Shown: positions 1-64,000 of the stretch, piece by piece
How positions within the stretch are numbered: the stretch's first letter is position 1
Layout: the number at the start of each line of letters is the position of its first letter
DNA from: Streptomyces pactum
GTDB taxonomy: Bacteria; Actinomycetota; Actinomycetes; Streptomycetales; Streptomycetaceae
DNA: 64,000 nt
Direction of reading: 5' to 3'
Assembly: GCF_002005225.1 (NCBI RefSeq)
Contig: NZ_CP019724.1
Coordinates: forward strand, 6,031,501 to 6,095,500
Program-made: the position numbers and the translations under genes
Notes under the pieces: model-generated
What the model was told of the DNA's origin: nothing
The model's input: only the letters and a program-made list of their open reading frames with translations
The model's database searches: none

Positions 1-1116
1 CGCGGTCAGGGAGCCGCCGGCCGCGGCCAGTCGCTCCGTCAGACCGGTCAGGCCCGTGCCCGGGCCCTGGGCGGGGCCGTCGCCGCCCGTGCCGTTGTCC
101 GTGACCGTGAGCCGGACGCGTTCCGCGCTGCCCGACACCGCGATCTCGCACCGGCTCGCCCCGCTGTGCCGTACGACGTTGGTGACCGCCTCCCGCACCA
201 CCCATCCCAGCAGCGCCTCGGTCTGCGCGGGCAGCGGCGGACCGGAGAGGTGGACCACCGGTTCCACGTCCGCCGCGGTCAGTGCCGAACGGGCCCGGTC
301 CAGCTCGGTGCCGAGGCTGCCCTCGCGGTAGCCGGTGACCGCCTCGCGGACCTCGGTCAGTGCCTGGCGGCCCACCGCCTCGATGTCGGTGATCTGGGTC
401 AGGGCCGCGTCCAGGTCGCGGGGGGCCAGCCGCCTGGCCGCCTCCGACTTGACCACGATCACGGACAGGGTGTGCCCGAGCAGGTCGTGCAGGTCGCGGG
501 AGAAGCGCAGCCGCTCCTCCGCGACCGCGCGGGTGGCGAGTTCCTCGCGGGCGGCACGCAGTTGCCGTACGGCGTCGGACAGGCTGAGGATCGCGGCCGT
601 CACCATCGTCGACAGGAACGTCCCGTAGGCGATGCTCAGACCGCCCCAGCCGTCCTGGAAGCCGGCCACGGCGCCCGCGAGCACCGCCAGCGACCAGCCC
701 CACCGGCCCAGCCACCGGCCGCGCAGCGCCGCACCCGCGGCCAGTCCGAGCAGCGGGAAGAACAGCAGCCAGTTGCCCCCGAACGCCAGGGACAGTCCGC
801 ACGTCACCAGGGTCATGACGACGAGGGCCAGGCGGGTGGACGGGGACTCGCGGCTCTTCTCGTGGAAGGAGCGGACGGCCACGTAGATGTAGAGCGAGTT
901 GAAGACGAGCAGGCCGAGGACGCCGATCCAGGGGTTCGAGGTCCGGCCCTGGAAGAGGTGCGCGAGGCTGCCCAGGCCCATCAGCAGCCAGGGCAGGAAC
1001 CTCAAGCCGGTGGGCGGCGGCTCGATCGGCTCCGGCCGCTCGCAGGCTTCGGACGGCGCGGACGTTCGTGCCGGTTGCCGTGAGAGCCTGTGCAGCCGCC
1101 CCAGGGTCCGGGTCAT
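1..1116 (-). CDS. sensor histidine kinase, NarL/DesK type (C-terminus cut by window edge)
   Basis: Membrane sensor kinase of a two-component system. Translating the reverse strand from the ATG at 1116 gives several hydrophobic segments in the first ~140 residues, then a HisKA_3 dimerisation domain with the phospho-acceptor in RDLHDLLGHTLS, and a HATPase_c domain with REAVTNVVRHSGA (N-box) and TDNGTGGDGPAQGPGTGL (G-boxes). A GGAAGGGA Shine-Dalgarno lies about 9 nt before the ATG. Only the last residues should be missing. It follows the ABC permease gene by 43 nt, so ATPase, permease and kinase probably form one operon; a LuxR-type response regulator is expected beyond base 1. This layout is common for drug- or peptide-responsive exporters. 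The ligand is unknown. Confidence 0.9.
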   Translation of the reverse strand, partial: MTRTLGRLHRLSRQPARTSAPSEACERPEPIEPPPTGLRFLPWLLMGLGSLAHLFQGRTSNPWIGVLGLLVFNSLYIYVAVRSFHEKSRESPSTRLALVVMTLVTCGLSLAFGGNWLLFFPLLGLAAGAALRGRWLGRWGWSLAVLAGAVAGFQDGWGGLSIAYGTFLSTMVTAAILSLSDAVRQLRAAREELATRAVAEERLRFSRDLHDLLGHTLSVIVVKSEAARRLAPRDLDAALTQITDIEAVGRQALTEVREAVTGYREGSLGTELDRARSALTAADVEPVVHLSGPPLPAQTEALLGWVVREAVTNVVRHSGASRCEIAVSGSAERVRLTVTDNGTGGDGPAQGPGTGLTGLTERLAAAGGSLTA

Positions 1117-1159
1117 TGGCCGTCGGTTCCCTTCCACTTCCGTTGTCCGTCCGTCTCGC

Positions 1160-1906
1160 TCAGTTGTTTCCCGCGCTGCGGCGGTAGGCCAGGACGGCGT
1201 ACGCCCCGAACGCCAGCAACCACGCCGTCAGCACGAGGATCGCGCCCGGGGGCGGGGTGTGCCCCGTGGCGACCGACGTGCCCAGCTCGGCGAAACGGTT
1301 GGTCGGGGTGTACGCCGACACCGTGCGCAGCCACTCCGGGAACAGCGCCAGCGGGAACCACAGGCCGCCGAGGACCGACAGGCCCAGGTTGGCCACCATG
1401 TTCGCCACGCCCGTGGTCTGCCCGGTCAGTCGGTAACCGTTGCCCAGACCGAGCAGGGTGAAGGGCACCGATCCCAGCCAGAGCAGCAGCGCCAGCGCCG
1501 CCCACTGCCAGGCCTCCAGTCGTACGCCGTTGACCAGACCGCCCGCGGCGAGTACGGCCGCGATCGCCGGGAGCACGGTGACCGAGGCGGTCAGTGCGCG
1601 GCCCACCACCACCTGGTGCGGCCGCATCGGAGTCACCCTGAGCTGCCGCAGCCAGCCGATCGCCCGGTCCTCGGCGACGCCGCCGCCGGTGTTGAGGGCC
1701 GAGCCGACCGCGCCGTAGGCGGCCATGCCGATCATCGAGCCGGTCTTCCAGTCGCCGATGTCGCCGCCTCCGAGGTTGGTGAAGAGGAGGTACATGAGGA
1801 CGGGCATGGCGATGCCGCCGATGACGAAGCCGGGATCGCGCAGCGTGCGGCGGGTCTCCAGCAGCAGATAGTCCCTCATCGCACCCCTCATCGCACCCCT
1901 CATCAC
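1160..1906 (-). CDS. ABC-2 type transporter permease
   Basis: Membrane half of an ABC exporter, 248 aa, with about six hydrophobic segments (for example FVIGGIAMPVLMYLLFT and AALALLLWLGSVPFTLLGLG) and the ABC-2 pattern of an N-terminal cytoplasmic arm followed by TM helices. The GTG at 1906 overlaps the ATPase stop (GTGA), indicating translational coupling. In-frame ATGs at 1903, 1891 and 1879, created by a 12-bp tandem repeat, are alternative starts; AAGGAG upstream suits the first two best. It partners the ATPase directly upstream, and the sensor kinase follows. Substrate unknown; antibiotics, lipids or peptides are typical of the family. Confidence 0.9.
   Translation of the reverse strand: MMRGAMRGAMRDYLLLETRRTLRDPGFVIGGIAMPVLMYLLFTNLGGGDIGDWKTGSMIGMAAYGAVGSALNTGGGVAEDRAIGWLRQLRVTPMRPHQVVVGRALTASVTVLPAIAAVLAAGGLVNGVRLEAWQWAALALLLWLGSVPFTLLGLGNGYRLTGQTTGVANMVANLGLSVLGGLWFPLALFPEWLRTVSAYTPTNRFAELGTSVATGHTPPPGAILVLTAWLLAFGAYAVLAYRRSAGNN
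1875..1904. repeat. 12-bp tandem repeat at the permease start
   Basis: Two and a half copies of a 12-bp unit (cccctcatcgca on the + strand) place ATG codons on the minus strand at 1903, 1891 and 1879, so the permease could begin M-R-G-A-M-R-G-A-M-R. A change in repeat number would lengthen or shorten the N-terminus by four residues without a frameshift. Confidence 0.75.
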
Positions 1907-2931
1907 ACGGTCTCCTTCTTCGCAGGCGTCTTCGCAAGCGTCTCTACCGGTGTCTCCACCGGTGTCTCCCCAGGCGCCGTCTTTGCCGCCGGCGTCGTCA
2001 GGGCGAGGAACGCGTCGTCCAGGGACGCCGGGGCGACCTCCAGGCCCCGGATCGCGCCGAGTTCCGCGAGAGCGACGACGGTGGCGTCGGAGTCCTCGGT
2101 GCGCAGCAGCGCGCGGTCTCCCCGTATCTCCAGCGCGCGCACGCCGGGCAGCAGCGCCAGGTCCCCGACGGGCCGGCCGGCCAGGTCGAAGGAGACGCGG
2201 CTGCCGCCCGCCGCCCGGCGCAGTTCGTCACCCGTGCCGTCCGCGACGATCCGCCCCCGGTCGACGACCAGGATCCGGTCGGCGTGCGCCTCGGCCTCCT
2301 CCAGGTAGTGGGTGGAGAAGAGGACCGTGCTGCCGCGCCGGGCGTACGTCCGCATCGACTCCCAGAAGGTGCGCCGGGCCTCCACGTCCAGAGCCGCCGT
2401 GGGTTCGTCCAGGACGAGCAGGGCGGGGTTGCCGGCCAGCGCGACCGCGAACCGGACGCGCTGGGTCTGCCCGCCGGACAGCCGGTCCACGCGCCGCCGG
2501 GCCAGCTCCGCGATCCCGGCCAGTTCCAGGGCCTGCCCGACGGTCATCGGCGCCGGATAGCGTCCCGCCACGAAGGCGACCAGCTCGCCCACGGTGACCC
2601 GGGGGACCGCCCGTGCGTCCTGGAGCATGGCCCCGACCCGGCCCGCCCGTACGGCCTGCTCGGGCGGCCCGCCGAACAGCTCCACGGTGCCCTCGTCGGG
2701 CGGGCAGAGGCCGAGCAGCAGCGCGATCGCCGTCGACTTGCCCGCGCCGTTGCGTCCCAGCAGCGCGACCGTCTCGCCGCGCGCGATCCGCAGGTCCACG
2801 CCGTCGACGGCGCGTACGTCGCCGTAGACCTTGGTCGCTCCGGCGAGGGAGACGGCGGGAGCGGCGGGAGTGGCGGGGGCGATGGGGTGTGTGGGGTGGG
2901 CGGGGGGCGTGGCCGGTGCGTTCGGTGGCAT
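1903..2931 (-). CDS. ABC transporter ATP-binding protein
   Basis: ATPase subunit of the exporter, 342 aa. It has Walker A GRNGAGKST near residue 60, the Q-loop region MLQDARAV, signature LSGGQTQR, Walker B LLVLDEPTAALD and the switch histidine in STHYLEEAE, so it should be active. A C-terminal ~80-residue extension resembles the DUF4162-type tail of drug-resistance ATPases. Both ends carry low-complexity repeats: an Ala/Pro/Thr-rich stretch before VSLAGATKVYGD, and TPVETPVETLAKTPAKK at the end. No clear Shine-Dalgarno precedes the ATG at 2931, so a later start before PAVSLAG is possible. It is first in an operon with the permease and kinase and divergent from the MaoC-type gene. Confidence 0.92.
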   Translation of the reverse strand: MPPNAPATPPAHPTHPIAPATPAAPAVSLAGATKVYGDVRAVDGVDLRIARGETVALLGRNGAGKSTAIALLLGLCPPDEGTVELFGGPPEQAVRAGRVGAMLQDARAVPRVTVGELVAFVAGRYPAPMTVGQALELAGIAELARRRVDRLSGGQTQRVRFAVALAGNPALLVLDEPTAALDVEARRTFWESMRTYARRGSTVLFSTHYLEEAEAHADRILVVDRGRIVADGTGDELRRAAGGSRVSFDLAGRPVGDLALLPGVRALEIRGDRALLRTEDSDATVVALAELGAIRGLEVAPASLDDAFLALTTPAAKTAPGETPVETPVETLAKTPAKKETV

Positions 2932-3062
2932 ACGGGCGACGTTACGGAGCGGGCGGGGGTGGGCGGCAGGTGCGGTTGTCCGGAGGTTGGCGGGACAAAT
3001 GTCACGGGCGGGCGGCGTCCCGTACGGTCGTGGCCGTCCGTGACGGTGCTACCGGGAGAGCC

Positions 3063-4064
3063 ATGCCCATCAACGCAGCCGAGGCGCTCGCCGCCGCTCC
3101 CCGCGTCCGCGAGATCGCCTGGGACCACAGGGACGTCCTGCTCTACCACCTCGGCATCGGCGCCGGCCTGCCCGCCACCGATCCCCGCGAGCTGCGCTAC
3201 ACCCTCGAGTCCCGGCTGCACGTCCTGCCGAGCTTCGCGACGGTCGCGGGCGGTGGCCCGCCCGGCGTCATCGGCGCCCTGTCCGTGCCCGGCGTCGACG
3301 TCGACCTCGCCCACGTCCTGCACGGCGGGCAGTGCCTGCGCCCGTACCGGCCCGTTCCGGTGCGGGGCCGGGCGCGCGCCGCCTCGCGCATCGTCGCCGC
3401 GTACGACAAGGGCACGGCGGCCGTCCTCGTCCTGCGCACCGAGGTCACCGACGCGGACGGGCCGCTGTGGACCGACGAGGCCGAGATCTTCGTACGCGGG
3501 GAGGGCGGCTGGGGCGGAGAGCGGGGTCCGTCCGGGCGCCCGGCGCCGCCACCCGCCGCGGCACCGGACCATGTGGCCGAGCGGCCCGTACGTGAGGACC
3601 AGGCCCTGCTCCATCGGCTCTCCGGCGACTGGAACCCCCTGCACGCCGACCCGGAGTTCGCGGCGCGCGCCGGCTTCGACCGGCCCGTCCTGCACGGGCT
3701 GTGCACCTACGGCAGCACCCTCAAGTCGGTCGTCGACACGCTGCTGGACGGTGACGTGACCCGGGTGCGCGAGTACCGCACGCGGTTCGCCGGGGTCGTG
3801 TACCCGGGGGAGACCCTGCGGGTGCGCATGTGGCGGTCCGCGGTGCCGGACGGGGGCGGGCCGGTGCGGGACGGCGGTGGGCCGGTGCCGGACGACGGTG
3901 GCCTGGTGCGGGGCGGTGGGGACCCGGCGCGGGACGGCGAGGCGCCGGTGCCGGGCGACGGTGGCCCGGTGGGGGGCGGCGGTGGGGCGGTGCGGGTGGC
4001 CGTGAGCGCCGTCGAGAGGGGCGACGCCCCGGTCCTCGCCGACACCGTCGTCCGGTACGGGTGA
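3063..4064 (+). CDS. MaoC-type dehydratase / 2-enoyl-CoA hydratase-like protein
   Basis: Double hot-dog protein, 333 aa, of the MaoC / peroxisomal hydratase-2 type. This family hydrates trans-2-enoyl-CoA to (R)-3-hydroxyacyl-CoA. Residues ~1-155 form the degenerate N-terminal hot-dog; the C-terminal one has the hydratase-2 signature SGDWNPLHADPEFA followed by GFDRPVLHGLCTYG (catalytic Asp and His). A block of about 50 residues rich in Gly, Pro and Asp (DGGGPVRDGGGPVPDDGG and variants, bases ~3845-3990) interrupts the last beta-strands. It comes from an expanded DNA repeat and is absent from ordinary family members. A 21-bp repeat spans the stop codon. No catabolic neighbours are present, so the substrate is unknown. 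Confidence 0.85.
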   Translation: MPINAAEALAAAPRVREIAWDHRDVLLYHLGIGAGLPATDPRELRYTLESRLHVLPSFATVAGGGPPGVIGALSVPGVDVDLAHVLHGGQCLRPYRPVPVRGRARAASRIVAAYDKGTAAVLVLRTEVTDADGPLWTDEAEIFVRGEGGWGGERGPSGRPAPPPAAAPDHVAERPVREDQALLHRLSGDWNPLHADPEFAARAGFDRPVLHGLCTYGSTLKSVVDTLLDGDVTRVREYRTRFAGVVYPGETLRVRMWRSAVPDGGGPVRDGGGPVPDDGGLVRGGGDPARDGEAPVPGDGGPVGGGGGAVRVAVSAVERGDAPVLADTVVRYG

Positions 4065-4086
4065 CGACACCGTCGTCCGGTACGGG
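4041..4086. repeat. 21-bp direct repeat spanning the MaoC stop codon
   Basis: Bases 4041-4061 recur exactly at 4066-4086 (both begin gacaccgtcgtccgg and end tacggg), separated by tgac. The first copy encodes the last residues DTVVRYG; the second lies in the 3' untranslated region. The period is 25 bp, so one copy is a recent slippage or short duplication. Confidence 0.9.
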
Positions 4087-4095
4087 AAACGACAA

Positions 4096-4128
4096 CGGCC
4101 CCGTTCGCCGGAGTGGCGTACGGGGCCG
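4096..4128. terminator. hairpin terminator after the MaoC gene
   Basis: Nine-bp perfect stem, cggccccgt (4096-4104) with acggggccg (4120-4128). The 15-nt loop can itself pair cgcc with ggcg. It lies between convergent genes, has no T-run (usual in Streptomyces) and may act in both directions. Confidence 0.7.
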
Positions 4129-4178
4129 GAGTCGCTTGCCTGCCTCCTACTTCGCGTGGCTCGCCACGTGACGTACCG

Positions 4179-4346
4179 TCAGGCCGCCGTTTCGGACACT
4201 TCGGCCGGCTTGCGGTGGCGGCCCCGTGGGGTCGCCGCGCCGTCCTGACTGGAGACCGGTCCTCGGTGCCGGCCGTGGCCGGTGTCGGTCTCGCGAACGT
4301 CGGCACCGTCGGCCTGCATCGGCTGGGTCGTGCTGGCGTCGTTCAT
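4179..4346 (-). CDS. small hypothetical protein (55 aa)
   Basis: Reading from the ATG at 4346 gives a 55-residue hydrophilic protein starting MNDASTTQPMQADGADVRET and ending KPAEVSETAA. A basic motif GRHR occurs twice (GHGRHRGP and RGRHRKPAE). There is no membrane segment or Cys pair. A GGGGTGA sequence about 9 nt upstream could be the ribosome-binding site. It sits alone between the hairpin at 4096-4128 and the next minus-strand gene. The polar composition, amino-acid-like codon use and clean stop suggest a real small protein that is probably disordered. Function unknown. Confidence 0.55.
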   Translation of the reverse strand: MNDASTTQPMQADGADVRETDTGHGRHRGPVSSQDGAATPRGRHRKPAEVSETAA

Positions 4347-4443
4347 CGGAAGGAATTCACCCCGTCAACATGATCTTTCCTACAGCCGGGCGAGTGTAAC
4401 CGGCACACCTCGGCCCGAATCCAGGCGGCCACGCCAACCGGCA

Positions 4444-5673
4444 CTACTTCGTTACAAGCCGTGCCAACGGGGCCTGTTGGAGGGGCACGGGGCGCCGCGG
4501 AGCGGGCGTCGCGGTGTCCGTTCCGCCGGGTTCGCCGGGCTCACCCGGAGCCGATTCCTCCGCATCCCACGCGGCCTCCGCCCGCCCACCGCTCGCCTCC
4601 GCCCGCCCACCGCTCGCGTCCCGCGCGGCCTCCGCCCGCACGCCGCTCGCGTCGGGCGCGGTCAGCCGAGCCACGCCGCACGGCAGCCGCGGGGTGGAGC
4701 ACGGCAGACGCAGCTCCCCGTCCGCGGTCCACAGCCCGGCGCCCGTCAGCCACCCCTCCGGCGCGGGAAGGTGACGCACCTGCCGCTCGGCGGGCCGCCA
4801 CACCCCGACCCAGCTCCCGAACGCGCCGTCCACGCGCAGCGCCACCGCGCAGCGCTCCGGCGTCAGCGCCTGGCCGGGCTGGATCGCGAACGGCGTCACG
4901 ACGCAGTCCGGCAGCCGCAGGCACTCGGGGAAGCGCACCGGCAGCATGCTGCCCAGCACCCCCCAGCCGAGCCGGTCCTGCCCGGGCGAGGGCGCGTCCG
5001 AGCGGAGCAGCACCAGCCCGCTGTCCGGATCGGCCAGCAGTATCCGGTCGTCGCTGTCCGCGGCGATCTGCAGCAGCGGCGACACCTCGCCGTCCCGCTC
5101 CAGGTCCACCACGACCGCCTTGGTGCGCCCGCCGGTCTCCCGGTCCACGGCCAGTATCCGGCCCGTGCGGTCCAGCCATACCCCGCCCGAGCAGCGGCCG
5201 GGGATCTCGGCGACCCGCTCGGGCCCGAAGGCGCCGCCCGCGACCTGCCACAGCACCGTCGTGCGCGGGCCGACGGCGAGGGCGTACGCCCGCTCGCCGC
5301 CCGGGACCGGCGGCAGCAGCCGCAGCCCGGCCGAGTCCGCGGCGCACTCGACCGCACCGAGCGGCAGCTCGCCGGTGCCGGGCTCCGTCGGGTACAGCAG
5401 CGCGAAGACGTGCCGTCCGGCCGCGACGCGGTGGACCAGGACCCGCCCGTCGTCCATCGGCTGCACCTCCGTGCCGGGCTCCTCCGGCTGATGGCCGGGC
5501 AGCGGCACCGCGTACGGCTCGGGGCCGTCCAGGGTCCAGCGCTCCGGGTACCAGGAGTCTCCGCTCAGGGCGAGGCGGGCCGCGTAGGCGCCCTTCGCGG
5601 TGATGGTGCAGCCCGCCCGCGGTGGGCCGCCGTTCCCGGGGTTCGCCGAAGGCTCGATCGCACAGACTGTCAT
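4444..5673 (-). CDS. hypothetical beta-rich protein
   Basis: 409 aa, not assignable to a named family. The ATG at 5673 is chosen because GGAGGTGA lies 5 nt before it; the reading frame is open further upstream to 5760. The sequence reads as repeated short beta-strand motifs (TTVLWQVAGGAFGPERVAEI, SGGVWLDRTGRILAVDRETG, DDRILLADPDSGLVLLRSD), which suggests a beta-propeller-like fold. The last ~70 residues are an Ala/Gly/Glu-rich tail containing ASGGRAEASGGRAEAA, encoded by imperfect DNA repeats. No signal peptide or TM segment is seen. It is divergent from the Nif3 operon, and the ~197 bp between them should hold both promoters. Confidence 0.75.
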   Translation of the reverse strand: MTVCAIEPSANPGNGGPPRAGCTITAKGAYAARLALSGDSWYPERWTLDGPEPYAVPLPGHQPEEPGTEVQPMDDGRVLVHRVAAGRHVFALLYPTEPGTGELPLGAVECAADSAGLRLLPPVPGGERAYALAVGPRTTVLWQVAGGAFGPERVAEIPGRCSGGVWLDRTGRILAVDRETGGRTKAVVVDLERDGEVSPLLQIAADSDDRILLADPDSGLVLLRSDAPSPGQDRLGWGVLGSMLPVRFPECLRLPDCVVTPFAIQPGQALTPERCAVALRVDGAFGSWVGVWRPAERQVRHLPAPEGWLTGAGLWTADGELRLPCSTPRLPCGVARLTAPDASGVRAEAARDASGGRAEASGGRAEAAWDAEESAPGEPGEPGGTDTATPAPRRPVPLQQAPLARLVTK

Positions 5674-5870
5674 CGTTCGGTCACCTCCAGTGATGAAGCT
5701 AGTTTTCGTACGCACGGGCGGGGGGCCGGCCGCCGCACTCATCACACGTACGTGTGTCACAGGAACGATTCACCTGAGGGAACGGTGCGGTGTGTGCTGT
5801 GCCGGGGCGGGGCGGCGACGGGGGCCGCGGCGGGTACAACGGCACAGAACAGCCAGGTAGCCTTGCCCTT

Positions 5871-6737
5871 GTGCCCCGTCTGTCAGAAGTCATCGCCGCG
5901 CTGGAGAACCTGTGGCCCGCCGAGCGGGCCGAGTCCTGGGACGCCGTCGGCACCGTCGTGGGTGAGCCCGACCAGGAGGTCTCCCGGGTCCTGTTCGCCG
6001 TCGACCCGGTCCAGGAGATCGTCGACGAGGCGGTGAAGCTGGGCGCCGGCCTGCTGGTGACCCACCACCCGCTGTACCTGCGCGGGACGACGACGGTCGC
6101 GGCCTCCACCTTCAAGGGCCGCGTGGTGCACACGCTCATCAAGAACGACATCGCGCTGCACGTCGCCCACACCAACGCCGACACCGCCGACCCGGGCGTC
6201 TCCGACGCGCTGGCGGGCGCCCTCGACCTCCGCGTCGTGCGCCCCCTGGTGCCGGACCCCCACGACCCCGCGGGCCGCCGCGGCCTGGGCCGGGTCTGCG
6301 AACCGGAACACCCGCTGACCGTCCGCGAGCTCGCCGCCCGCGCCGCCGAGCGGCTGCCCGCCACCGCGCAGGGCATCCGCGTCGCCGGCGACCCGGAGGC
6401 GACCGTCCGCACGGTCGCCGTCAGCGGCGGCTCCGGCGACGGCCTCTTCGACCACGTACGGGCGGCCGGCGTCGACGCGTTCCTGACCGCGGACCTTCGC
6501 CACCACCCGGTGTCCGAGTTCTCCGCGGATCGCGCCCGCGGTCCCCTCGCGCTGCTCGACGCGGCGCACTGGGCCACCGAGTGGCCCTGGTGCGAGCTGG
6601 CCGCAGCCCAGCTCGACGAGATTTCCGACCGGCACGGCTGGGACCTCAGGGTCCACGTCTCCAAGACGGTCACCGACCCCTGGACCGCCCACGCGGCGTC
6701 CACCCCGACCTCCGACACAATGGGAGCCCCCAACTGA
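5871..6737 (+). CDS. Nif3-like dinuclear metal-centre protein (DUF34/YbgI)
   Basis: 288 aa, starting GTG CCC CGT CTG (VPRLSEVIAALENLWP). It belongs to the widely conserved Nif3/YbgI family, which forms toroidal hexamers with a two-metal site; GTP cyclohydrolase-like or general metal-dependent hydrolase roles have been proposed, but none is settled. The metal ligands are visible: His-His in LLVTHHPLYLRG, His and Asp in AHTNADTADPGVSDAL, and the distal His and Glu in LDAAHWATEWPW. The length suits the family. It overlaps the zinc-ribbon gene by 4 nt and is first in a three-gene operon with the RNase H/phosphatase, a conserved Streptomyces order. Confidence 0.9.
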   Translation: MPRLSEVIAALENLWPAERAESWDAVGTVVGEPDQEVSRVLFAVDPVQEIVDEAVKLGAGLLVTHHPLYLRGTTTVAASTFKGRVVHTLIKNDIALHVAHTNADTADPGVSDALAGALDLRVVRPLVPDPHDPAGRRGLGRVCEPEHPLTVRELAARAAERLPATAQGIRVAGDPEATVRTVAVSGGSGDGLFDHVRAAGVDAFLTADLRHHPVSEFSADRARGPLALLDAAHWATEWPWCELAAAQLDEISDRHGWDLRVHVSKTVTDPWTAHAASTPTSDTMGAPN

Positions 6738-7477
6738 AAGCCGCGCCCGCCGACCAGATCCGACTCCTCGACGTCCAGGGCCTCGACGTGCGGCTCCAGC
6801 AGATCGCGCACAAGCGCAGGTCCCTGCCCGAGCACGCCGAGATCGAGTCGCTGACCAAGGACCTCACGCAGTTGCGCGACCTGCTCGTGGCCGCGCAGAC
6901 CGAGGAGAGCGACTGCGCCCGCGAGCAGACCAAGGCCGAGCAGGACGTGGACCAGGTGCGCCAGCGCGCCACCCGCGACCAGCAGCGCCTGGACTCGGGC
7001 GCCGTCACCTCCCCGAAGGACCTGGAGAACCTCCAGCGCGAGATCGCCTCCCTCGCCAAGCGCCAGGGCGACCTCGAGGACGTCGTCCTGGAGGTGATGG
7101 AGCGCCGCGAGTCCGCGCAGGAGCGGGTCGCCGAGCTGACCGAGCGGGTCGGTTCCGTGCAGGGGAAGATCGACGACGCCGCCGGGCGCCGGGACGCGGC
7201 CGTGGAGGAGCTGGACGGCGAGGCGGCCTCGGTCACCAAGGAGCGCGAGGTCATCGTGGGCTCGGTCCCCGGCGATCTGCTGAAGCTCTACGACAAGCTG
7301 CGCGAGCAGCAGGGCGGCGTCGGCGCGGCCAAGCTGTACCAGCGCAGTTGCCAGGGGTGCCGCCAGGAGCTGGCGATCACCGAGCTGAGCGAGATCCGCT
7401 CGGCGGCGCCCGACACGGTCGTACGCTGCGAGAACTGCCGCCGCATCCTGGTGCGCACGGCCGACTCCGGGCTGTAG
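6734..7477 (+). CDS. C4-type zinc ribbon, coiled-coil protein
   Basis: Long alpha-helical coiled coil (residues ~15-180, many Glu/Gln/Arg heptads) followed by a zinc ribbon with two CxxC pairs, CQGCRQELAI and CENCRRIL. It matches the YbgI/Nif3-associated family (COG1579-like), whose function is unknown; nucleic-acid binding is often assumed. No ATG, GTG or TTG fits near the N-terminus. The best start is CTG at 6734 (L-K-A-A-P-A-D-Q), which overlaps the Nif3 stop (CTGA) and has GGGAG 8-9 nt upstream. An ATG far upstream at 6581 would bury ~150 nt inside the Nif3 gene. The CTG start is inference. Confidence 0.85.
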   Translation: MKAAPADQIRLLDVQGLDVRLQQIAHKRRSLPEHAEIESLTKDLTQLRDLLVAAQTEESDCAREQTKAEQDVDQVRQRATRDQQRLDSGAVTSPKDLENLQREIASLAKRQGDLEDVVLEVMERRESAQERVAELTERVGSVQGKIDDAAGRRDAAVEELDGEAASVTKEREVIVGSVPGDLLKLYDKLREQQGGVGAAKLYQRSCQGCRQELAITELSEIRSAAPDTVVRCENCRRILVRTADSGL

Positions 7478-7487
7478 GGCCGGTTCG

Positions 7488-9017
7488 ATGGCAGCTTCGG
7501 CGGGGGCCCCGGCGGGAGCTTCGGCGGCCGGGCGGGCACGGAGGTTCGTCGTCGAGGCCGACGGCGGGTCACGGGGCAACCCGGGGCCCGCGGGCTACGG
7601 GGCGGTGGTGCTGGACGCGGCGACGGGGCAGACCCTCGCCGAGGCCGCCGAGTACCTCGGGGTCGTCACGAACAACGTGGCCGAGTACCGGGGCCTGCTG
7701 GCCGGCCTGCGCGCGGCCAGGGAACTGGACCCGGACGCGACCGTCCACGTCCGCATGGACTCCAAGCTCGTCGTCGAGCAGATGTCGGGCCGCTGGAAGA
7801 TCAAGCACCCGGACATGAAGCCGCTGGCGGCCGAGGCGGCGCGCGTCTTCCCTCCGGGGCGGGTGACGTACGAGTGGATCCCCCGCGCGAGCAACAAGCA
7901 CGCCGACCGCCTGGCCAACGAGGCGATGGACGCGGGGGCGCGCGGCGAGCAGTGGTCGCCGTCCCGGTCGACGGCGGAACTGGACGCGGGGGGCGCCCGG
8001 GCTGCCGCTGCCACTGACGTGGGCGCGGAGGCCGCCGACGCCGCCGCCGCCGTCGAGCGTGGCGCGGGTGCGGGCGCAGATGTGGATGCAGGCGCGGGTC
8101 CGGGGGCGCGTGCCGGTTCCGGCGCGGATGCCGGCGCCGGGGCCGGTGCTGACGCGGGTGCCTCTGTGGGTGAGCGCGTCACCCGGGCGGCCCGGACCGA
8201 CGCCGGGACGGCCACCGACGACACCGGCGCCTCCGCTGCCGACGCCTCCGCTGTCGGCCCCTCCGTTGCCGGCGCCTCCATTACCGGCGCCTCCGCTGCC
8301 GGCGCCTCCGCTGCCGGCGCCGAGGTCTCGGCCGTCGCCGACGTGCGGGCCGCCAGGACCGTCGCCTCCCCCGGCTGGGGACCGCCCGACATGGGCGCCC
8401 CCGCCACCTTCGTACTGCTCCGGCACGGGGAGACGCCCCTGACGCCGCAGAAGCGGTTCTCCGGGAGCGGCGGCAGCGATCCGTCCCTGTCGGCCGTCGG
8501 CCGGGAGCAGGCCGAGAGGGCCGCCGCGAGCCTGGCCCGGCGCGGCACGATCCAGGCGGTCGTCGCCTCGCCCCTGGCCCGCACCCGCGAGACCGCCGGC
8601 ATCGTCGCCGCCCGCCTCGGCCTGCCGGTGACGGTCGAGGAGGGCCTGCGGGAGACCGACTTCGGGGCCTGGGAGGGACTGACCTTCGGCGAGGCGCGCG
8701 AGCGGTACCCCGACGACCTGGACGCCTGGCTGTCCTCCCCGGACGCGGAGCCGACCGGCGGCGGCGAGAGCTTCGCGGCGACCGGGGCGCGGGTCGCCGC
8801 CACCCGCGACCGACTGGTCGCGGCCTACGCGGGCCGCACGGTGCTGCTGGTCTCCCATGTGACGCCGATCAAGACGTTCGTACGGCTCGCCCTGGGCGCC
8901 CCGCCCGAGTCGCTGTTCCGCATGGAACTGTCGGCGGCGTCGCTGTCGGCGGTGGCGTACTACGCGGACGGCGGCGCCAGCGTGCGGCTGTTCAACGACA
9001 CGTCCCACCTGCGCTGA
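7488..9017 (+). CDS. bifunctional RNase HI / acid phosphatase (CobC-like)
   Basis: 509 aa, two domains. Residues ~20-150 are RNase HI with the catalytic acidic residues in VEADGGSRGNPG, NNVAEYRGL, RMDSKLVVEQ and SNKHADRLANEA; the role is cleavage of RNA in RNA:DNA hybrids. Residues ~305-505 are a histidine phosphatase (RHGETPLTPQKRFSG, later FGAWEGLTFGEA and LVSHVTPIKT) of the CobC / phosphoglycerate-mutase type. An RNase H-acid phosphatase fusion has been characterised in S. coelicolor (SCO2299). The ~150-residue Ala/Gly/Asp linker is unusually long and is encoded by GC-rich repeats (GASAAGASAAGA and similar). It starts 10 nt after the zinc-ribbon stop. Its 3' end overlaps the convergent aldolase gene by 26 nt. 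Confidence 0.95.
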   Translation: MAASAGAPAGASAAGRARRFVVEADGGSRGNPGPAGYGAVVLDAATGQTLAEAAEYLGVVTNNVAEYRGLLAGLRAARELDPDATVHVRMDSKLVVEQMSGRWKIKHPDMKPLAAEAARVFPPGRVTYEWIPRASNKHADRLANEAMDAGARGEQWSPSRSTAELDAGGARAAAATDVGAEAADAAAAVERGAGAGADVDAGAGPGARAGSGADAGAGAGADAGASVGERVTRAARTDAGTATDDTGASAADASAVGPSVAGASITGASAAGASAAGAEVSAVADVRAARTVASPGWGPPDMGAPATFVLLRHGETPLTPQKRFSGSGGSDPSLSAVGREQAERAAASLARRGTIQAVVASPLARTRETAGIVAARLGLPVTVEEGLRETDFGAWEGLTFGEARERYPDDLDAWLSSPDAEPTGGGESFAATGARVAATRDRLVAAYAGRTVLLVSHVTPIKTFVRLALGAPPESLFRMELSAASLSAVAYYADGGASVRLFNDTSHLR

Positions 9018-9669
9018 GCCCTGCGGCCTCCCGGGCGAGCCGCTCCACGCGCTCCCAGTCCCGGCCGGCCACCGCGTCCTTCGGGATCATCCAACTGCCC
9101 CCGACGCAGCCGACGTTGGGCAGTGCCAGGTACTCCGGCGCCGAGGCCGGCCCGATGCCGCCGGTCGGGCAGAAGCGGGCCTGTGGCAGCGGGGCGGCGA
9201 GCGCCTTGAGGTAGGTGGTGCCGCCCGCGGCCTCGGCCGGGAAGAACTTCATCTCCCGCACCCCGCGCTCCAGCAGCGCCACCACCTCCGAGGTGGTCGA
9301 CACCCCCGGCAGGAACGGCACCCCGGACCCCCGCATCGCCGCCAGCAGCACGTCGGTCCACCCGGGGCTCACCAGGAACCGCGCCCCGGCCCGCACGACG
9401 TCCTCCACCTGGCCCGGCGTGATGACCGTGCCCGCGCCGACGACCGCGCCCGGCACCTCACCGGCGATCGCGCGGATCGCGTCGACCGCGACCGGCGTCC
9501 GCAACGTCACCTCGATCGCGGGCAGCCCGCCGGCGACGAGCGCCCGGGCGAGCGGCACGGCGTCGCCGAGGTCGTCGACGACCACGACGGGAACGACGGG
9601 CGCGAGATCCAGCACCGACGGTGTCGACGGCGTCGAGGCGTGCGGGGAGGAGGGCAGCGGTGAGGTCAT
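8992..9669 (-). CDS. eda: 2-keto-3-deoxy-6-phosphogluconate (KDPG/KHG) aldolase
   Basis: 225 aa class I aldolase that splits 2-keto-3-deoxy-6-phosphogluconate into pyruvate and glyceraldehyde-3-phosphate, and often 2-keto-4-hydroxyglutarate. Seen: catalytic Glu in [33 protein letters not shown], the Schiff-base Lys in [11 protein letters not shown], and the phosphate-binding [10 protein letters not shown]. The N-terminal ~20 residues are a Ser/Thr/Pro-rich extension. The ATG at 9669 lies inside a 16-bp perfect palindrome. No KDG kinase or Entner-Doudoroff dehydratase is adjacent, so a role in uronate or hydroxyglutarate catabolism remains open. Confidence 0.93.
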
Positions 9670-9726
9670 GACCTCATCGTGCCGTCGGCAAGCATTCTGT
9701 GCAATCGTCGTTGCGACCTGCGCAAC
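9661..9726. promoter_or_regulatory. eda promoter region with inverted repeats
   Basis: Three symmetric elements lie just upstream of eda. TGAGGTCATGACCTCA (9661-9676) is a perfect 16-bp palindrome that contains the start codon. gcaa-tcgtcg-ttgc occupies 9701-9714, and gttgcg-acctg-cgcaac 9710-9726, the two sharing the central half-site. Three phased TTGC half-sites look like binding sites for a dimeric regulator (AsnC/Lrp or GntR type). No regulator gene is adjacent. The assignment is from symmetry only. Confidence 0.5.
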
Positions 9727-9744
9727 GGGTGATGCGACGAGGGC

Positions 9745-10527
9745 TCAGTGGACCTCCGCCACCAGCACGTCCAGCGACCACGGCTTCCCGGCCCCGGCGG
9801 GCGCCTCCGCCTCCACCTCGTACCCCAGGTCCCGCAGCGCCTCCACCAGCTCCGCAGGCCCCTCGGGCGCGGTCCCGGACGCCAGCAGGCTCCGCACGAT
9901 CCGCCCCTTGGTCGCCTTGTTGAAGTGGCTGACCACCTTCCGGGTCGGCGCGTGCAGCACCCGCACGGTCGCCGTCCGCCCGGCGACCTCCCCCTTCGGC
10001 CGCCACGCCGCCGCGTACGCCGACGAGCGCAGGTCCAGCACCAGCCGGTCCCCGGCCGCCTCGGGCAGCACCTCGGCCATCGGCGCCCGCCAGTAGGCGC
10101 CCAGCGCCCCGAGCCCGGGGAGCTTGACGCCCATCGAGCACCGGTAGGAGGGAATCCGGTCGGTCACCCGCACCGCGCCCCACAGCCCGGAGAACACCAG
10201 CAGCGAACGGGCGGCCCGCTTCCCGGCAGCCGGTTCCAGCGAGGCCAGGTCCAGGGCGTCGTACAGCACACCGGTGTAGATCTCCCCGGCCGGGCGGGCC
10301 CCCGCCGTCCGCAGCTCCGCGTTCTTGGCCACCTCGCCGCGCAGCCCCTCGCTCAGCCCGAGCACCTCGCGCGCCTTCTCCTCGTCGCCGGCGCACAGCT
10401 CGGCCAGCTCGCCGAGGACGGTCTCCCGGGCGGGGGTCAGCCCCGGCAGGGACAGCGACTCCGGCTTCAGCGGGGCGCCCCGGCCGGACGCGGCCTTCCC
10501 CTCGGACGGCGGCAGCAGGACAAGCAC
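9745..10527 (-). CDS. yaaA: YaaA-family peroxide-stress protein
   Basis: 260 aa, full-length match to the YaaA/DUF328 family, which in E. coli limits free iron and protects DNA and proteins during peroxide stress. Seen: the family opening [61 protein letters not shown] and [19 protein letters not shown] (the conserved helix-hairpin-helix-like basic segment). Cytosolic. It lies upstream of eda in the same direction with a 75-nt gap, and is divergent from rnpB. An 8-bp tandem repeat fills the space just upstream of the ATG. Confidence 0.92.
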
Positions 10528-10547
10528 ACGTACTCCTTCACTCCGAG

Positions 10548-10591
10548 CTCCTGGGCTCCTGGGCTCCTGGGCTCCTGGGCTCCTGGGCTCC
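10548..10591. repeat. 8-bp tandem repeat upstream of yaaA
   Basis: Five and a half perfect copies of ctcctggg in the yaaA leader, beginning 20 bp upstream of the start codon. Because they sit in the leader, slippage here would change the leader length and not the protein. Confidence 0.9.
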
Positions 10592-10774
10592 AGGTCAGGG
10601 TACGGCGTGCCCCTCCCGCGCCCGCTCGACGGCCCGTACGAGACCGCCGGGGCCGTCGGCGTGGCAGCGCACGGCGCGGACCTCGCGCCCCCGCCCTATT
10701 CCCGAGGGGCTCGGCTCTGGCGACGGCGGGCGCGGGAGCGAGGCGGGGCGCACGCCCGGTACCATGGTCGATAC

Positions 10775-11196
10775 GGCAGACGAGCCGGGCGGGCGGCCGC
10801 GTGGAGTCCCTTACGGGGCTTCCCGAGGAACGTCCGGGCTCCACAGGGCAGGGTGATGGCTAACGGCCACCCGGGGTGACCCGCGGGACAGTGCCACAGA
10901 AAGCAGACCGCCCGGCGCTTCGGCGTCGGGTAAGGGTGAAACGGTGGTGTAAGAGACCACCAGTGCCCAGGGCGACCTGGGCAGCTAGGTAAACCCCACC
11001 CGGAGCAAGGTCAAGAGGAGACGCCTTCTCGGAAGAGAGGGTGTCTCTGCGCGGACGTTCGAGGGCTGCCCGCCCGAGTCCGCGGGTAGACCGCTGGAGG
11101 CCGGTGGCAACGCCGGTCCTAGATGGATGGCCGTCGCCGGCGGGCCCGCGAGGACCCGCCGGAACAGAACCCGGCGTACAGCCCGACTCGTCTGCC
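10775..11196 (+). ncRNA. rnpB: RNase P RNA, bacterial class A
   Basis: The catalytic RNA of RNase P, which removes 5' leaders from pre-tRNAs. Conserved blocks appear in order: gaggaacgtccgggctcc (P4 5' side), cagggtgatggctaacggcc, gggtaagggtgaaacggtgg, taagagaccaccag, ctgggcagctaggtaaaccc, gtagaccgctggaggcc, cctagatggatggccg and acagaacccggcgtaca (P4 3' side). The ends pair as P1: ggcagacgagccgggc (10775-10790) with gcccgactcgtctgcc (11181-11196), with one C-A mismatch. Length ~420 nt. It is divergent from yaaA. A degenerate copy of its last 40 nt occurs at 18227-18266. Confidence 0.97.
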
Positions 11197-11660
11197 GCTC
11201 CCCGCGGTCCGCTGTCACGAAATCTCCACGATCAGCGGCATTCCCACACCCGGGCGTCCCCGCCGTCACGAGGGCCGGAGCGCGAACAGGCTTCGCCGTG
11301 CGTATAGTTGGCCGAAAATCGACAGCTCGTGCGGATGAGGAAGCCGGTGCACCCCAAGCGGTCGAGGCGATCTGACGCCGCGTCAGTGCGGTTCCCGCCC
11401 GCGATCCCGCCCTCCGGCGGTTCCCGCTCGGCGTCGTCCCGGCTACCACAGCGGGACGTGCGAGCGACGGGTTCACGACGAACTCGGATTGCTGACGGAC
11501 TATGCAACAAGCGGGGCCTTCTCGCACATCAGGGTGATTAGCATGAGCCCTACGTGGTCGGAAGATCGCCCTCCTGTTGGTTGACCTCTTTCCCGGCCCG
11601 CGGCTGCCGTTGTGCCGCCGCCCCTGATTCCCCTGCTCTCACGGACCGAGGGACCGCTCC
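11197..11660 (+). promoter_or_regulatory. conservon leader / promoter region
   Basis: 464 bp without a convincing gene. The composition is less GC-rich than the surroundings in places. gtgcgtatagttgg near 11297-11310 offers a TATAGT -10-like hexamer. ctgacg-ccg-cgtcag (11372-11386) is a perfect inverted repeat that could be an operator. Short open frames here have no ribosome-binding site and no recognisable product. Confidence 0.4.
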
Positions 11661-13496
11661 ATGCCAGTGCCTGCTTCGCCCAGCCAGCACCAACCGGTGG
11701 GGGCGCCGCGCACCTCGTTCGCCGTCCGGTCCGCCGTGCTGGTGACGAGCGCCGTCGCCGGCGGCGCGGCGGTCGCCCTGGCACCGTCCGGCGCCTCCAC
11801 GTGGACCCTGGCCGTGGTGGTGGCCGCGTGGGTGTGCGTGGCCGTCACCGTCCTCGTCGACCACCGGCTCGTCCACGGGGCCCGCCGCGCGGCCGCCGAG
11901 CGGGAGTCGGAGAACAGCCGGCTCAAGGCGGAAGGGGCCCGGCTGTCGGCCGAGATCTCACACCTGGCCGGTGTGACGCTGCCGGCCGTGGCCCGGCGGC
12001 TGCGGGAGGGCGCGAGCGCGGCCGAGGTGCTGGGCAGCGTGCCACCGCCGTCCGACCCGCAACTGCGGCGGATCGCGCACACGTTCGCCGCCACCGTCGA
12101 GGAGGACGTGCGGCGGACGGCCGCCCTGGACGGCGAATACCGCACGATGCGCAACGAAGTGGACCAGGCGGCGGCCGAGTACGAGCACTTCGTGAAGGAG
12201 GCGCTGCCCGCCGCCGTCGCCCGGCTGCGCGACGGCCGGTCCGTCGGCACCGTGCTCGCCGAAGCCGACCTGCCCCGGCTGCCGGCGCTGCGTGTCCCGG
12301 CCGAATCCTTCATCCGCGAGCTGGCCCACAGTGAGCGGCGCGCCGCCGCGGCACAGGCCGCCTCCGCCAAGGCGCTCAGCCGCGTCCAGGCCAAGGCCGT
12401 GCGGATGCTCGCCGACCTGCGGGAGATGCAGGAGCGGCACGGCGAGGAGGTCTTCGGAGACCTGCTGAAGCTGGACCACAGCACCTCCCAACTCGGCCTG
12501 ATGACCGACCGGCTGGCGCTGCTCATGGGCGGCCGGTCCAGCCGCGCCTGGAACAAGCCGATCGTGATGGAGAGCATCCTGCGCGGTGCCGCCGGCCGCA
12601 TCGCCGCCTACCAGCGGGTGCGCCTGCACTGCTCCACCCGCGCCGCGGTCTCCGGCTTCGCCGCCGAGGGCGTGATGCACCTGCTCGCCGAGCTGATGGA
12701 CAACGCCGCGAACTTCTCCCCGCCCATCGACGAGGTGCACGTCTACGTCGAGGACCGCAGCGCCGGCATCGTCGTCACCATCGAGGACAGCGGCCTGAAG
12801 ATGGCCGACGCGGCGATGCGCCGCGCCGAGGAGGCCGTGACCGGCCGCGTCACCGACCTCGCGTCACTTCAGGGCACCCGGCTCGGCCTGGCCGTGGTGG
12901 GGCGGCTCGCGGCGAAGTACGGCATCAGCGTCAACTACCGCCCCTCCTCCCGCGGCGGCACCGGCGTCGTCGTCCTGCTGCCCCTGGACCTGCTCGCCCA
13001 GCAGCGCGACACGGTCCCGCACGAGACGGCCCCCCGGTCCGACGCGATGCCCGCCGCGCTCGCACCCGCCCCGGCCCCGCTGCCCGACACCACCGCCCGC
13101 CCCGCGGCCGCGGCGCTGCCCCCGGCCCCCGGGGACCCCGCCGCACGGCCCGGACCGCCCGACGACACCGTCCGCCCCGCGGCCGCGGCGCTGCCCCCGG
13201 CCACCGCGCACCCCGCGCGGCCCGAAGGGCCCGACCACGGACGGCACCGGCGGCCCGACGGCACCACGCCGAACGGTCTGCCGGTCCGGGCCCCCGGCCG
13301 CACCATGGCCGAGGCGGAGCGCGATCGCGAACAGCGTCAGTCGGCGTCCGGGCAGGCCGGTGACGCACCGGCGACGCGGCGCCAGGCACGCGACGCGGGT
13401 TCGCGGTTCGGCGCCTTCCACCGCGCACGGCAGTCCGGGGACGGCACCACCGGACCGGGTGCCCGGCCCGGGTCACAGCCGCCCGCGGCTCCGTAG
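11661..13496 (+). CDS. cvnA: conservon CvnA: sensor-kinase-like ATPase
   Basis: 611 aa. Two N-terminal hydrophobic helices (~20-70: SAVLVTSAVAGGAAVAL and LAVVVAAWVCVAVTVLV) anchor it in the membrane. A long helical region follows (REMQERHGEEVFGDLLKLDH, with a His in a HisKA-like setting), then a HATPase domain with N-box LLAELMDNAANFSPP, G-box IEDSGLKMADAAM and GLAVVGRLAAKYGISV. The last ~180 residues are Pro/Ala-rich and disordered. In the characterised conservon cvn9 (rarA-E) the homologue forms a membrane complex with the small partner proteins and controls differentiation. The ATG at 11661 is the first start after the leader. cvnB follows after 126 nt. Confidence 0.93.
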   Translation: MPVPASPSQHQPVGAPRTSFAVRSAVLVTSAVAGGAAVALAPSGASTWTLAVVVAAWVCVAVTVLVDHRLVHGARRAAAERESENSRLKAEGARLSAEISHLAGVTLPAVARRLREGASAAEVLGSVPPPSDPQLRRIAHTFAATVEEDVRRTAALDGEYRTMRNEVDQAAAEYEHFVKEALPAAVARLRDGRSVGTVLAEADLPRLPALRVPAESFIRELAHSERRAAAAQAASAKALSRVQAKAVRMLADLREMQERHGEEVFGDLLKLDHSTSQLGLMTDRLALLMGGRSSRAWNKPIVMESILRGAAGRIAAYQRVRLHCSTRAAVSGFAAEGVMHLLAELMDNAANFSPPIDEVHVYVEDRSAGIVVTIEDSGLKMADAAMRRAEEAVTGRVTDLASLQGTRLGLAVVGRLAAKYGISVNYRPSSRGGTGVVVLLPLDLLAQQRDTVPHETAPRSDAMPAALAPAPAPLPDTTARPAAAALPPAPGDPAARPGPPDDTVRPAAAALPPATAHPARPEGPDHGRHRRPDGTTPNGLPVRAPGRTMAEAERDREQRQSASGQAGDAPATRRQARDAGSRFGAFHRARQSGDGTTGPGARPGSQPPAAP

Positions 13497-13622
13497 TCCC
13501 ACCCCTTCCCGTACGGGGCGGGTCCCCTCTCCCCGTACGGCGTGGGCCCCCTCGCCCCGTACGGCGTCCGGGGCGACGGCGCCCCGTCCCGCTCGAGCTC
13601 GTGAGATAGGAGGAACGGGCCG

Positions 13623-14081
13623 GTGACCGGTCAGCCGGACACCACCGTCCCATCACCCATCATGCAGACCACCGACAACAGCCTCACCTGGCTCCTGCAG
13701 GGCCTCTTGGAACAGACCCCCGGCGCACGTCACGCCCTGGTCCTGTCCCGGGACGGCCTCAAGCTCTGCTGGAGCGAGCACCTGACGCTCGACCGGGCCG
13801 ACCAGCTCTCGGCGATCTGCTCCGGCATCCAGGCCCTCGCCCAAGGGGCCTCCATGGAGTTCGGCGACGGCACCGGCGGCGTCCGGCAGTCGATGACCGA
13901 GTTCCACGGCGGCCTGCTGTTCATCGTGGAGGCCGGCGAGGGGGCGCACCTCGCCGTCGTCGCCGAGGAGGACGCCGACCCCGGAGTGATCGGCCACCAG
14001 ATGACGGAGCTGGTCGAGCAGCTCGGCGAGCACCTGCGGGCCGAGCCGCGGGACCAGGCCAGGGGAAGCGGCACCTCGTGA
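13623..14081 (+). CDS. cvnB: conservon CvnB: roadblock/LC7 protein
   Basis: 152 aa roadblock/LC7 fold, the class that acts as GTPase-activating or scaffolding partner of Ras-like GTPases. Seen: NSLTWLLQGLLEQTPGARHA, LVLSRDGLKLCWS, DQLSAICSGIQALAQGAS and GAHLAVVAEEDADPGVIGHQ. The GTG at 13623 is preceded by AGGAGGAACGGGCCG; an ATG 13 codons later (MQTTDNS) is an alternative. It overlaps cvnC by 4 nt (GTGA). By homology to RarB it should bind CvnA and the GTPase CvnD. Confidence 0.93.
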   Translation: MTGQPDTTVPSPIMQTTDNSLTWLLQGLLEQTPGARHALVLSRDGLKLCWSEHLTLDRADQLSAICSGIQALAQGASMEFGDGTGGVRQSMTEFHGGLLFIVEAGEGAHLAVVAEEDADPGVIGHQMTELVEQLGEHLRAEPRDQARGSGTS

Positions 14082-14434
14082 TGCGCAAACCCGTCGACAC
14101 GGGTGATCCGGACCGGCTCTACACCGTCACCGGTGGTCGGAGCCGTGCCGACGAGTCCTTCGACCTGGTCACCCTCATCGTCAGCGAGAGCGGGCCCGTA
14201 CCGGGGATGCAGTCGGAGCACGCCCGGATCCTGGAGCTGTGCCGGCACCCCACCGCCGTCGTCGAGATCGCCGCGGAACTCATGCTGCCCGTCATGGTGG
14301 TGCGGATCCTGCTCGGCGACCTGCAGGACACGGGCCGCATCACCGCCCGCCATCCGCGCGCGGCGCGGTCCGTCGCCTCCCTGCCTGATTCCGCCCTACT
14401 CCAAGAGGTGCTCCATGGGCTCCGCAACCTCTGA
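14078..14434 (+). CDS. cvnC: conservon CvnC: DUF742 protein
   Basis: 118 aa, DUF742 family, a winged-helix-like small protein found almost only in conservons. Seen: DRLYTVTGGRSRADESFDLV, PEHARILELCRHPTAVVEIA-like core (here MQSEHARILELCRHPTAVVE) and VVRILLGDLQDTGRITARHP. It starts at GTG 14078 overlapping the cvnB stop, or at ATG 14081. Its 3' end overlaps cvnD by 20 nt, consistent with tight coupling of the complex. Confidence 0.93.
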   Translation: MMRKPVDTGDPDRLYTVTGGRSRADESFDLVTLIVSESGPVPGMQSEHARILELCRHPTAVVEIAAELMLPVMVVRILLGDLQDTGRITARHPRAARSVASLPDSALLQEVLHGLRNL

Positions 14435-15032
14435 GCTGCCCTCCCACCGCACACCGCTGAACGACACCGCGGAGACCGGTCTCAAGATCGTCGTCGTGGG
14501 CGGATTCGGCGTCGGCAAGACGACCCTGGTCCGCTCCGTGAGCGAGATCCGGCCACTCAACACCGAGGAGGTGATGACCCAGGCCGGCGTGGGCGTCGAC
14601 GAGACCAGCGCGGTGGCGGCGAAGACCACCACGACGGTCGCCTTCGACTTCGGGCGGATCAGCCTCAACGACCGCATGGTGCTGTACTTGTTCGGAGCGC
14701 CCGGCCAGGAGCGCTTCTGGTTCCTGTGGGACAGGCTGTTCTCGGGAACACTGGGCGCCGTGGTCCTCGTGGACACCCGCCGGATGGACGACTCCTGGTA
14801 CGCGATCGACAGGCTGGAGCACCACCGCACGCCCTTCGTGGTGGCCGTGAACCGGTTCGACGAGGACACCGACCGGTACTCCCTGGACGAGATACGCCAG
14901 GCACTCGCCCTGCCCGCCCACGTGCCGATGGTCGACTGCGACGCACGGGTCCGGCACTCCGGCAAGGACGTGCTGATCACCCTCGTGAACCACCTTCACG
15001 ACATGGCCATCGCCGAGGAGACGACACTGTGA
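14415..15032 (+). CDS. cvnD: conservon CvnD: Ras-like GTPase
   Basis: 205 aa small GTPase. P-loop GGFGVGKTTLVRSVSE (G1), switch threonines in AAKTTTTVAFDFG, G3-like LFGAPGQERFWFLW (DxxG replaced by APGQ), and NRFDEDT as G4 (N-x-F-D in place of NKxD). It is the GTP-dependent switch of the conservon; the homologue RarD binds GTP and assembles at the membrane with the other components. The ATG at 14415 follows AAGAGGTG. It overlaps the P450 gene by 4 nt (GTGA). Confidence 0.93.
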   Translation: MGSATSELPSHRTPLNDTAETGLKIVVVGGFGVGKTTLVRSVSEIRPLNTEEVMTQAGVGVDETSAVAAKTTTTVAFDFGRISLNDRMVLYLFGAPGQERFWFLWDRLFSGTLGAVVLVDTRRMDDSWYAIDRLEHHRTPFVVAVNRFDEDTDRYSLDEIRQALALPAHVPMVDCDARVRHSGKDVLITLVNHLHDMAIAEETTL

Positions 15033-16291
15033 CCGACCCAGGCGGCCCCTACGCGCACCCGGCGCCCGCGGGGTGCCCCGCGCACTCCGGCGCGGTGCGC
15101 CTGACGGGGCTCGAGTACCAGCAGACGCCGGCGCAGCTCTACCGCGCGCTGCGCCGGGACCACGGCCCCGTCGCGCCCGTGGTGCTCGACGGCGGCATCC
15201 CGGCCTGGCTGGTGCTGGGCTACTCCGAGCTCACGTACGTGACCAGCCATGACGAGCTGTTCGCGCGGGACTCGCGGCGCTGGCACCAGTGGGAGAACAT
15301 CCCGCCGGACTGGCCGCTGCTGCCCTTCGTCGGGTACCAGCCGTCGGTGCTGTTCGCCGAGGGCGAGGAGCACCGGCGGCGGGCCGGGGTGATCACCGAG
15401 GCGCTGGAGGCGGTCGACCAGTTCGAGCTGGCCCACGACTGCCTGCTGATCGCCGACGACCTCATCGCCCGGTTCGCCGGCAGCGGCCGGGCGGAGCTGA
15501 TGGCCGACTACGCGCACGCCCTGCCCATGCGCACCGTGGTGCAACTGTGCGGGATGCCGACCTCGGGCGAGGACACCCGCCGGCTCGTCGACGACCTGCG
15601 GATCTCCCTGGACGCGGGGGAGGGCGACGACCCGGTGGCGGCGTACGGGCGCGTGGGCGAGCGGCTGCGGCAGTTGGTGAAGGACAAGCGGGCCGACCCC
15701 GGCCCGGACATCACCTCGCGCATGCTGACGCACCCGGCCGGTCTGACGGACGAGGAGATCGTCCAGGACCTGACCTCCGTCATCGCGGCGGCGCAGCAGC
15801 CGACGGCGAACTGGATCTGCAACACGCTGCGCCTGCTGCTGACGGACGAGCGGTTCGCCGTGAACGTGTCGGGCGGCCGGCTCAGCGTGGGCGAGGCGCT
15901 CAACGAGGTGCTGTGGCTGGACACGCCGACGCAGAACTTCATCGGGCGGTGGGCGGCACGGGACGTCCAGTTGGGCGGCCGGCAGATCCGGGCCGGCGAC
16001 TGCCTGGTGCTGGGGCTGGCCGCCGCCAACACCGACCCGCAGATCTGGCCGGAGGGGCACGTGGGCGCGGAGAACGCCGCGCACCTGTCGTTCAGCAACG
16101 GTGAGCACCGCTGCCCGTACCCGGCTCCGCTGCTGGCGGACGTGATGGCGCGGACGGCGGTCGAGACGCTGCTGGACCGGCTGCCCGACCTGGTGCTGGC
16201 GGTGGATCCGGAGGAACTGACCTGGCGGCCGTCGATCTGGATGCGAGGGCTGTCGGCGCTTCCGGTGCGGTTCACACCGGTGGTGCAGTAG
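15029..16291 (+). CDS. conservon CvnE: CYP157-like cytochrome P450 without ExxR
   Basis: 420 aa P450 starting GTG (VTDPGGPYAHPAPAGCPAHS) inside the cvnD stop. The haem-Cys loop is SFSNGEHRCPYPAPLLAD, with Cys present. The K-helix motif normally ExxR reads E-V-L-W (EALNEVLWLDTPTQNFIG), and the I-helix oxygen-activation motif reads IAAAQQPTAN, lacking the acid-alcohol pair. Loss of ExxR is the published hallmark of the CYP157 family of conservons. The protein may bind haem yet have unusual or no monooxygenase chemistry, perhaps acting as a sensor or partner. A canonical P450 lies convergent at 16804-18030, as in CYP154/CYP157 pairs. Confidence 0.92.
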   Translation: MTDPGGPYAHPAPAGCPAHSGAVRLTGLEYQQTPAQLYRALRRDHGPVAPVVLDGGIPAWLVLGYSELTYVTSHDELFARDSRRWHQWENIPPDWPLLPFVGYQPSVLFAEGEEHRRRAGVITEALEAVDQFELAHDCLLIADDLIARFAGSGRAELMADYAHALPMRTVVQLCGMPTSGEDTRRLVDDLRISLDAGEGDDPVAAYGRVGERLRQLVKDKRADPGPDITSRMLTHPAGLTDEEIVQDLTSVIAAAQQPTANWICNTLRLLLTDERFAVNVSGGRLSVGEALNEVLWLDTPTQNFIGRWAARDVQLGGRQIRAGDCLVLGLAAANTDPQIWPEGHVGAENAAHLSFSNGEHRCPYPAPLLADVMARTAVETLLDRLPDLVLAVDPEELTWRPSIWMRGLSALPVRFTPVVQ

Positions 16292-16803
16292 CGCGGGTCT
16301 CCCGTCCCTGACCGCGGGCCCGCGGAAGCCCGGGTCGATAGTTGTGGGCCCGCGGGTACCCGGGCCGAGAGCCGTGGCCCGCGGGTACCCGGGCCCACGA
16401 CCATGGGCCCGGGTACCGAGCCGTAGCGACCGGCGCGGACCGGCCGGCGCGGCAGGCGCGTACCGCCAGGCGCGGCAGGCGCGCACCGGCCGGCGGCAGG
16501 CGCGTACCGCTGGGCGCGGCAGGCGCGGACCGGTCGGCTCGCACCGGCCGGCGGCAGGCGCGTACCGCTGGGCGCGGTCGGCGGGGACCCGGCAGGCGCG
16601 TACCGGCTGGCGGCAGGCGCGTACCGGCAAGCGCGTACCGCTGGCGCGGCAGGCGCGGACCGGTCGGCTCGCACCGGCCGGCGGCAGGCGCGTACCGCTG
16701 GGCGCGGCAGGCGCGGACCGGCAGGCGCGCACCGGTCGGCGGCAGGCGCGTACCGCTGGGCGCGGTCGGCGCGGACCGGCAGGCGCGCACCGGCCGGTGC
16801 GAG
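16292..16803. repeat. intergenic minisatellite between convergent P450 genes
   Basis: 512 bp with no gene. 16300-16420 holds variants of gggcccgcgggtacccgggc, strongly self-complementary. 16430-16800 is an array of 12-40-bp units built from gcaggcgcgtaccgctgggc and gcgcggaccggtcggctcg. About 62 bp from 16516 recur exactly from 16646 (period 130). The palindromic first part could terminate both genes. It is not CRISPR: units are unequal and there are no unique spacers. Confidence 0.85.
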
Positions 16804-18030
16804 TCAGCCGCTCACGGGGGTGAACCGCACCGGGAGGCTCTGCGGTCCGCGGGTGAACACGCCCTGCTCGGCCGGCTCGAAGCCGTCGGCGAGGCGCACG
16901 TCCGGCATGGCGTCGAGGAGCTGGCCGACGCCGATCTCCACCTCGGCCTTGGCCAGCAGCGCGCCGACGCAGAAGTGCCGGCCGAGCGCGAACGCGAGAT
17001 GGTCGGCGGCGGCGGAGAAGGCGGTCGTGGTGGTGAGGTCGTCGCGGAAGACGTCGAAGCGGTCGGGATCGCGGTAGCGGCTCTCGTCGCGGTTGGCGGC
17101 GCCTATCAGACAGGTGACGGTGGCGCCCGCGGGCACGGTGCCGCCGCTGAGGGCCACCTCCGTCGCGGACTGCCGCATGATCATGTGAACGGGCGGGGTG
17201 AACCGCAGGGTCTCGGCGAGGGCGCGCGGGATCAGCGAGCGGTCCGCGCGGACGGCGGCGAGCTGGTCGGGGTGGAGCAGCAGGTTCGCGAAGATGCCGG
17301 CGATGGCCTTGTCGGTGGTCTCGCCGCCGGCGGCGAGCAGCAGGCTGCAGAACGCCTTGATGTCCTCGTCGCTCATCCGCACCCCGTCGACCTCGGCGGC
17401 GCACAGCGCGGACAGCAGGTCGTCGCCCGGATTCTCGCGGCGCTCCCGGATGATCGGCAGCATGTACTCGGCGAACTCCACCCGGGTCCGCTCGCCGGCC
17501 GCCGTCACCTCGGCGTCGCCCGAGAGGTTCCCGAGGAAGGCGATGACGGCCGTGTACCACTGGTGGAAGCGCGTGTGGTCGGCCTTGTCCAGGCCCAGCA
17601 TGTCGGCGATGACGTTGACCGGGAAGCGGGTGGCGTAGTCGGTGACCAGGTCGGCGGAGCCGGTGTGACGGAAGGCGTCGATCAGCTCGCGGGAGTTGTG
17701 CTCGATGACGGGCAGGAACTTCCGCTCCAGGTCGCTGCCGCGGAAGGCGGGCGCGACGAGGGCCCGGCGCACGGCGTGTTCCCGCCCGCTGAGCTGGAGG
17801 ATCGTCTTGCCGTGCACGGGTTCGAGCTGCCAGGCGTAGTTGTCGGTGGTGAACTCGCCGGCCTTGTCCTTGAAGACGCGCTCGACGTCCTCGTAGCGCG
17901 ACACGATGTAACTCCGCGTCGCCTCGTGCCAGATGAGGGGCGCGGTGTCCCGCATCACCCGGTAGGCGGGATAGGGGTCGGCGGCGAACTCGGGCGAGAG
18001 GATGTCGGGCACCTGCTGGGCGGTGGACAT
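16804..18030 (-). CDS. cytochrome P450, CYP154-like
   Basis: 408 aa with all P450 signatures: I-helix LLLAAGGETTDKAI, K-helix ETLR (LAETLRFTPPVHMIMRQ), and haem loop AFALGRHFCVGALLAKAE. It should catalyse ferredoxin-dependent monooxygenation of an unknown substrate; CYP154 enzymes hydroxylate flavonoids, steroids or macrolides in vitro. The ATG at 18030 follows AGGGAGCCCC. It is convergent with the CYP157-like gene; this pairing recurs at Streptomyces conservons and suggests a functional couple. No ferredoxin gene is adjacent. Confidence 0.9.
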   Translation of the reverse strand: MSTAQQVPDILSPEFAADPYPAYRVMRDTAPLIWHEATRSYIVSRYEDVERVFKDKAGEFTTDNYAWQLEPVHGKTILQLSGREHAVRRALVAPAFRGSDLERKFLPVIEHNSRELIDAFRHTGSADLVTDYATRFPVNVIADMLGLDKADHTRFHQWYTAVIAFLGNLSGDAEVTAAGERTRVEFAEYMLPIIRERRENPGDDLLSALCAAEVDGVRMSDEDIKAFCSLLLAAGGETTDKAIAGIFANLLLHPDQLAAVRADRSLIPRALAETLRFTPPVHMIMRQSATEVALSGGTVPAGATVTCLIGAANRDESRYRDPDRFDVFRDDLTTTTAFSAAADHLAFALGRHFCVGALLAKAEVEIGVGQLLDAMPDVRLADGFEPAEQGVFTRGPQSLPVRFTPVSG

Positions 18031-18143
18031 GGGGCTCCCTGTGATCGGGAAATCGCTTACCGCACAAGGTTATTGATCAACTATCGGTTGCGACAGAGCG
18101 CCCGGAGGCCGACTGCGCCGGGAGCGGCATCGGCCGAAAACCG

Positions 18144-18205
18144 CCCCTCACCGGTGCTGTTCGTGCCGAAGGCCGCGACGCCCCGGAAGGCGCGGCGGTG
18201 AGGGG
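18144..18205. other. long-loop hairpin upstream of the P450 gene
   Basis: A perfect 10-bp inverted repeat, cccctcaccg (18144-18153) with cggtgagggg (18196-18205), encloses a 42-nt GC-rich loop that can fold further. It may end transcription arriving from the minus-strand gene at 18288-19919, or be part of an element end, since the rnpB-like sequence follows at once. Confidence 0.5.
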
Positions 18206-18220
18206 GGTGCGGGCGCGCGA

Positions 18221-18266
18221 GCCGGGAACAGGATTCGGCGTACGGCCCGGCTCGTCAGCCGCTCCC
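18221..18266 (+). other. degenerate duplicate of the rnpB 3' end (attachment-site-like)
   Basis: 18227-18266 matches rnpB 11163-11202 at 34 of 40 positions by hand alignment, including cggcgtac, ctcgtc and gccgctccc, in the same orientation 7.06 kb downstream. gcccggctcgtc in this copy is a perfect complement of the rnpB 5' P1 strand (gacgagccgggc), whereas the functional 3' end has one mismatch. That pattern is expected if an element carrying its own rnpB 3' end integrated and displaced the original. No integrase gene is present between the copies. Confidence 0.6.
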
Positions 18267-18287
18267 GGTTCGCGGACGCGCCCGCCG

Positions 18288-19919
18288 TCAGATCTGCGGA
18301 TCCACCGAACGCAGCAGTTCCAGCAGCCCCTGAGCCGGGACCAGTTGATCATCGGTCACCGGGTCCGGACTGAAGTGCATCAGGTCGTTGCGGAAGTTGC
18401 GGCAGTCCTCCAGCGCCGTCAGGAAGTGCTCCTGGTCGATGCCCCAACCCAGCGCGGCCCAGTTCTCCGGCACTTTGAGCAGATGCTTGTACGCCCCGAA
18501 CGTGAGGTTGGCGGCGGAATGGACCTGGGCGGCGCGTCCGCGCGGGACGGTCGCCTTGATGCGGTCGAGCGGAATACACCGGTCCACCACACGGCGCAGG
18601 CGCTGCTCGATCTCCTCGATCAGGACGAACGGACGTACGCGCGTGCCGAACTGCACCGTGAGGTCGGAGGCGGTGATCAGCCCGCAGACCTTGTGGTCGG
18701 GGTCGCGGACGACGACGTACCCGGACTGCTGGATGGCCCCGATCCAGTCGAGCAGGTCGTCCGAGCCGTTCGCCTCCTGCCCCCGCACGGTCGCGGCGTG
18801 CAGACCGGGCGCGGGATCCGCCATCCGGGCGCGCCCGATCGACTCCCAGCTCACGACGCCCCGCAGCCGTCCGTCCGCGTCGAGTACGGGAAGCTGGCTG
18901 TAGCCGCGCAGCACCATGAGCGTCGTGGCGGTGCCGAGGCTGTCCCCGACGCGTACGCACTCGGGCATCCGGTTCGCCGACTCGAGGTTGCTGACCCGGT
19001 AGGCGATGGCCTGTGTCTCGTCGTCCTCGTCGGGCAGCCCGCCGGTGAGCCCGGCCGAGGCGGCGGGGGGCGCCGACCCGAATGAGGCGTCCCGATCGCC
19101 GAGGGCCTGCGCCGCCCTCAGTCCCGTGCCGACGAGCCGGCTGACCGCGCTCGTTCCCGATTCGTCCGGCTCCGCGCCTCCCGCCAGCACCGCGATCCGG
19201 CTGTCCAGCGTGCCTTCGGTGAAGGGCGGGACGGTGACCAGGCCCCGCGCCTCCAGGTCGTTCTTGATCTGCTCGGTGGACGCCGGGTGACGCCGCTGGA
19301 CACCCCATACGGCGAGGAAGTCCCGGATGGACAGGGTGAGCGGTTCCGCGTCGCCGCGCCTGCGCACCTCCTCGTACAGCTTCGCGGGCTCGGTGAGGGT
19401 CGCGGCGAACTCGTCGGCGTCGGGCCGCCCCGGGTCGGGCTTGCCCTCGGCGAGCGCGGCCACGCGGTCCGCCGCGCCGAACCTGCTGATCTCGAAGACG
19501 GTCAGCAGGGAGCCCAGGCTGTCCAGCAGGTCCGACTGGATCTCGCGCCGGTCGAGGTCCTCGACCAGCCACTCCACCCGTCGGATGTGCCGCGTGCCCT
19601 CGGCGGCCCCGGCCCGGTACTCGTAGCCGCCCGTCACCCGGCCGATGGCCACCCGCGAGGACTTCAGGGGCAGCACGACGAGATCGCCGGACTGGATCTC
19701 GTGGACGAAACGGTAGAGCTGACCGGTCCAGTTCCCGATCGTGTACGGACCTTCGTCGGGGTAGGCGGCGGCCACGGCCGCCCTGACGTCGCCGCGCGTG
19801 GCGGAGTCGGCGAGATCGCCCCTCGTGAGCCTGTCCCACCCGACGACGAGAACACCCTCGTCCAGGGCCGACCGCTCGCGCTCCCCGTTCTCTCCCGCAC
19901 GCACCACCCAGGCCCGCAT
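18288..19919 (-). CDS. Mrr-N/EVE-like, CBS-pair, HEPN-like defence or regulatory protein
   Basis: 543 aa; the ATG at 19919 (MRAWVVRAGENGERERSALD) follows GGGGAGGAG. Residues 1-~170 resemble the N-terminal domain of Mrr-type restriction proteins (TIGNWTGQLYRFVHEIQSGD, VVLPLKSSRVAIGRVTGGYE), a possible modified-DNA reader. Residues ~195-245 look like a winged helix (LSIRDFLAVWGVQRR). Residues ~305-425 are two CBS motifs (GYSQLPVLDADGRLRGVVSW, YVVVRDPDHKVCGLITASDL), which usually bind adenine nucleotides. The C-terminal helical domain holds RNDLMH at 510-515, the R-x4-H motif of HEPN ribonucleases. No Mrr catalytic domain is present. It could be a nucleotide-controlled RNase effector or a regulator of the divergent kinase-helicase-methylase genes. 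The combination is inferred from sequence alone. Confidence 0.75.
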   Translation of the reverse strand: MRAWVVRAGENGERERSALDEGVLVVGWDRLTRGDLADSATRGDVRAAVAAAYPDEGPYTIGNWTGQLYRFVHEIQSGDLVVLPLKSSRVAIGRVTGGYEYRAGAAEGTRHIRRVEWLVEDLDRREIQSDLLDSLGSLLTVFEISRFGAADRVAALAEGKPDPGRPDADEFAATLTEPAKLYEEVRRRGDAEPLTLSIRDFLAVWGVQRRHPASTEQIKNDLEARGLVTVPPFTEGTLDSRIAVLAGGAEPDESGTSAVSRLVGTGLRAAQALGDRDASFGSAPPAASAGLTGGLPDEDDETQAIAYRVSNLESANRMPECVRVGDSLGTATTLMVLRGYSQLPVLDADGRLRGVVSWESIGRARMADPAPGLHAATVRGQEANGSDDLLDWIGAIQQSGYVVVRDPDHKVCGLITASDLTVQFGTRVRPFVLIEEIEQRLRRVVDRCIPLDRIKATVPRGRAAQVHSAANLTFGAYKHLLKVPENWAALGWGIDQEHFLTALEDCRNFRNDLMHFSPDPVTDDQLVPAQGLLELLRSVDPQI

Positions 19920-19941
19920 ACCGCTCCTCCCCGTACGCACA

Positions 19942-19971
19942 CGGCACATGATCAGGTGCCGCGACCCTATA
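19942..19971 (-). promoter_or_regulatory. promoter and 20-bp palindromic operator
   Basis: On the minus strand, TATAGG (19971-19966) is a good -10 hexamer for the gene at 18288-19919. A 20-bp near-palindrome, cggcacctgatcatgtgccg on the minus strand (19961-19942; 18 of 20 positions symmetric, centre TGATCA), lies just downstream, between the likely transcription start and the ribosome-binding site. This is the usual place for a repressor. The same 211-bp divergent gap must drive the kinase operon. Confidence 0.55.
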
Positions 19972-20130
19972 GCAGCGCCGGCCAACGGCCAGCGCAGTCA
20001 CCTCACTTCGGGTCGTCCGGGTGGTGCTTCTCAGCCGTCCGTGTGCGTTTCGCCACAGCCCGTAGACTGGCCGACGGCAGTGTGGCCGAGGTGAAGGCCG
20101 TGACGAGAGCGTGGGGGTACGGGAGCGCCG

Positions 20131-21507
20131 ATGGAGCCGCTGGACACCGAGGCCGACCCGCGTGTGGTGGGTCCGTTCGAACTGCTCGCCCGGCTCGGTG
20201 CGGGCGGCATGGGCGTCGCCTATCTGGCGCGCAGGATCCCCCTGGAGGGCCTCCCCGACGAGATGGCCGCGGCCTACCGCCTGGTCGAGCCCGATCACGA
20301 CCAGGAGGCCGATCCGGCCGGCCTCGTGGTGGTCAAGATGATCCTGCCGCGGCTGCTGGACCACCAGCCGCAGGCCCGTGAGCGGTTCGCGCGTGAGGTC
20401 GACGCCGTCCGCTCGGTCGTCAGCGACCGGGTTCCGGCGCTGCGCGGGGCGGATCCGGAGGCCGCCGAGCCGTGGTTCGCCATGGACTACGTCGCGGGTC
20501 CCTCCCTGCAGGTTCTGGTGAAGGAGTCCGGTCCGCTCGGCGTCGGACCGTACGCGGCGCTCGGGCTGGCCCTGGTGGACGCCCTGCGCGCCATCCACGG
20601 GACGAAGCTGCTGCACCGCGACCTCAAGCCCAGCAACGTCGTGCTCGGCCCGGACGGCCCGGTGGTGCTGGACTTCGGCCTGGCGGTGCTGTCCGAACGG
20701 CAGTCCAGCCAGGCGCTCACCCGGACCGGCGACCTCATGGGCACGCGCCCCTACATGCCCGTCGAGCAGCTCAGGGACACCAAGCACGTCGAGGAACCCG
20801 CCGATGTGTACGCCCTCGGAGCCACTCTCTTCTTCGCGCTGACGGGCAGGCCGCCGTATCCCGTCATGCCGCTGATGTCGCCGCCCAAGTGGGACGGCGT
20901 CGATCTGGCCTTCCTTCCGCTGCTGGCCCAGGTGCTCGTCGCCAGTCCCTCCCAGCGGCCGGATCTCGACGGTGTACAGGAGAGCCTGTTCACCTTGCTC
21001 GCCGACGCCGGTCTGACGCTTGAAGCCGCCACGGCCCAGCTCCAGGCCCGCGTCGCCGAGGCGGGGCTCACCCCGGAGCTGCCGCGGCGGGCCCTCGCCG
21101 ACCACGCGGACCCCGCCGTCCGGGAGCTCGCGCAGCACGCCGTCGACAGGGGGGACGCGCCGGACGCGCCCTGGGCGGAGGACGACCCCGGCTTCTACGG
21201 CATCGTGGACACGGACGAGATCGAGTGGGCCGCGGACGCCACCGACGGCCCGGACGCACCCGGCGGTCATCCGCCGACGCTCGTCGACCCCGACCCGGCC
21301 CCGCCCGTGGCACCGGCACCGCAGGCCGGGCCCTCCGGCGTCCCGGGGCCCGCCCCCACGAGCTACCCGCTCCCGCCGCCGCGCCCCCGCGACGCCACGC
21401 AGGAGCCGGCCGCCACCGCTTCGAGTGCCTCGCAGTCCGCTCCCCGGGCCGCGCGGAACGTCGCGGCCCGCATCCGCGAGCGGTACGCGCACCGCGGGGA
21501 ACTGTGA
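20131..21507 (+). CDS. soluble serine/threonine protein kinase
   Basis: 458 aa Hanks-type kinase. Gly-loop LARLGAGGMGVAYLARR, Lys in GLVVVKMILPRLL (after an insert in the N-lobe), HRDLKPSNVVLG catalytic loop, DFGLAVLS, and an APE-like MPVEQLR. There is no transmembrane helix or PASTA domain, unlike PknB homologues. The last ~120 residues are acidic then Pro/Ala-rich. The ATG at 20131 follows GGGAGCGCCG. It heads the run of DrmD-like helicase and adenine methylase. Kinases accompany several phage-defence systems (for example Pgl and Stk2-type), so phosphorylation of a defence component is a reasonable inference. Confidence 0.85.
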   Translation: MEPLDTEADPRVVGPFELLARLGAGGMGVAYLARRIPLEGLPDEMAAAYRLVEPDHDQEADPAGLVVVKMILPRLLDHQPQARERFAREVDAVRSVVSDRVPALRGADPEAAEPWFAMDYVAGPSLQVLVKESGPLGVGPYAALGLALVDALRAIHGTKLLHRDLKPSNVVLGPDGPVVLDFGLAVLSERQSSQALTRTGDLMGTRPYMPVEQLRDTKHVEEPADVYALGATLFFALTGRPPYPVMPLMSPPKWDGVDLAFLPLLAQVLVASPSQRPDLDGVQESLFTLLADAGLTLEAATAQLQARVAEAGLTPELPRRALADHADPAVRELAQHAVDRGDAPDAPWAEDDPGFYGIVDTDEIEWAADATDGPDAPGGHPPTLVDPDPAPPVAPAPQAGPSGVPGPAPTSYPLPPPRPRDATQEPAATASSASQSAPRAARNVAARIRERYAHRGEL

Positions 21508-22006
21508 GCGCGGGCCGACCGGTGATCACGGGCCGGCCGGCCCGGGCGGGGACCGCGTAGCGACAGCGGGCCCGCCCACCCGGTCGCAACCGCCCGCCCG
21601 GCCACGACCACCCGCCCCGCCTCAGCCGCCCGTCCGGCCACGACCGCCCGCCCCGCCTCAGCCGCCCGCCCCGCCCCGCCACCCGCCCCGCCTCAGCCGC
21701 CCGCCCGGCCACGACCACCCGCCCCGCCTCAGCCGCCCGCCCGGCCAACGACCGCCCGCCTGGCCACGAACACCCGCCCCGCCTCAGCCGCCCGCCCGGC
21801 CAACGACCGCCCGCCTGGCCACGACCACCCGCCCCCGCCCCAGCCGCCCGTCCCGCCCCAGCCGCCCGCCCGGCCACGACCACCCGCCCGGCCCCAGCCG
21901 CCCGCCCGGCCCCAGCCGCCCGCCCGAACCCGCACGCGGCCGTCCGTCACCCACCACCACGGCGCTACTCTCGACCACGCCCCGTACGACCCGGAAGGAC
22001 CCCTTC
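21508..22006. repeat. Pro-codon-rich minisatellite between kinase and helicase genes
   Basis: ~500 bp gap. 21575-21935 is a degenerate tandem array of gccacgaccacccgccccgc and cagccgcccgcccggcc units (period ~36 bp). The frame of the downstream helicase stays open through it, giving Pro/Arg-rich low complexity, but no start and Shine-Dalgarno sit upstream. The true helicase start at 22007 has GGAAGGA. The gap may contain a promoter near 21960-21990; nothing definite is seen. Confidence 0.8.
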
Positions 22007-25000
22007 ATGCCTGCACCCGACGGACCGCCGCCCGCCGGCACGGTGATCGAGGTACGGGACGAGGAGTGGATGGTCCGCAACAGCAGGCAGGTACGCCCCG
22101 GCGAGTTCCTGATCGAGGCCGTCGGCGCCTCCGACCTCGTACGCGGACAGGAAGCCCGGTTCCTCGCCCCCACGATGGACCGGCCCCGCGTCCTGCGCCC
22201 CGAGAACACCAGGCTCATCCCCGACGGCTCGCCCCATTTCCGCCGCAGCCGCCTCTTCCTGGAGGCCGTGCTGCGCAAGACGCCCCTGCCCCAGCGGGAG
22301 CGGCGCCTGGCGTTGACCGACGGGTTCCTCCTGGACCGCATGGACTACCAGTTGCGCCCCGCGGAGAAGGCGCTGGCGAACCCGCTGCGGCCCCGGCTGC
22401 TGATCGGCGACGTGGTCGGCCTCGGCAAGACCCTGGAGATCGGGGTGCTGCTCGGCGAACTGATCCGGCGCGGCCGGGGCGAGCGCATCCTCGTCGTCAC
22501 ACCCGCGCCCGTCCTCGAACAGTTCCAGCACGAGATGTGGACGCGGTTCTCCCTGCCGCTGGTCCGGCTCGACAGCGCGGGCATCGCCCGGATCGAGCGG
22601 AAGATCCCCGCGGGCCGCAACCCGTTCACGTACTACAAGCGCGTGATCATCTCCATGGACACGCTCAAGAACCCCAGGCGCTACCGGCCGTGGCTGGAGC
22701 ACATCCACTGGGACGCGGTCGTCATCGACGAGTCCCACAACCTGATCAACCAGGGCAGCGACCGCCGTGCCCTCGCCGATCTCCTCGCCGAACGCACCGA
22801 CGCGCTGATCCTGGCGAGCGCCACCCCGCACAACGGCGAGATGCCCGCCTTCACCGGTCTGATCCGCCTCCTCGACCCCATGGCGGTCGAGGACCCGAGC
22901 CGTCCGAGGGCGGAGGAGCTGGAACACCTCATGCTGCGCCGCACCAAGGTCAGCGCCGAGGTCGCGGAGCAGCTCAAGGACCACTGGGCGCCGCGCGGCG
23001 GCTCCCACCCCGTGCGGTGCCGGGCGAACGCCCTGGAGGAGGAGGTCTTCCAGGAGCTGGCCGAGCACTGGCTGAAGCAGCGCGAACGGCAGGCACAGGC
23101 GGAGGACCGGCTCTTCCCGTACGTCCTGCTCAAGTCCTTCCTGTCCTCGCACCGCGCCCTGTTCGCCACGGTCCGTCAGCGGCTGACCCGGACCGGACAC
23201 GTGCTCCCCGAGCGGCACCGCGTCACCGACGAGCCGCCGGCCGGCGTCGCCCCGAGCACACCCGAGGCCGCCTCCCTGCTGCGCCTACTGGAGCTGGCGC
23301 GGGCGATCGAGCGCGCGGGCGCCGGGGACGGCGTGCCGGCCGCCGCCTCCAAGCTGGCGGGGCTGGTCGACGAACTGCGCCGCATCGGCGTGAGGGCGGG
23401 CAGCCCCACCCGCGCGGTCGTCTTCTCCGAGCGCCGCGAGACCCTCGACTGGCTGGGCGAGGTGCTCCCGCCCCTGCTCGGCTGGCAGGCCGAGGACGAC
23501 GCGCGGGCCGCGGTCAAGGTCATGTACAGCGGCGCCGGCATCTCCGACCGGGTGCAGATGGAGTACGTCGACGAGTTCGCCCGCGCGGGCAGCGACGTGC
23601 GGCTGCTCCTCACCGGCGACGGCGCCTCCGAGGGCGTCAACCTGCACCGGCAGTGTCACCATCTCATCCACTGGGACCTGCCCTGGAGCCTGATCAGGGT
23701 CGAGCAGCGCAACGGCCGCATCGACCGGTACGGGCAGACCAGGCCGCCGCAGTTCCGCGCGATGATCCTCGAGTCGGCGGTCGAGGGCGCGCTGGACGAC
23801 ACGGACATCGCCGAGAAGGTCCTCGCCCGCGAGGAACGGGTGCACGCGGTCCTCGGCGCCGTGGAGGCGGCGACGAAGGACAACGACGGCGACAAGGAGG
23901 AGAAGCGTGTCATGGAGGCGCTCTTCCGGGGAGAGGCACCCCGGCCGGCCGTGGACGGGCTGCAGACCGTCTCCGCGGACTCCCTCGGCGCCCTGGACTC
24001 CCTGGACGACGGGTTCACCGCGGATCTGCCGCTCGCCCAGCGGCTGAACGCCGAGTTCGGTACGGGCACGGACCCGTACGACGACGAGTCGGACTTCGAC
24101 TTCGGCTTCGACTTCGACGACACCCCGGACACCCCCGGCACCCCCGGCGCCCCGGAGCCGGGCCCCGGCGCCCCGGCCGGGAGCACCGCGGGCAACGGCC
24201 ACGGCCACGCCCCGGTCCGGGTCGTCGAGGAACTGCGCCTGTTCACGGACCGCCGCGACTACGTCCTCGCCGGCCTGGAGGAGCTCGCCGACCTGGAGGC
24301 GTTCCGCCTGGACACCACCGTGCAGGGCACCGACCTCAGCTTCGACACCCCCGAGGACCTCGCCGACCGGCTCGACGTGCTGCCCGCCGGCTACCTGCGC
24401 GACCACGGCATCACGCGCCGTATGAAGCTCACCTTCAGCCGCGAGGACGCGGCCGACTCCCTGCGCCGGGCCAGGGAGGACGCGGACTCCGTGTCGCTGT
24501 GGCCGGACGCCCACTACGTCGGCGAGCTGCACCCCGTCCTGGAGTGGATCACCGACAAGGTCCTCGTCCAACTGGGCCGTCAGCAGGCCCTCGTCGTCCA
24601 GGTGGACCGCGCCCGCGTACCGGAGCCGGTCTTCCTCACCCAGGGCGTCTGGTCCAACCGGGACGGCCGCCCGACGGTCGTGGCCTGGCTGGCCGTCGAC
24701 CGGCTGGGCCGGGCCGGAGCGGAGCCCCGGGTCCGGGAACTGACCCGGCCCCTGCTCGCCGAACTCGGCCTGGGCCCCGCCATGCCGGACCACTTCGCCG
24801 AGGGTGACCCGGCCGCGCTCCAGCAGTACGTCGGGGCCGCCGTCGCCGCCACCCGCCGCGAGATGGACCGGCGACGGCAGGAGGCGGAGGAGCACATCGA
24901 CCGTCCGCTGCGCGAGTACGAGACGAGGGTCGGCCACTGGCGGGAGCAGAAGCTGCCCGGCTTCACCGGCGGACACACCGCCCGGGAGCGGGCCGCCGAG

Positions 25001-25084
25001 AACCTGGAGAAGGCCGCGGCCCGGCTGCGCACGGCCGGCGACCCGATGGTGCGGGTCCTCGCCGTCCTGGAGCCGAGCGCATGA
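22007..25084 (+). CDS. drmD: SNF2-family helicase, DISARM DrmD-like
   Basis: 1025 aa. Helicase motifs: I in LLIGDVVGLGKTLEIGVLLG (~132-150), II DESHNLINQGSD (~241), III LASATPHNGEM, V LTGDGASEGVNLHRQC and VI VEQRNGRIDRYGQTRP (~566). This is the Swi2/Snf2 (RapA-like) pattern of DrmD, the marker of class 1 DISARM, a multi-gene restriction-like defence in which methylation marks self DNA. The C-terminal third is acidic with an FDFGFDFDD tract, then a helical tail. The ATG at 22007 (MPAPDGPPPAG) has GGAAGGA 8 nt upstream. The adenine methylase follows after 106 bp. DrmA, DrmB and DrmC were not found in the window. Confidence 0.85.
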   Translation: MPAPDGPPPAGTVIEVRDEEWMVRNSRQVRPGEFLIEAVGASDLVRGQEARFLAPTMDRPRVLRPENTRLIPDGSPHFRRSRLFLEAVLRKTPLPQRERRLALTDGFLLDRMDYQLRPAEKALANPLRPRLLIGDVVGLGKTLEIGVLLGELIRRGRGERILVVTPAPVLEQFQHEMWTRFSLPLVRLDSAGIARIERKIPAGRNPFTYYKRVIISMDTLKNPRRYRPWLEHIHWDAVVIDESHNLINQGSDRRALADLLAERTDALILASATPHNGEMPAFTGLIRLLDPMAVEDPSRPRAEELEHLMLRRTKVSAEVAEQLKDHWAPRGGSHPVRCRANALEEEVFQELAEHWLKQRERQAQAEDRLFPYVLLKSFLSSHRALFATVRQRLTRTGHVLPERHRVTDEPPAGVAPSTPEAASLLRLLELARAIERAGAGDGVPAAASKLAGLVDELRRIGVRAGSPTRAVVFSERRETLDWLGEVLPPLLGWQAEDDARAAVKVMYSGAGISDRVQMEYVDEFARAGSDVRLLLTGDGASEGVNLHRQCHHLIHWDLPWSLIRVEQRNGRIDRYGQTRPPQFRAMILESAVEGALDDTDIAEKVLAREERVHAVLGAVEAATKDNDGDKEEKRVMEALFRGEAPRPAVDGLQTVSADSLGALDSLDDGFTADLPLAQRLNAEFGTGTDPYDDESDFDFGFDFDDTPDTPGTPGAPEPGPGAPAGSTAGNGHGHAPVRVVEELRLFTDRRDYVLAGLEELADLEAFRLDTTVQGTDLSFDTPEDLADRLDVLPAGYLRDHGITRRMKLTFSREDAADSLRRAREDADSVSLWPDAHYVGELHPVLEWITDKVLVQLGRQQALVVQVDRARVPEPVFLTQGVWSNRDGRPTVVAWLAVDRLGRAGAEPRVRELTRPLLAELGLGPAMPDHFAEGDPAALQQYVGAAVAATRREMDRRRQEAEEHIDRPLREYETRVGHWREQKLPGFTGGHTARERAAENLEKAAARLRTAGDPMVRVLAVLEPSA

Positions 25085-25096
25085 CCGCCCGCCCTT

Positions 25097-25154
25097 CGAA
25101 TCCCGTGCACGCACAGCATCCGATGCGTGCGGTGCACCCCGCGAATCCCGTGCA
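25097..25154. promoter_or_regulatory. hairpin and direct repeat before the methylase gene
   Basis: The 106-bp gap between helicase and methylase contains cgaatcccgtgca twice (25097-25109 and 25142-25154). Between them lies a 7-bp inverted repeat, gcacgca (25107-25113) / tgcgtgc (25124-25130). The symmetry suggests a regulator site or attenuator that could set methylase expression apart from the helicase. There is no direct evidence. Confidence 0.45.
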
Positions 25155-25190
25155 TCCCGTCCCTGAAGCGAGCCGGCAGGAGCAGCAAGC

Positions 25191-28100
25191 GTGAAGTTCG
25201 ACGCTCTGGTCAACGAGGGTGAGTACTTCCCGTCCTTCTACCTGGACGAGATCCTGCCCAAGCAACTGAAGACCGGCCGCCTGAAGGAGTGGGCGGCCGA
25301 GGAGCGCCACGGCCGCCCCACGCCCCGGCAGGGGCTGCGGGACCTCACCGCGCCCTACCTGGACGTCCGGCTCGGTGTGGGCGGCGAGGCGGAGAAGTAC
25401 AACGTCCTGCCCGACCCGGAGGCCGTCACCGCCCAGCGGACGGCGACCGAGGCGCTGAAGACCCACACCGGCACGGACGAGCCGCCCGCCTTCCGGCCGC
25501 AGCCCGCCCCGCGCGCGTACGGCGACAGCCCGGAGGAGGAGTGGCGCGCGGGCCTGCACGCCTGGCACGTCCGCGTCCTCGAGGCCCTCGGCTTCACCCC
25601 CCGCCCCGGCCACCTCACCGTCCACGGCGCCGCCGGTCCCGTAGCGGTGCCCGTGGCCCACAGCGAGCCCGGTGTCGCCGTCCTGGCCGGCGGCTTCGCC
25701 GACGACATCGCGGACACGCGCGGCGACGGCTCCGCCAACCGCCTGCCGGTGCCCGTCCGCGTGGCTTCCGGCAAGACCCTCACCACGGTCACCGACCTCG
25801 CCGCCTGGCTGCTCGCCGCCGACAACGCCCCCCGCTACGCGCTCCTCCTCTTCGGCGGCGTCATGGTCCTCGCCGACCGCGAGAACTACGCGCGCGGACG
25901 CCATCTCGCGGTCAGCCTGGAGGTCGCCCTGCCCCGCAAGGGTCTCAAGGGCGCGAGCGCCGGCGAACTGGACGTGATCGCCGCCCTGTTCGGCGCACCG
26001 TCCCTGCGTCCGGCCGAGGACGGCGGGGACGACGACGTCTCCCGCCTGGTGGCCGAGTCCCGCGACCACTCCGTGGGCGTCACCAACGACCTGCGCGAGG
26101 GGCTGAAGGCGTCGGTCCAGCTCATCGCCAACGAGGTCCTGGAACTCGCGGCGATGCGGGGCGTCACCCACGACGACCTCCCCGAGTGGCTGCCCGGCCC
26201 ACTCGCCGAGCGCGGCGCGCTCCCGCACCTCCTCACCAAGGAGTCCCTGCGCTACCTGTACCGCATCCTCTTCCTCCTCTACGCCGAGGCCCGCCCCGAG
26301 CTGGACATCCTCCCGATGAGGAGCGAGGAGTACGTCCAGGGTTACAGCGTCGCCCGCCTGCGCGAACTCGCCGTCCAGGAGAAGCTGTCCAGCACCTCCC
26401 GCGACCGCCACCACTTCCACGACTCCCTCGCCCTGCTCTTCGAGAAGGTCTTCACCGGCCACCCGGTGGCGGACACGATCACCTCCCGGGAGGCGGTTGT
26501 ACCGGGCGCGGGCGAGGCAGTACACGACGACGCGGCGGCGGGGCTGTCCGAGGACGACGGCTACGAGGGCGTACGCATCGAGGCCCTCAAGTCCCGCCTC
26601 TTCGACCCGGCCTCCATAAAGCTCGTCGACCAGGTGATCACCCACCCCGACGACGTCGACCCCGACGGCATGGCCCGCGACGGCGCCCGCCGCCTCGACC
26701 TGCGCCTGCGCAACAAGGTCCTGCACCAGGTGCTGCGCAACCTGACCGTCGTCGAGGGCAAGGGGCGCGGCGGACGCGGCGGCTTCATCTCGTACGCCAA
26801 CCTCAGCATCAACCACCTCGGCGCGGTGTACGAGGGCCTGATGTCGTACACCGGTTTCATCGCCGACGAGCCGCTGTACGAGGTCGCCAAGGGCGGTGAC
26901 CCGAGCGGCGGTTCCTGGCTGATCCGGGCGAGCCAGGTCCGCTCCGGCCGCTATCCGGACGGCCCCGACGACAGCGTCTTCGTCGCCACGGAGCTGAACC
27001 CCCAGACCAACGAGCGTGTACCGGTCCCGCGCAAGGTCGGCACCTACGTGTACCGCCTCGCCGGCCGCGACCGCCAGACCAGCGCCTCCTACTACACGCC
27101 GGAGTCCCTCACCCAGGCCACGGTCGAGCAGACCCTGCGCTTCCGCCTCGACGAGAAGGGCGACGTCGACCCCAAGGAGCCGGAGAAGGCCTGGGTCGAC
27201 GCGGCCGACGTACTGCGCTGGCGGGTGTGCGAACCGGCCCTCGGCTCCGGCGCGTTCCTCAACGAGGCCGTCAACCAGCTCGCCGAGCTGTACCTGCGGC
27301 TCGCCCAGCGTGAGCGCGGCGTCGACATCGACCCCGAGGACTACCAGCGCGAACTGCAGAAGGTGAAGGCGTACATCGCCCTGCACAACGCGTACGGCGT
27401 CGACCTGAACGAGACGGCCGTGGAGCTGGCGGAGATCTCCCTGTGGCTGAACACCATGTACCGGGGCATGAAGGCACCCTGGTACGGCCTCCACCTCCAC
27501 CGGGGCAACTCCCTCGTCGGCGCCGCGCGCAAGGTCTATCCCGGCAACAGCCTCAGCAAGGGCGGCTGGCTGACGGCGAAGGCCCCGCAGCGGCCCCGGC
27601 ACGTTCCGCTGGGCGAGCGGCTCAAGGGGCGCGAGGTGCACCAGTTCCTGCTGCCCGCGATGGGCTGGGGCTCCATCGGCGAGAAGGTCGGCCTGCGCAC
27701 CCTGAAGAAGGGCACGGCGGAGGAGACGGTGAAGGCCGTGGTCGACGGCGACGTCGTCGACTGGCTGGAGCCCGGGCTGGTCGAGGCGCTGCGCAAGTGG
27801 CGCTCGGCGATGCGGCGCAACCCCAAGGGGGAGCCGAAGCGGGCGGCGGCGCCGAAGAAGAAGGCGGCGCCGACGGCGGAGCAACTGGCGGCGGAGACGG
27901 ACGACGCCGGGCTGGGGCAGGGGGCCTTCGACCTCGGGCTGGAGATCTGGGAGCAGCCTTCGCTGGGCGGGGCGGCGGCGGCCTCCGTTTCGGCTTCGGC
28001 TTCGGCTTCGGTGGACGACGACGGGGAGCCCGGGGCGGCGACCGAGACCGGACGGCTGATCAGGCTCGCCCGGCGCGTCGAGTACCTGTGGGACCTGGTC

Positions 28101-30752
28101 GTCATGCGGCTGACGCTGTCCGAGCGGGAGATCTCGCGGCACGTGGACGTGTGGGGTGCGGCCATCCCGCAGGACGGGCGGGACGCTGAGGGTGCGGCGC
28201 CGATGGACCGGGACGCGGTTCTGGAAGCGCTGCACCGCAAGGGCACGCCCTACTGGCGGCTCAAGCAGCTCATGGACGCGTGGTGCGCGCTGTGGTTCTG
28301 GCCGCTGGAGGAGATCGGGCGGCTGGACGGCTCGGACGAGTTCGAGTACCGGGTGGAGGGTGAGGACCGTACGACCCTGCGCAAGGGTGACTCCCGGCGC
28401 CGGGTCGCGCTGAAGTCCCTCAAGGACTGGATCGAGTTCGCCGAGGCCGTCGTCGGGCGCGTGGACGTGGACACGGGGGAGGAGGGGCGGCAGATCTCGC
28501 TGCTGTCCTTCGAGGGCGTCCGGAGCCTTGAAGAGCTCGACGACAAGGAACGCGAACTCGACGAGAAGATGACCGAGGCCACGGCGTGGGCCAAGCCGGC
28601 GGACCTCGGATGGACGTTCCCCTGGTACGAGACGGTCGAGCGGATCGCCAAGGAGCGGGGCTTCTTCCACTGGGAGCTGGACTTCGCGCATGTGTTCGCG
28701 GAGGGCGGCTTCGACCTGATGGTGGGGAATCCGCCGTGGGTCAAGCAGGAGTGGAAGGAGAGCGGCGTCCTCGCCGAGTTCGAGCCGTGGTTCGAGCTGG
28801 CGGACAAGCCGAGCAACGAGGCTTGGGACGGGCGCAAGGCCGAGGTCATGGCGTGGCCCAAGGTCGAGCCGACGTACCTTGGGGAGCTGGCGGACCATGC
28901 GGCGGTGTCCGAGTTCCTGGCGTCGGTGGACACGTATCCCGAGCTGGTAGGCACGCAGCCGGATCTGTACCGGGCGTTCATGCTGCTGAGTTGGAGGGCC
29001 GTCGGCGAACGAGGTACTGCCGGGCTGATTCACCCGTCCACGCATCTGACGGGGGCGAAAGAAGGCGCTCTACGCAAGGCGGCGTACAGGCACCTGAGGC
29101 TGCATGCGGACTTCGTGAATGAGTTGCTGCTCTTCGCCAAGCCGGTGAACAACAGCACCCACTTCAGCGTCAATGTCTACGGCAAGGACCAGGACGTCAG
29201 CTTCCAGCACATGAGCTGGCTCCTGCATCCCAGCGTGCTCGTCAAGTCCGTACGACATGACGGTGAGGGCCCGGTCCCAGGAGTGAAGGACGAGGGCAAG
29301 TGGGACCTGCGTCCGCACCGCGACAGGATTGTCACCGTCAACGAACAGCGACTTCGGGAGTGGCGTGCCCTGGCTGGTGAGGAGAGCCCACCGCCTGTGG
29401 AGCAGGCCAAGCTCCTGTACCCGGTGACGCGGGCGGAAGAGTCTGCGGTGCGGGCGCTTGCGAAGTGGCCGCATCGGCTCGCCTCTTTCGGGCCGCGTAT
29501 TAGTCCTGGGTTTCATGAGAAGAGCGACCGCACGGCTGGCTACTTCACATGGACTCCGGGGCCTACCGGCAGATGGCAGGACGTGATCCTTCAGGGTCCA
29601 CTGATTCACATCGCCACGCCGTACCACAAGCAGCCCCCTGAGGGCGGCTCGAAGAGCATGCGTGACTATGACGCTTGGGATCACCGGAACCTGCCGGTCG
29701 ACGCGGTGCCGCGTACGAACTACCGTCCCGCAGGTGCTCGTCCACGATTCGTAACCGCCCAGGACCGTTGGGTGGATCATGACCGGCTAACTCAGCTCTG
29801 CGCTGATCCGGCTGCGGTCGCGGCGGCAGAGGCGGACGTCAGGACGGCAGAGCCCGACTTGAAGGGAGACGCTCGCGACAAGGCTGTTCACGCACTGCTG
29901 CAAACGGCCAGTACGCGGCCGTACTCGGAGTTCTATCGGGTGGCATGGCGGGAGATGATCGCCACGAACACCGAGCGGAGCTTGTTCGCTGCCCTGATTC
30001 CGCCCGGTGCCAACCATATCCACGCCGTGCGCAGTGCCGCGCTTCCATCACTGCGCCTCACCGCTCTGACAGCAGGGTTCTTTGCGTCAATCGCTCTTGA
30101 CTACCTCCTCCGAAGCTCGGGTCGAGGCCACCTCGCTACTTCAGATGCCAGGGTCATGCCTGCGCCGACCCCAGATCACCCCTTGGGACAGGCCCTTCTC
30201 CTCCGCACCCTCCGCCTCAACTGTCAGACCAGCGTCTACGCCCCACTCTGGGAGGAGCTATATGACTCGGTCTGGCAGCAGGACACTTGGGCTGCCTCGA
30301 CATACTGGCCCGAAGGCACACCCCCGTTCGCCGAGGGCGTCACCGCCACCTGGACCCGCGACACCCCCCTCCGCACGGAGTTCGCCCGCCGGGCCGCCCT
30401 CGTCGAGATCGACGCTCTCGTCGCCGTCTGGCTCGGCATCAGCGCCGACGAGCTGGTGGCCATGTACGACGCCCGCTTCCCCGTACTCCAGCAGTACGAG
30501 GAGAACATGTGGTTCGACGCCACGGGCCGTCGTATCGCCAAGGCACACCAGCAGTACGGGTACGGCCAGCCCAAGGAGGCATGGAAGCAGTTGAGCAAGC
30601 CGGAGGCATTCCCGGAGGAGTACGCGGTCCCGGACGGCTACACCGGCCCCCTCTACCGAGCCAACCGCAAGGCCGAGATGCGCGCCGCCCACGCCGAGTT
30701 CACGCGTCGCCTGCGTGAGGCCGGCTGGGAACCGGGTGACACGGGTATCTGA
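25191..30752 (+). CDS. drmMI: large adenine-specific DNA methyltransferase (DISARM class 1 DrmMI-like)
   Basis: 1853 aa, starting GTG (VKFDALVNEGEYFPSFYLDE) after CAGGAGC. The catalytic part is N6-adenine methyltransferase: motif X SASYYTPESL, motif I EPALGSGAFLNEA (~681, SAM binding), AYGVDLNETAVELAEISLWL, and motif IV FDLMVGNPPWVKQEW (NPPW at ~1180). About 480 residues separate motifs I and IV, including a Lys/Ala-rich linker. The N-terminal ~600 residues and C-terminal ~500 are probably the target-recognition and nuclease-coupling parts. It should mark host DNA for the DrmD-like helicase. PglX of BREX is a related alternative, but no pglZ or brxC is present. From ~28900 on codon use is visibly less GC-biased in the third position, as if that segment came from elsewhere. 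Confidence 0.85.
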   Translation: MKFDALVNEGEYFPSFYLDEILPKQLKTGRLKEWAAEERHGRPTPRQGLRDLTAPYLDVRLGVGGEAEKYNVLPDPEAVTAQRTATEALKTHTGTDEPPAFRPQPAPRAYGDSPEEEWRAGLHAWHVRVLEALGFTPRPGHLTVHGAAGPVAVPVAHSEPGVAVLAGGFADDIADTRGDGSANRLPVPVRVASGKTLTTVTDLAAWLLAADNAPRYALLLFGGVMVLADRENYARGRHLAVSLEVALPRKGLKGASAGELDVIAALFGAPSLRPAEDGGDDDVSRLVAESRDHSVGVTNDLREGLKASVQLIANEVLELAAMRGVTHDDLPEWLPGPLAERGALPHLLTKESLRYLYRILFLLYAEARPELDILPMRSEEYVQGYSVARLRELAVQEKLSSTSRDRHHFHDSLALLFEKVFTGHPVADTITSREAVVPGAGEAVHDDAAAGLSEDDGYEGVRIEALKSRLFDPASIKLVDQVITHPDDVDPDGMARDGARRLDLRLRNKVLHQVLRNLTVVEGKGRGGRGGFISYANLSINHLGAVYEGLMSYTGFIADEPLYEVAKGGDPSGGSWLIRASQVRSGRYPDGPDDSVFVATELNPQTNERVPVPRKVGTYVYRLAGRDRQTSASYYTPESLTQATVEQTLRFRLDEKGDVDPKEPEKAWVDAADVLRWRVCEPALGSGAFLNEAVNQLAELYLRLAQRERGVDIDPEDYQRELQKVKAYIALHNAYGVDLNETAVELAEISLWLNTMYRGMKAPWYGLHLHRGNSLVGAARKVYPGNSLSKGGWLTAKAPQRPRHVPLGERLKGREVHQFLLPAMGWGSIGEKVGLRTLKKGTAEETVKAVVDGDVVDWLEPGLVEALRKWRSAMRRNPKGEPKRAAAPKKKAAPTAEQLAAETDDAGLGQGAFDLGLEIWEQPSLGGAAAASVSASASASVDDDGEPGAATETGRLIRLARRVEYLWDLVVMRLTLSEREISRHVDVWGAAIPQDGRDAEGAAPMDRDAVLEALHRKGTPYWRLKQLMDAWCALWFWPLEEIGRLDGSDEFEYRVEGEDRTTLRKGDSRRRVALKSLKDWIEFAEAVVGRVDVDTGEEGRQISLLSFEGVRSLEELDDKERELDEKMTEATAWAKPADLGWTFPWYETVERIAKERGFFHWELDFAHVFAEGGFDLMVGNPPWVKQEWKESGVLAEFEPWFELADKPSNEAWDGRKAEVMAWPKVEPTYLGELADHAAVSEFLASVDTYPELVGTQPDLYRAFMLLSWRAVGERGTAGLIHPSTHLTGAKEGALRKAAYRHLRLHADFVNELLLFAKPVNNSTHFSVNVYGKDQDVSFQHMSWLLHPSVLVKSVRHDGEGPVPGVKDEGKWDLRPHRDRIVTVNEQRLREWRALAGEESPPPVEQAKLLYPVTRAEESAVRALAKWPHRLASFGPRISPGFHEKSDRTAGYFTWTPGPTGRWQDVILQGPLIHIATPYHKQPPEGGSKSMRDYDAWDHRNLPVDAVPRTNYRPAGARPRFVTAQDRWVDHDRLTQLCADPAAVAAAEADVRTAEPDLKGDARDKAVHALLQTASTRPYSEFYRVAWREMIATNTERSLFAALIPPGANHIHAVRSAALPSLRLTALTAGFFASIALDYLLRSSGRGHLATSDARVMPAPTPDHPLGQALLLRTLRLNCQTSVYAPLWEELYDSVWQQDTWAASTYWPEGTPPFAEGVTATWTRDTPLRTEFARRAALVEIDALVAVWLGISADELVAMYDARFPVLQQYEENMWFDATGRRIAKAHQQYGYGQPKEAWKQLSKPEAFPEEYAVPDGYTGPLYRANRKAEMRAAHAEFTRRLREAGWEPGDTGI

Positions 30753-30769
30753 TCAGGCTCCGACACGCA

Positions 30770-30809
30770 CGAGAGCCCTGCCGTCCGAAAAGTACCGGCA
30801 GGGCTCTCG
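30770..30809. terminator. bidirectional terminator after the methylase gene
   Basis: A perfect 14-bp stem, cgagagccctgccg (30770-30783) and cggcagggctctcg (30796-30809), with a 12-nt loop containing gaaaag. It lies between the convergent methylase and DUF397 genes. Confidence 0.9.
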
Positions 30810-30823
30810 CGACCGTACGAGCG

Positions 30824-31039
30824 TCAGACGCGCCGTTCCGTCGTGGCCAACCCGACGAATCCCGCCCACGCGTCACGCGACACCGCGACGACGGGGCCAG
30901 CGGCGGCCTTGGAGTCCCGGACGTGCACAACTGCGGTATCGGCCGCGACCTCTACACAATCGCCGCCCTCGGCTCCGCTGTAGCTGCTCTTGAACCAGGC
31001 GAAGCCGGACGCGGCGGTCGAGGACTCAGCGTTGTTCAT
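30824..31039 (-). CDS. DUF397 protein
   Basis: 71 aa. DUF397 signatures: FAWFKSSYSGAEGGDCVEVA and VVHVRDSKAAAGPVVAVSRDAWAGFV. Such proteins pair almost always with an XRE regulator of the DUF5753 type in actinomycetes, and some pairs work like a toxin-antitoxin or developmental switch (WhiJ/BldB-type clusters). The ATG at 31039 overlaps the XRE stop by 4 nt, so the two are co-translated. Confidence 0.92.
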   Translation of the reverse strand: MNNAESSTAASGFAWFKSSYSGAEGGDCVEVAADTAVVHVRDSKAAAGPVVAVSRDAWAGFVGLATTERRV

Positions 31040-31950
31040 AGCGATCCCAACAACCCTTCGATGAACTCCAGTGACTCTCGTGAAGTGAGAGCCTGTGATC
31101 GGATGATCCCATAACGGGCGGCGGCGAGAGTCGTCTGTTCCGGGTCAGTCTGGAGGGCGCTGGTTCCTTGGGCCTCGGCGTAGACGAACCTCATCCCGTC
31201 TTTGCGCGTGACGATCGTGTAAGGCCCGTCCACGCCTGCGCTCTCCTCGCAAGAGAGTGGCATGACCTGGATCACGACGTTCGGAGTCTGGCCCATCAGC
31301 AGCAGGTGTTCCAACTGCCCGCGCAGAACCCCCTCCCCACCGTACGGCCGCCGCAGCACCGACTCATCCATCACGAAACTCAGCAATGGCGCGGGCCAGC
31401 GGTCGAAGATTTCCTGCCGGGCCAGGCGCGCCGCCACCCGTTGCTCAATGGTCTCCGCGTCCAGGACGGGGCGCCGCATCCCCAGCAGCGCTCTCATGTA
31501 CTCCTCCGTCTGAAGCAAACCCTTGACCACGAGGGTGTCGTACGAGAGCAGCTCAACGGCCTCCTTCTCCAGCGTCGCCATCCCCTGAAAGAACACCGGA
31601 TACTGAGCCCGCTCCACCTCCTCCTTCCACAGGCACAGCAACCCGCCCGCCCCCAGCACCTCGTCCGCCTGGTCGATGGTCCTGGGCGACGGGATCCTCC
31701 GCCCCTGCTCGAACGACGCGACCGTCGACGCCGAGTACCCGATCCGGCTCCCGAACTCCCCCCGGTCCAGCCCCTCCCGCAGCCGCAGCGTCTTCATGGT
31801 CTGCCCGAACGCGGCCACCACGCCCTTCCCGGCCCCGTCCTCGGGGCGCCGCCCGTCACCGCTGCCGTCGTCGCCGCTCTCCCAGCCGTCCCCGACACTC
31901 ACGACCGCCGCCCCGCCGTCTCCGCCGCCCGAACCCGTACGCTCCGTCAT
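31036..31950 (-). CDS. XRE-family regulator with DUF5753 domain
   Basis: 304 aa from the ATG at 31950 (MTERTGSGGG), preceded by GGGAGGCGG; an upstream start at 32025 would add 25 residues without support. After a Gly/Asp-rich lead, residues ~45-110 are a helix-turn-helix (TLRLREGLDRGEFGSRIGYS, ASTVASFEQGRRIPSPRTI). The remainder is DUF5753 (SYDTLVVKGLLQTEEYMRAL, PNVVIQVMPLSCEESAGVDG). It is a WhiJ-like DNA-binding protein expected to control its own promoter and a divergent ATP-binding partner. Here that partner is missing beside it; a related ATP-binding gene occurs 4.5 kb away at 36590. Confidence 0.92.
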   Translation of the reverse strand: MTERTGSGGGDGGAAVVSVGDGWESGDDGSGDGRRPEDGAGKGVVAAFGQTMKTLRLREGLDRGEFGSRIGYSASTVASFEQGRRIPSPRTIDQADEVLGAGGLLCLWKEEVERAQYPVFFQGMATLEKEAVELLSYDTLVVKGLLQTEEYMRALLGMRRPVLDAETIEQRVAARLARQEIFDRWPAPLLSFVMDESVLRRPYGGEGVLRGQLEHLLLMGQTPNVVIQVMPLSCEESAGVDGPYTIVTRKDGMRFVYAEAQGTSALQTDPEQTTLAAARYGIIRSQALTSRESLEFIEGLLGSL

Positions 31951-32328
31951 CGAACACCGCCTCCCTGGCCCAACGCCCCCGCTGGGAACGCCGTCACGCC
32001 CCGCGCTTCGTACTCGTGGAGGCACCGCGCGTACAACCGGCCACGTCGGTGCGTCACATACCGGTCACGCTACGCGGTCGATGGTGTGGTGGTGGCCGTG
32101 ATGAGCAAGTCCACCGACACCACCCGCCCCCGACACGTCGCTCCTGACCGACACGAGATCAGCGCAATGAGCCAACCAGTTCTCGGTGCTCAGCCGTTGG
32201 AGGCGATCGCTGAACGCCAGCCGCATGACATACCGTTGGGATGGTCGCTCGAAGCGGCCGTCCGGCACGGCGGGGTGGTTCTCGGCCGGTCTGCCGGTCG
32301 TCTCGACCCGACGGCGGGAGCGTGTTCG
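31951..32328 (+). promoter_or_regulatory. XRE promoter region (repeat copy A) with relic of a divergent gene
   Basis: 31989-32066 is ~85% identical by eye to 36481-36557 (shared runs cgccgtcacgcc, ccgcgcgtaca, cgtcggtgcgtcac, ggtcacgcta). Beyond it, ATG at 32101 opens MSKSTDTTRP, which mirrors MTSKPTGATG of the ATP-binding gene at 36590. After ~12 codons the similarity stops. It looks like a decapitated divergent partner. The frame stays open into the NIPSNAP-like gene, but that gene's family start is at 32329. Confidence 0.6.
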
Positions 32329-32628
32329 ATGCCCAGGACCACGCAGTTGCGTACGTACACCGTCAAGGACGGTCTGCTCGACGAGTGGGTGGAGCGGTGG
32401 CGCGACGACATCGTGCCGTTGAGACTGGATCTGGGATTCGAGATCGGCGGGGCCTGGGTCGACCGGGAGCGCAACCAGTTCGTCTGGCTGATCTCCTACG
32501 AGGGCCCCGAGACCTTCGCGGAGCGCAACGCGATGTACTGGGCGTCGCCCGAGCGCGAGGCGATGGGCCTCGACCCGGACGACTACCTCGTGCACACGGA
32601 GGACCGTACGGTCGAGCAGCGCTACTGA
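32329..32628 (+). CDS. NIPSNAP-family protein
   Basis: 99 aa dimeric alpha/beta-barrel protein. The family opening TQLRTYTVKDGLLDEWVERW and the core GFEIGGAWVDRERNQFVWLI, SYEGPETFAERNAMYWAS are clear. NIPSNAP-like proteins are small ABM-type proteins of unclear function, sometimes in oxidative or metabolic contexts. The ATG at 32329 has GGGAG 8 nt upstream. Its 3' end overlaps the convergent STAND gene by 7 nt. The frame extends upstream to 32101 with no family similarity. Confidence 0.85.
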   Translation: MPRTTQLRTYTVKDGLLDEWVERWRDDIVPLRLDLGFEIGGAWVDRERNQFVWLISYEGPETFAERNAMYWASPEREAMGLDPDDYLVHTEDRTVEQRY

Positions 32629-35600
32629 CCGCCTGCCGGGTCCGGAGGCAGCAGGTACTGCCGCCGCTCCTCCGAGTCCAGGCTGCGGAAGACCCGCCCA
32701 CGCGCACGTGCTTCCAACCGGTCGTAGTCCGGTTCCGCCGGCCACACACGTGCGGTCCCGTCGGCGGACGCGGTGAGCAGCAGCGTGCCGTCCCGGGACC
32801 AAGCCACCGACGCCACCTTGGCCCGGTGCACCCCGACGACGGCTACTTCCTCCAGCGTGGCCGCCGACCAGAGCCGTATCGTCCGGTCGTCCGACCCGGT
32901 CGCGATATGGCGGCCGTCCGGTGACCAGGCCACGGCGCGCACCCGCCCCTCGTGTCCCTTCAGCACGTCGACACGGCGTCCCGTCGCCACGTCCCACACA
33001 GCGGCCGTCCAGTCGCCGGACACCGTGGCCACCCGGGTCTCGTCGGGTGACCAGGCCACGTCCTCCACGTAGTTGCCGTGGCCCCGGAGCACGGTCAACT
33101 GGGTGCCGTCGGAGGTGTCCCACAGACGGCAGGTGCGGTCGTCGGAGGAGCTGGCCAGATGTCCGCCGCTCGGAGACCAGGCCACACGCCCCACCCAGTC
33201 CTGGTGTCCGGTCAGCTTCCGCAGTTCCGCGCCGTCCACGGCGGACAGGATGCGTACTGTGCCGTCGTGCCCGCCGGTCGCGATCCGCCGTGCGTCCGGA
33301 GACCACGAGCAGCCCTCGACGGGCTCACCGTGCAGGTCGAAGACCGTGCCGCCCGCGCCGTCCAGGACGCGGAACAGGCCGTCCGCCGTGCTGAGGGCGA
33401 GGCGATCACCGTGCGGTGCCCAGGCCACGCTCCACACCCGCTCGCCCAGCGTCGTCACCGGCCCGGCGGGCATCCCGTCCCGCGCACTCCACACGCGTAC
33501 GGTCCCGTCGTCCGAGGCGGTGGCGAGACGGGCGCCGTCGGCGGACCACGCGGCCTGGTTCACGGATCCGTCGTGCCCCTGCACCAGGACGGACTCCGCG
33601 CCCTGCGGCTGAAGATCCCACACCCGGCCGGTCCCGTCCGTCGACGCGGTGGCTAGCTGTGTGCCCGACGGCGACCACACGACGGTCCACACCGTGTCGG
33701 TGTGCCCGTGCAGCACCGCGACGACCTTCGCGTCCCCGGTACGGACGATGCGGACGGTGCGGTCGGAGGACGGGGTGGCGAGGAGGCGGCCGTCCGGTGA
33801 GAAGGCCGGGTTCCACACGTAGTCGGAGTGGCCGCGCAGTAGCAGCCGCAGTGCCCCCGTGCGGGCGTCCCAGACGCGGGCGGTGTGGTCACCCGATCCG
33901 GTGGCCAGGCACTCGCCGTCCGGTGACCATGCGATGCCCTCCACGAACTCCGTGTGGCCGGTCAGGGTGGCCGTGGCCGCTCCCGTGGCCGTGTCCCAGA
34001 CGATCACCGTCCGGTCGTGCGACGCGGTGGCCAGCCGCGCGTTGTCCGGCGCCCAGGCCACACCCCAGACGTCGCCCGTGTGACCGCGCAGCTCCTGCAC
34101 GAGGCGCCCGGTGGCGGCCTCCCACACACGTACGACCTGGTCCTTGAACGTGGCGGCGACGCGTGATCCGTCCGGTGACCACGCCACCTGTCGGCCGATG
34201 TCCTCGGCGCCGGTGAGCTGCCGGACCGGTTCGCCGGACGCGACGTCCCAGACGCGTACGACCTGGTCCCGACCTGCGGTGGCCAGCCGGGTCGCGTCGG
34301 GGGAGAAGGCCACCGACTCGACCATGACCCCGTCGCACGGCAGCACGGACATCTGACGTCCCGACTCCGCGTCGTACAAGCGGGCGGTTCCGTCCCTGGA
34401 GGCGGTGGCCAGCAGCCGGCCATCGGCCGACCAGGCGATGTCGCGGACCGTGTCCGCATGCCCGTCCAGCCGCACCCGGGCGTGCCCAGCGGCCAGCGCG
34501 GTCACCAGTCCGCGCCGCGCCGCCGGTGTCGGAGCGCACTCACCGAGCGCGGCCAGGGAGAGGAGCAGCGCGCGCTCGGGTTCCGTCTCCGCCATGGAGA
34601 GCACCTGATGGCCGATGCCGTCCGAGACACGACTGAGGAAGGCCAGGTCCTGGCGTTGAGAGGCGCCGACGAGCGCGCGGCCGGGTGCCGACGGCTGCCC
34701 GACCTCCTCCAGCGCCGCCAGCCACCTCTGCGCCACGGCGAGCCGTTCCCCGGTGAGGAGGTAGTCCGCGCTGTGTCCGGACCGCTCCCAGTCCGCGGCC
34801 CAGCGCTCCAGTTCGGCCCGCTCCCGCAGCCGTTCCGCCCTCGCTTCCACCTCCTGGCGCAGAGGCGCCCACTGGCGGAACAGCGCCTCGTGCGTCACCT
34901 CGGCGTACGCGTCTCCCGCCGTGCCCTCCACGGTGCTGGAGCGAATGAGTCGCGCGTCGATGAACGCGTCCACCACGTACCGTTCCCGGGCGGTCAGTTC
35001 CGACAGCCGCACGGGGCGGCGGGCGAGATCCCGCTCTTCCAGCGTGACGAACCGCAGCAGCACCCGCAGTGCGAAGTCGATGCCGTCCGGGGTGCCGAGG
35101 GCCGCCACCGTACTGTCGGCCTGCCGCGCGAGTGCCCCTGCCACTCCTCCGAGCTGCCGGTATGCCTCCTCGGTCACCGTGCCGCCCGGACCGCAGGCGA
35201 AGTACAACTCCTGGAGGAGGTAGCCGAGCAGGGGCAGTGCGTCGTCCGTGCCGGTGTCGTCCACGATGGTTTCGACGAGACCGGGAGCGAACGACATGCC
35301 CACCAGGGCCGCCGGACGTTGGACCACCTGGGCGAGCTGCGCCTTGCTCAGCCTGCCGAGAGCAATGGGGTGTTGGAGGAGCTGCGCCTGACCGGTGCCG
35401 AGCAGCCGCCCCAGCAGATCCACCCGGCAGGTGGCCAGAACGCGGACGGAGGGTTCCTGCCGCAGGCACGCGTGCAGAGTCTCGATGAACTGTTCCTGTT
35501 CCCGCTCACTCGCGAGGGTGACAAGTTCCTCGAACTGGTCGATGACCAGCAGCACCCGCTGGAACTGGCCGCCACGCAGCCGGGACAGCTCGCCCCTGAG

Positions 35601-36176
35601 AATTTCCGGCCCGTACCGTAACCGCCGCAGCACCGCATCGGCCGATTCCCGCCCGCCCCCGGCCACGGCCAGGGAAGCGGCCAGGGCGTGCAGCGGATTC
35701 GCCCCCGGCGAGAACACCGGCACGATCGTCCACCGGCGCCTGCGCAGCCGGGGCAGCACCCCGGCCCGTACGAGCGAGGACTTGCCGCTGCCGGACGGCC
35801 CGGTCAGCAGCAGGAACCGGTCGGCAGGACCGGGCGCCGGAGCATGCAGCCTGCGCGTCAGCTCGGCGGCCTGCGTCTCCCGGCCGAAATAGACGGCGGC
35901 CTCTTCCTCGCTGTACGCGTCCAGCCCCGGGTATGGAATCCGGTCGCTGGGCCACTCCGTCTGCTCGGGCGCCGGATTCTCCAGCCGGTACACGACAACC
36001 TGCCCGATCACCATCGCGAGGATCAGGAGCCCGATGGCCGGAACGGAGCCACGTCGGATGATCTCCAGCGCCCAGGGCACGTCATCCGCGTTGGTGGCGT
36101 AGTTGGTGGCGATCCCGAGCAGGCAGGCGACCAGCGCCAGCAGGATCTGGAGCATCACTTGCAGGCGATGTCTCAT
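32622..36176 (-). CDS. membrane-anchored STAND ATPase with 14 WD40 repeats
   Basis: 1184 aa from ATG 36176 (MRHRLQVMLQ); a start at 36248 is possible but lacks a better ribosome site. Two TM helices (LQILLALVACLLGIATN and PAIGLLILAMVIGQVVV) are followed by YPGLDAYSEEEAAVYFGRE, P-loop LLLTGPSGSGKSSLVRAG and Walker B VLLVIDQFEELVTL, the nSTAND1 signature. After a helical sensor region, residues ~590-1165 contain 14 WD40 units (e.g. AWSPDGSRVAATFKDQVVRV), enough for two seven-bladed propellers. Such STAND proteins are signalling or recognition switches; some act in phage defence (Avs-type), but no nuclease or other effector domain is seen here. It may recruit partners at the membrane. Confidence 0.9.
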   Translation of the reverse strand: MRHRLQVMLQILLALVACLLGIATNYATNADDVPWALEIIRRGSVPAIGLLILAMVIGQVVVYRLENPAPEQTEWPSDRIPYPGLDAYSEEEAAVYFGRETQAAELTRRLHAPAPGPADRFLLLTGPSGSGKSSLVRAGVLPRLRRRRWTIVPVFSPGANPLHALAASLAVAGGGRESADAVLRRLRYGPEILRGELSRLRGGQFQRVLLVIDQFEELVTLASEREQEQFIETLHACLRQEPSVRVLATCRVDLLGRLLGTGQAQLLQHPIALGRLSKAQLAQVVQRPAALVGMSFAPGLVETIVDDTGTDDALPLLGYLLQELYFACGPGGTVTEEAYRQLGGVAGALARQADSTVAALGTPDGIDFALRVLLRFVTLEERDLARRPVRLSELTARERYVVDAFIDARLIRSSTVEGTAGDAYAEVTHEALFRQWAPLRQEVEARAERLRERAELERWAADWERSGHSADYLLTGERLAVAQRWLAALEEVGQPSAPGRALVGASQRQDLAFLSRVSDGIGHQVLSMAETEPERALLLSLAALGECAPTPAARRGLVTALAAGHARVRLDGHADTVRDIAWSADGRLLATASRDGTARLYDAESGRQMSVLPCDGVMVESVAFSPDATRLATAGRDQVVRVWDVASGEPVRQLTGAEDIGRQVAWSPDGSRVAATFKDQVVRVWEAATGRLVQELRGHTGDVWGVAWAPDNARLATASHDRTVIVWDTATGAATATLTGHTEFVEGIAWSPDGECLATGSGDHTARVWDARTGALRLLLRGHSDYVWNPAFSPDGRLLATPSSDRTVRIVRTGDAKVVAVLHGHTDTVWTVVWSPSGTQLATASTDGTGRVWDLQPQGAESVLVQGHDGSVNQAAWSADGARLATASDDGTVRVWSARDGMPAGPVTTLGERVWSVAWAPHGDRLALSTADGLFRVLDGAGGTVFDLHGEPVEGCSWSPDARRIATGGHDGTVRILSAVDGAELRKLTGHQDWVGRVAWSPSGGHLASSSDDRTCRLWDTSDGTQLTVLRGHGNYVEDVAWSPDETRVATVSGDWTAAVWDVATGRRVDVLKGHEGRVRAVAWSPDGRHIATGSDDRTIRLWSAATLEEVAVVGVHRAKVASVAWSRDGTLLLTASADGTARVWPAEPDYDRLEARARGRVFRSLDSEERRQYLLPPDPAGGQ

Positions 36177-36480
36177 ACGGCACCCGCATTCCGCAGATCG
36201 GATCGGCACCCGCACAACACTTGCGACGTCCCCGTCCCGTTGCCCCATTCACCGTCACGGATTCCTCGCACACCCCACCCGCACCGAACGCACAGGGCAC
36301 GAAGGCCGTCGGCGCCCATGATCCAAGGACGACCGGGCGGGAAACAAGAAGGCCCGAGGAAACCAGCCACGTGCCGCACATCCCCGGTTGCCGGGCCCTT
36401 GTCCGTGACAGCATCGCCGACTATCACCCTTGCAAGGCGAGCGATGTGGTGCCGCGCCGGGCAGGTTGTCCGCCCTGCCC

Positions 36481-36557
36481 CGCCGTCACGCCACGCGCCT
36501 CGTACCCGGAGAGGCGCCGCGCGTACAGCGGCCCGCGTCGGTGCGTCACCACTGGTC
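36481..36557. repeat. repeat copy B: promoter of the ATP-binding gene
   Basis: Direct-orientation partner of 31989-32066. The rest of the 413-bp gap (36177-36589) shows no gene; an XRE gene would be expected on the minus strand here and is absent. Copy B ends about 30 bp before the ATP-binding start, so it likely holds that promoter. Confidence 0.7.
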
Positions 36558-36589
36558 ACGCTAAGCAACCGACGTGAACCTTGGTGGGT

Positions 36590-37150
36590 ATGACGAGCAA
36601 GCCCACCGGCGCCACCGGCACCCCCGACCCCACTCAACTCATCGCCCTCAGACACCACCTGACCGACAACCCGGGCGCATCGGCGGCGGCGACGGCGCAG
36701 CGCACCTTCGAGATGCGCTTCACCTCCACGCCGCGCGGCGCCCGCCTCGCCCGCCGCCTGGCAGCCGTCCGCCTGGACTCCTGGGGGATCCCGTACGGCA
36801 CCGACGCCCACGACGCGATCGTGCTGATCGTCGCCGAGCTGACCGCGAACGCCGTCGTGCACGGCCACGTCCCCGGCCGGGACTTCCACCTCCGCCTCCA
36901 CCTGCACGCCGACGCCCGCTCCACGACCGCCCGTGCGGAAGTCACGGACACCCGGGGCGAGCGCGTCCCACCCCGGCCGGGAGCCATCGCCCCCGCCCCG
37001 GAAGTGGCCGAGTCGGGCCGGGGCCTCCTCCTGGTCGCCGGCCTCGCCACCCGCTGGGACTGGCACCCCCGCCCCGACGGGCCGGGCAAGACGGTCTGGG
37101 CGGAGTACGAGGTCCAGGCCGAGCCTCATGCACATCTGCCGCATGCGTGA
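36590..37150 (+). CDS. HATPase_c (anti-sigma-kinase-like) ATP-binding protein
   Basis: 186 aa. GHKL ATPase fold without a phospho-acceptor domain: N-box LIVAELTANAVVHGH, G1 AEVTDTRGERVP, G2 ESGRGLLLVAGLATRWDW. Streptomyces have dozens of these; some are anti-sigma kinases, others accompany XRE/DUF397 pairs. ATG 36590 (MTSKPTGATG) is preferred; TTG 36581 and GTG 36584 would add 2-3 residues. A strong terminator follows at 37223. It is the probable former partner of the XRE gene at 31036. Confidence 0.88.
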   Translation: MTSKPTGATGTPDPTQLIALRHHLTDNPGASAAATAQRTFEMRFTSTPRGARLARRLAAVRLDSWGIPYGTDAHDAIVLIVAELTANAVVHGHVPGRDFHLRLHLHADARSTTARAEVTDTRGERVPPRPGAIAPAPEVAESGRGLLLVAGLATRWDWHPRPDGPGKTVWAEYEVQAEPHAHLPHA

Positions 37151-37222
37151 CATGAGTGCTCCGGGTGTCGCGGGAGGCTCGCCCGCGGGCCTCGCAGGAG
37201 AAGACCTGGTCGCCCGCCGCCC

Positions 37223-37265
37223 CCGTGCGACGGGGGAGGGTGATCGTGGGTCTCCCGTCGCACGG
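37223..37265. terminator. terminator after the ATP-binding gene
   Basis: A perfect 12-bp inverted repeat, ccgtgcgacggg (37223-37234) / cccgtcgcacgg (37254-37265), with a 19-nt loop, 73 nt beyond the stop codon. Confidence 0.85.
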
Positions 37266-37283
37266 CAGGCCGGACCGCAGTGG

Positions 37284-37299
37284 ACGGGTACGTACCCGT
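37284..37299. promoter_or_regulatory. 16-bp perfect palindrome upstream of the antitoxin-like gene
   Basis: acgggtacgtacccgt is a perfect palindrome ending 35 nt before the GTG of the antitoxin-like gene; the half-site gtacccgt recurs next to it. Position and symmetry fit autoregulation by a ribbon-helix-helix antitoxin. Confidence 0.55.
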
Positions 37300-37334
37300 A
37301 CCCGTGCTCTGGCGGCCCAGAACGAGGAGGCACC

Positions 37335-37592
37335 GTGTCCGACGCCAACGTCCGCATCCCCGCCGAGGCCCGCGACAGGCTCGCCCGGATAGCCTCCTCC
37401 GAGGGCATGTCGTTGCGGGGGTACCTCTCCCACCTCGCCGAGACGCTGCTCACCCCCGAGGAGCGGGCGGAGCGGGCCGAACGGACCCGCGTCGCCCTGC
37501 GGGAGTGGAACGGCTACGACCCGAGCGCGAGCGAACAGGCGGCTCTCGACGCGGAACTCGACCGGCGACTGGGCGAGGCGGGCGCCAGGTGA
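37335..37592 (+). CDS. ribbon-helix-helix antitoxin-like protein
   Basis: 85 aa, starting GTG after GAGGAGG. The N-terminus VSDANVRIPAEARDRLARIA has the beta-strand then helix pattern of Arc/MetJ antitoxins (compare xxVRIPxxxxxRL), followed by SSEGMSLRGYLSHLAETLL. The C-terminal part is charged helix. It overlaps the next gene by 4 nt (GTGA), typical of antitoxin-toxin pairs. It should neutralise the PIN-like product and repress its own promoter through the palindrome at 37284-37299. Confidence 0.7.
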   Translation: MSDANVRIPAEARDRLARIASSEGMSLRGYLSHLAETLLTPEERAERAERTRVALREWNGYDPSASEQAALDAELDRRLGEAGAR

Positions 37593-37972
37593 CGACGGAA
37601 CCTCTGCACATCGTCCTGGACGACACCGCGATGGTCGCGGCCGGCAAGGGCGACGTGCTCGCCTCCCGGCTGATCCACCGGGCCCAGGCCGAGGCGGGCT
37701 GGTTCCTCTACGCCCCGGCCTGCGCCCTGGTCGCGGCGGACCGGATCCGGCCCGGCACCGCGGAGCATCTCGCCGCGCTCCCCGGAATCACCGTGCTGGA
37801 ACTGGACCTGTCCGCCGTGCTCGCCGTGGCCCGCGAGGCCTCCTGGGCCACGGCCCACACCCGGTACGCCGCCGAGCCGACGGCCGAGCGGCCCAGCGGC
37901 GCGGTGATCGCCACCACCGAGCCCGAATCGTGGAGGGGGCAGCCCGTACGCCTCATCGACCTCGGGCCCTGA
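37589..37972 (+). CDS. PIN-like toxin, degenerate
   Basis: 127 aa. The opening LHIVLDDTAMVAAGKGDVLA fits the first beta-strand Asp of PIN domains, and HTRYAAEPTAERPSGAVIAT resembles the C-terminal half. The second and third acidic ligands are not obvious (ACALVAADR where LCLLEA is expected; GAVIATTEP where D is expected). Catalytic activity as a VapC-type RNase is therefore doubtful; it may be an inactive or divergent member. It is coupled to the upstream antitoxin-like gene. Confidence 0.6.
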   Translation: MTTEPLHIVLDDTAMVAAGKGDVLASRLIHRAQAEAGWFLYAPACALVAADRIRPGTAEHLAALPGITVLELDLSAVLAVAREASWATAHTRYAAEPTAERPSGAVIATTEPESWRGQPVRLIDLGP

Positions 37973-38114
37973 TTCCCCCGAACCCGGCGGGGCTGTCGGA
38001 CCTCACCCGTAGAGTGGAACGTGATCGATTCCGATCGCCCCGGCGGCCGTTTCGTGCCGTCCGCGGCGGTCGGCTCGCGGGACGGATCACGGCACACGGG
38101 GGCGGCAGCGCGTC

Positions 38115-41100
38115 ATGAGACCCACACTCGCCGCGCAGACACTGCGCGACACCACGGTCGAGTACCTGACGACGACCTTCGCGCTGGCCGAACCCGACAC
38201 CCAGGACGCGCTGGAGGACTTCCTCACCGACCCGGCCGACGGGCTCTTCCGGGGCCCGTATCTGCGGATCAGGCGTCCCTTCCGGACGGCGGCGGACGGC
38301 TGGCAGCGCCACCTGGACTGGTACCCGGCCAACTTCCCGCCCCCGTACGCGCACCAGGCCGAGGCGTTCGCACGGCTGACCAGCAAGGACGGGCACCGGC
38401 CCCGGCCCACGCTGGTGACGACCGGCACCGGCTCCGGGAAGACGGAGTCCTTCCTGATCCCCGTACTCGACCACTGCCGTCGGGAGAGGGAAGCCGGTAA
38501 GACGGGCATCAAGGCCGTACTGCTGTACCCGATGAACGCCCTCGCGGGCGACCAGGCGGACCGGCTCGGCGACCACCTGGAGGACGGCCGGCTCGGGGAG
38601 GTGACGGCCGGGCTGTACATCGGCCAGGCGTCGTCGCGCGGAACCGCGCCGTACAAGCGGGTCATGGTGGACCGCGCGGAGATCCGCCGCAATCCGCCGG
38701 ACATCCTGATCACCAACTACAAGATGCTGGACCTGCTGCTCCAGCGGCAGCAGGACGCCTCCCTGTGGCGGGACGCCGACCTGGCGTACGTGGTGATCGA
38801 CGAGTTCCACACGTACGACGGCGCGCAGGGCACCGACGTGGCGATGCTGCTGCGGCGGCTCGCGGCCGTGGCCGGAGCCGGCGAGGAGGGGCGGCCGCTC
38901 GGTTCCGTCTGCCCGGTGGCGACCTCCGCGACCCTCGGGTCCGGCGGCGCGGCGGGCGGACCCGCGGCCATGCTGCACGTGGCCTCCCAGGTCTTCGGCA
39001 CCCGGTTCCCGGACGACGCGGTGGTGGGGGAGGACCGGCGGGACGCCGAGGAGTTCCTGTCACCCGTCGACCACTCGCTGCCCCTGCCGTCACCGGCCGA
39101 GCTGGCCGGCCTGCCCGATCCGGCGCGGACGGCCGGTGGCCTGGACGCCGTGGCGCGGGCGACCGTGGGCTGCGACACCGCCGATCCGCGCGAACTGGGC
39201 AGGCGGCTGCTGGCCCACCCCCTCACGCACGCGCTGCTGGCCGCGAAGGACGAGCCCCTCACACCCACCGGAATCCTGGAGGCGTTCCCGGCCACGTCGG
39301 CGTGGCGGGCCGCGGCCGTCCGGGAACCGGAGCAGGCGGCCGCCGCCCTGGCGCGCTTCGTGGCGCTCATCTCGGTGGCCCGCGACCCCGAGGCGCCCGC
39401 GGACAAGGAGCGGCCCCTGCTCCTCGTGGAGACCCATCTGTGGCTGCGGTCGCTGTCGCGCGTGCTGCGGTTCGTGGCACCCCAGCCGGTGTTCTCCTGG
39501 TCGGACGCCGACCAGGCCGCCCTCGGCGGCGCCGGGACGACGTCCGGCGCCGAAGCCGCCGCCGGGGCCGGTCGGGGGCGCGGCGCGGACGCCGGGCGGC
39601 GGGCACCGGCCGTCGCCGCGCAGACGGAGCGGCGACGGCACGTCCAGCGCTCCGGACGGCTCCCCGCCGCCTACTGCCGGCACTGCGGACGCTCCGGCTG
39701 GGCCGCGATCTGCCCCGACCGCAACCCGCAGAACCTCGTGCACGCGCCGGACGAGATCTACCGCGCCAGCGTGACCGGCGGCGCCGCCAAGGGCCGGGTG
39801 CGGGCGATGATCGCCGCCACCCCGGCGGAGGCGGCCGAGCAGGCCCGCGCCGTGCGGGCCAGCCGTGCGGCCCGGCGCGCCCGCCGGGGCGCGGCGCACG
39901 ACGCGACCCTGCTGATCCTGGAGGACAACGGCAAGGCGCTGCGCAGACTCGACCCGGACGAGGTCGCGCTCGACGACGGCCGGACCGCCCCGGCGCCCGA
40001 GAACGGCGTGTACGTGTGGACCTGGTTCGACAACCAGGAACAGGCCGACCACGCCAAGCAGGACCGCTGCCCTGCCTGCGGCCAGGCCCAGGGCATCCGC
40101 TACCTCGGCGCCGGTGTCGCCCCGCTGGCCTCCGTCGTCGTCACCCAGTTGTTCACGGGCGGCGAGCTGCCGAGCGAGGACGAGCACAAGCGCGACCGGC
40201 GCAAGACGCTGATCTTCAACGACTCCGTGCAGGACGCGGCCCACCGCGCGGGATTCGTCGCCAGCCGCTCCTGGAAGTTCTCGCTGCGCTCCCTCGTCCA
40301 CGAGCAGCTCACCGAACGCGTCCGAGGCGGACCGGAGTTCGCCGCCGACGGCGTCCCGCTGAACGAGCTGATCTCCTCCCTGATCAGCCGGGCCGCCGTC
40401 CCGGAACAACGGCTCCTCGCCTCCGTCGTACCGCCCGACCTGCACGACGTGGACCGCGTCAAGCGCCTGCTGGCGGGCAAGAAGCGCATCCCGGAGTCCA
40501 CCTGGGAGCTGGTCGGCGAGCGCCTCGCCTTCAACACCCTGCTGGAGTTCGGCCTCCACTCCCGGCTGGGCCGCACCCTGGAACTCACCCGCACCGTCGC
40601 CGCCGAGGTCCACCTGCCCGACCCGCGGGCGGCGGCCGACGCGGCGGAATCCCTCTACCGGGTCCACCTGGAAAAGCTCCTGCCCGTGGCCGTGCCCGGG
40701 GCCGTGCCGGTGGACGAGGCTCCGGCGCGGGCGGACGGCGCCGACGGGACCGGAGGACCCCGGGCCGTCGTTCCGGCCGAGGGGAGCCCGGAGCGCCCGC
40801 GCTACTTCGAGGGCTATGTGCGCGGACTCCTCGAACACGTCCGCCAGATCGGCGGCATCCACCACAGGTGGCTGGACAAGTTCATCGACGACGAGGGCCG
40901 CAGCCGGCACTTCGTCTCCAACGGCCGCGAGCCCGGCATGCCGCTGTTCGGCAGCAACTCCGAAGCCCCCGCCTTCGTCCTCGTCGGCGCCCGCGGCGGA
41001 CGCACCGAGTTCGAGCGGGTGGACACCCGGGACAGTTGGTACGTCGACTTCACCCAGCGCTGCCTCGACCTGGACCGGGAGACGGCGGGCGCCTACCTGG

Positions 41101-44100
41101 CGGACCTCTTCGCCGCACTCGCCGACGACCGCATCGGCGCCCTCGCCCGCCGCCGCACCACCCCGGCCGACAAGCAGCAGGCACACGGCGTGTACGGACT
41201 GACCCCCGGGCACATCCGGGTACACCCCCTGGACGACGAGCAGACCGGGCTCGCCGCCCTCACCTGCCCCGAGTGCGGCTGGACGCAGACCGTGCCGCCG
41301 CGGCGGGCCGCGGTCTGGCACGGCACCCGCTGCCCGCTCAAACGCTGCGAGGGCTCGCTCACCCGGCCCTCCGGCCAGGCGGGCGGCCGGGCGGCCCGCG
41401 ACTACCGCTCCGACTACTACCGGCGCCTGTACCGGGAGGCCGACCCGTACAGCGTGGTCGCGGCCGAGCACACCGGTGTCCTCACGCGCAAGGAGCGCGA
41501 GGAGGTGGAGAAGGGTTTCCGGCTCGGCCTGCGGCACACCGACCCCAACGTCCTGTCGTGCACGCCGACGCTCGAACTCGGCATCGACATCGGCCAGTTG
41601 GAGGCGGTCGTCCTGGCCTCCCTGCCGCCGTCCACCGCCGGCTACGTCCAGCGCGTCGGCCGGGCGGGCCGCGCCACCGGCAACGCGTTCATGGTGACCC
41701 TGGCCGACACCAGCCCCCGCGCGCTGTACCACCTCGCCGAACCCGAGAACCTCATCGCCGGCCCCATCCTCCCGCCCGGGTGCTTCCTCTCCGCCGGCGA
41801 GCTGCTGTGCCGCCAGTACACCGCGTACCTGATCGACCGGGCGGCCCGCGGCGGCCTGGAGGGGGTGCCGCCGCTGCCGGACCGGGTGACCCAGCTCGTC
41901 GGCCGCACCGGCTGGCTGACCCACTTCCACAAGGCGGTGGCGGGGCGCACGGACCTCGCCGACGAGTTCCTGCGCCTGTTCCCCGAGATCGACCAGGTCC
42001 CCGGCTCCGGCGTCTCCCGCGACGCCCGCAAGACACTGCGGCGCTACGCCGAACACCAACTGGCCGACGAGCTGAACCGCGCCAAGCGCGCCTGGGACGA
42101 CGAACGCGCCGAACTCGTCAGGCGCCGCGCCCTGATCAACGACGCGGCCGACTCACTCCAGGAGGCCGTGGAGGACGAGGCACGCGAGAAGCGCAACCTG
42201 GTCCGCGAGGCGGCGGGCGTCTCGAAGATCCTCCAGGGGATGGGGCAGGCCGACGCGCAGGGGTTCCTCGTCGAACACGGCCTGCTGCCCAACTACAGCC
42301 TCGTCGAGGACGGTGTGCGCCTGGAGGCCCAGCTCAGCTACAAGGAGCCGGCGCGCAGGGCGCGGTCGTCGGCGTCCACGGACAAGGCCGAGCCCGCCAA
42401 GGCGCGCTGGAGCAACGAGCCGCGCACGTACGACCGGCCCGCCGAGGCCGCCCTCACCGAACTCGCCCCCGGCAACGCCTACTACGTGCGCGGCTACCGG
42501 CACGTCGTCGACGGCTTCGACCTCGGCCCGACCCCGCAGGACTCCACCGACGGCCTGCCCGTCGGGCTGAGGACGTGGCGCGTGTGCAAGGAGTGCGGCC
42601 ACGTCCGGGGCGGCGAGCACGCCGAACAGGACACCTCGCCCTGCCCCCGCTGCGGCGGTCCGGGCATCGGCGGGCGAGGCGCCCTGCACCGGGTGGTCGT
42701 CCCCCGCAAGGTCACCGCCCACGACAAGCGGGACGACGCGCGCATCGTCGACGACCGCGACAGCCGCACCCGGACCCCGTACACGACCGTCACCGCCGTC
42801 GACATCGACCCCGCCGACATCAAGCAGACCTGGCGGCACCAGAAGACCACCTTCGGCGTGGACCACGTCCGCGAGGCGGTCATCCGCCGCTTCAACCTCG
42901 GCAAGAGCCGCCACGGCAGGCGCAACGACACCCTCTTCGCCGGCGCCGAGGTGGCCATCACCGGATTCACGGTCTGCCCGCGCTGCGGCGGCGCCACCGA
43001 CCGCGAGCCCGGCCACGGACCCGCCCAGGACACGCTCAGCCAGTCCCTGCTCGGCCGGGTCGAGCTGGCACACCACCGGCCGTGGTGCCCCACCAGGCGC
43101 CGCGACAAGCAGGCCAGGCCGGAGGACGTGCAGGTCATCACCGCCACCGAGCACCGCACGGAGGCCCTGCGCATCCTGCTGCCGGCCGCCACGCTGAACG
43201 TCCCCGAGCGTCTCGCCTCCTTCTCCGCCGCCCTCCACCTCGGCCTGGCCCAGCGCTACGGCGGCGACCCCGCCCACATCCGCTCGGCCCCCGCCACCGA
43301 GCCCGACCGGGAGACCGACCTCACCCGCAACTACCTCGTCCTGTACGACGCGCTGCCCGGCGGCACCGGCTACCTGCAACGCCTCGTCGACCGCGAGGGC
43401 GAGGAGTTCCGGGCCGTACTCGCCGCCGCCCAGGAGGAACTGCGGAAGTGCCCCTGCGGGACGACCTCCCGCCGGGCCTGCCACCGGTGCCTGCTCGGAT
43501 ACGCCCCGGAGCGGGACTACAAGGACCTCGACCGGCAAGAGGCCCTGTGGATGCTGGACAGCCTGCTGGGCTCCGACGGGAGCAGCGGATGGGACGTGCG
43601 CAAGGACGCCGCCGACGCCGGCCTCCGCTTCGCCGACCAGGCGGAGAGCGACCTGGAGCGCCGGTTCATCGAATGCCTCGACCGCTGGCTGGAGATCCCG
43701 GGCAACGCTGACGCGGCGGACCACGCCACCACCCCCACCGGCGGGAACGGCAAGCAGTTCACCCTCACGCGGCCGGGCGGCGGTCCGGTCCACTGGGAGG
43801 TCGTCGCCCAGAAGGACCTGCACGGCTACCGCACCCGCCCGGACCTGCTGTTCCGGCCCGTGGCCGGAGACACCGCCGGTGACGGGGCGCCGCCCCTGCC
43901 GATCGCCGTATACCTGGACGGCTACCGCTGGCACGCCTCCTCCCGGACCAACCGCATCGCCGCCGACGCGGCCAAGCGCGCCCGGCTGCGCGCCGACGGG
44001 ATACTCGTCTGGCAGATCACCTGGGACGACGTGGCGGCCTGGGACCGCGCCCTCAAGGGCGAACCCGGCCGGGACCCCGACGCCCCGGCCGACCCGCTCG

Positions 44101-45248
44101 ACGCCGTCATCGCGGGCCGCGCGGCCGACGCGGCCTGGCCGCCGTACGACGTGACGTCCGCGGCGGGCCCCGGTGCCCTGGTGCGCGAACAGTGGCGCAA
44201 GGCCCGGCGCGACCCCTCCGAAGTGGACAGGCTGCTGTTCACCGGAGCCATCCCCTCGCTCCTCGGGTTCCTGCGCGACCCGCGGCCGAACCGGTGGCAG
44301 CAGCTCGCCCAGCTCGCCGTCAGCGCGCCGGCCTCCCTGCGGAGATCGGAACTCGTCGACGCGGACCCCCACGCCGCCGTCGGCTGGATCAACGCCGCGG
44401 TACGCGGCGAGCCCGCACCGGCCGTCTCGGGGCAGGGGCTCAAACTGCTGCCCTTCCAGGACGGCTCGGGACTGCCCCTCGTCGTCGCCGGGGCCCGGCG
44501 CGCCGACGGCAGGGGAATGCGGTGGAGCGCGCTCGCCGTCCTCGACGACCGCCCGGACGCCGTCGAGGGCGACCGGGACGACCACCGGCGCCGCTGGAAG
44601 GCCTGGCTGTGCTGGGGCAACATCATCCAGTTCCTCGACCCCACGGGCGAGGGCACGGCCGACGGACTCGCCCTCGCCCGCACCACGCTCGACACCTTCG
44701 ACGCCGCACTGCTCGCCGCCGCGGCCGGGCCCGCCGGCGGACTGCTTCCCGCACTGCGCGACGACACCCCCGGGACCGGGCTGGTTCTCGCCGACGACCA
44801 CGAGGCCCGGCCGGACGGGGAAGCCGGACCGGACGGGGAAGCCGGACCGCTTGGGGAAGCCGGACCGGACGGACGGCCCCGACGCGCGGCGGTCGCCGGC
44901 GCCCCGGACCCGGTGGACGACATGACCCCCCTGGAACGAACGGCCTGGGAACTGACCCTCGGCGAACTGACGAAGTGGGGCGACCCGGACGTCGCCGGGC
45001 TCGCCGCACGCCTGGCCGCTCGCGGGAACGTCCCGGCGGGCAGGGCGACCTGGGACGTCGACGGCGTCTCCCGGACGGTCGAACTCGCCTGGCCCGGGCC
45101 TAGGATCGGAATCGTCCTGGCCGAGGACGCCGAGGACGCGCAGTACATGGCGCAGTGCGCGTCGGCCGGCTGGCAGGTGCGCGCGCCGGACGACTGGGAC
45201 GTGGAGGAACTCGCCCGGTTGCTGGGCGAGGAGGGGGTCGCACGATGA
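38115..45248 (+). CDS. giant DEAD/DEAH-box DUF1998 helicase with C-terminal nuclease-like domain (DruE-like)
   Basis: 2377 aa. Q-motif PYAHQAEAFARL, Walker A TTGTGSGKTESFLIP (102-116), YPMNALAGDQADRL, LITNYKMLDLLL, DEFHTYDGAQGTD (~229), then helicase-C CTPTLELGIDIGQLEAVVLA and YVQRVGRAGRATGNAF (~1150-1190). Four or more zinc-ribbon-like Cys sets occur (CRHCGRSGW, CPACGQ, CPECGW, CKECGH, CPRCGG). The MZB/DUF1998 end has CPCGTTSRRACHRCLLGY (~1779). Residues ~1840-1990 add ESDLERRFIECL, RTRPDLLF, AVYLDGYRWHASS and KRARLRADGILVWQI, resembling Vsr/DUF559-type endonucleases. The size and plan match DruE of Druantia defence. The UvrD-like gene overlaps its stop by 4 nt. A PDGEAG repeat sits near 44810-44870. 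Confidence 0.85.
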   Translation: MRPTLAAQTLRDTTVEYLTTTFALAEPDTQDALEDFLTDPADGLFRGPYLRIRRPFRTAADGWQRHLDWYPANFPPPYAHQAEAFARLTSKDGHRPRPTLVTTGTGSGKTESFLIPVLDHCRREREAGKTGIKAVLLYPMNALAGDQADRLGDHLEDGRLGEVTAGLYIGQASSRGTAPYKRVMVDRAEIRRNPPDILITNYKMLDLLLQRQQDASLWRDADLAYVVIDEFHTYDGAQGTDVAMLLRRLAAVAGAGEEGRPLGSVCPVATSATLGSGGAAGGPAAMLHVASQVFGTRFPDDAVVGEDRRDAEEFLSPVDHSLPLPSPAELAGLPDPARTAGGLDAVARATVGCDTADPRELGRRLLAHPLTHALLAAKDEPLTPTGILEAFPATSAWRAAAVREPEQAAAALARFVALISVARDPEAPADKERPLLLVETHLWLRSLSRVLRFVAPQPVFSWSDADQAALGGAGTTSGAEAAAGAGRGRGADAGRRAPAVAAQTERRRHVQRSGRLPAAYCRHCGRSGWAAICPDRNPQNLVHAPDEIYRASVTGGAAKGRVRAMIAATPAEAAEQARAVRASRAARRARRGAAHDATLLILEDNGKALRRLDPDEVALDDGRTAPAPENGVYVWTWFDNQEQADHAKQDRCPACGQAQGIRYLGAGVAPLASVVVTQLFTGGELPSEDEHKRDRRKTLIFNDSVQDAAHRAGFVASRSWKFSLRSLVHEQLTERVRGGPEFAADGVPLNELISSLISRAAVPEQRLLASVVPPDLHDVDRVKRLLAGKKRIPESTWELVGERLAFNTLLEFGLHSRLGRTLELTRTVAAEVHLPDPRAAADAAESLYRVHLEKLLPVAVPGAVPVDEAPARADGADGTGGPRAVVPAEGSPERPRYFEGYVRGLLEHVRQIGGIHHRWLDKFIDDEGRSRHFVSNGREPGMPLFGSNSEAPAFVLVGARGGRTEFERVDTRDSWYVDFTQRCLDLDRETAGAYLADLFAALADDRIGALARRRTTPADKQQAHGVYGLTPGHIRVHPLDDEQTGLAALTCPECGWTQTVPPRRAAVWHGTRCPLKRCEGSLTRPSGQAGGRAARDYRSDYYRRLYREADPYSVVAAEHTGVLTRKEREEVEKGFRLGLRHTDPNVLSCTPTLELGIDIGQLEAVVLASLPPSTAGYVQRVGRAGRATGNAFMVTLADTSPRALYHLAEPENLIAGPILPPGCFLSAGELLCRQYTAYLIDRAARGGLEGVPPLPDRVTQLVGRTGWLTHFHKAVAGRTDLADEFLRLFPEIDQVPGSGVSRDARKTLRRYAEHQLADELNRAKRAWDDERAELVRRRALINDAADSLQEAVEDEAREKRNLVREAAGVSKILQGMGQADAQGFLVEHGLLPNYSLVEDGVRLEAQLSYKEPARRARSSASTDKAEPAKARWSNEPRTYDRPAEAALTELAPGNAYYVRGYRHVVDGFDLGPTPQDSTDGLPVGLRTWRVCKECGHVRGGEHAEQDTSPCPRCGGPGIGGRGALHRVVVPRKVTAHDKRDDARIVDDRDSRTRTPYTTVTAVDIDPADIKQTWRHQKTTFGVDHVREAVIRRFNLGKSRHGRRNDTLFAGAEVAITGFTVCPRCGGATDREPGHGPAQDTLSQSLLGRVELAHHRPWCPTRRRDKQARPEDVQVITATEHRTEALRILLPAATLNVPERLASFSAALHLGLAQRYGGDPAHIRSAPATEPDRETDLTRNYLVLYDALPGGTGYLQRLVDREGEEFRAVLAAAQEELRKCPCGTTSRRACHRCLLGYAPERDYKDLDRQEALWMLDSLLGSDGSSGWDVRKDAADAGLRFADQAESDLERRFIECLDRWLEIPGNADAADHATTPTGGNGKQFTLTRPGGGPVHWEVVAQKDLHGYRTRPDLLFRPVAGDTAGDGAPPLPIAVYLDGYRWHASSRTNRIAADAAKRARLRADGILVWQITWDDVAAWDRALKGEPGRDPDAPADPLDAVIAGRAADAAWPPYDVTSAAGPGALVREQWRKARRDPSEVDRLLFTGAIPSLLGFLRDPRPNRWQQLAQLAVSAPASLRRSELVDADPHAAVGWINAAVRGEPAPAVSGQGLKLLPFQDGSGLPLVVAGARRADGRGMRWSALAVLDDRPDAVEGDRDDHRRRWKAWLCWGNIIQFLDPTGEGTADGLALARTTLDTFDAALLAAAAGPAGGLLPALRDDTPGTGLVLADDHEARPDGEAGPDGEAGPLGEAGPDGRPRRAAVAGAPDPVDDMTPLERTAWELTLGELTKWGDPDVAGLAARLAARGNVPAGRATWDVDGVSRTVELAWPGPRIGIVLAEDAEDAQYMAQCASAGWQVRAPDDWDVEELARLLGEEGVAR

Positions 45249-47513
45249 GCTACGGGGCGGGACGACCGGGGAACCGGGTCAGGACGCGGGTGCAGGTGGG
45301 CCGCCAGGCCCACGGCGACCTGGAACGCCGGGACGGGGCCGTGGCGGACGCGGTGGGGGACTTCGTCCACCGGCTGCGCGCCGACCGCACCAACCGGGCC
45401 CTGCGCCTGTCCCCGCTCCGCGAGGCGGGCGACAACGGCGACCTGTATCTCGCCCACCCCGACGCCCGCTGCATGGTCCTGCTCCTGTCGACCGACGGCG
45501 GGGACGAGATGCGCGTCCTCGCCGTCCGCGACGGACCACGGGCACGCGACGAACTCGCCCGCCTCACCGTGGAGATCAACCCGGTCTCGGGTGCCGTGGA
45601 AGTCGTCGACCAGAGCGAGGCCGACGCCACCGTGGTCTCCCTGCGGGACCGGGCCACCCCCCTCTTCGCCCGGTACGACGACCGGACCCTCCTCGACCTC
45701 GGCGTCGTACCCTCCCTGCTGCCGACCCTCCGCGAGGTCACCTCACAGGAGCAGTTCGAGAAGCTCCTCACCCACAACCTCCCGGAACTCACCCGCGACG
45801 TTCTCCTGGCCCTGCGCGACCGCGCGGACCCGGAGGAGGTACGACGCCACATCACCGACAAGTGGCGCGCCGACGAGCAGGTCGACCCCCGCGACTGGGC
45901 CCGGGCGGCCCGGCGCGCGGTCTCCCAGGCGGAAACCGACGACGACGCCGTCCTCGGCGCGCTGGGCCGCAGTTTCGACGCCTGGCGCCTGTTCCTCCAC
46001 CCCGAGCAGCACCGCTTGGCCACCGGCGACTTCAAGGGCTCGGCGAAGGTGACCGGGGGCCCCGGCACCGGCAAGACGGTCGTCGCGCTGCACCGGGTAC
46101 GCCATCTCGTCGACCGGCTGCCGCCCGGCCACTCCCGTGCCGTGCTGCTCACCACGTACAACACCAACCTCGCCCGGGAACTCGAGCAGCGCCTGCGTCA
46201 ACTGGGCGGCGACGGACTCCTGCGCCGGGTCGACGTCAAGTCCGTCGACGCACTCGCCCTGGAGATCGTCCAGGAGTCCCGGCGAGAGCTGGGCCGGCCA
46301 CTCGACGACGACGCGGCCATGAACCTGTGGCACACCGTGCGCGTCGAGACCGGCCTGCTCGCGTACGACGCCGACTTCCTGGACGCCGAGTTCAAGCACG
46401 TCGTCCTCGCGAACCGGTGCGGCGCCTGGGACACCTACCGACGCGTCGGCCGCTCGGGCCGCCCGCGCATCAGCACCGCCCAGCGTCACGACGTGTGGCA
46501 ACTCGTGCAGGCGTACAAGGCCCATCTGGACGTCGCGCCGCGACGGACGACGTACGCGCTCATCGCCGACCGGGCGGCCGAACTCGAACAGCACCGCATG
46601 GCCCGTACCGAGGAGCAGGCCCGCTACAAGGAGGAGGAGCAGCAGGGGCGCGACCTCGTCCACCGGGAGGCGGGCAGCGGCATGTGGCTCAGGCCCCGCT
46701 ATCAGCACATCGTGGTCGACGAGGCGCAGGACCTGTCCGCCTCACACTGGCGCATGCTGCGCGCGATGGTCCGCAGAGGACCGAACGACCTCTTCCTCGC
46801 CGGAGACGCCCACCAGCGCATCTACGGCAGCCGAGTGGTGCTCAGCCACCAGGGCATCGAGATCCGCGGCCGGGCGTCCCGCCGCCTCACCCTCAACTAC
46901 CGCACCACCCGCCAGATCCTCGGCAGCGCCAACCGACTGATCCGGGGCGCCCCCTTCGACGACCTCGACACCGGGACCGACACCCTCGACGGCTACCGGT
47001 CGGTGCTGACCGGACTCACCCCCCAGTTCTGGCGTGCCCCCGACCGGCTGACCGAGATGAGGGCCGTGGCGACTCTCATCAAGGAACGCCGCGAACTGCA
47101 CGGCACGGCGTACTCGGCGATGGCCGTCAGTGTTCCGGACGCAGGCGCGGCGCAGGAGTTCGCCAACGTTCTCCTGAGAGAGTTCGATCTGCCGGTCGTG
47201 GAACTCGGCAGGGACGGGGTGCGGTCGGACGCGGACGCGGTGCGCATCGGTACGATGCACCGTTTCAAGGGCCTGGAGTTCCAGCGCGTCTTCCTGACGT
47301 CGGTCGGCGAGGGGCAGGTGCCCCACCAGCGCATCGAGCAGTACCGGGACGCCGACCCGGACCGCTACCGTCAGGAGGAGCAGCGCGCCCGCTCCCTGGT
47401 GTTCGTCGCCGCCACCCGCGCCCGCGACGAACTCGTCGTGACCTGGAGCGGCCGGGCCAGCCGTTTCCTCCCGCCCGACGCGGACCGAACCGCTCACCGT
47501 GCCACGGACCTGC

Positions 47514-49316
<1,803 letters not shown>

Positions 49317-49350
49317 CACACCTGACACGAGGAGAGGAGGACCCACTCGT

Positions 49351-50349
49351 ATGCGCACCAGACCACGCCCGTCACCGCGTTCCCTCGTCACCGGGGTGGC
49401 CGTCGCCGCGCTGGCCGCCGCGGGCACCGTCACCGCCGCCGACGCCGACGCCGACGCCGCCCCGGCGCGGGCCGCCGCCTGCAACGGCTACGTCGGACTC
49501 ACCTTCGACGACGGCCCCTCCGGCAACACCCAGGCCCTGCTCGGCGCGCTGAAGCAGAACGGGCTGCGGGCGACCATGTTCAACCAGGGCCAGTACGCGG
49601 CCCAGAACCCCGCACTCGTCCGGGCCCAGGTCGACGCCGGAATGTGGGTGGCCAACCACAGCTACACCCACCCGCACATGACGCGGCTCAGCCAGTCGCA
49701 GATGGACTCGGAGATCTCCCGGACCCAGCAGGCCATCGCGAGCGCCGGCGGCGGTACGCCCAAGCTGTTCCGTCCGCCGTACGGCGAGACCAACGCCACG
49801 CTGCGGTCGGTCGCGGCCGGGTACGGGCTGACCGAGGTGATCTGGGACGTCGACTCGCAGGACTGGAACAACGCCAGTACCGACGCGATCGTGCAGGCCG
49901 TCTCCCGGCTGGGCGACGGCCAGGTCATCCTCATGCACGACTGGCCGGCCAACACGCTCGCGGCCGTACCCCGCATCGCGCAGACCCTGGCGGCCAAGGG
50001 CCTGTGCTCCGGCATGATCTCGCCGCAGACCGGCCGAGCGGTCGCCCCCGACGGCGGCAGCGGTGGGGGAGGCGGGGGCGGTGGCGGGTGTACCGCGACG
50101 CTGTCGGCCGGGCAGCGGTGGGGGGACCGGTACAACCTCAACGTCTCGGTGAGCGGGGCGAGTGACTGGACCGTGACGATGAACGTGCCGTCCCCGGCCA
50201 AGGTCATGACCACCTGGAACGTCGACGCGAGCTATCCCAGCGCGCAGACGCTGACCGCCAAGTCCAACGGCAGCGGCGGCAACTGGGGCGCCACCATCCA
50301 GGCGAACGGCAACTGGACCTGGCCCACGGTCGCCTGCAGCGCGGGCTGA
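49351..50349 (+). CDS. axeA: secreted CE4 acetylxylan esterase with CBM2-type domain
   Basis: 332 aa. Signal peptide to ~40 ([15 protein letters not shown]). Carbohydrate esterase 4 motifs: [11 protein letters not shown] (catalytic Asp, metal Asp), NHSYTHPHM (two metal His), [19 protein letters not shown] and ILMHDW (catalytic His). A Gly linker joins a CBM2-type domain nearly identical to that of the xylanase. It removes acetyl groups from xylan so that the xylanase can act. It starts 34 nt after the xylanase stop, with GGAGAGGAGG upstream; both form an operon ended by the hairpin at 50417-50448. Confidence 0.94.
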
Positions 50350-50416
50350 CCTACCCAGGAGACCGGCACATCCGCGTCCGCGTCCGCATCCGCGATCGCG
50401 ATCGCACCTTGGAGCT

Positions 50417-50448
50417 CGTGGCACGGCGGTCCCGGCGGCCGTGCCACG
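50417..50448. terminator. terminator of the xylanase-esterase operon
   Basis: An 11-bp stem, cgtggcacggc (50417-50427) with gccgtgccacg (50438-50448), and a 10-nt loop, 68 nt after the esterase stop. It precedes the convergent gene ending at 50521. Confidence 0.8.
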
Positions 50449-50520
50449 GACTCCTTCGGCCGGCCCCGGAAGAAGGCGCACGCACGACGTTCCGGCCGGC
50501 CGGCCGGGCCGGGCGTCTCG

Positions 50521-51609
50521 TCAGCACCAACGGGTGCCGGGGCAGTTCCAGTCGCCCCCGCCCCCGCCGCCTCCGCCGGACGAGCTTCCGGAGCTGCCCG
50601 AGCCGCCCGGCAGGCCGTTCGGGAAGGTGCTGTTGCGGTCCCGGTCACCGGGGAACGGGTCGCTGTAGTCCGGGTCGCCGTCGTCGTCCCGGTCCGGCAG
50701 GCTCGGCTCGTCGCCGTCCTCCCGGTCCGGTTCCGGGCAGCCGTTGGCCGGGTCGGTCAGTTCGAGGGTCACCCGGATGTCGAGGGTGACGTCTGCGCCC
50801 TCGACCGGGTCGGTCGCGCACACGCGCCAGTCGTCGTACTCCCCCTCGTCGGGCAGTTGGTCGTTGAGGTACGCGGTGTCCGCCCACAGGTGGTCCTCCG
50901 GTACGCCGAGGGCCACGACCTCCTTCCGCGCCGTCTTCCAGGTCTTCCAGACCAGATCCGGCATCTCCGGCCACGGGACGGCCCCGCCGTCCGCCTCGGG
51001 GCAGGGGGCGCCCGTCTGGACGGCGCCGAAGTCGATCGTCTTCGTTCCGGACGACGTCCAGCCGGTCTGCTGGAAACAGACGGTCCAGTTGGACCGCATC
51101 CAGATGCTCTTGTCGTCGTCGGACGCGTTGTGGTCGTCGACTCCGAATCCCGCGGCCTCCGCCCGGTCCCGCGCCTCGTCCAGCCGCATGCCCCGGTGGT
51201 CCACGGCGTTCGGCCGGGGACGGGGCGTCGGCTCCCGGTCCCCGCCCGGCGAGGGCGACGCCGACGCCAGGGCGTCGGCCGCACGTCCGTCCGCCGCGCC
51301 CTTCCCGTCCGCCTCCGCCACGGTGCCCGCCGCCCCGTCCTGGGGCGGATCCGGCAGCACCGCGCCGAGCAGGGCCATGGCCCCGATCGTGGCGGCCACC
51401 TTCACGCCCTTCTGCCAGGGACTGTCCGTCCAGATCACGACGATCGCGGCGATCAGGGCCAGGAAACCGAGATACTGGTTGACCAGGCCGAGCAGGGGCA
51501 CGGCGAGTACGAAGCCGAGGCGGGCCGGAGGGGTTAGCCACCAACGGGCCCCGGGAGCCGACGGGCCGGGGGACGGGGGCGGCGTGGGTGAAGCGGGTGG
51601 GCGGTGCAT
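50521..51609 (-). CDS. membrane protein with PASTA-like domains and acidic tail
   Basis: 362 aa from ATG 51609 (MHRPPASPTPPPSPGP); GTG 51657 is an alternative that would overlap the MazG-like gene. A Pro-rich lead is followed by three hydrophobic stretches (LGFVLAVPLLGLVNQYLGFL, ALIAAIVVIW, AATIGAMALLGAVL). Two weak PASTA-like segments lie outside: VDHRGMRLDEARDRAEAAGF and MPDLVWKTWKTARKEVVALG. The acidic end (DRDDDGDPDYSDPFPGDRD) looks like a calcium-binding excalibur or thrombospondin-3 type segment. It ends with Ser/Gly and DWNCPGTRWC. Role unknown, perhaps cell-wall sensing. Confidence 0.7.
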   Translation of the reverse strand: MHRPPASPTPPPSPGPSAPGARWWLTPPARLGFVLAVPLLGLVNQYLGFLALIAAIVVIWTDSPWQKGVKVAATIGAMALLGAVLPDPPQDGAAGTVAEADGKGAADGRAADALASASPSPGGDREPTPRPRPNAVDHRGMRLDEARDRAEAAGFGVDDHNASDDDKSIWMRSNWTVCFQQTGWTSSGTKTIDFGAVQTGAPCPEADGGAVPWPEMPDLVWKTWKTARKEVVALGVPEDHLWADTAYLNDQLPDEGEYDDWRVCATDPVEGADVTLDIRVTLELTDPANGCPEPDREDGDEPSLPDRDDDGDPDYSDPFPGDRDRNSTFPNGLPGGSGSSGSSSGGGGGGGGDWNCPGTRWC

Positions 51610-51634
51610 GCGCTGGGTCTTTTCTGGAGCAGGG

Positions 51635-52048
51635 TCATGACGGGCCCGCGAGGTCACTCCGGCCGTCTGTCGAGCGACCGCATCGTACAGAGTCCGGACG
51701 AAGCAGCCCCGGCGTGCCCAGCGACCGCTCCGCCACCCGCGCCAGATGCCGGGCGAAGACCTCCCGCGCCTCGGGCGTCAGCGTCCGCAGTGCCACCAGC
51801 GCCGTGATCACGACGTCGCACAGCTCGGCCTCGACGTCCTCCCACGTGTGGGTGACGCCCTTGCGCGGGTTCTGGCCGGTCGCGCCGATCACCGCCTCGG
51901 ACACCTCGCCGACCTCCTCGGACAGCTTCAGCATGCGCAGCAGGAGGCCCTCCCTGCCGCCGACGGGCTGGTCGGCCTCCAGCCACTTCCACAGGTCGTC
52001 GATGGTGTTCCAAAGGCCGGCGGGCGTGCCGCCGCGGTCGTCGCTCAT
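51635..52048 (-). CDS. MazG-like nucleotide pyrophosphohydrolase
   Basis: 137 aa. All-alpha NTP-PPase: LLLRMLKLSEEVGEVSEAVI gives the EExxE metal motif, and DVEAELCDVVITALVAL supplies the second acidic pair (ExxD). It hydrolyses non-canonical or excess NTPs to NMP and pyrophosphate. Start ATG 52048 (MSDDRGGTPAGLWNTIDD). The C-terminal ~35 residues after AERSLGTPG are low-similarity and run beside the start of the next gene. It lies upstream of the PASTA-like gene with almost no gap. Confidence 0.85.
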   Translation of the reverse strand: MSDDRGGTPAGLWNTIDDLWKWLEADQPVGGREGLLLRMLKLSEEVGEVSEAVIGATGQNPRKGVTHTWEDVEAELCDVVITALVALRTLTPEAREVFARHLARVAERSLGTPGLLRPDSVRCGRSTDGRSDLAGPS

Positions 52049-52233
52049 GCGGGGCAGCCTGCCACGGAGGCAGGGCCGCCCGTGACTGGTTCCCCCGGGC
52101 CTCGTCCGCCTGTGTCCGGTGCGTCTGGGGCTCGTTGCGTTCGGGGCTCGTCCGCCCGTGTCCGGTCCGCCCGGGACCCGGCCGCCCGCGATCGGTGAGC
52201 CCGGGACCCGGCCGCCCGCGTCCGGTGCGTGTG

Positions 52234-52776
52234 TCAGTCGAACAGTGGTTCCTGCTCGCCCTCCGCCGCCCTCCGTACCCGCTTGTTCCGCGCCCCCACG
52301 ACGACCGCCGTGGCCGCCGCCGTCGCCGCCAGGGCGGCCGGGACCATCCAGTTCCGGTTGACCGCGTGGCCCAGCACGTGGTCCAGCGAGAGGCGGCCGG
52401 GGCCGGTGACCGCGAGGCCGGCGGCGGTCAGGCCGAGGGACGCCGCGTACTCGTAGCCGCCGGCCTGGGCGAAGAAGCCGTTCGGGGCGTGCACCGCCGC
52501 GGCGCCCACCATCGCGCCGGCCGCCGCCGCACCCGCGGCCGGGGTGGCCAGCCCCAGCGCCAGCAGCGTTCCGCCGCCCGCCTCCGCGAGGCCGGCCGCG
52601 GTGGCGCTGGTCCGGCCCGGCGCGTAGCCCATGGCCTCCATGGCCTGGCCGGTGCCCTCGATGCCGCCGCCGCCGAACCAGCCGAGCAGTTTCTGCGCGC
52701 CGTGCGCGGCCAGGACGCCGCCGGTACCCAGGCGGAGCAGCAGCAGCCCGAGATCGCGCCGGTCAGTACGGTTCAC
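52234..52776 (-). CDS. DoxX-family membrane protein
   Basis: 180 aa. Start GTG 52776 (VNRTDRRDLGLLLLRLGTGG) is chosen because GAGGGAG lies 5 nt upstream; the frame extends further. Four hydrophobic helices. The family pattern LRLGTGGVLAAHGAQKLLGW, GFFAQAGGYEYAASLGLTAA is clear. DoxX proteins are small membrane proteins linked to thiol redox or quinone systems; the actinobacterial function is not settled. The gap 52049-52233 upstream of MazG holds cgggacccggccgcccgc repeats. Confidence 0.85.
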   Translation of the reverse strand: MNRTDRRDLGLLLLRLGTGGVLAAHGAQKLLGWFGGGGIEGTGQAMEAMGYAPGRTSATAAGLAEAGGGTLLALGLATPAAGAAAAGAMVGAAAVHAPNGFFAQAGGYEYAASLGLTAAGLAVTGPGRLSLDHVLGHAVNRNWMVPAALAATAAATAVVVGARNKRVRRAAEGEQEPLFD

Positions 52777-52897
52777 GTCGACTCCCTCGGGGACGGTGGC
52801 GGCTCTCACCCCCCACCGTCGCCCGCCCGCGCCGCAGGGGCCCGTCACGGGCGCCGTTCGGGTGGCGGGGGCGCGGAGCCGGTGTGACGCTGCCGCC

Positions 52898-53224
52898 ATG
52901 ACGATTCAGACCACGCGACTCAGCGACCCGGCCGTCCGCGCCTTCGTCGCCGCCGTCAACGCCCACGACCGCGACGCCTTCCTCGCGCTGCTCTCCCCGG
53001 ACGCCACCATGGCCGACGACGGGAACGACCGGAACCTCACCCAGTGGATCGACCAGGAGATCTTCTCGTCCCACGGCCACATGGAGGTCGACAACGAGTC
53101 GAACGGCGGTCGCGCCCTCATCGCCCGCTACAGCAACGACACCTGGGGTGAGATGCGCACGCGGTGGGAGTTCACCGTGGACGAGGACGGGCGGATCGCG
53201 CGGTTCGAGACCGGGCAGGCGTAA
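52898..53224 (+). CDS. SnoaL/NTF2-like protein
   Basis: 108 aa. The NTF2-like cone fold is suggested by LSDPAVRAFVAAVNAHDRDA, FLALLSPDATMADDG and TRWEFTVDEDGRIARFETGQ. Family members are small enzymes or binding proteins; the substrate is not predictable. The ATG at 52898 sits in a divergent arrangement with DoxX (121 bp gap). A short upstream GGTGTGACG is only a weak ribosome site. Confidence 0.8.
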   Translation: MTIQTTRLSDPAVRAFVAAVNAHDRDAFLALLSPDATMADDGNDRNLTQWIDQEIFSSHGHMEVDNESNGGRALIARYSNDTWGEMRTRWEFTVDEDGRIARFETGQA

Positions 53225-53509
53225 CCCGCGCTCGCGCGAGCTGTGCGGCAGCCGTTCCGCCCACCGGTGCGTATCCCGCGGTTCCGCGCGGGATCCACCC
53301 CCGGCCGGTGCGGCGGCACGGCTGCCGCCTCCCCCCCTCGGTGTGGCCCGCGGAGCGCGACGACCGTTACGGAAGGCCAACGCTCCAAGTGTGAAGCTCT
53401 GGTGAAGGAGAGTCGAGCATATGTCCTTCACCGGCCGCAATCCCGCGGACTGTAAAACTCCGGTTGTGTGAATCGGCGCGCTCCGGCCGTGTGAACCGAC
53501 GCGGTGGAC
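53225..53509. other. intergenic region between convergent genes
   Basis: 285 bp. I see an imperfect 15-bp direct repeat, gtgtgaatcggcgcg and gtgtgaaccgacgcg, about 26 bp apart near 53467 and 53493. No credible gene or clear terminator was found. Confidence 0.4.
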
Positions 53510-54301
53510 TCACCCGCGTCCCACATACGGCATCGCCGTCGCCATGACCGTCGCGAACTGCACGTTCGCCTCCAGCGGCAGCTCCGCCATGTGCCGCACC
53601 GTGCGTGCCACGTCGGCGACGTCCATCACGGGCTCGGGTGCCGTCTCCCCGTTGGCCTGGAGCGCGCCGGTCCGCATGCCGGCCGTCATGTCGGTCGCCG
53701 CGTTGCCGATGTCGATCTGGCCCACCGCGATGCCGTGGGGCCGGCCGTCCAGCGACAGTGACTTGGTCAGGCCGGTCAGCGCGTGCTTGGTCGCCGTGTA
53801 GGCCACCGAGTGCGGGCGCGGGGTGTGGGCCGAGATCGAGCCGTTGTTGATGATCCGGCCGCCCTGCGGGCTCTGCTCCTTCATCTGCCGGTAGGCCGCC
53901 TGCGCGCACAGGAACGCCCCGTTGAGGTTGGTGTCCACCACGTGCCGCCACGCCTCGTAGGGCAGGTCCTCGACCGGCACGCCGCCCGGGCCGAACGTCC
54001 CGGCGTTGTTGAACAGCAGGTCCAGCCGCCCGAAGCGGTCGCGTACGGCGTCGAACAGGGCCGCGACGTCCTCGGGCCGTGACACGTCGGCACGGACGGG
54101 GAGTGTCGTCGCGCTGCCCGCGGGGGCCCGGGAGGCCGTCTCCTCCAGCGTCTCGACGCGCCGGCCGGCGAGTGCCACCGACCAGCCGGCCGCCAGCAGT
54201 TCGACGGCGACCGCCCGGCCGATGCCGGAGCCGGCGCCCGTGACGAGGGCCACTTTCTGTGCGCCGACCTGTTCCTCGGCGGCGGTTCTCACGGTGTTCA
54301 T
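53510..54301 (-). CDS. short-chain dehydrogenase/reductase
   Basis: 263 aa classical SDR. NAD(P) motif [24 protein letters not shown], Ser in INNGSISAH and the active-site [23 protein letters not shown] after the second strand (Arg-rich) favours NADP. The ATG at 54301 has no strong Shine-Dalgarno. It is divergent from phoD. Substrate unknown. Confidence 0.92.
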
Positions 54302-54433
54302 GAGTCGGCAGCGTACGCGTGGCGGATCATGCGGAACTCACCCTTCCGACATGGGCTCGCCATGTCCGCGCCAAGAGGGAGTCGTTCCCGGCCCGTCCAA
54401 TGCCCCTTGCAACCACCGCAAGGGGAGGAACGG

Positions 54434-56086
54434 ATGACACCCGCGAACCACCAGGCCCGGTCCCAGTCCTCGCACGCGCCCGAACTCCGCGCCGCCGCCC
54501 GTCACCTGGGCCGCCGTCGCTTCCTGACCGTCACCGGCGCCGCCGCCGCGCTCGCCTTCTCCGTGAACCTGCCGGCCGCCGGCACCGCGAGCGCCGCCGA
54601 ACTCGACGCCGCACGGCTCACCGACGACCCCTTCACGCTCGGCGTCGCCTCCGGCGACCCGCAGTCCGACTCCGTCCTGCTGTGGACGCGGCTGGCCCCC
54701 GCCCCGTACCAGGCCGACGGCGGACTGCCCGCCGAACGCGTCGACGTGCGCTGGGAACTGGCCCTCGACGAACGGTTCCGCCGCGTCGTCAGACGGGGCA
54801 AGGCCACCGCCCACCCCGAGTTCCACCACACCGTGCACGTCGAGGTCGACCACCTCGCCCCCGGCCACGTCTACCACTACCGCTTCCGCGCCGGCCGCTG
54901 GGTCAGCCCGGCCGGGCGCACCCGCACCGCCCCCGCGCGGCGCAGCCGGGCCCTCGACCTCACCTTCGGCGTGGTCTCCTGCCAGAAGTACGACGAGGGT
55001 TACTACACCGCGTACCGGCACCTGGCCCAGGAGGACGTGGACGTCGTCTTCCACCTCGGCGACTACCTCTACGAGTACGCCGTCGACGACGCCGCCGGCC
55101 ACCGCGCTTACCCGGCCGGCACCCTGCCCTCGCTCTTCAAGCGCGAGACGGTGACCCTGGAGGACTACCGACTGCGGTACGCCCTGTACAAGTCGGACCC
55201 CGACCTGCGGGCCGCACACGCCGCGCACCCCTTCGTCGTCACCTGGGACGACCACGAGACCGAGAACAACTACGCCGACCAGACCCCGGAGAACAGCGTC
55301 CCGCCGGAGGAGTTCCTGATCCGGCGGGCCGCCGCCTACCGGGCCTACTGGGAGAACATGCCGCTGCGCCGCCCGCAGTTGCCCGACGGCGCCGACCTGA
55401 GGCTCTACCGCCGCCTGCACTGGGGCCGGCTGGCCCAGTTCGACGTGCTCGACACCCGCCAGTACCGCTCCAACCAGGCCTACGGCGACGGCTGGCAGTA
55501 CCCCGGGCCGGAGTCCGAGGACCCCAGCCGCACCCTGACCGGCGACGCCCAGGAGCGCTGGCTGATCAACGGCTGGCACCGGTCGGACGCCCTGTGGAAC
55601 GTGGTGCCCCAGCAGGTCACCTTCTCGCAGCGGTTCAACTCCACCACCCCGCCGTCCAAGGTCTCCATGGACTCCTGGGACGGCTACCCCGCCTCACGCG
55701 AGCGGGTGCTGGCCGGCGCGCAGGCCGCCGGAGTGGAGAACCTCATGGTCCTCACCGGCGACGTACACGTCTCCTACGGCTTCGACATCAAGCGCGACTT
55801 CGACGACCCCGGCTCCCGGACCCTGGGCACCGAGATCGTCACCACCTCCGTCACCAGCGGCCGCGACGGCTCGGAGAGGCCGTCCAACTGGGACACCCTC
55901 ATGACCGCCAACCCGCACCTGAAGTTCTTCAACGGGCGGCGCGGCTACACGACGGTGTCACTGGGCCGGGAGTCGGCGCGCGCCGACTTCAAGACGGTGT
56001 CCCACGTGACCACGCAGGGCGCGCCGCTGACGACCGCCGGGTCCTTCGTGACGGAGGTGGGGGAGCAGGGGCTCAAGCCGGCGTGA
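54434..56086 (+). CDS. phoD: secreted alkaline phosphatase D (Tat substrate)
   Basis: 550 aa. Tat signal RHLGRRRFLTVTGAAAALAF with twin Arg, cleaved near GTASA. The PhoD N-terminal domain is followed by the metallophosphoesterase core: FGVVSCQKYDEGYYT, VFHLGDYLYEYAVDD, TWDDHETENNYADQ, VLTGDVHVSYGFD. It is a Ca/Fe phosphomonoesterase/phosphodiesterase used in phosphate starvation. ATG 54434 has AGGGGAGGAA 4 nt upstream. A PHO box was not identified in the 132-bp gap. Its 3' end overlaps the convergent Gfo/Idh gene by 14 nt. Confidence 0.93.
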   Translation: MTPANHQARSQSSHAPELRAAARHLGRRRFLTVTGAAAALAFSVNLPAAGTASAAELDAARLTDDPFTLGVASGDPQSDSVLLWTRLAPAPYQADGGLPAERVDVRWELALDERFRRVVRRGKATAHPEFHHTVHVEVDHLAPGHVYHYRFRAGRWVSPAGRTRTAPARRSRALDLTFGVVSCQKYDEGYYTAYRHLAQEDVDVVFHLGDYLYEYAVDDAAGHRAYPAGTLPSLFKRETVTLEDYRLRYALYKSDPDLRAAHAAHPFVVTWDDHETENNYADQTPENSVPPEEFLIRRAAAYRAYWENMPLRRPQLPDGADLRLYRRLHWGRLAQFDVLDTRQYRSNQAYGDGWQYPGPESEDPSRTLTGDAQERWLINGWHRSDALWNVVPQQVTFSQRFNSTTPPSKVSMDSWDGYPASRERVLAGAQAAGVENLMVLTGDVHVSYGFDIKRDFDDPGSRTLGTEIVTTSVTSGRDGSERPSNWDTLMTANPHLKFFNGRRGYTTVSLGRESARADFKTVSHVTTQGAPLTTAGSFVTEVGEQGLKPA

Positions 56087-57098
56087 CCGCACGCTCCTCG
56101 CCGGGGTAGCGGACGCCGACGCGGTCACGGACCGTGTCGAGCGTCCGCATCACCGCGAGGGTGCCGTCGAGCGGGACCAGCGGGGACTCGGTCTCACCGG
56201 CGCGCAGCGCGCGCATCACCTCCCGGGCCTCGTGCTTGAGGCTGGCCCGGGGGCCGTCGGCCGGGTCGGCCCGGAACTCCCGCGGTTCCCGGCCGTCCCG
56301 GTGCAGCACGAAGTGGTCCGGGAAGAAGAAGCCGTACGGGACGTCGATACGGCCCTTGGAGCCGGTGACCGAGGCGGAGTTGGGTGTTCCGCCGGTGATG
56401 GAGCAGTGCACCGAAGCGAGAGCACCGCTCTCGTAGGTGAGCAGGGCACCCGTCTGGAGATCGACGCCCTCGTCGGAGAGCACCGCTCGCGCCGCGATGT
56501 CCGACGGCTCACCCAGTAGCAACTGGGCGAACGACACCGGGTACACCCCCAGGTCGAGCAGCGCGCCGCCGCCCTGCGCGGGGTCGCGCAGACGGTGCGC
56601 GGGCGGGAAGGGGCCCGCCAGCCCGAAGTCCGCCTGGACGCTGCGGACCTCGCCGATCGCACCCTCGTCGACCAGCGACTTCAGCCGCCGCACCAACGGG
56701 TTGCAGTACATCCACATCGCTTCCATCAGGAAGCCGCCGCGCTGCCGGGCCAGCGCGACCAGTTCCTCCGCCTCGCGCACGTTCAGCGTGAACGGCTTCT
56801 CGCACAGCACGTTCCGCCCCGCCTCCAGGCACAGGCCGGCGGCCGTCCGGTGCGCCGAGTGCGGGGTGGCGACGTACACCACGTCGATGTCCTCGTCCCG
56901 CGCCAGCGTCTCCCAGCCGCCGTACGCGCGCGGTATCCCGAACCGCTCCGCGAACGCCTTCGCCGACGCCTCGGTCCGCGACGCCACCGCCACGACCTCG
57001 GCGTCCGGCAGATCGACCAGATCCGCCGTGAACGTCGCCGCCATCCCGCCGGTCGCCAGAATCCCCCAGCGCACCCTCTGCCCGGTCACCGCTGACAC
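56073..57098 (-). CDS. Gfo/Idh/MocA-family oxidoreductase
   Basis: 341 aa. Rossmann N-terminus WGILATGGMAATFTADLVDL (variant GxGxxA), VATPHSAHRTAAG, and LCEKPFTLNVREAEEL with the family EKP. C-terminal domain with GGGALLDLGVYPVSFAQLL. It oxidises or reduces a sugar or cyclitol with NAD(P). ATG 57098; divergent from the exporter gene with a 96-bp gap. Confidence 0.9.
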   Translation of the reverse strand: MSAVTGQRVRWGILATGGMAATFTADLVDLPDAEVVAVASRTEASAKAFAERFGIPRAYGGWETLARDEDIDVVYVATPHSAHRTAAGLCLEAGRNVLCEKPFTLNVREAEELVALARQRGGFLMEAMWMYCNPLVRRLKSLVDEGAIGEVRSVQADFGLAGPFPPAHRLRDPAQGGGALLDLGVYPVSFAQLLLGEPSDIAARAVLSDEGVDLQTGALLTYESGALASVHCSITGGTPNSASVTGSKGRIDVPYGFFFPDHFVLHRDGREPREFRADPADGPRASLKHEAREVMRALRAGETESPLVPLDGTLAVMRTLDTVRDRVGVRYPGEERAVTPA

Positions 57099-57194
57099 CC
57101 TGCCCCACCCTCGCTCAGTTTGTTCGAGTCTGTTCGTTCAAGTCCGTACGAGCTGAGAGCATAGGTGGCGGATCTGTCGAAGAGGGAGGGGCAC

Positions 57195-58535
57195 ATGCCC
57201 GAGCGCGGGCCGTCCATACCGCACACGTCAGCGGACACGGACACGAAAACAGCTACGGACACGGGCACCACACCGATCACCGAGCGAGCGGCCGGACCGG
57301 AAACGGGACCGGCCGCCCGCTCGCTGCGCGCCACCCGCCGCACCGGCCTGCTCGTCACGCTCATCCTCGGCGGCCTGACCGCCACGCCGCCGCTCGCGAT
57401 GGACATGTACCTCCCGTCGCTTCCGGACGTCACCCGGTCCCTGCACGCCTCCGCGGCGACCGTCCAGCTCACGCTCACCGCCTGCCTGGCCGGCATGGCG
57501 CTCGGCCAGCTCGTGGTCGGACCGATGAGCGACAAGTGGGGGCGCCGCCGCCCGCTCCTGGCGGGCCTGGCCGTCTACGTCGTCGCCACCGCGCTGTGCG
57601 CCCTCGCGCCCACCGTCGAACTGCTCGTCGCCTTCCGGCTGGCGCAGGGACTCGCCGGCGCCGCCGCCATCGTCATCGCCCGCGCAGTCGTCCGCGACCT
57701 GTACGACGGTGTGGCCATGGCGCGCTTCTTCTCCACCCTCATGCTGATCTCCGGAGTCGCACCGGTCGTCGCGCCGCTCATCGGCGGGCAGATCCTGCGG
57801 GTGACGGACTGGCGGGGCGTGTTCGTCGTGCTCACGGTGGTGGGGGTGGTGCTGGGCGTCGTCGTGTGGGCCAGGCTGCCCGAGACCCTGCCGGAGGAGG
57901 AGCGGCACGCGGGCGGCGTCGGCGACACCCTGCGCGCGATGCGCGGCCTGCTCGCCGACCGCGCCTTCACCGGGTACATGCTCGCGGGCGGCTTCGCCTT
58001 CGCCTCGCTGTTCGCCTACATCGCCGCCTCGCCGTTCGTCATCCAGGAGATCTACGGCGCCTCCCCGCAGACGTTCAGCCTGCTGTTCGGCATCAACTCG
58101 ATCGGTCTGGTCGTCGTCGGACAGATCAACGGCAAGATCCTCGTCGGCCGGGTCCGGCTGGACCGGGTGCTGGGCCTCGGGCTGCTCATCGTCATCGCCG
58201 CCGCGACCGCGCTGCTGCTGATGTCCCTCGGCGTCTTCGGCGAGGTCGGCCTCGCGCCGGTCGCCGCCGCGCTGTTCGTGCTGATGTCCGCGATGGGCAT
58301 CAGCCTGCCCAACACCCAGGCGCTCGCCCTGATGCGGGTCAAGACGTCCGCGGGCTCCGCCTCCGCGCTGCTCGGCACGTCCTCCTTCCTCATCGGCGCC
58401 GTCGCCTCCCCGCTCGTCGGGATCGCGGGGGAGGACACCGCCCTGCCGATGGCCGTGGTCCAGTTGGCGGCGGCGCTGGTGGCACTCGCCTTCTTCGTGG
58501 GGATGTGCCGGTCATCGGAGGGAGAGGAGAGCTGA
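57195..58535 (+). CDS. Bcr/CflA-family multidrug efflux MFS transporter
   Basis: 446 aa from ATG 57195 (MPERGPSIPH), chosen for GGGAGGGGCAC just upstream; the frame is also open from 57165. Twelve TM helices. MFS signature GPMSDKWGRRRPLLAGL between TM2 and 3 and antiporter-type IVIARAVVRDLYDG. The first TM has PPLAMDMYLPSLPDV, characteristic of Bcr/CflA. It exports drugs such as bicyclomycin or chloramphenicol analogues; the actual substrate is unknown. TGTTCG repeats in the promoter near 57119-57135 could bind a regulator. The serine hydrolase gene overlaps its stop. Confidence 0.92.
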   Translation: MPERGPSIPHTSADTDTKTATDTGTTPITERAAGPETGPAARSLRATRRTGLLVTLILGGLTATPPLAMDMYLPSLPDVTRSLHASAATVQLTLTACLAGMALGQLVVGPMSDKWGRRRPLLAGLAVYVVATALCALAPTVELLVAFRLAQGLAGAAAIVIARAVVRDLYDGVAMARFFSTLMLISGVAPVVAPLIGGQILRVTDWRGVFVVLTVVGVVLGVVVWARLPETLPEEERHAGGVGDTLRAMRGLLADRAFTGYMLAGGFAFASLFAYIAASPFVIQEIYGASPQTFSLLFGINSIGLVVVGQINGKILVGRVRLDRVLGLGLLIVIAAATALLLMSLGVFGEVGLAPVAAALFVLMSAMGISLPNTQALALMRVKTSAGSASALLGTSSFLIGAVASPLVGIAGEDTALPMAVVQLAAALVALAFFVGMCRSSEGEES

Positions 58536-59662
58536 GCGTTCCGAGACTGCGCAGCGACACCCCGGAGCGGGCCGGACTCGACCCCGGGCAGCTCCGCCGT
58601 GTCGTCGAGGAGGTGCACGACCTCACCGCCGGCGAGCGGCCCTGGGCGGCGGGCGCCGTCGTGGCCGTCGGACGCGGCCCCGTGCTCGCCGTCGAGGAGG
58701 CGGCGGGGTGGGCCGTGCGGTACGCGTCCTACGACCCGCGCGCCGACGCGGGCGTGGAGCTGCCCGAAGGCTCCAGGGTCCCGATGACCGTCGGCACGCC
58801 CTTCGATCTGGCGTCCCTGACGAAGGTGTTCACCGCGGTCGCCGCCGTACAGCAGATCGAGCGGGGCACGCTCGGCATCGACGCGGAGGTCGGCGCCTAC
58901 CTGCCGGACTTCCGGGCCGCCGCCGCGCACGGCGTCACCGTGCGGCAACTGCTCACGCACACCTCCGGACTGCGGCCCGAACTCCCGCTGTACGACTGCG
59001 CCGACGACGGGGAACGGCTGCGGCGGCTGCGGGCGGAGCCACCGGTGGGGGTGCCGGGTACGTACTGCTACTCGGACCTGAACATGCTGCTCCTCCAGCA
59101 GGTCCTCGAACGCGTCACCGGCCGCCGCCTCGACGTCCTCGTCCGCGACGGGATCACCCGGCCGCTGGGCATGACGGCGACGGGCTTCGGGCCGTGCCCG
59201 GGCGCGGCGGCGACGGAGGACCAGCGAAAACCGTGGGCCAAGGCGGACCGGGGCATGCTGCGGGGCGTCGTCCACGACGAGAACGCGTGGGCGCTCGGCG
59301 GGGTGACCGGTCACGCGGGGCTGTTCTCGACGGGGCGGGACCTCGCCGTCTTCTGCCGTGCGCTGCTGGCGGGGGGCTCGTACGGGCCGGCCCGCATCCT
59401 CGGGGCGGACTTCGTGGAGCTGCTGCTGGCCGAGCCGGGGCTCGGGTTCGCGCTGGACCAGCCGTGGTTCATGGGCGAGCTGGCGGGGCGGGGGGCGGCC
59501 GGGCACACCGGGTTCACGGGCACGATGCTGGTCCTCGACCGGGCGACGGACACCTTCGCGGTCCTCCTCGCCAACACGGTCCATCCACGCCGCCGCGCCC
59601 CGGACAACGGGCCCCGGGCGGCGCTGGGGACGCGGGTGGCGCGGGCGGTGCGGGGCATCTGA
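58532..59662 (+). CDS. beta-lactamase-class C-like serine hydrolase
   Basis: ~376 aa. Catalytic Ser-x-x-Lys in FDLASLTKVFTAVAAVQ, Tyr in CYSDLNMLLLQQVLE (Y-x-N), and HTGFTG as the KTG equivalent. It belongs to the penicillin-binding-protein/EstB-like hydrolases; ester or peptide substrates are possible and true beta-lactamase activity is not implied. No signal peptide. The start is a CTG at 58532 (L-S-V-P-R-L) overlapping the exporter stop, with GGAGAGGAG just upstream; GTG 58505 is an alternative with a poorer ribosome site. It is co-transcribed with the exporter. Confidence 0.85.
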   Translation: MSVPRLRSDTPERAGLDPGQLRRVVEEVHDLTAGERPWAAGAVVAVGRGPVLAVEEAAGWAVRYASYDPRADAGVELPEGSRVPMTVGTPFDLASLTKVFTAVAAVQQIERGTLGIDAEVGAYLPDFRAAAAHGVTVRQLLTHTSGLRPELPLYDCADDGERLRRLRAEPPVGVPGTYCYSDLNMLLLQQVLERVTGRRLDVLVRDGITRPLGMTATGFGPCPGAAATEDQRKPWAKADRGMLRGVVHDENAWALGGVTGHAGLFSTGRDLAVFCRALLAGGSYGPARILGADFVELLLAEPGLGFALDQPWFMGELAGRGAAGHTGFTGTMLVLDRATDTFAVLLANTVHPRRRAPDNGPRAALGTRVARAVRGI

Positions 59663-60258
59663 GCGGTGGGCGCCCGCGGCGGCCTGCCCGGGCCGTGCCG
59701 CCCCGGTTGCGGGCAGCCCGTCCGCCCCGGCTGCGGGCGGTCGTGCCGCTGATGCGGCACGGGGGGCGCTGCGGCACCCCGGCAGCGCCGGGCCGCGCGA
59801 CCGACCTCCGCAGCCCACGCCCGCCTGTCGGCGCCGACCTGGGCCCGCCCGCCTGCCTGCCGACCTGGGCCCGCCTGCCTGCCGACCTGGGTCCGCCTGC
59901 CTGTCGGCGCTGACCTGGGCCCGCCCGCCTGCCTGCCGACCTGGGCCCGCCTGCCTGCCGACCTGGGTCCGCCTGCCTGTCGGCGCTGACCTGGGCCCGC
60001 CCGCCTGCCGACCTGGGTCCGCCTGCCGACTTGGGCCCGCCTGCCGACCTGGGTCCGCCTGCCGACCTGGGTCCGCCTGCCTGCCGACCTGGGCCCGCCT
60101 GCCTGTCCACCCCGGCGCGCCTGCCTGTCGATCCCGCCCCGCGCGCCCGCCTGTCCACCCCGGCCCGCCTGCCTGCCGATCCCGGCCCGCGCACCCGCCG
60201 GCCGCCCCCGGCCCGCGCACCGCCGATCCGCCCGTCACCCGCCCCGTAGAATCGCCGG
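59663..60258. repeat. large minisatellite region
   Basis: 596 bp without a gene. ~59820-60190 is built of cgacctgggyccgcctgc-like units arranged in a higher-order repeat of 76 bp: ctgtcggcg... starts at 59825, 59901 and 59977, then shorter units follow. No coding potential is claimed. A promoter for the Rsm22-like gene should lie near its end (60225-60258), but none is clear. Confidence 0.85.
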
Positions 60259-61263
60259 GTGAACGACCCCGCCACCCCCGCCGACACCCTGCGCACCGCC
60301 CTCGCCGACCTGGTCGACGGGCTGCCGCCCCGGCAGGCCGCGCAGGCCGTGGAGCGGCTGATCGCCAACTACCGCGGGGCCACCCCGACCGACGCCCCGA
60401 TCCTGCGGGACCGCGCGGACGTCGTCGCCTACGCCGCTTACCGCATGCCCGCGACCTTCGCGGCGGTGCGGTCCGCGTTGACGGCGTTCGCGGACGCCGT
60501 GCCCGGGTGGGTGCCCGGGAGCCACGTCGACGTCGGCGGCGGGACCGGCGCGGCGACCTGGGCCGTCAGCGCCACCTGGGGCGGTGTTCGTCCGGTGACC
60601 GTGCTCGACTGGGCCGAGCCCGCGCTGGCCCTCGGCCGGGAGATCGCCGCCGCCCACCCGGCCCTGCGCGACGTACGCTGGCAGCGCTCTCGGATCGGAG
60701 CGGCGCTCACCGTCGAGAGCACTGATCTCGTCACCGTCTCCTACGTCCTCAACGAGCTGACCGGCGCCGACCGCACCGCCCTCGTCGACGCCGCCGCCTC
60801 CGCCGCGCGGGCCGTCGTGATCGTGGAGGCGGGCACCCCGGACGGGTACGCCCGGGTCATCGAGGCCCGCGACCGGTTGATCTCCGCCGGGTTCCAGGTG
60901 GCCGCCCCCTGTCCGCACAGCGCCGCCTGCCCCATCGTCCCCGGCACGGACTGGTGCCACTTCGCGGCGCGGGTCAGCCGTTCCTCCCTGCACCGCCAGG
61001 TCAAGGGCGGCTCCCTCGCCTACGAGGACGAGAAGTTCAGCTACGTCGCCGCCACCCGGCTCCCGGTCGACCCCGCCCCCTCCCGGGTGGTCCGGCGTCC
61101 GCAGATCCGCAAGGGGCAGGTGCTGCTCGACCTGTGCGAGCCCGACGAGCAGTTGCGCCGCCGGACGGTCACCAAGCGCCACGGCGACCTGTACAAGGCC
61201 GCCCGCGACGCGGACTGGGGCGACCCCTGGCCCCCGCCGGAGGCCAACCAGCCCGGGCAGTAA
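60259..61263 (+). CDS. Rsm22-like methyltransferase (mitochondrial/small-subunit rRNA-associated type)
   Basis: 334 aa, starting GTG (VNDPATPADTLRTALADLVD). SAM-binding fold: HVDVGGGTGAATWAVSATWG, TVLDWAEPALALGREIA and TDLVTVSYVLNELT. A Cys cluster APCPHSAACPIVPGTDWCHF is the Rsm22 zinc or Fe-S type motif, followed by QVKGGSLAYEDEKFSYVA, diagnostic for the family. In mitochondria Rsm22 is needed for small-subunit assembly; the bacterial function is unproven, with rRNA binding or methylation inferred. Confidence 0.88.
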   Translation: MNDPATPADTLRTALADLVDGLPPRQAAQAVERLIANYRGATPTDAPILRDRADVVAYAAYRMPATFAAVRSALTAFADAVPGWVPGSHVDVGGGTGAATWAVSATWGGVRPVTVLDWAEPALALGREIAAAHPALRDVRWQRSRIGAALTVESTDLVTVSYVLNELTGADRTALVDAAASAARAVVIVEAGTPDGYARVIEARDRLISAGFQVAAPCPHSAACPIVPGTDWCHFAARVSRSSLHRQVKGGSLAYEDEKFSYVAATRLPVDPAPSRVVRRPQIRKGQVLLDLCEPDEQLRRRTVTKRHGDLYKAARDADWGDPWPPPEANQPGQ

Positions 61264-61382
61264 GGTCGTTGGCCGGAGCGGGGCACCGGCGCCGTGTCGC
61301 GGCCCGCGACGGCAGTCTCCGCCCGGCCGGACCGGTCGGCGGACCGGCCATCCTGGAAGTGGACCCACCCGTGGAACGTGAA

Positions 61383-62057
61383 ATGGACCGCGCGCTGCGG
61401 ATCGTGATCGCCGAGGACGACCCGTTGCTGCGCGAGGGACTCGCCCTCCTGCTGCGCGCCGAGGGCCTGGACGTGGTGGCCACCGCGGACACCGCCGAGG
61501 CGGTGCTCGACGCCATCGGCGAGCACGAGCCCGACGTGGCCATCCTGGACGTACGCATGCCGCCCACGCACACCGACGAGGGCATCCGCGCGGCCGTCGA
61601 GGCCCGGCGCCGGCGTCCCGCTCCGGCCGTCCTGGTGCTGTCCGCGTACGTCGAGCAGTCCTTCGCCACCGACCTGCTGACCGGCGGGGTGGGCGGCCTC
61701 GGCTACCTGCTCAAGGAACGCGTCGGGCGGGTCGAGGAGTTCATGGACGCGCTGCGCCGGGTCGCGGCCGGGGGCACGGCCATCGATCCGGAGGTCGTCG
61801 CCCAGTTGTTCACCCGGACCCGCCAGGACACCCGGCTGGAGCGCCTGAGCCCCCGTGAGCGGGAGGTGCTCGCCCTGATGGCGGAGGGCCTGGGCAACGG
61901 CGCCATCGCCGCCCGGCTCGTCGTCACCGACGGCGCGGTCCACAAGCACATCCGCAGCATCTTCGCCAAGCTCGACCTGTCCCCGGCCGACCAGGTCGAC
62001 CGGCGGGTGGCGGCCGTCCTGCACTACCTGGAGAACGCGCGGGCGCGGCCCCGCTGA
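61383..62057 (+). CDS. LuxR/NarL-type response regulator
   Basis: 224 aa from ATG 61383 (MDRALRIVIAEDDPLLREGL). Receiver: EDD acidic pocket, phospho-Asp in VAILDVRMPP, and Lys in LLKERVGRVEEF. The C-terminal LuxR HTH is LSPREREVLALMAEGLGNGA, AIAARLVVTDGAVHKHIRS. No histidine kinase is adjacent, so its partner is elsewhere or it is an orphan. In-frame GTGs up to 61359 are less likely starts. Confidence 0.93.
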   Translation: MDRALRIVIAEDDPLLREGLALLLRAEGLDVVATADTAEAVLDAIGEHEPDVAILDVRMPPTHTDEGIRAAVEARRRRPAPAVLVLSAYVEQSFATDLLTGGVGGLGYLLKERVGRVEEFMDALRRVAAGGTAIDPEVVAQLFTRTRQDTRLERLSPREREVLALMAEGLGNGAIAARLVVTDGAVHKHIRSIFAKLDLSPADQVDRRVAAVLHYLENARARPR

Positions 62058-62180
62058 CCGGTGCGCCCGGCCGGCCGCGACGGCCCTCCGGGCGCGTTGC
62101 CCCGGCGCTCGCGGCCCCCCTCCTCGTGTCTCCGCCGTTCCGCGAGACGTACCGTCTTGTCAACCTGGTAACTTCGAGAC

Positions 62181-62831
62181 ATGGCCGCCCAGAAACCAGC
62201 CCACGCCCCCACTCCCGTGCCCGACCGGCCGCACCCCGACGCCACCCGGCGCAGCCAGCGGTCCCGTCAGGCCATCTACGACGCCGCCCTCGCCCTGGTC
62301 GCGGAGGTCGGCTATCCCAAGACCACGATCGAGGGCATCGCCGCCCGCGCCGGCGTCGGCAAGCAGACGATCTACCGCTGGTGGGCCTCGAAGGCCGACG
62401 TCCTGCTGGAGGCCTTCCTCGATCTGGGGGAGCAGGCCGTGCGGGCCGCCGGTGAGGCGGCGTACGCCATCCCGGACACCGGTGACGTCGCCGCCGACCT
62501 CAAGGTCGTGCTGCGCGCCACCGTCGACGAACTGCGCGACCCGAAGTTCGAGGCCCCCTACCGCGCCCTGGCCGCGGAGGGCGTCGTCAACGAACAGCTC
62601 GGCCGGGAGTTCGTCACCAGGCTCCTGGAGCCGTCGCTCCAGCTCCACGCCGACCGGCTGCGCGCCGCCCAGGACGCCGGCCAGGTGCGACCGGAGATCG
62701 ACCCGCGCATCGGACTGGAGCTCTTCGTCTCCCCGCTCGCCCAGCGCTGGCTCCAGCACACGGGGACCATCTCCCACGCCTACACCGACACGCTCGTCGA
62801 CTACGCGCTCCACGGACTCGCCCCGAGGTGA
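62181..62831 (+). CDS. TetR-family transcriptional regulator
   Basis: 216 aa. The N-terminal HTH is at ~28-75: RQAIYDAALALVAEVGYPKT, TIEGIAARAGVGKQTIYRWW. The C-terminal domain begins DVLLEAFLDLGEQAVRAAG and resembles TetR_C_16-type ligand-binding domains. The promoter probably overlaps ttgtcaacctggtaac about 25-40 bp before the ATG; the site is also a candidate autoregulatory operator. It stands alone, so the target is unknown. Confidence 0.92.
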   Translation: MAAQKPAHAPTPVPDRPHPDATRRSQRSRQAIYDAALALVAEVGYPKTTIEGIAARAGVGKQTIYRWWASKADVLLEAFLDLGEQAVRAAGEAAYAIPDTGDVAADLKVVLRATVDELRDPKFEAPYRALAAEGVVNEQLGREFVTRLLEPSLQLHADRLRAAQDAGQVRPEIDPRIGLELFVSPLAQRWLQHTGTISHAYTDTLVDYALHGLAPR

Positions 62832-62965
62832 CCACGGGGTGACCAGGACGCGATCAGGGGGATCAGGGGAGTGGCCAGGGGAATTTGTCCCTTCCCGACC
62901 CCGAAGCGCGGAATGGTGCGACCATAAGGCATGCTGGTGCGCACGACGGCGAGCGAAGGGGATAG

Positions 62966-63697
62966 ATGAGCGCGGAGTTCGGCGGTCGGAGCGGTCTGCA
63001 GGGCAAACTCTCCCAGTGGCTGCGCGGACGCCGCCCCAAGGAGGCCCCCGGTGACGGTGGCCGGGAGGACCTGCTGCTCGCCGCCGCCGGCGCGGGACTG
63101 CCCCTGGCGCCCGCCGCGCACCCGGCCGGGTACCGCTGCTCCTGCGACCGCGTCGGCTGTCCCACCCCCGCCCGGCACCCCGTGTCGTTCGCCTGGCAGA
63201 CCCAGTCCACCACCGACCGCGCGCAGATCGAGCGTTGGGCCCGCCACCAGCCCGAGGCCAACTTCATCACCGCGACCGGCATGGTGCACGACGTCCTCGA
63301 CGTCCCCCTCCAGGCCGGTCGCGAGGCGCTCGACCGCCTGCTCGAGGCGGGCATCGAGGTGGGTCCGGTCGCCGAGAGCGACGACGGCCGCATGCTGCTG
63401 TTCACCCTCACCCGCGGCACCCCCGAGGACGAGGACGAGTGGTGGCCCTGCGAGCTGGACTGCCACCCCGAGACCATGGACGAGCATCCCGGCCTGCGCT
63501 GGCACTGCCGCGGCTCCTACGTCCTCGTACCGCCCGCCAGCCTGCCCGGCGAGGACCGGACGGTGCACTGGGTACGCGGCCCCGAGCACCCGCTGCCGGA
63601 CCCGCTGACCCTGCTGGAGACGCTGACCGACGCCTGCGCCCGGCACGCCGGTGAGGAGAGCGACCACGCGGGCGCGACCTGGCCCCTGCGCCGCTGA
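62966..63697 (+). CDS. Prim-Pol (bifunctional primase/polymerase N-terminal) domain-like protein
   Basis: 243 aa. Cys/His-rich start YRCSCDRVGCPTPARHPVSF and WARHQPEANFITATGMVHDV follow the Prim-Pol N-terminal pattern seen in Streptomyces proteins given this name. The expected catalytic DxD after the conserved strand reads VLDVPLQAGREALD, so polymerase activity is doubtful and a nucleotide- or DNA-binding role is more likely. Start ATG 62966 has GGGGATAG upstream. Confidence 0.7.
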   Translation: MSAEFGGRSGLQGKLSQWLRGRRPKEAPGDGGREDLLLAAAGAGLPLAPAAHPAGYRCSCDRVGCPTPARHPVSFAWQTQSTTDRAQIERWARHQPEANFITATGMVHDVLDVPLQAGREALDRLLEAGIEVGPVAESDDGRMLLFTLTRGTPEDEDEWWPCELDCHPETMDEHPGLRWHCRGSYVLVPPASLPGEDRTVHWVRGPEHPLPDPLTLLETLTDACARHAGEESDHAGATWPLRR

Positions 63698-63765
63698 GCG
63701 AGCGCACCGCCACCGTCCTGCCACCCGGCCGTCGCCGTACTCCGCCTGAGCCGGCCTGCGCCCAC

Positions 63766-63838
63766 CCGCCCTGCGCCTGCCCGCCCTGCGCCTGCCCGCC
63801 CTGCGCCTGCCCGCCCTGCGCCTACTCGCCCTGCGCCG
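63766..63838. repeat. 15-bp tandem repeat at the end of the last gene
   Basis: Four to five copies of ccgccctgcgcctgc. On the minus strand, in the frame of the adjacent gene, the units read Ala-Gln-Gly-Gly-Gln. The copy nearest the gene differs (cctactcgcc) and thereby creates the TAG stop and the last Glu. Confidence 0.8.
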
Positions 63839-64000
63839 ACGTCAGACCCTGGACCCGCCCCAGGATCGACACCTGCCCGTCGCCGGAGCCCTCCGCCGGG
63901 TCGAGCGCGATCTCGTTGGAGACGAACTCCATCGTCAGCGACTGCTTGATCTCGCCGTCCGTCAGCGCCAGCACGTCCTTGTTCGGCGTCGGCACCGAGG
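63822..64000 (-). CDS. C-terminal part of an unidentified protein
   Basis: 59 codons before TAG (63822-63824) read ...SVPTPNKDVLALTDGEIKQS, LTMEFVSNEIALDPAEGSGD, GQVSILGRVQGLTSAQGE. I do not recognise the family. The segment is beta-rich and polar; the start lies beyond base 64000. The gene is convergent with the Prim-Pol-like gene. Confidence 0.6.
   Translation of the reverse strand, partial: SVPTPNKDVLALTDGEIKQSLTMEFVSNEIALDPAEGSGDGQVSILGRVQGLTSAQGE

Follow-up and report, generated by a model that had tools for sequence, protein, structure and literature searches.

The Pgl gene set comprises the kinase PglW, the methylase PglX, PglY and PglZ, and that of MADS (methylation-associated defence) includes a kinase and a methylase. 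ARMADA was described in 2025 (Bell et al., PMC12458937), and its type II form is reported there to provide a direct defence that does not kill the cell and for which each of the arm genes A to D, as well as the NPPW motif, is required in E. coli. DS-11 is reported to be a single-gene antiphage defence in E. coli, for which the HEPN residues and Y157, a CBS tyrosine contacting adenine, are required (PMC13092281). The main text of PMC12458937, supplements aside, contains no mention of a kinase or of HEPN. In the literature searched, we found no description of a kinase-led ARMADA or of a fusion between an EVE reader and CBS-HEPN, nothing on how ARMADA is controlled and, in the literature on EVE with CBS and HEPN, on EVE type IV and on MADS, no paper on this locus.

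Here, we analysed a stretch of 64,000 nucleotides from Streptomyces pactum (hereafter the window), in which the original prediction had placed a defence unit of four genes. Judged by sequence comparison, the locus almost certainly belongs to ARMADA type II (armA-armB-armC-armD), and we consider it probable that it represents a kinase-led actinomycete subtype with an optional EVE-CBS-HEPN gene at its edge. While ARMADA type II and the CBS-HEPN protein DS-11 are already known, the leading kinase with its tail motif and the EVE/YTH-like reader fused to DS-11 appear to be new, neither having been found in the literature searched.

Organization of the locus

The four predicted genes are present in 18288-30752, with refined coordinates (Table 1), and an independent codon-score gene caller also picked all of them. 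The accessory gene starts at 19919, as in the database entry P0016, and most of the listed homologues cover 96% of a longer frame of 565 aa. The ARMADA unit extends past 30752 to 47563, with armC and armD downstream of the predicted genes, the ATG start of armD overlapping the stop of armC. The original prediction named a complete drmABC set nearby as a refuting condition, and this condition applies in part: an MZB helicase and a UvrD helicase, 7.4 kb downstream, complete ARMADA type II.

Table 1. Features of the S. pactum locus, in window coordinates
Feature	Position	Strand	Remarks
EVE/YTH-like reader + CBS pair + HEPN RNase (DS-11-like accessory)	18288..19919	-	543 aa, divergent from kinase
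Predicted EVE/YTH-like domain of accessory	19437..19919	-	residues 1-161
HEPN motif R510-x4-H515 of accessory	18375..18392	-	
Ser/Thr kinase leading the ARMADA operon	20131..21507	+	Pfam Pkinase, 85.8 bits
Conserved C-terminal tail motif of kinase	21463..21489	+	residues 445-453
ArmA, RapA/BrxHII-like SNF2 helicase	22007..25084	+	match to E. coli ArmA and RapA structures
ArmB, PglX-like N6-adenine methyltransferase	25191..30752	+	match to E. coli ArmB, NPPW 1180
HTH DUF5753 regulator, accessory, between armB and armC	31036..31950	-	Pfam DUF5753, 161 bits; same place in other loci
HATPase_c_2 (RsbW-like) gene, accessory, before armC	36590..37150	+	Pfam, 50 bits; same place in other loci
ArmC, YprA-like DEAD helicase (MZB domain; Vsr-like motif at the C-terminus)	38115..45248	+	
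ArmD, GajB-like UvrD helicase	45245..47563	+	match to E. coli ArmD

Between armB and armC, the window also encodes an nSTAND1-WD40 protein (32622-36176, Pfam domains), which is missing from an otherwise colinear locus (G287), and a small gene pair (37335-37972) that by eye looks like an RHH antitoxin and a PIN toxin. A similar pair is found before armC in L056, L059, L060 and L172, and a PADLOC search of the window pair gave no match. On the left of the accessory gene, the genes of 13662-18030 look, on inspection by eye, like a Streptomyces conservon that includes P450 genes, and the island would thus seem to end with the accessory on this side. In addition, the same genome holds a second complete copy of kinase-led ARMADA (C1:2098000-2136000; L005 and L171), with a CHAT-domain protein in front and a GmrSD_N-domain gene between armB and armC. 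Such changing neighbours (CHAT, GmrSD, McrB-like, N6-methylase) brought to mind interchangeable effectors, but we do not claim this, since the content of defence islands is variable in any case.

The core proteins correspond to those of E. coli ARMADA

Reference ArmA-D proteins were taken from E. coli ATCC 8739, and their catalytic residues (K136, D236, N971, K110, D234, K266 and D454) sit at the numbers published in PMC12458937. The window helicase matches E. coli ArmA with 394 bits and 30% identity (query 11-1021 on positions 9-947 of 952), carries GLGKT at 138 (Walker A) and DESH at 241 (Walker B), and matches RapA structures with an E-value of 3e-34. The methylase matches E. coli ArmB in two pieces (338 and 329 bits), with motif I (PALGSGAF) at residue 682 and the predicted NPPW located at residue 1180; N971 of the latter motif is reported as required in E. 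coli (PMC12458937). A search of ArmB against the PDB by sequence gave no match. The giant helicase aligns with E. coli ArmC over 2067 columns with 635 bits, against 116 bits for its best piece with the Druantia III helicase encoded next to the E. coli ARMADA genes, and an MZB domain was found in it. With regard to the C-terminal Vsr-type nuclease expected of ArmC in ARMADA type II, a Vsr-like pattern (DGYRWH...WQITW) is present in both the window ArmC and E. coli ArmC, and overall 10 of 21 ArmC sequences matched it. Finally, the UvrD helicase matches E. coli ArmD from ArmD residue 50 onwards (282 bits, 32% over 721 columns), the type II definition of ArmD being a UvrD helicase with a RelE-like domain at the N-terminus.

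The order A-B-C-D of E. coli is also that of the window and of 23 further loci. Flanking DNA was sufficiently long in 25 core loci (the window, the second copy of its own genome and 23 others); ArmC is present in all of them and ArmD in 24, G004 being without a recognisable ArmD.

These matches bear on two other readings of the core. The original prediction took the helicase and the methylase for an orphan piece of class 1 DISARM, and a decayed or rearranged system of this class is consistent with the matches of the helicase to the DrmD model (268 bits) and of the methylase to the DrmMI model (182 bits). However, the DrmD score lies far under the curated cut-off of 610 bits, the large helicase aligns with E. 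coli ArmC over 2067 columns, and the DrmB model (NF038324) matched nothing in this genome at E ≤ 0.001, in a search whose control was positive in 2 of 14 genomes. Class 1 DISARM was thus rejected, its probability being practically negligible, and the two genes are to be read as armA and armB. A type IIG restriction-modification enzyme with unrelated neighbours is highly improbable too, even though REase_MTase_IIG was the best PADLOC label of the methylase (PDLC03611, E-value of 8.8e-255): within residues 1-560 of 83 methylase homologues, no Lys is conserved at 93% or more, so that this sequence test revealed no PD-(D/E)XK motif, and the synteny with armA, armC and armD is repeated. Altogether, ARMADA type II remains the reading to retain, and three tool labels that mask it in the S. 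pactum genome (DrmD, DruE and type IIG) are corrected.

A leading kinase marks one clade of ARMADA loci

Using the best 80 of 524 related helicase loci, all from actinomycetes, we found the kinase upstream of armA in 76 of the 76 loci with upstream DNA (4 of the 80 end at a contig edge), which agrees with the predicted place of this gene at the head of the run. By gene calls alone, kinase, helicase and methylase follow each other in the same order and direction in 73 of 84 loci, and the recurrence of this order across loci indicates that the linkage is not due to chance. At the genus scale, the helicase was detected in 14 of 101 genomes at E ≤ 1e-60, and the kinase is present in 13 of 13 fetched loci, some of whose strains are also among the 80. 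No kinase was found beside armA in E. coli (chromosome and one plasmid), Pseudanabaena, Haematobacter, Martelella, Tsukamurella and M. riyadhense (whose locus is broken by transposases), the kinase-less groups including one cyanobacterium and two alphaproteobacteria. Likewise, none was found beside armA in 9 of 13 class-sampled actinomycete loci, and the four with a kinase include both Streptomyces.

The ArmA tree contained 71 rows, 56 with a kinase (a selection from those available) and 15 without, and left out L215, whose gene was not called whole. The kinase rows form one clade (SH-aLRT of 97), with a single change of the kinase label on the tree compared to a mean of 13.8 after shuffling. 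A single gain of the kinase would be the simplest reading of this pattern, but falls short of proof, given that the tree was built quickly and that its outer branches are long.

Other genes were observed around armA. In L239, which lies outside the kinase clade, a divergent gene of 1347 aa beside armA gave weak kinase matches, and the N-terminus of its product resembles, by eye, the NERD domain known from PglW. On two alphaproteobacterial plasmids (L217 and L246), a WYL-domain gene lies directly 5′ of armA, that is, in the place of the kinase in the actinomycete subtype. A helicase and DUF1998 pair is found directly upstream of kinase-less ARMADA in L214 (11041-15950, annotated) and L237 (by eye, DUF1998-like gene only).

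The window kinase carries HRDLK and DFGL. Among 93 ARMADA kinases, a set that includes strains fetched twice, we found HRD-K in 92 and DFG in 85, and a few of these kinases may therefore have altered catalysis. In these kinases, the catalytic domain is followed by a linker of variable sequence and, at the C-terminus, by a motif of approximately [LIM]R..Y[AS]. This tail motif occurs in 91 of the 93, the two without it being the deepest kinase loci (L167 and L169). Within the S. pactum genome, both ARMADA kinases carry the motif and 0 of the 19 other kinases read to the C-terminus do so, the remainder of the 25 hits of this control consisting of 2 cut sequences, 1 neighbour repeat and 1 hit without a frame. 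A set of 14 kinases outside the trio arrangement makes a less clean control than the own-genome kinases, since it includes ARMADA kinases whose loci are poorly called, disrupted or truncated: L067, L073 and L077 have the motif, L110 has a V variant, L112 is cut and L135, a broken locus, has a kinase that, in its called form, is without it. The maintenance of a tail behind a variable linker suggests that this segment serves for docking. It is highly probable that the kinase is a working part of the system, although it need not be essential, since the E. coli ARMADA is functional without any kinase.

The EVE-CBS-HEPN gene is an optional neighbour

The gene divergent from the kinase was predicted to encode a protein made of a DNA reader, a CBS pair and HEPN, and this composition is upheld. 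Indeed, R510, N511 and H515 show no variation across an alignment of 46 homologues, and the predicted numbering of R510 and H515 is right; the HEPN assignment relies on the DS-11 model and on the motif, with no fold match. The N-terminal domain was folded alone, because the fold search with the whole model was filled by CBS domains, and its predicted structure resembles EVE/YTH domains; this is the domain labelled ‘Mrr-N’ in the original prediction. By sequence, matches of the accessory to the PDB were weak, with CBS first. Against NF053863, it scored 258 bits (equivalog cut-off of 260) over profile positions 1-295 of 305.

Among the intact, resolvable same-family loci, the gene joining reader and DS-11 adjoins kinase-led ARMADA in 11 of 17. 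It is divergent and 5′ of the core in the window, G004, G535, G623, G484, G514, G546 and G433, on the same strand 5′ of the core in G110, on the same strand 3′ of armD in G411, and convergent and 3′ in G148. The remaining 6 of the 17 (G287, G223, G206, G337, G309 and G367, with limited flank for G309 and G337) are without the core. Two loci at contig ends (G132 and G320), one with the reader domain cut short (G037) and two fragments (G441 and G217) were left out of the 17. Some loci of this G set are probably from the same strains as L057, L059, L061 and L069, and the G and L sets are not independent. Considered from the helicase side, the accessory lies within 5 kb upstream in 12 of the 76 best helicase loci and in none of 13 same-genus ARMADA loci. 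In two further loci (L134 and L135), a DS-11-like gene that lacks the reader domain lies close to the core. Since the accessory is present in 12 of 76 loci and also occurs without the core, it is optional and not a core gene.

These counts weigh on the original proposal of a distinct system made up of just four genes, i.e., the kinase, helicase and methylase genes together with the HEPN gene. Kinase, helicase and methylase do recur, consecutive and co-directional in 73/84 loci, and the HEPN gene is found in 12/76. Moreover, armC (25/25 loci with enough flank) and armD (24/25) belong to the unit, and all four arm genes are reported as needed in E. coli (PMC12458937), making a four-gene system very unlikely compared to a kinase-led ARMADA with an optional neighbour.

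The case of G287 is informative in this respect. This locus is colinear with the window except for the WD40 gene and 19976-30680 (kinase, armA and nearly all of armB), which are missing, and the last 73 bases of armB are left beside the accessory; no armC or armD was detected in the fetched flanks. Thus, the core has disappeared here whereas the accessory has been retained, and the persistence of the latter after the deletion of kinase, armA and armB shows that it can do without the core. Accordingly, the EVE-CBS-HEPN gene may be an independent one-gene defence that shares only the island with kinase-led ARMADA, without any functional link, and we give this reading a little less than an even chance: besides G287 and the other core-less loci, DS-11 is reported to work alone in E. 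coli (PMC13092281). In contrast, the four placements found beside the same core family, though the helicase occurs in just 14/101 genomes of the genus (E ≤ 1e-60), argue against mere island sharing, and the functional coupling of the accessory to ARMADA is in our view an evenly balanced question.

Two further arrangements were noticed. In L052 (9687-12017), a reader-like N-terminus of the accessory type is joined to DUF4357 and to an ATPase of the AAA_5 (McrB-like) type; this fusion gene lies beside kinase-led ARMADA, from which a second kinase separates it. In L039 and L153 (G206 and G309), the core-less accessory lies beside another kinase (526-528 aa) and a protein of 1058-1066 aa, whose start resembles, by eye, that of a type I restriction subunit.

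Proposed mechanism

YTH domains read m6A, and PglW has been proposed to act as a switch in Pgl/BREX-2, a role analogous to the one considered here for the ARMADA kinase. In our proposal, ArmB would methylate adenines of the host DNA and thereby set a self mark, while ArmA, ArmC (with its C-terminal Vsr-like nuclease motif) and ArmD would attack DNA without this mark. This attack would be one component of the direct and non-abortive protection reported in E. coli. The kinase may dock on a core protein via its conserved C-terminal segment, and phosphorylation could turn the ARMADA complex on or off. The accessory would provide a second layer, in which the EVE/YTH-like domain might read modified DNA and the CBS pair an adenine nucleotide, HEPN cutting RNA as a backup once phage DNA, e.g., modified phage DNA, escapes ARMADA. 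A more far-reaching version would be a two-tier, phosphorylation-gated immunity, with a tail-held kinase licensing the attack by ArmA-D on unmarked DNA and the EVE/YTH-CBS-HEPN protein monitoring the same adenine methylation, so as to set off RNA cleavage upon subversion of either the mark or the core; we regard this version as tentative and rather unlikely.

A clade-marking kinase with a near-constant tail offers a direct handle on the switching-on of helicase-methylase systems. In addition, the EVE-CBS-HEPN protein would link the reading of modified bases to an RNase already known to stop phage.

Comparison with known systems

The locus shares features with several systems. As in class 1 DISARM, there is a DrmD-like helicase, a PglX-like methylase and an MZB (DUF1998-type) domain, MZB being the former DUF1998; here, however, helicase and MZB domain are in one protein that matches ArmC, and no DrmB match was found in the genome. 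As in Pgl/BREX type 2, a protein kinase, a PglX-like methylase and a helicase are combined in one Streptomyces defence locus, but YprA and UvrD helicases stand in place of PglY/PglZ, and this label was rejected with a kinase score of 48 of 990 bits to PglW. MADS resembles the locus by its kinase and methylase, and was rejected with 77 of 460 bits for the kinase to MAD6 and no NCBIfam MADS model at E 0.01 for the other three proteins, the PADLOC matches considered going up to 25 rows.

The accessory is closest to DS-11 (PMC13092281, NF053863), with a CBS pair followed by HEPN and an intact R-x4-H motif, and differs from it by the extra N-terminal EVE/YTH-like domain, a score 2 bits under the cut-off and its frequent position next to ARMADA. 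As for the core, the likeness to ARMADA type II covers order, strand, domains and catalytic motifs, and all four proteins match, whereas the E. coli system is without the leading Ser/Thr kinase, the regulators between armB and armC and the EVE-CBS-HEPN accessory that distinguish the S. pactum locus.
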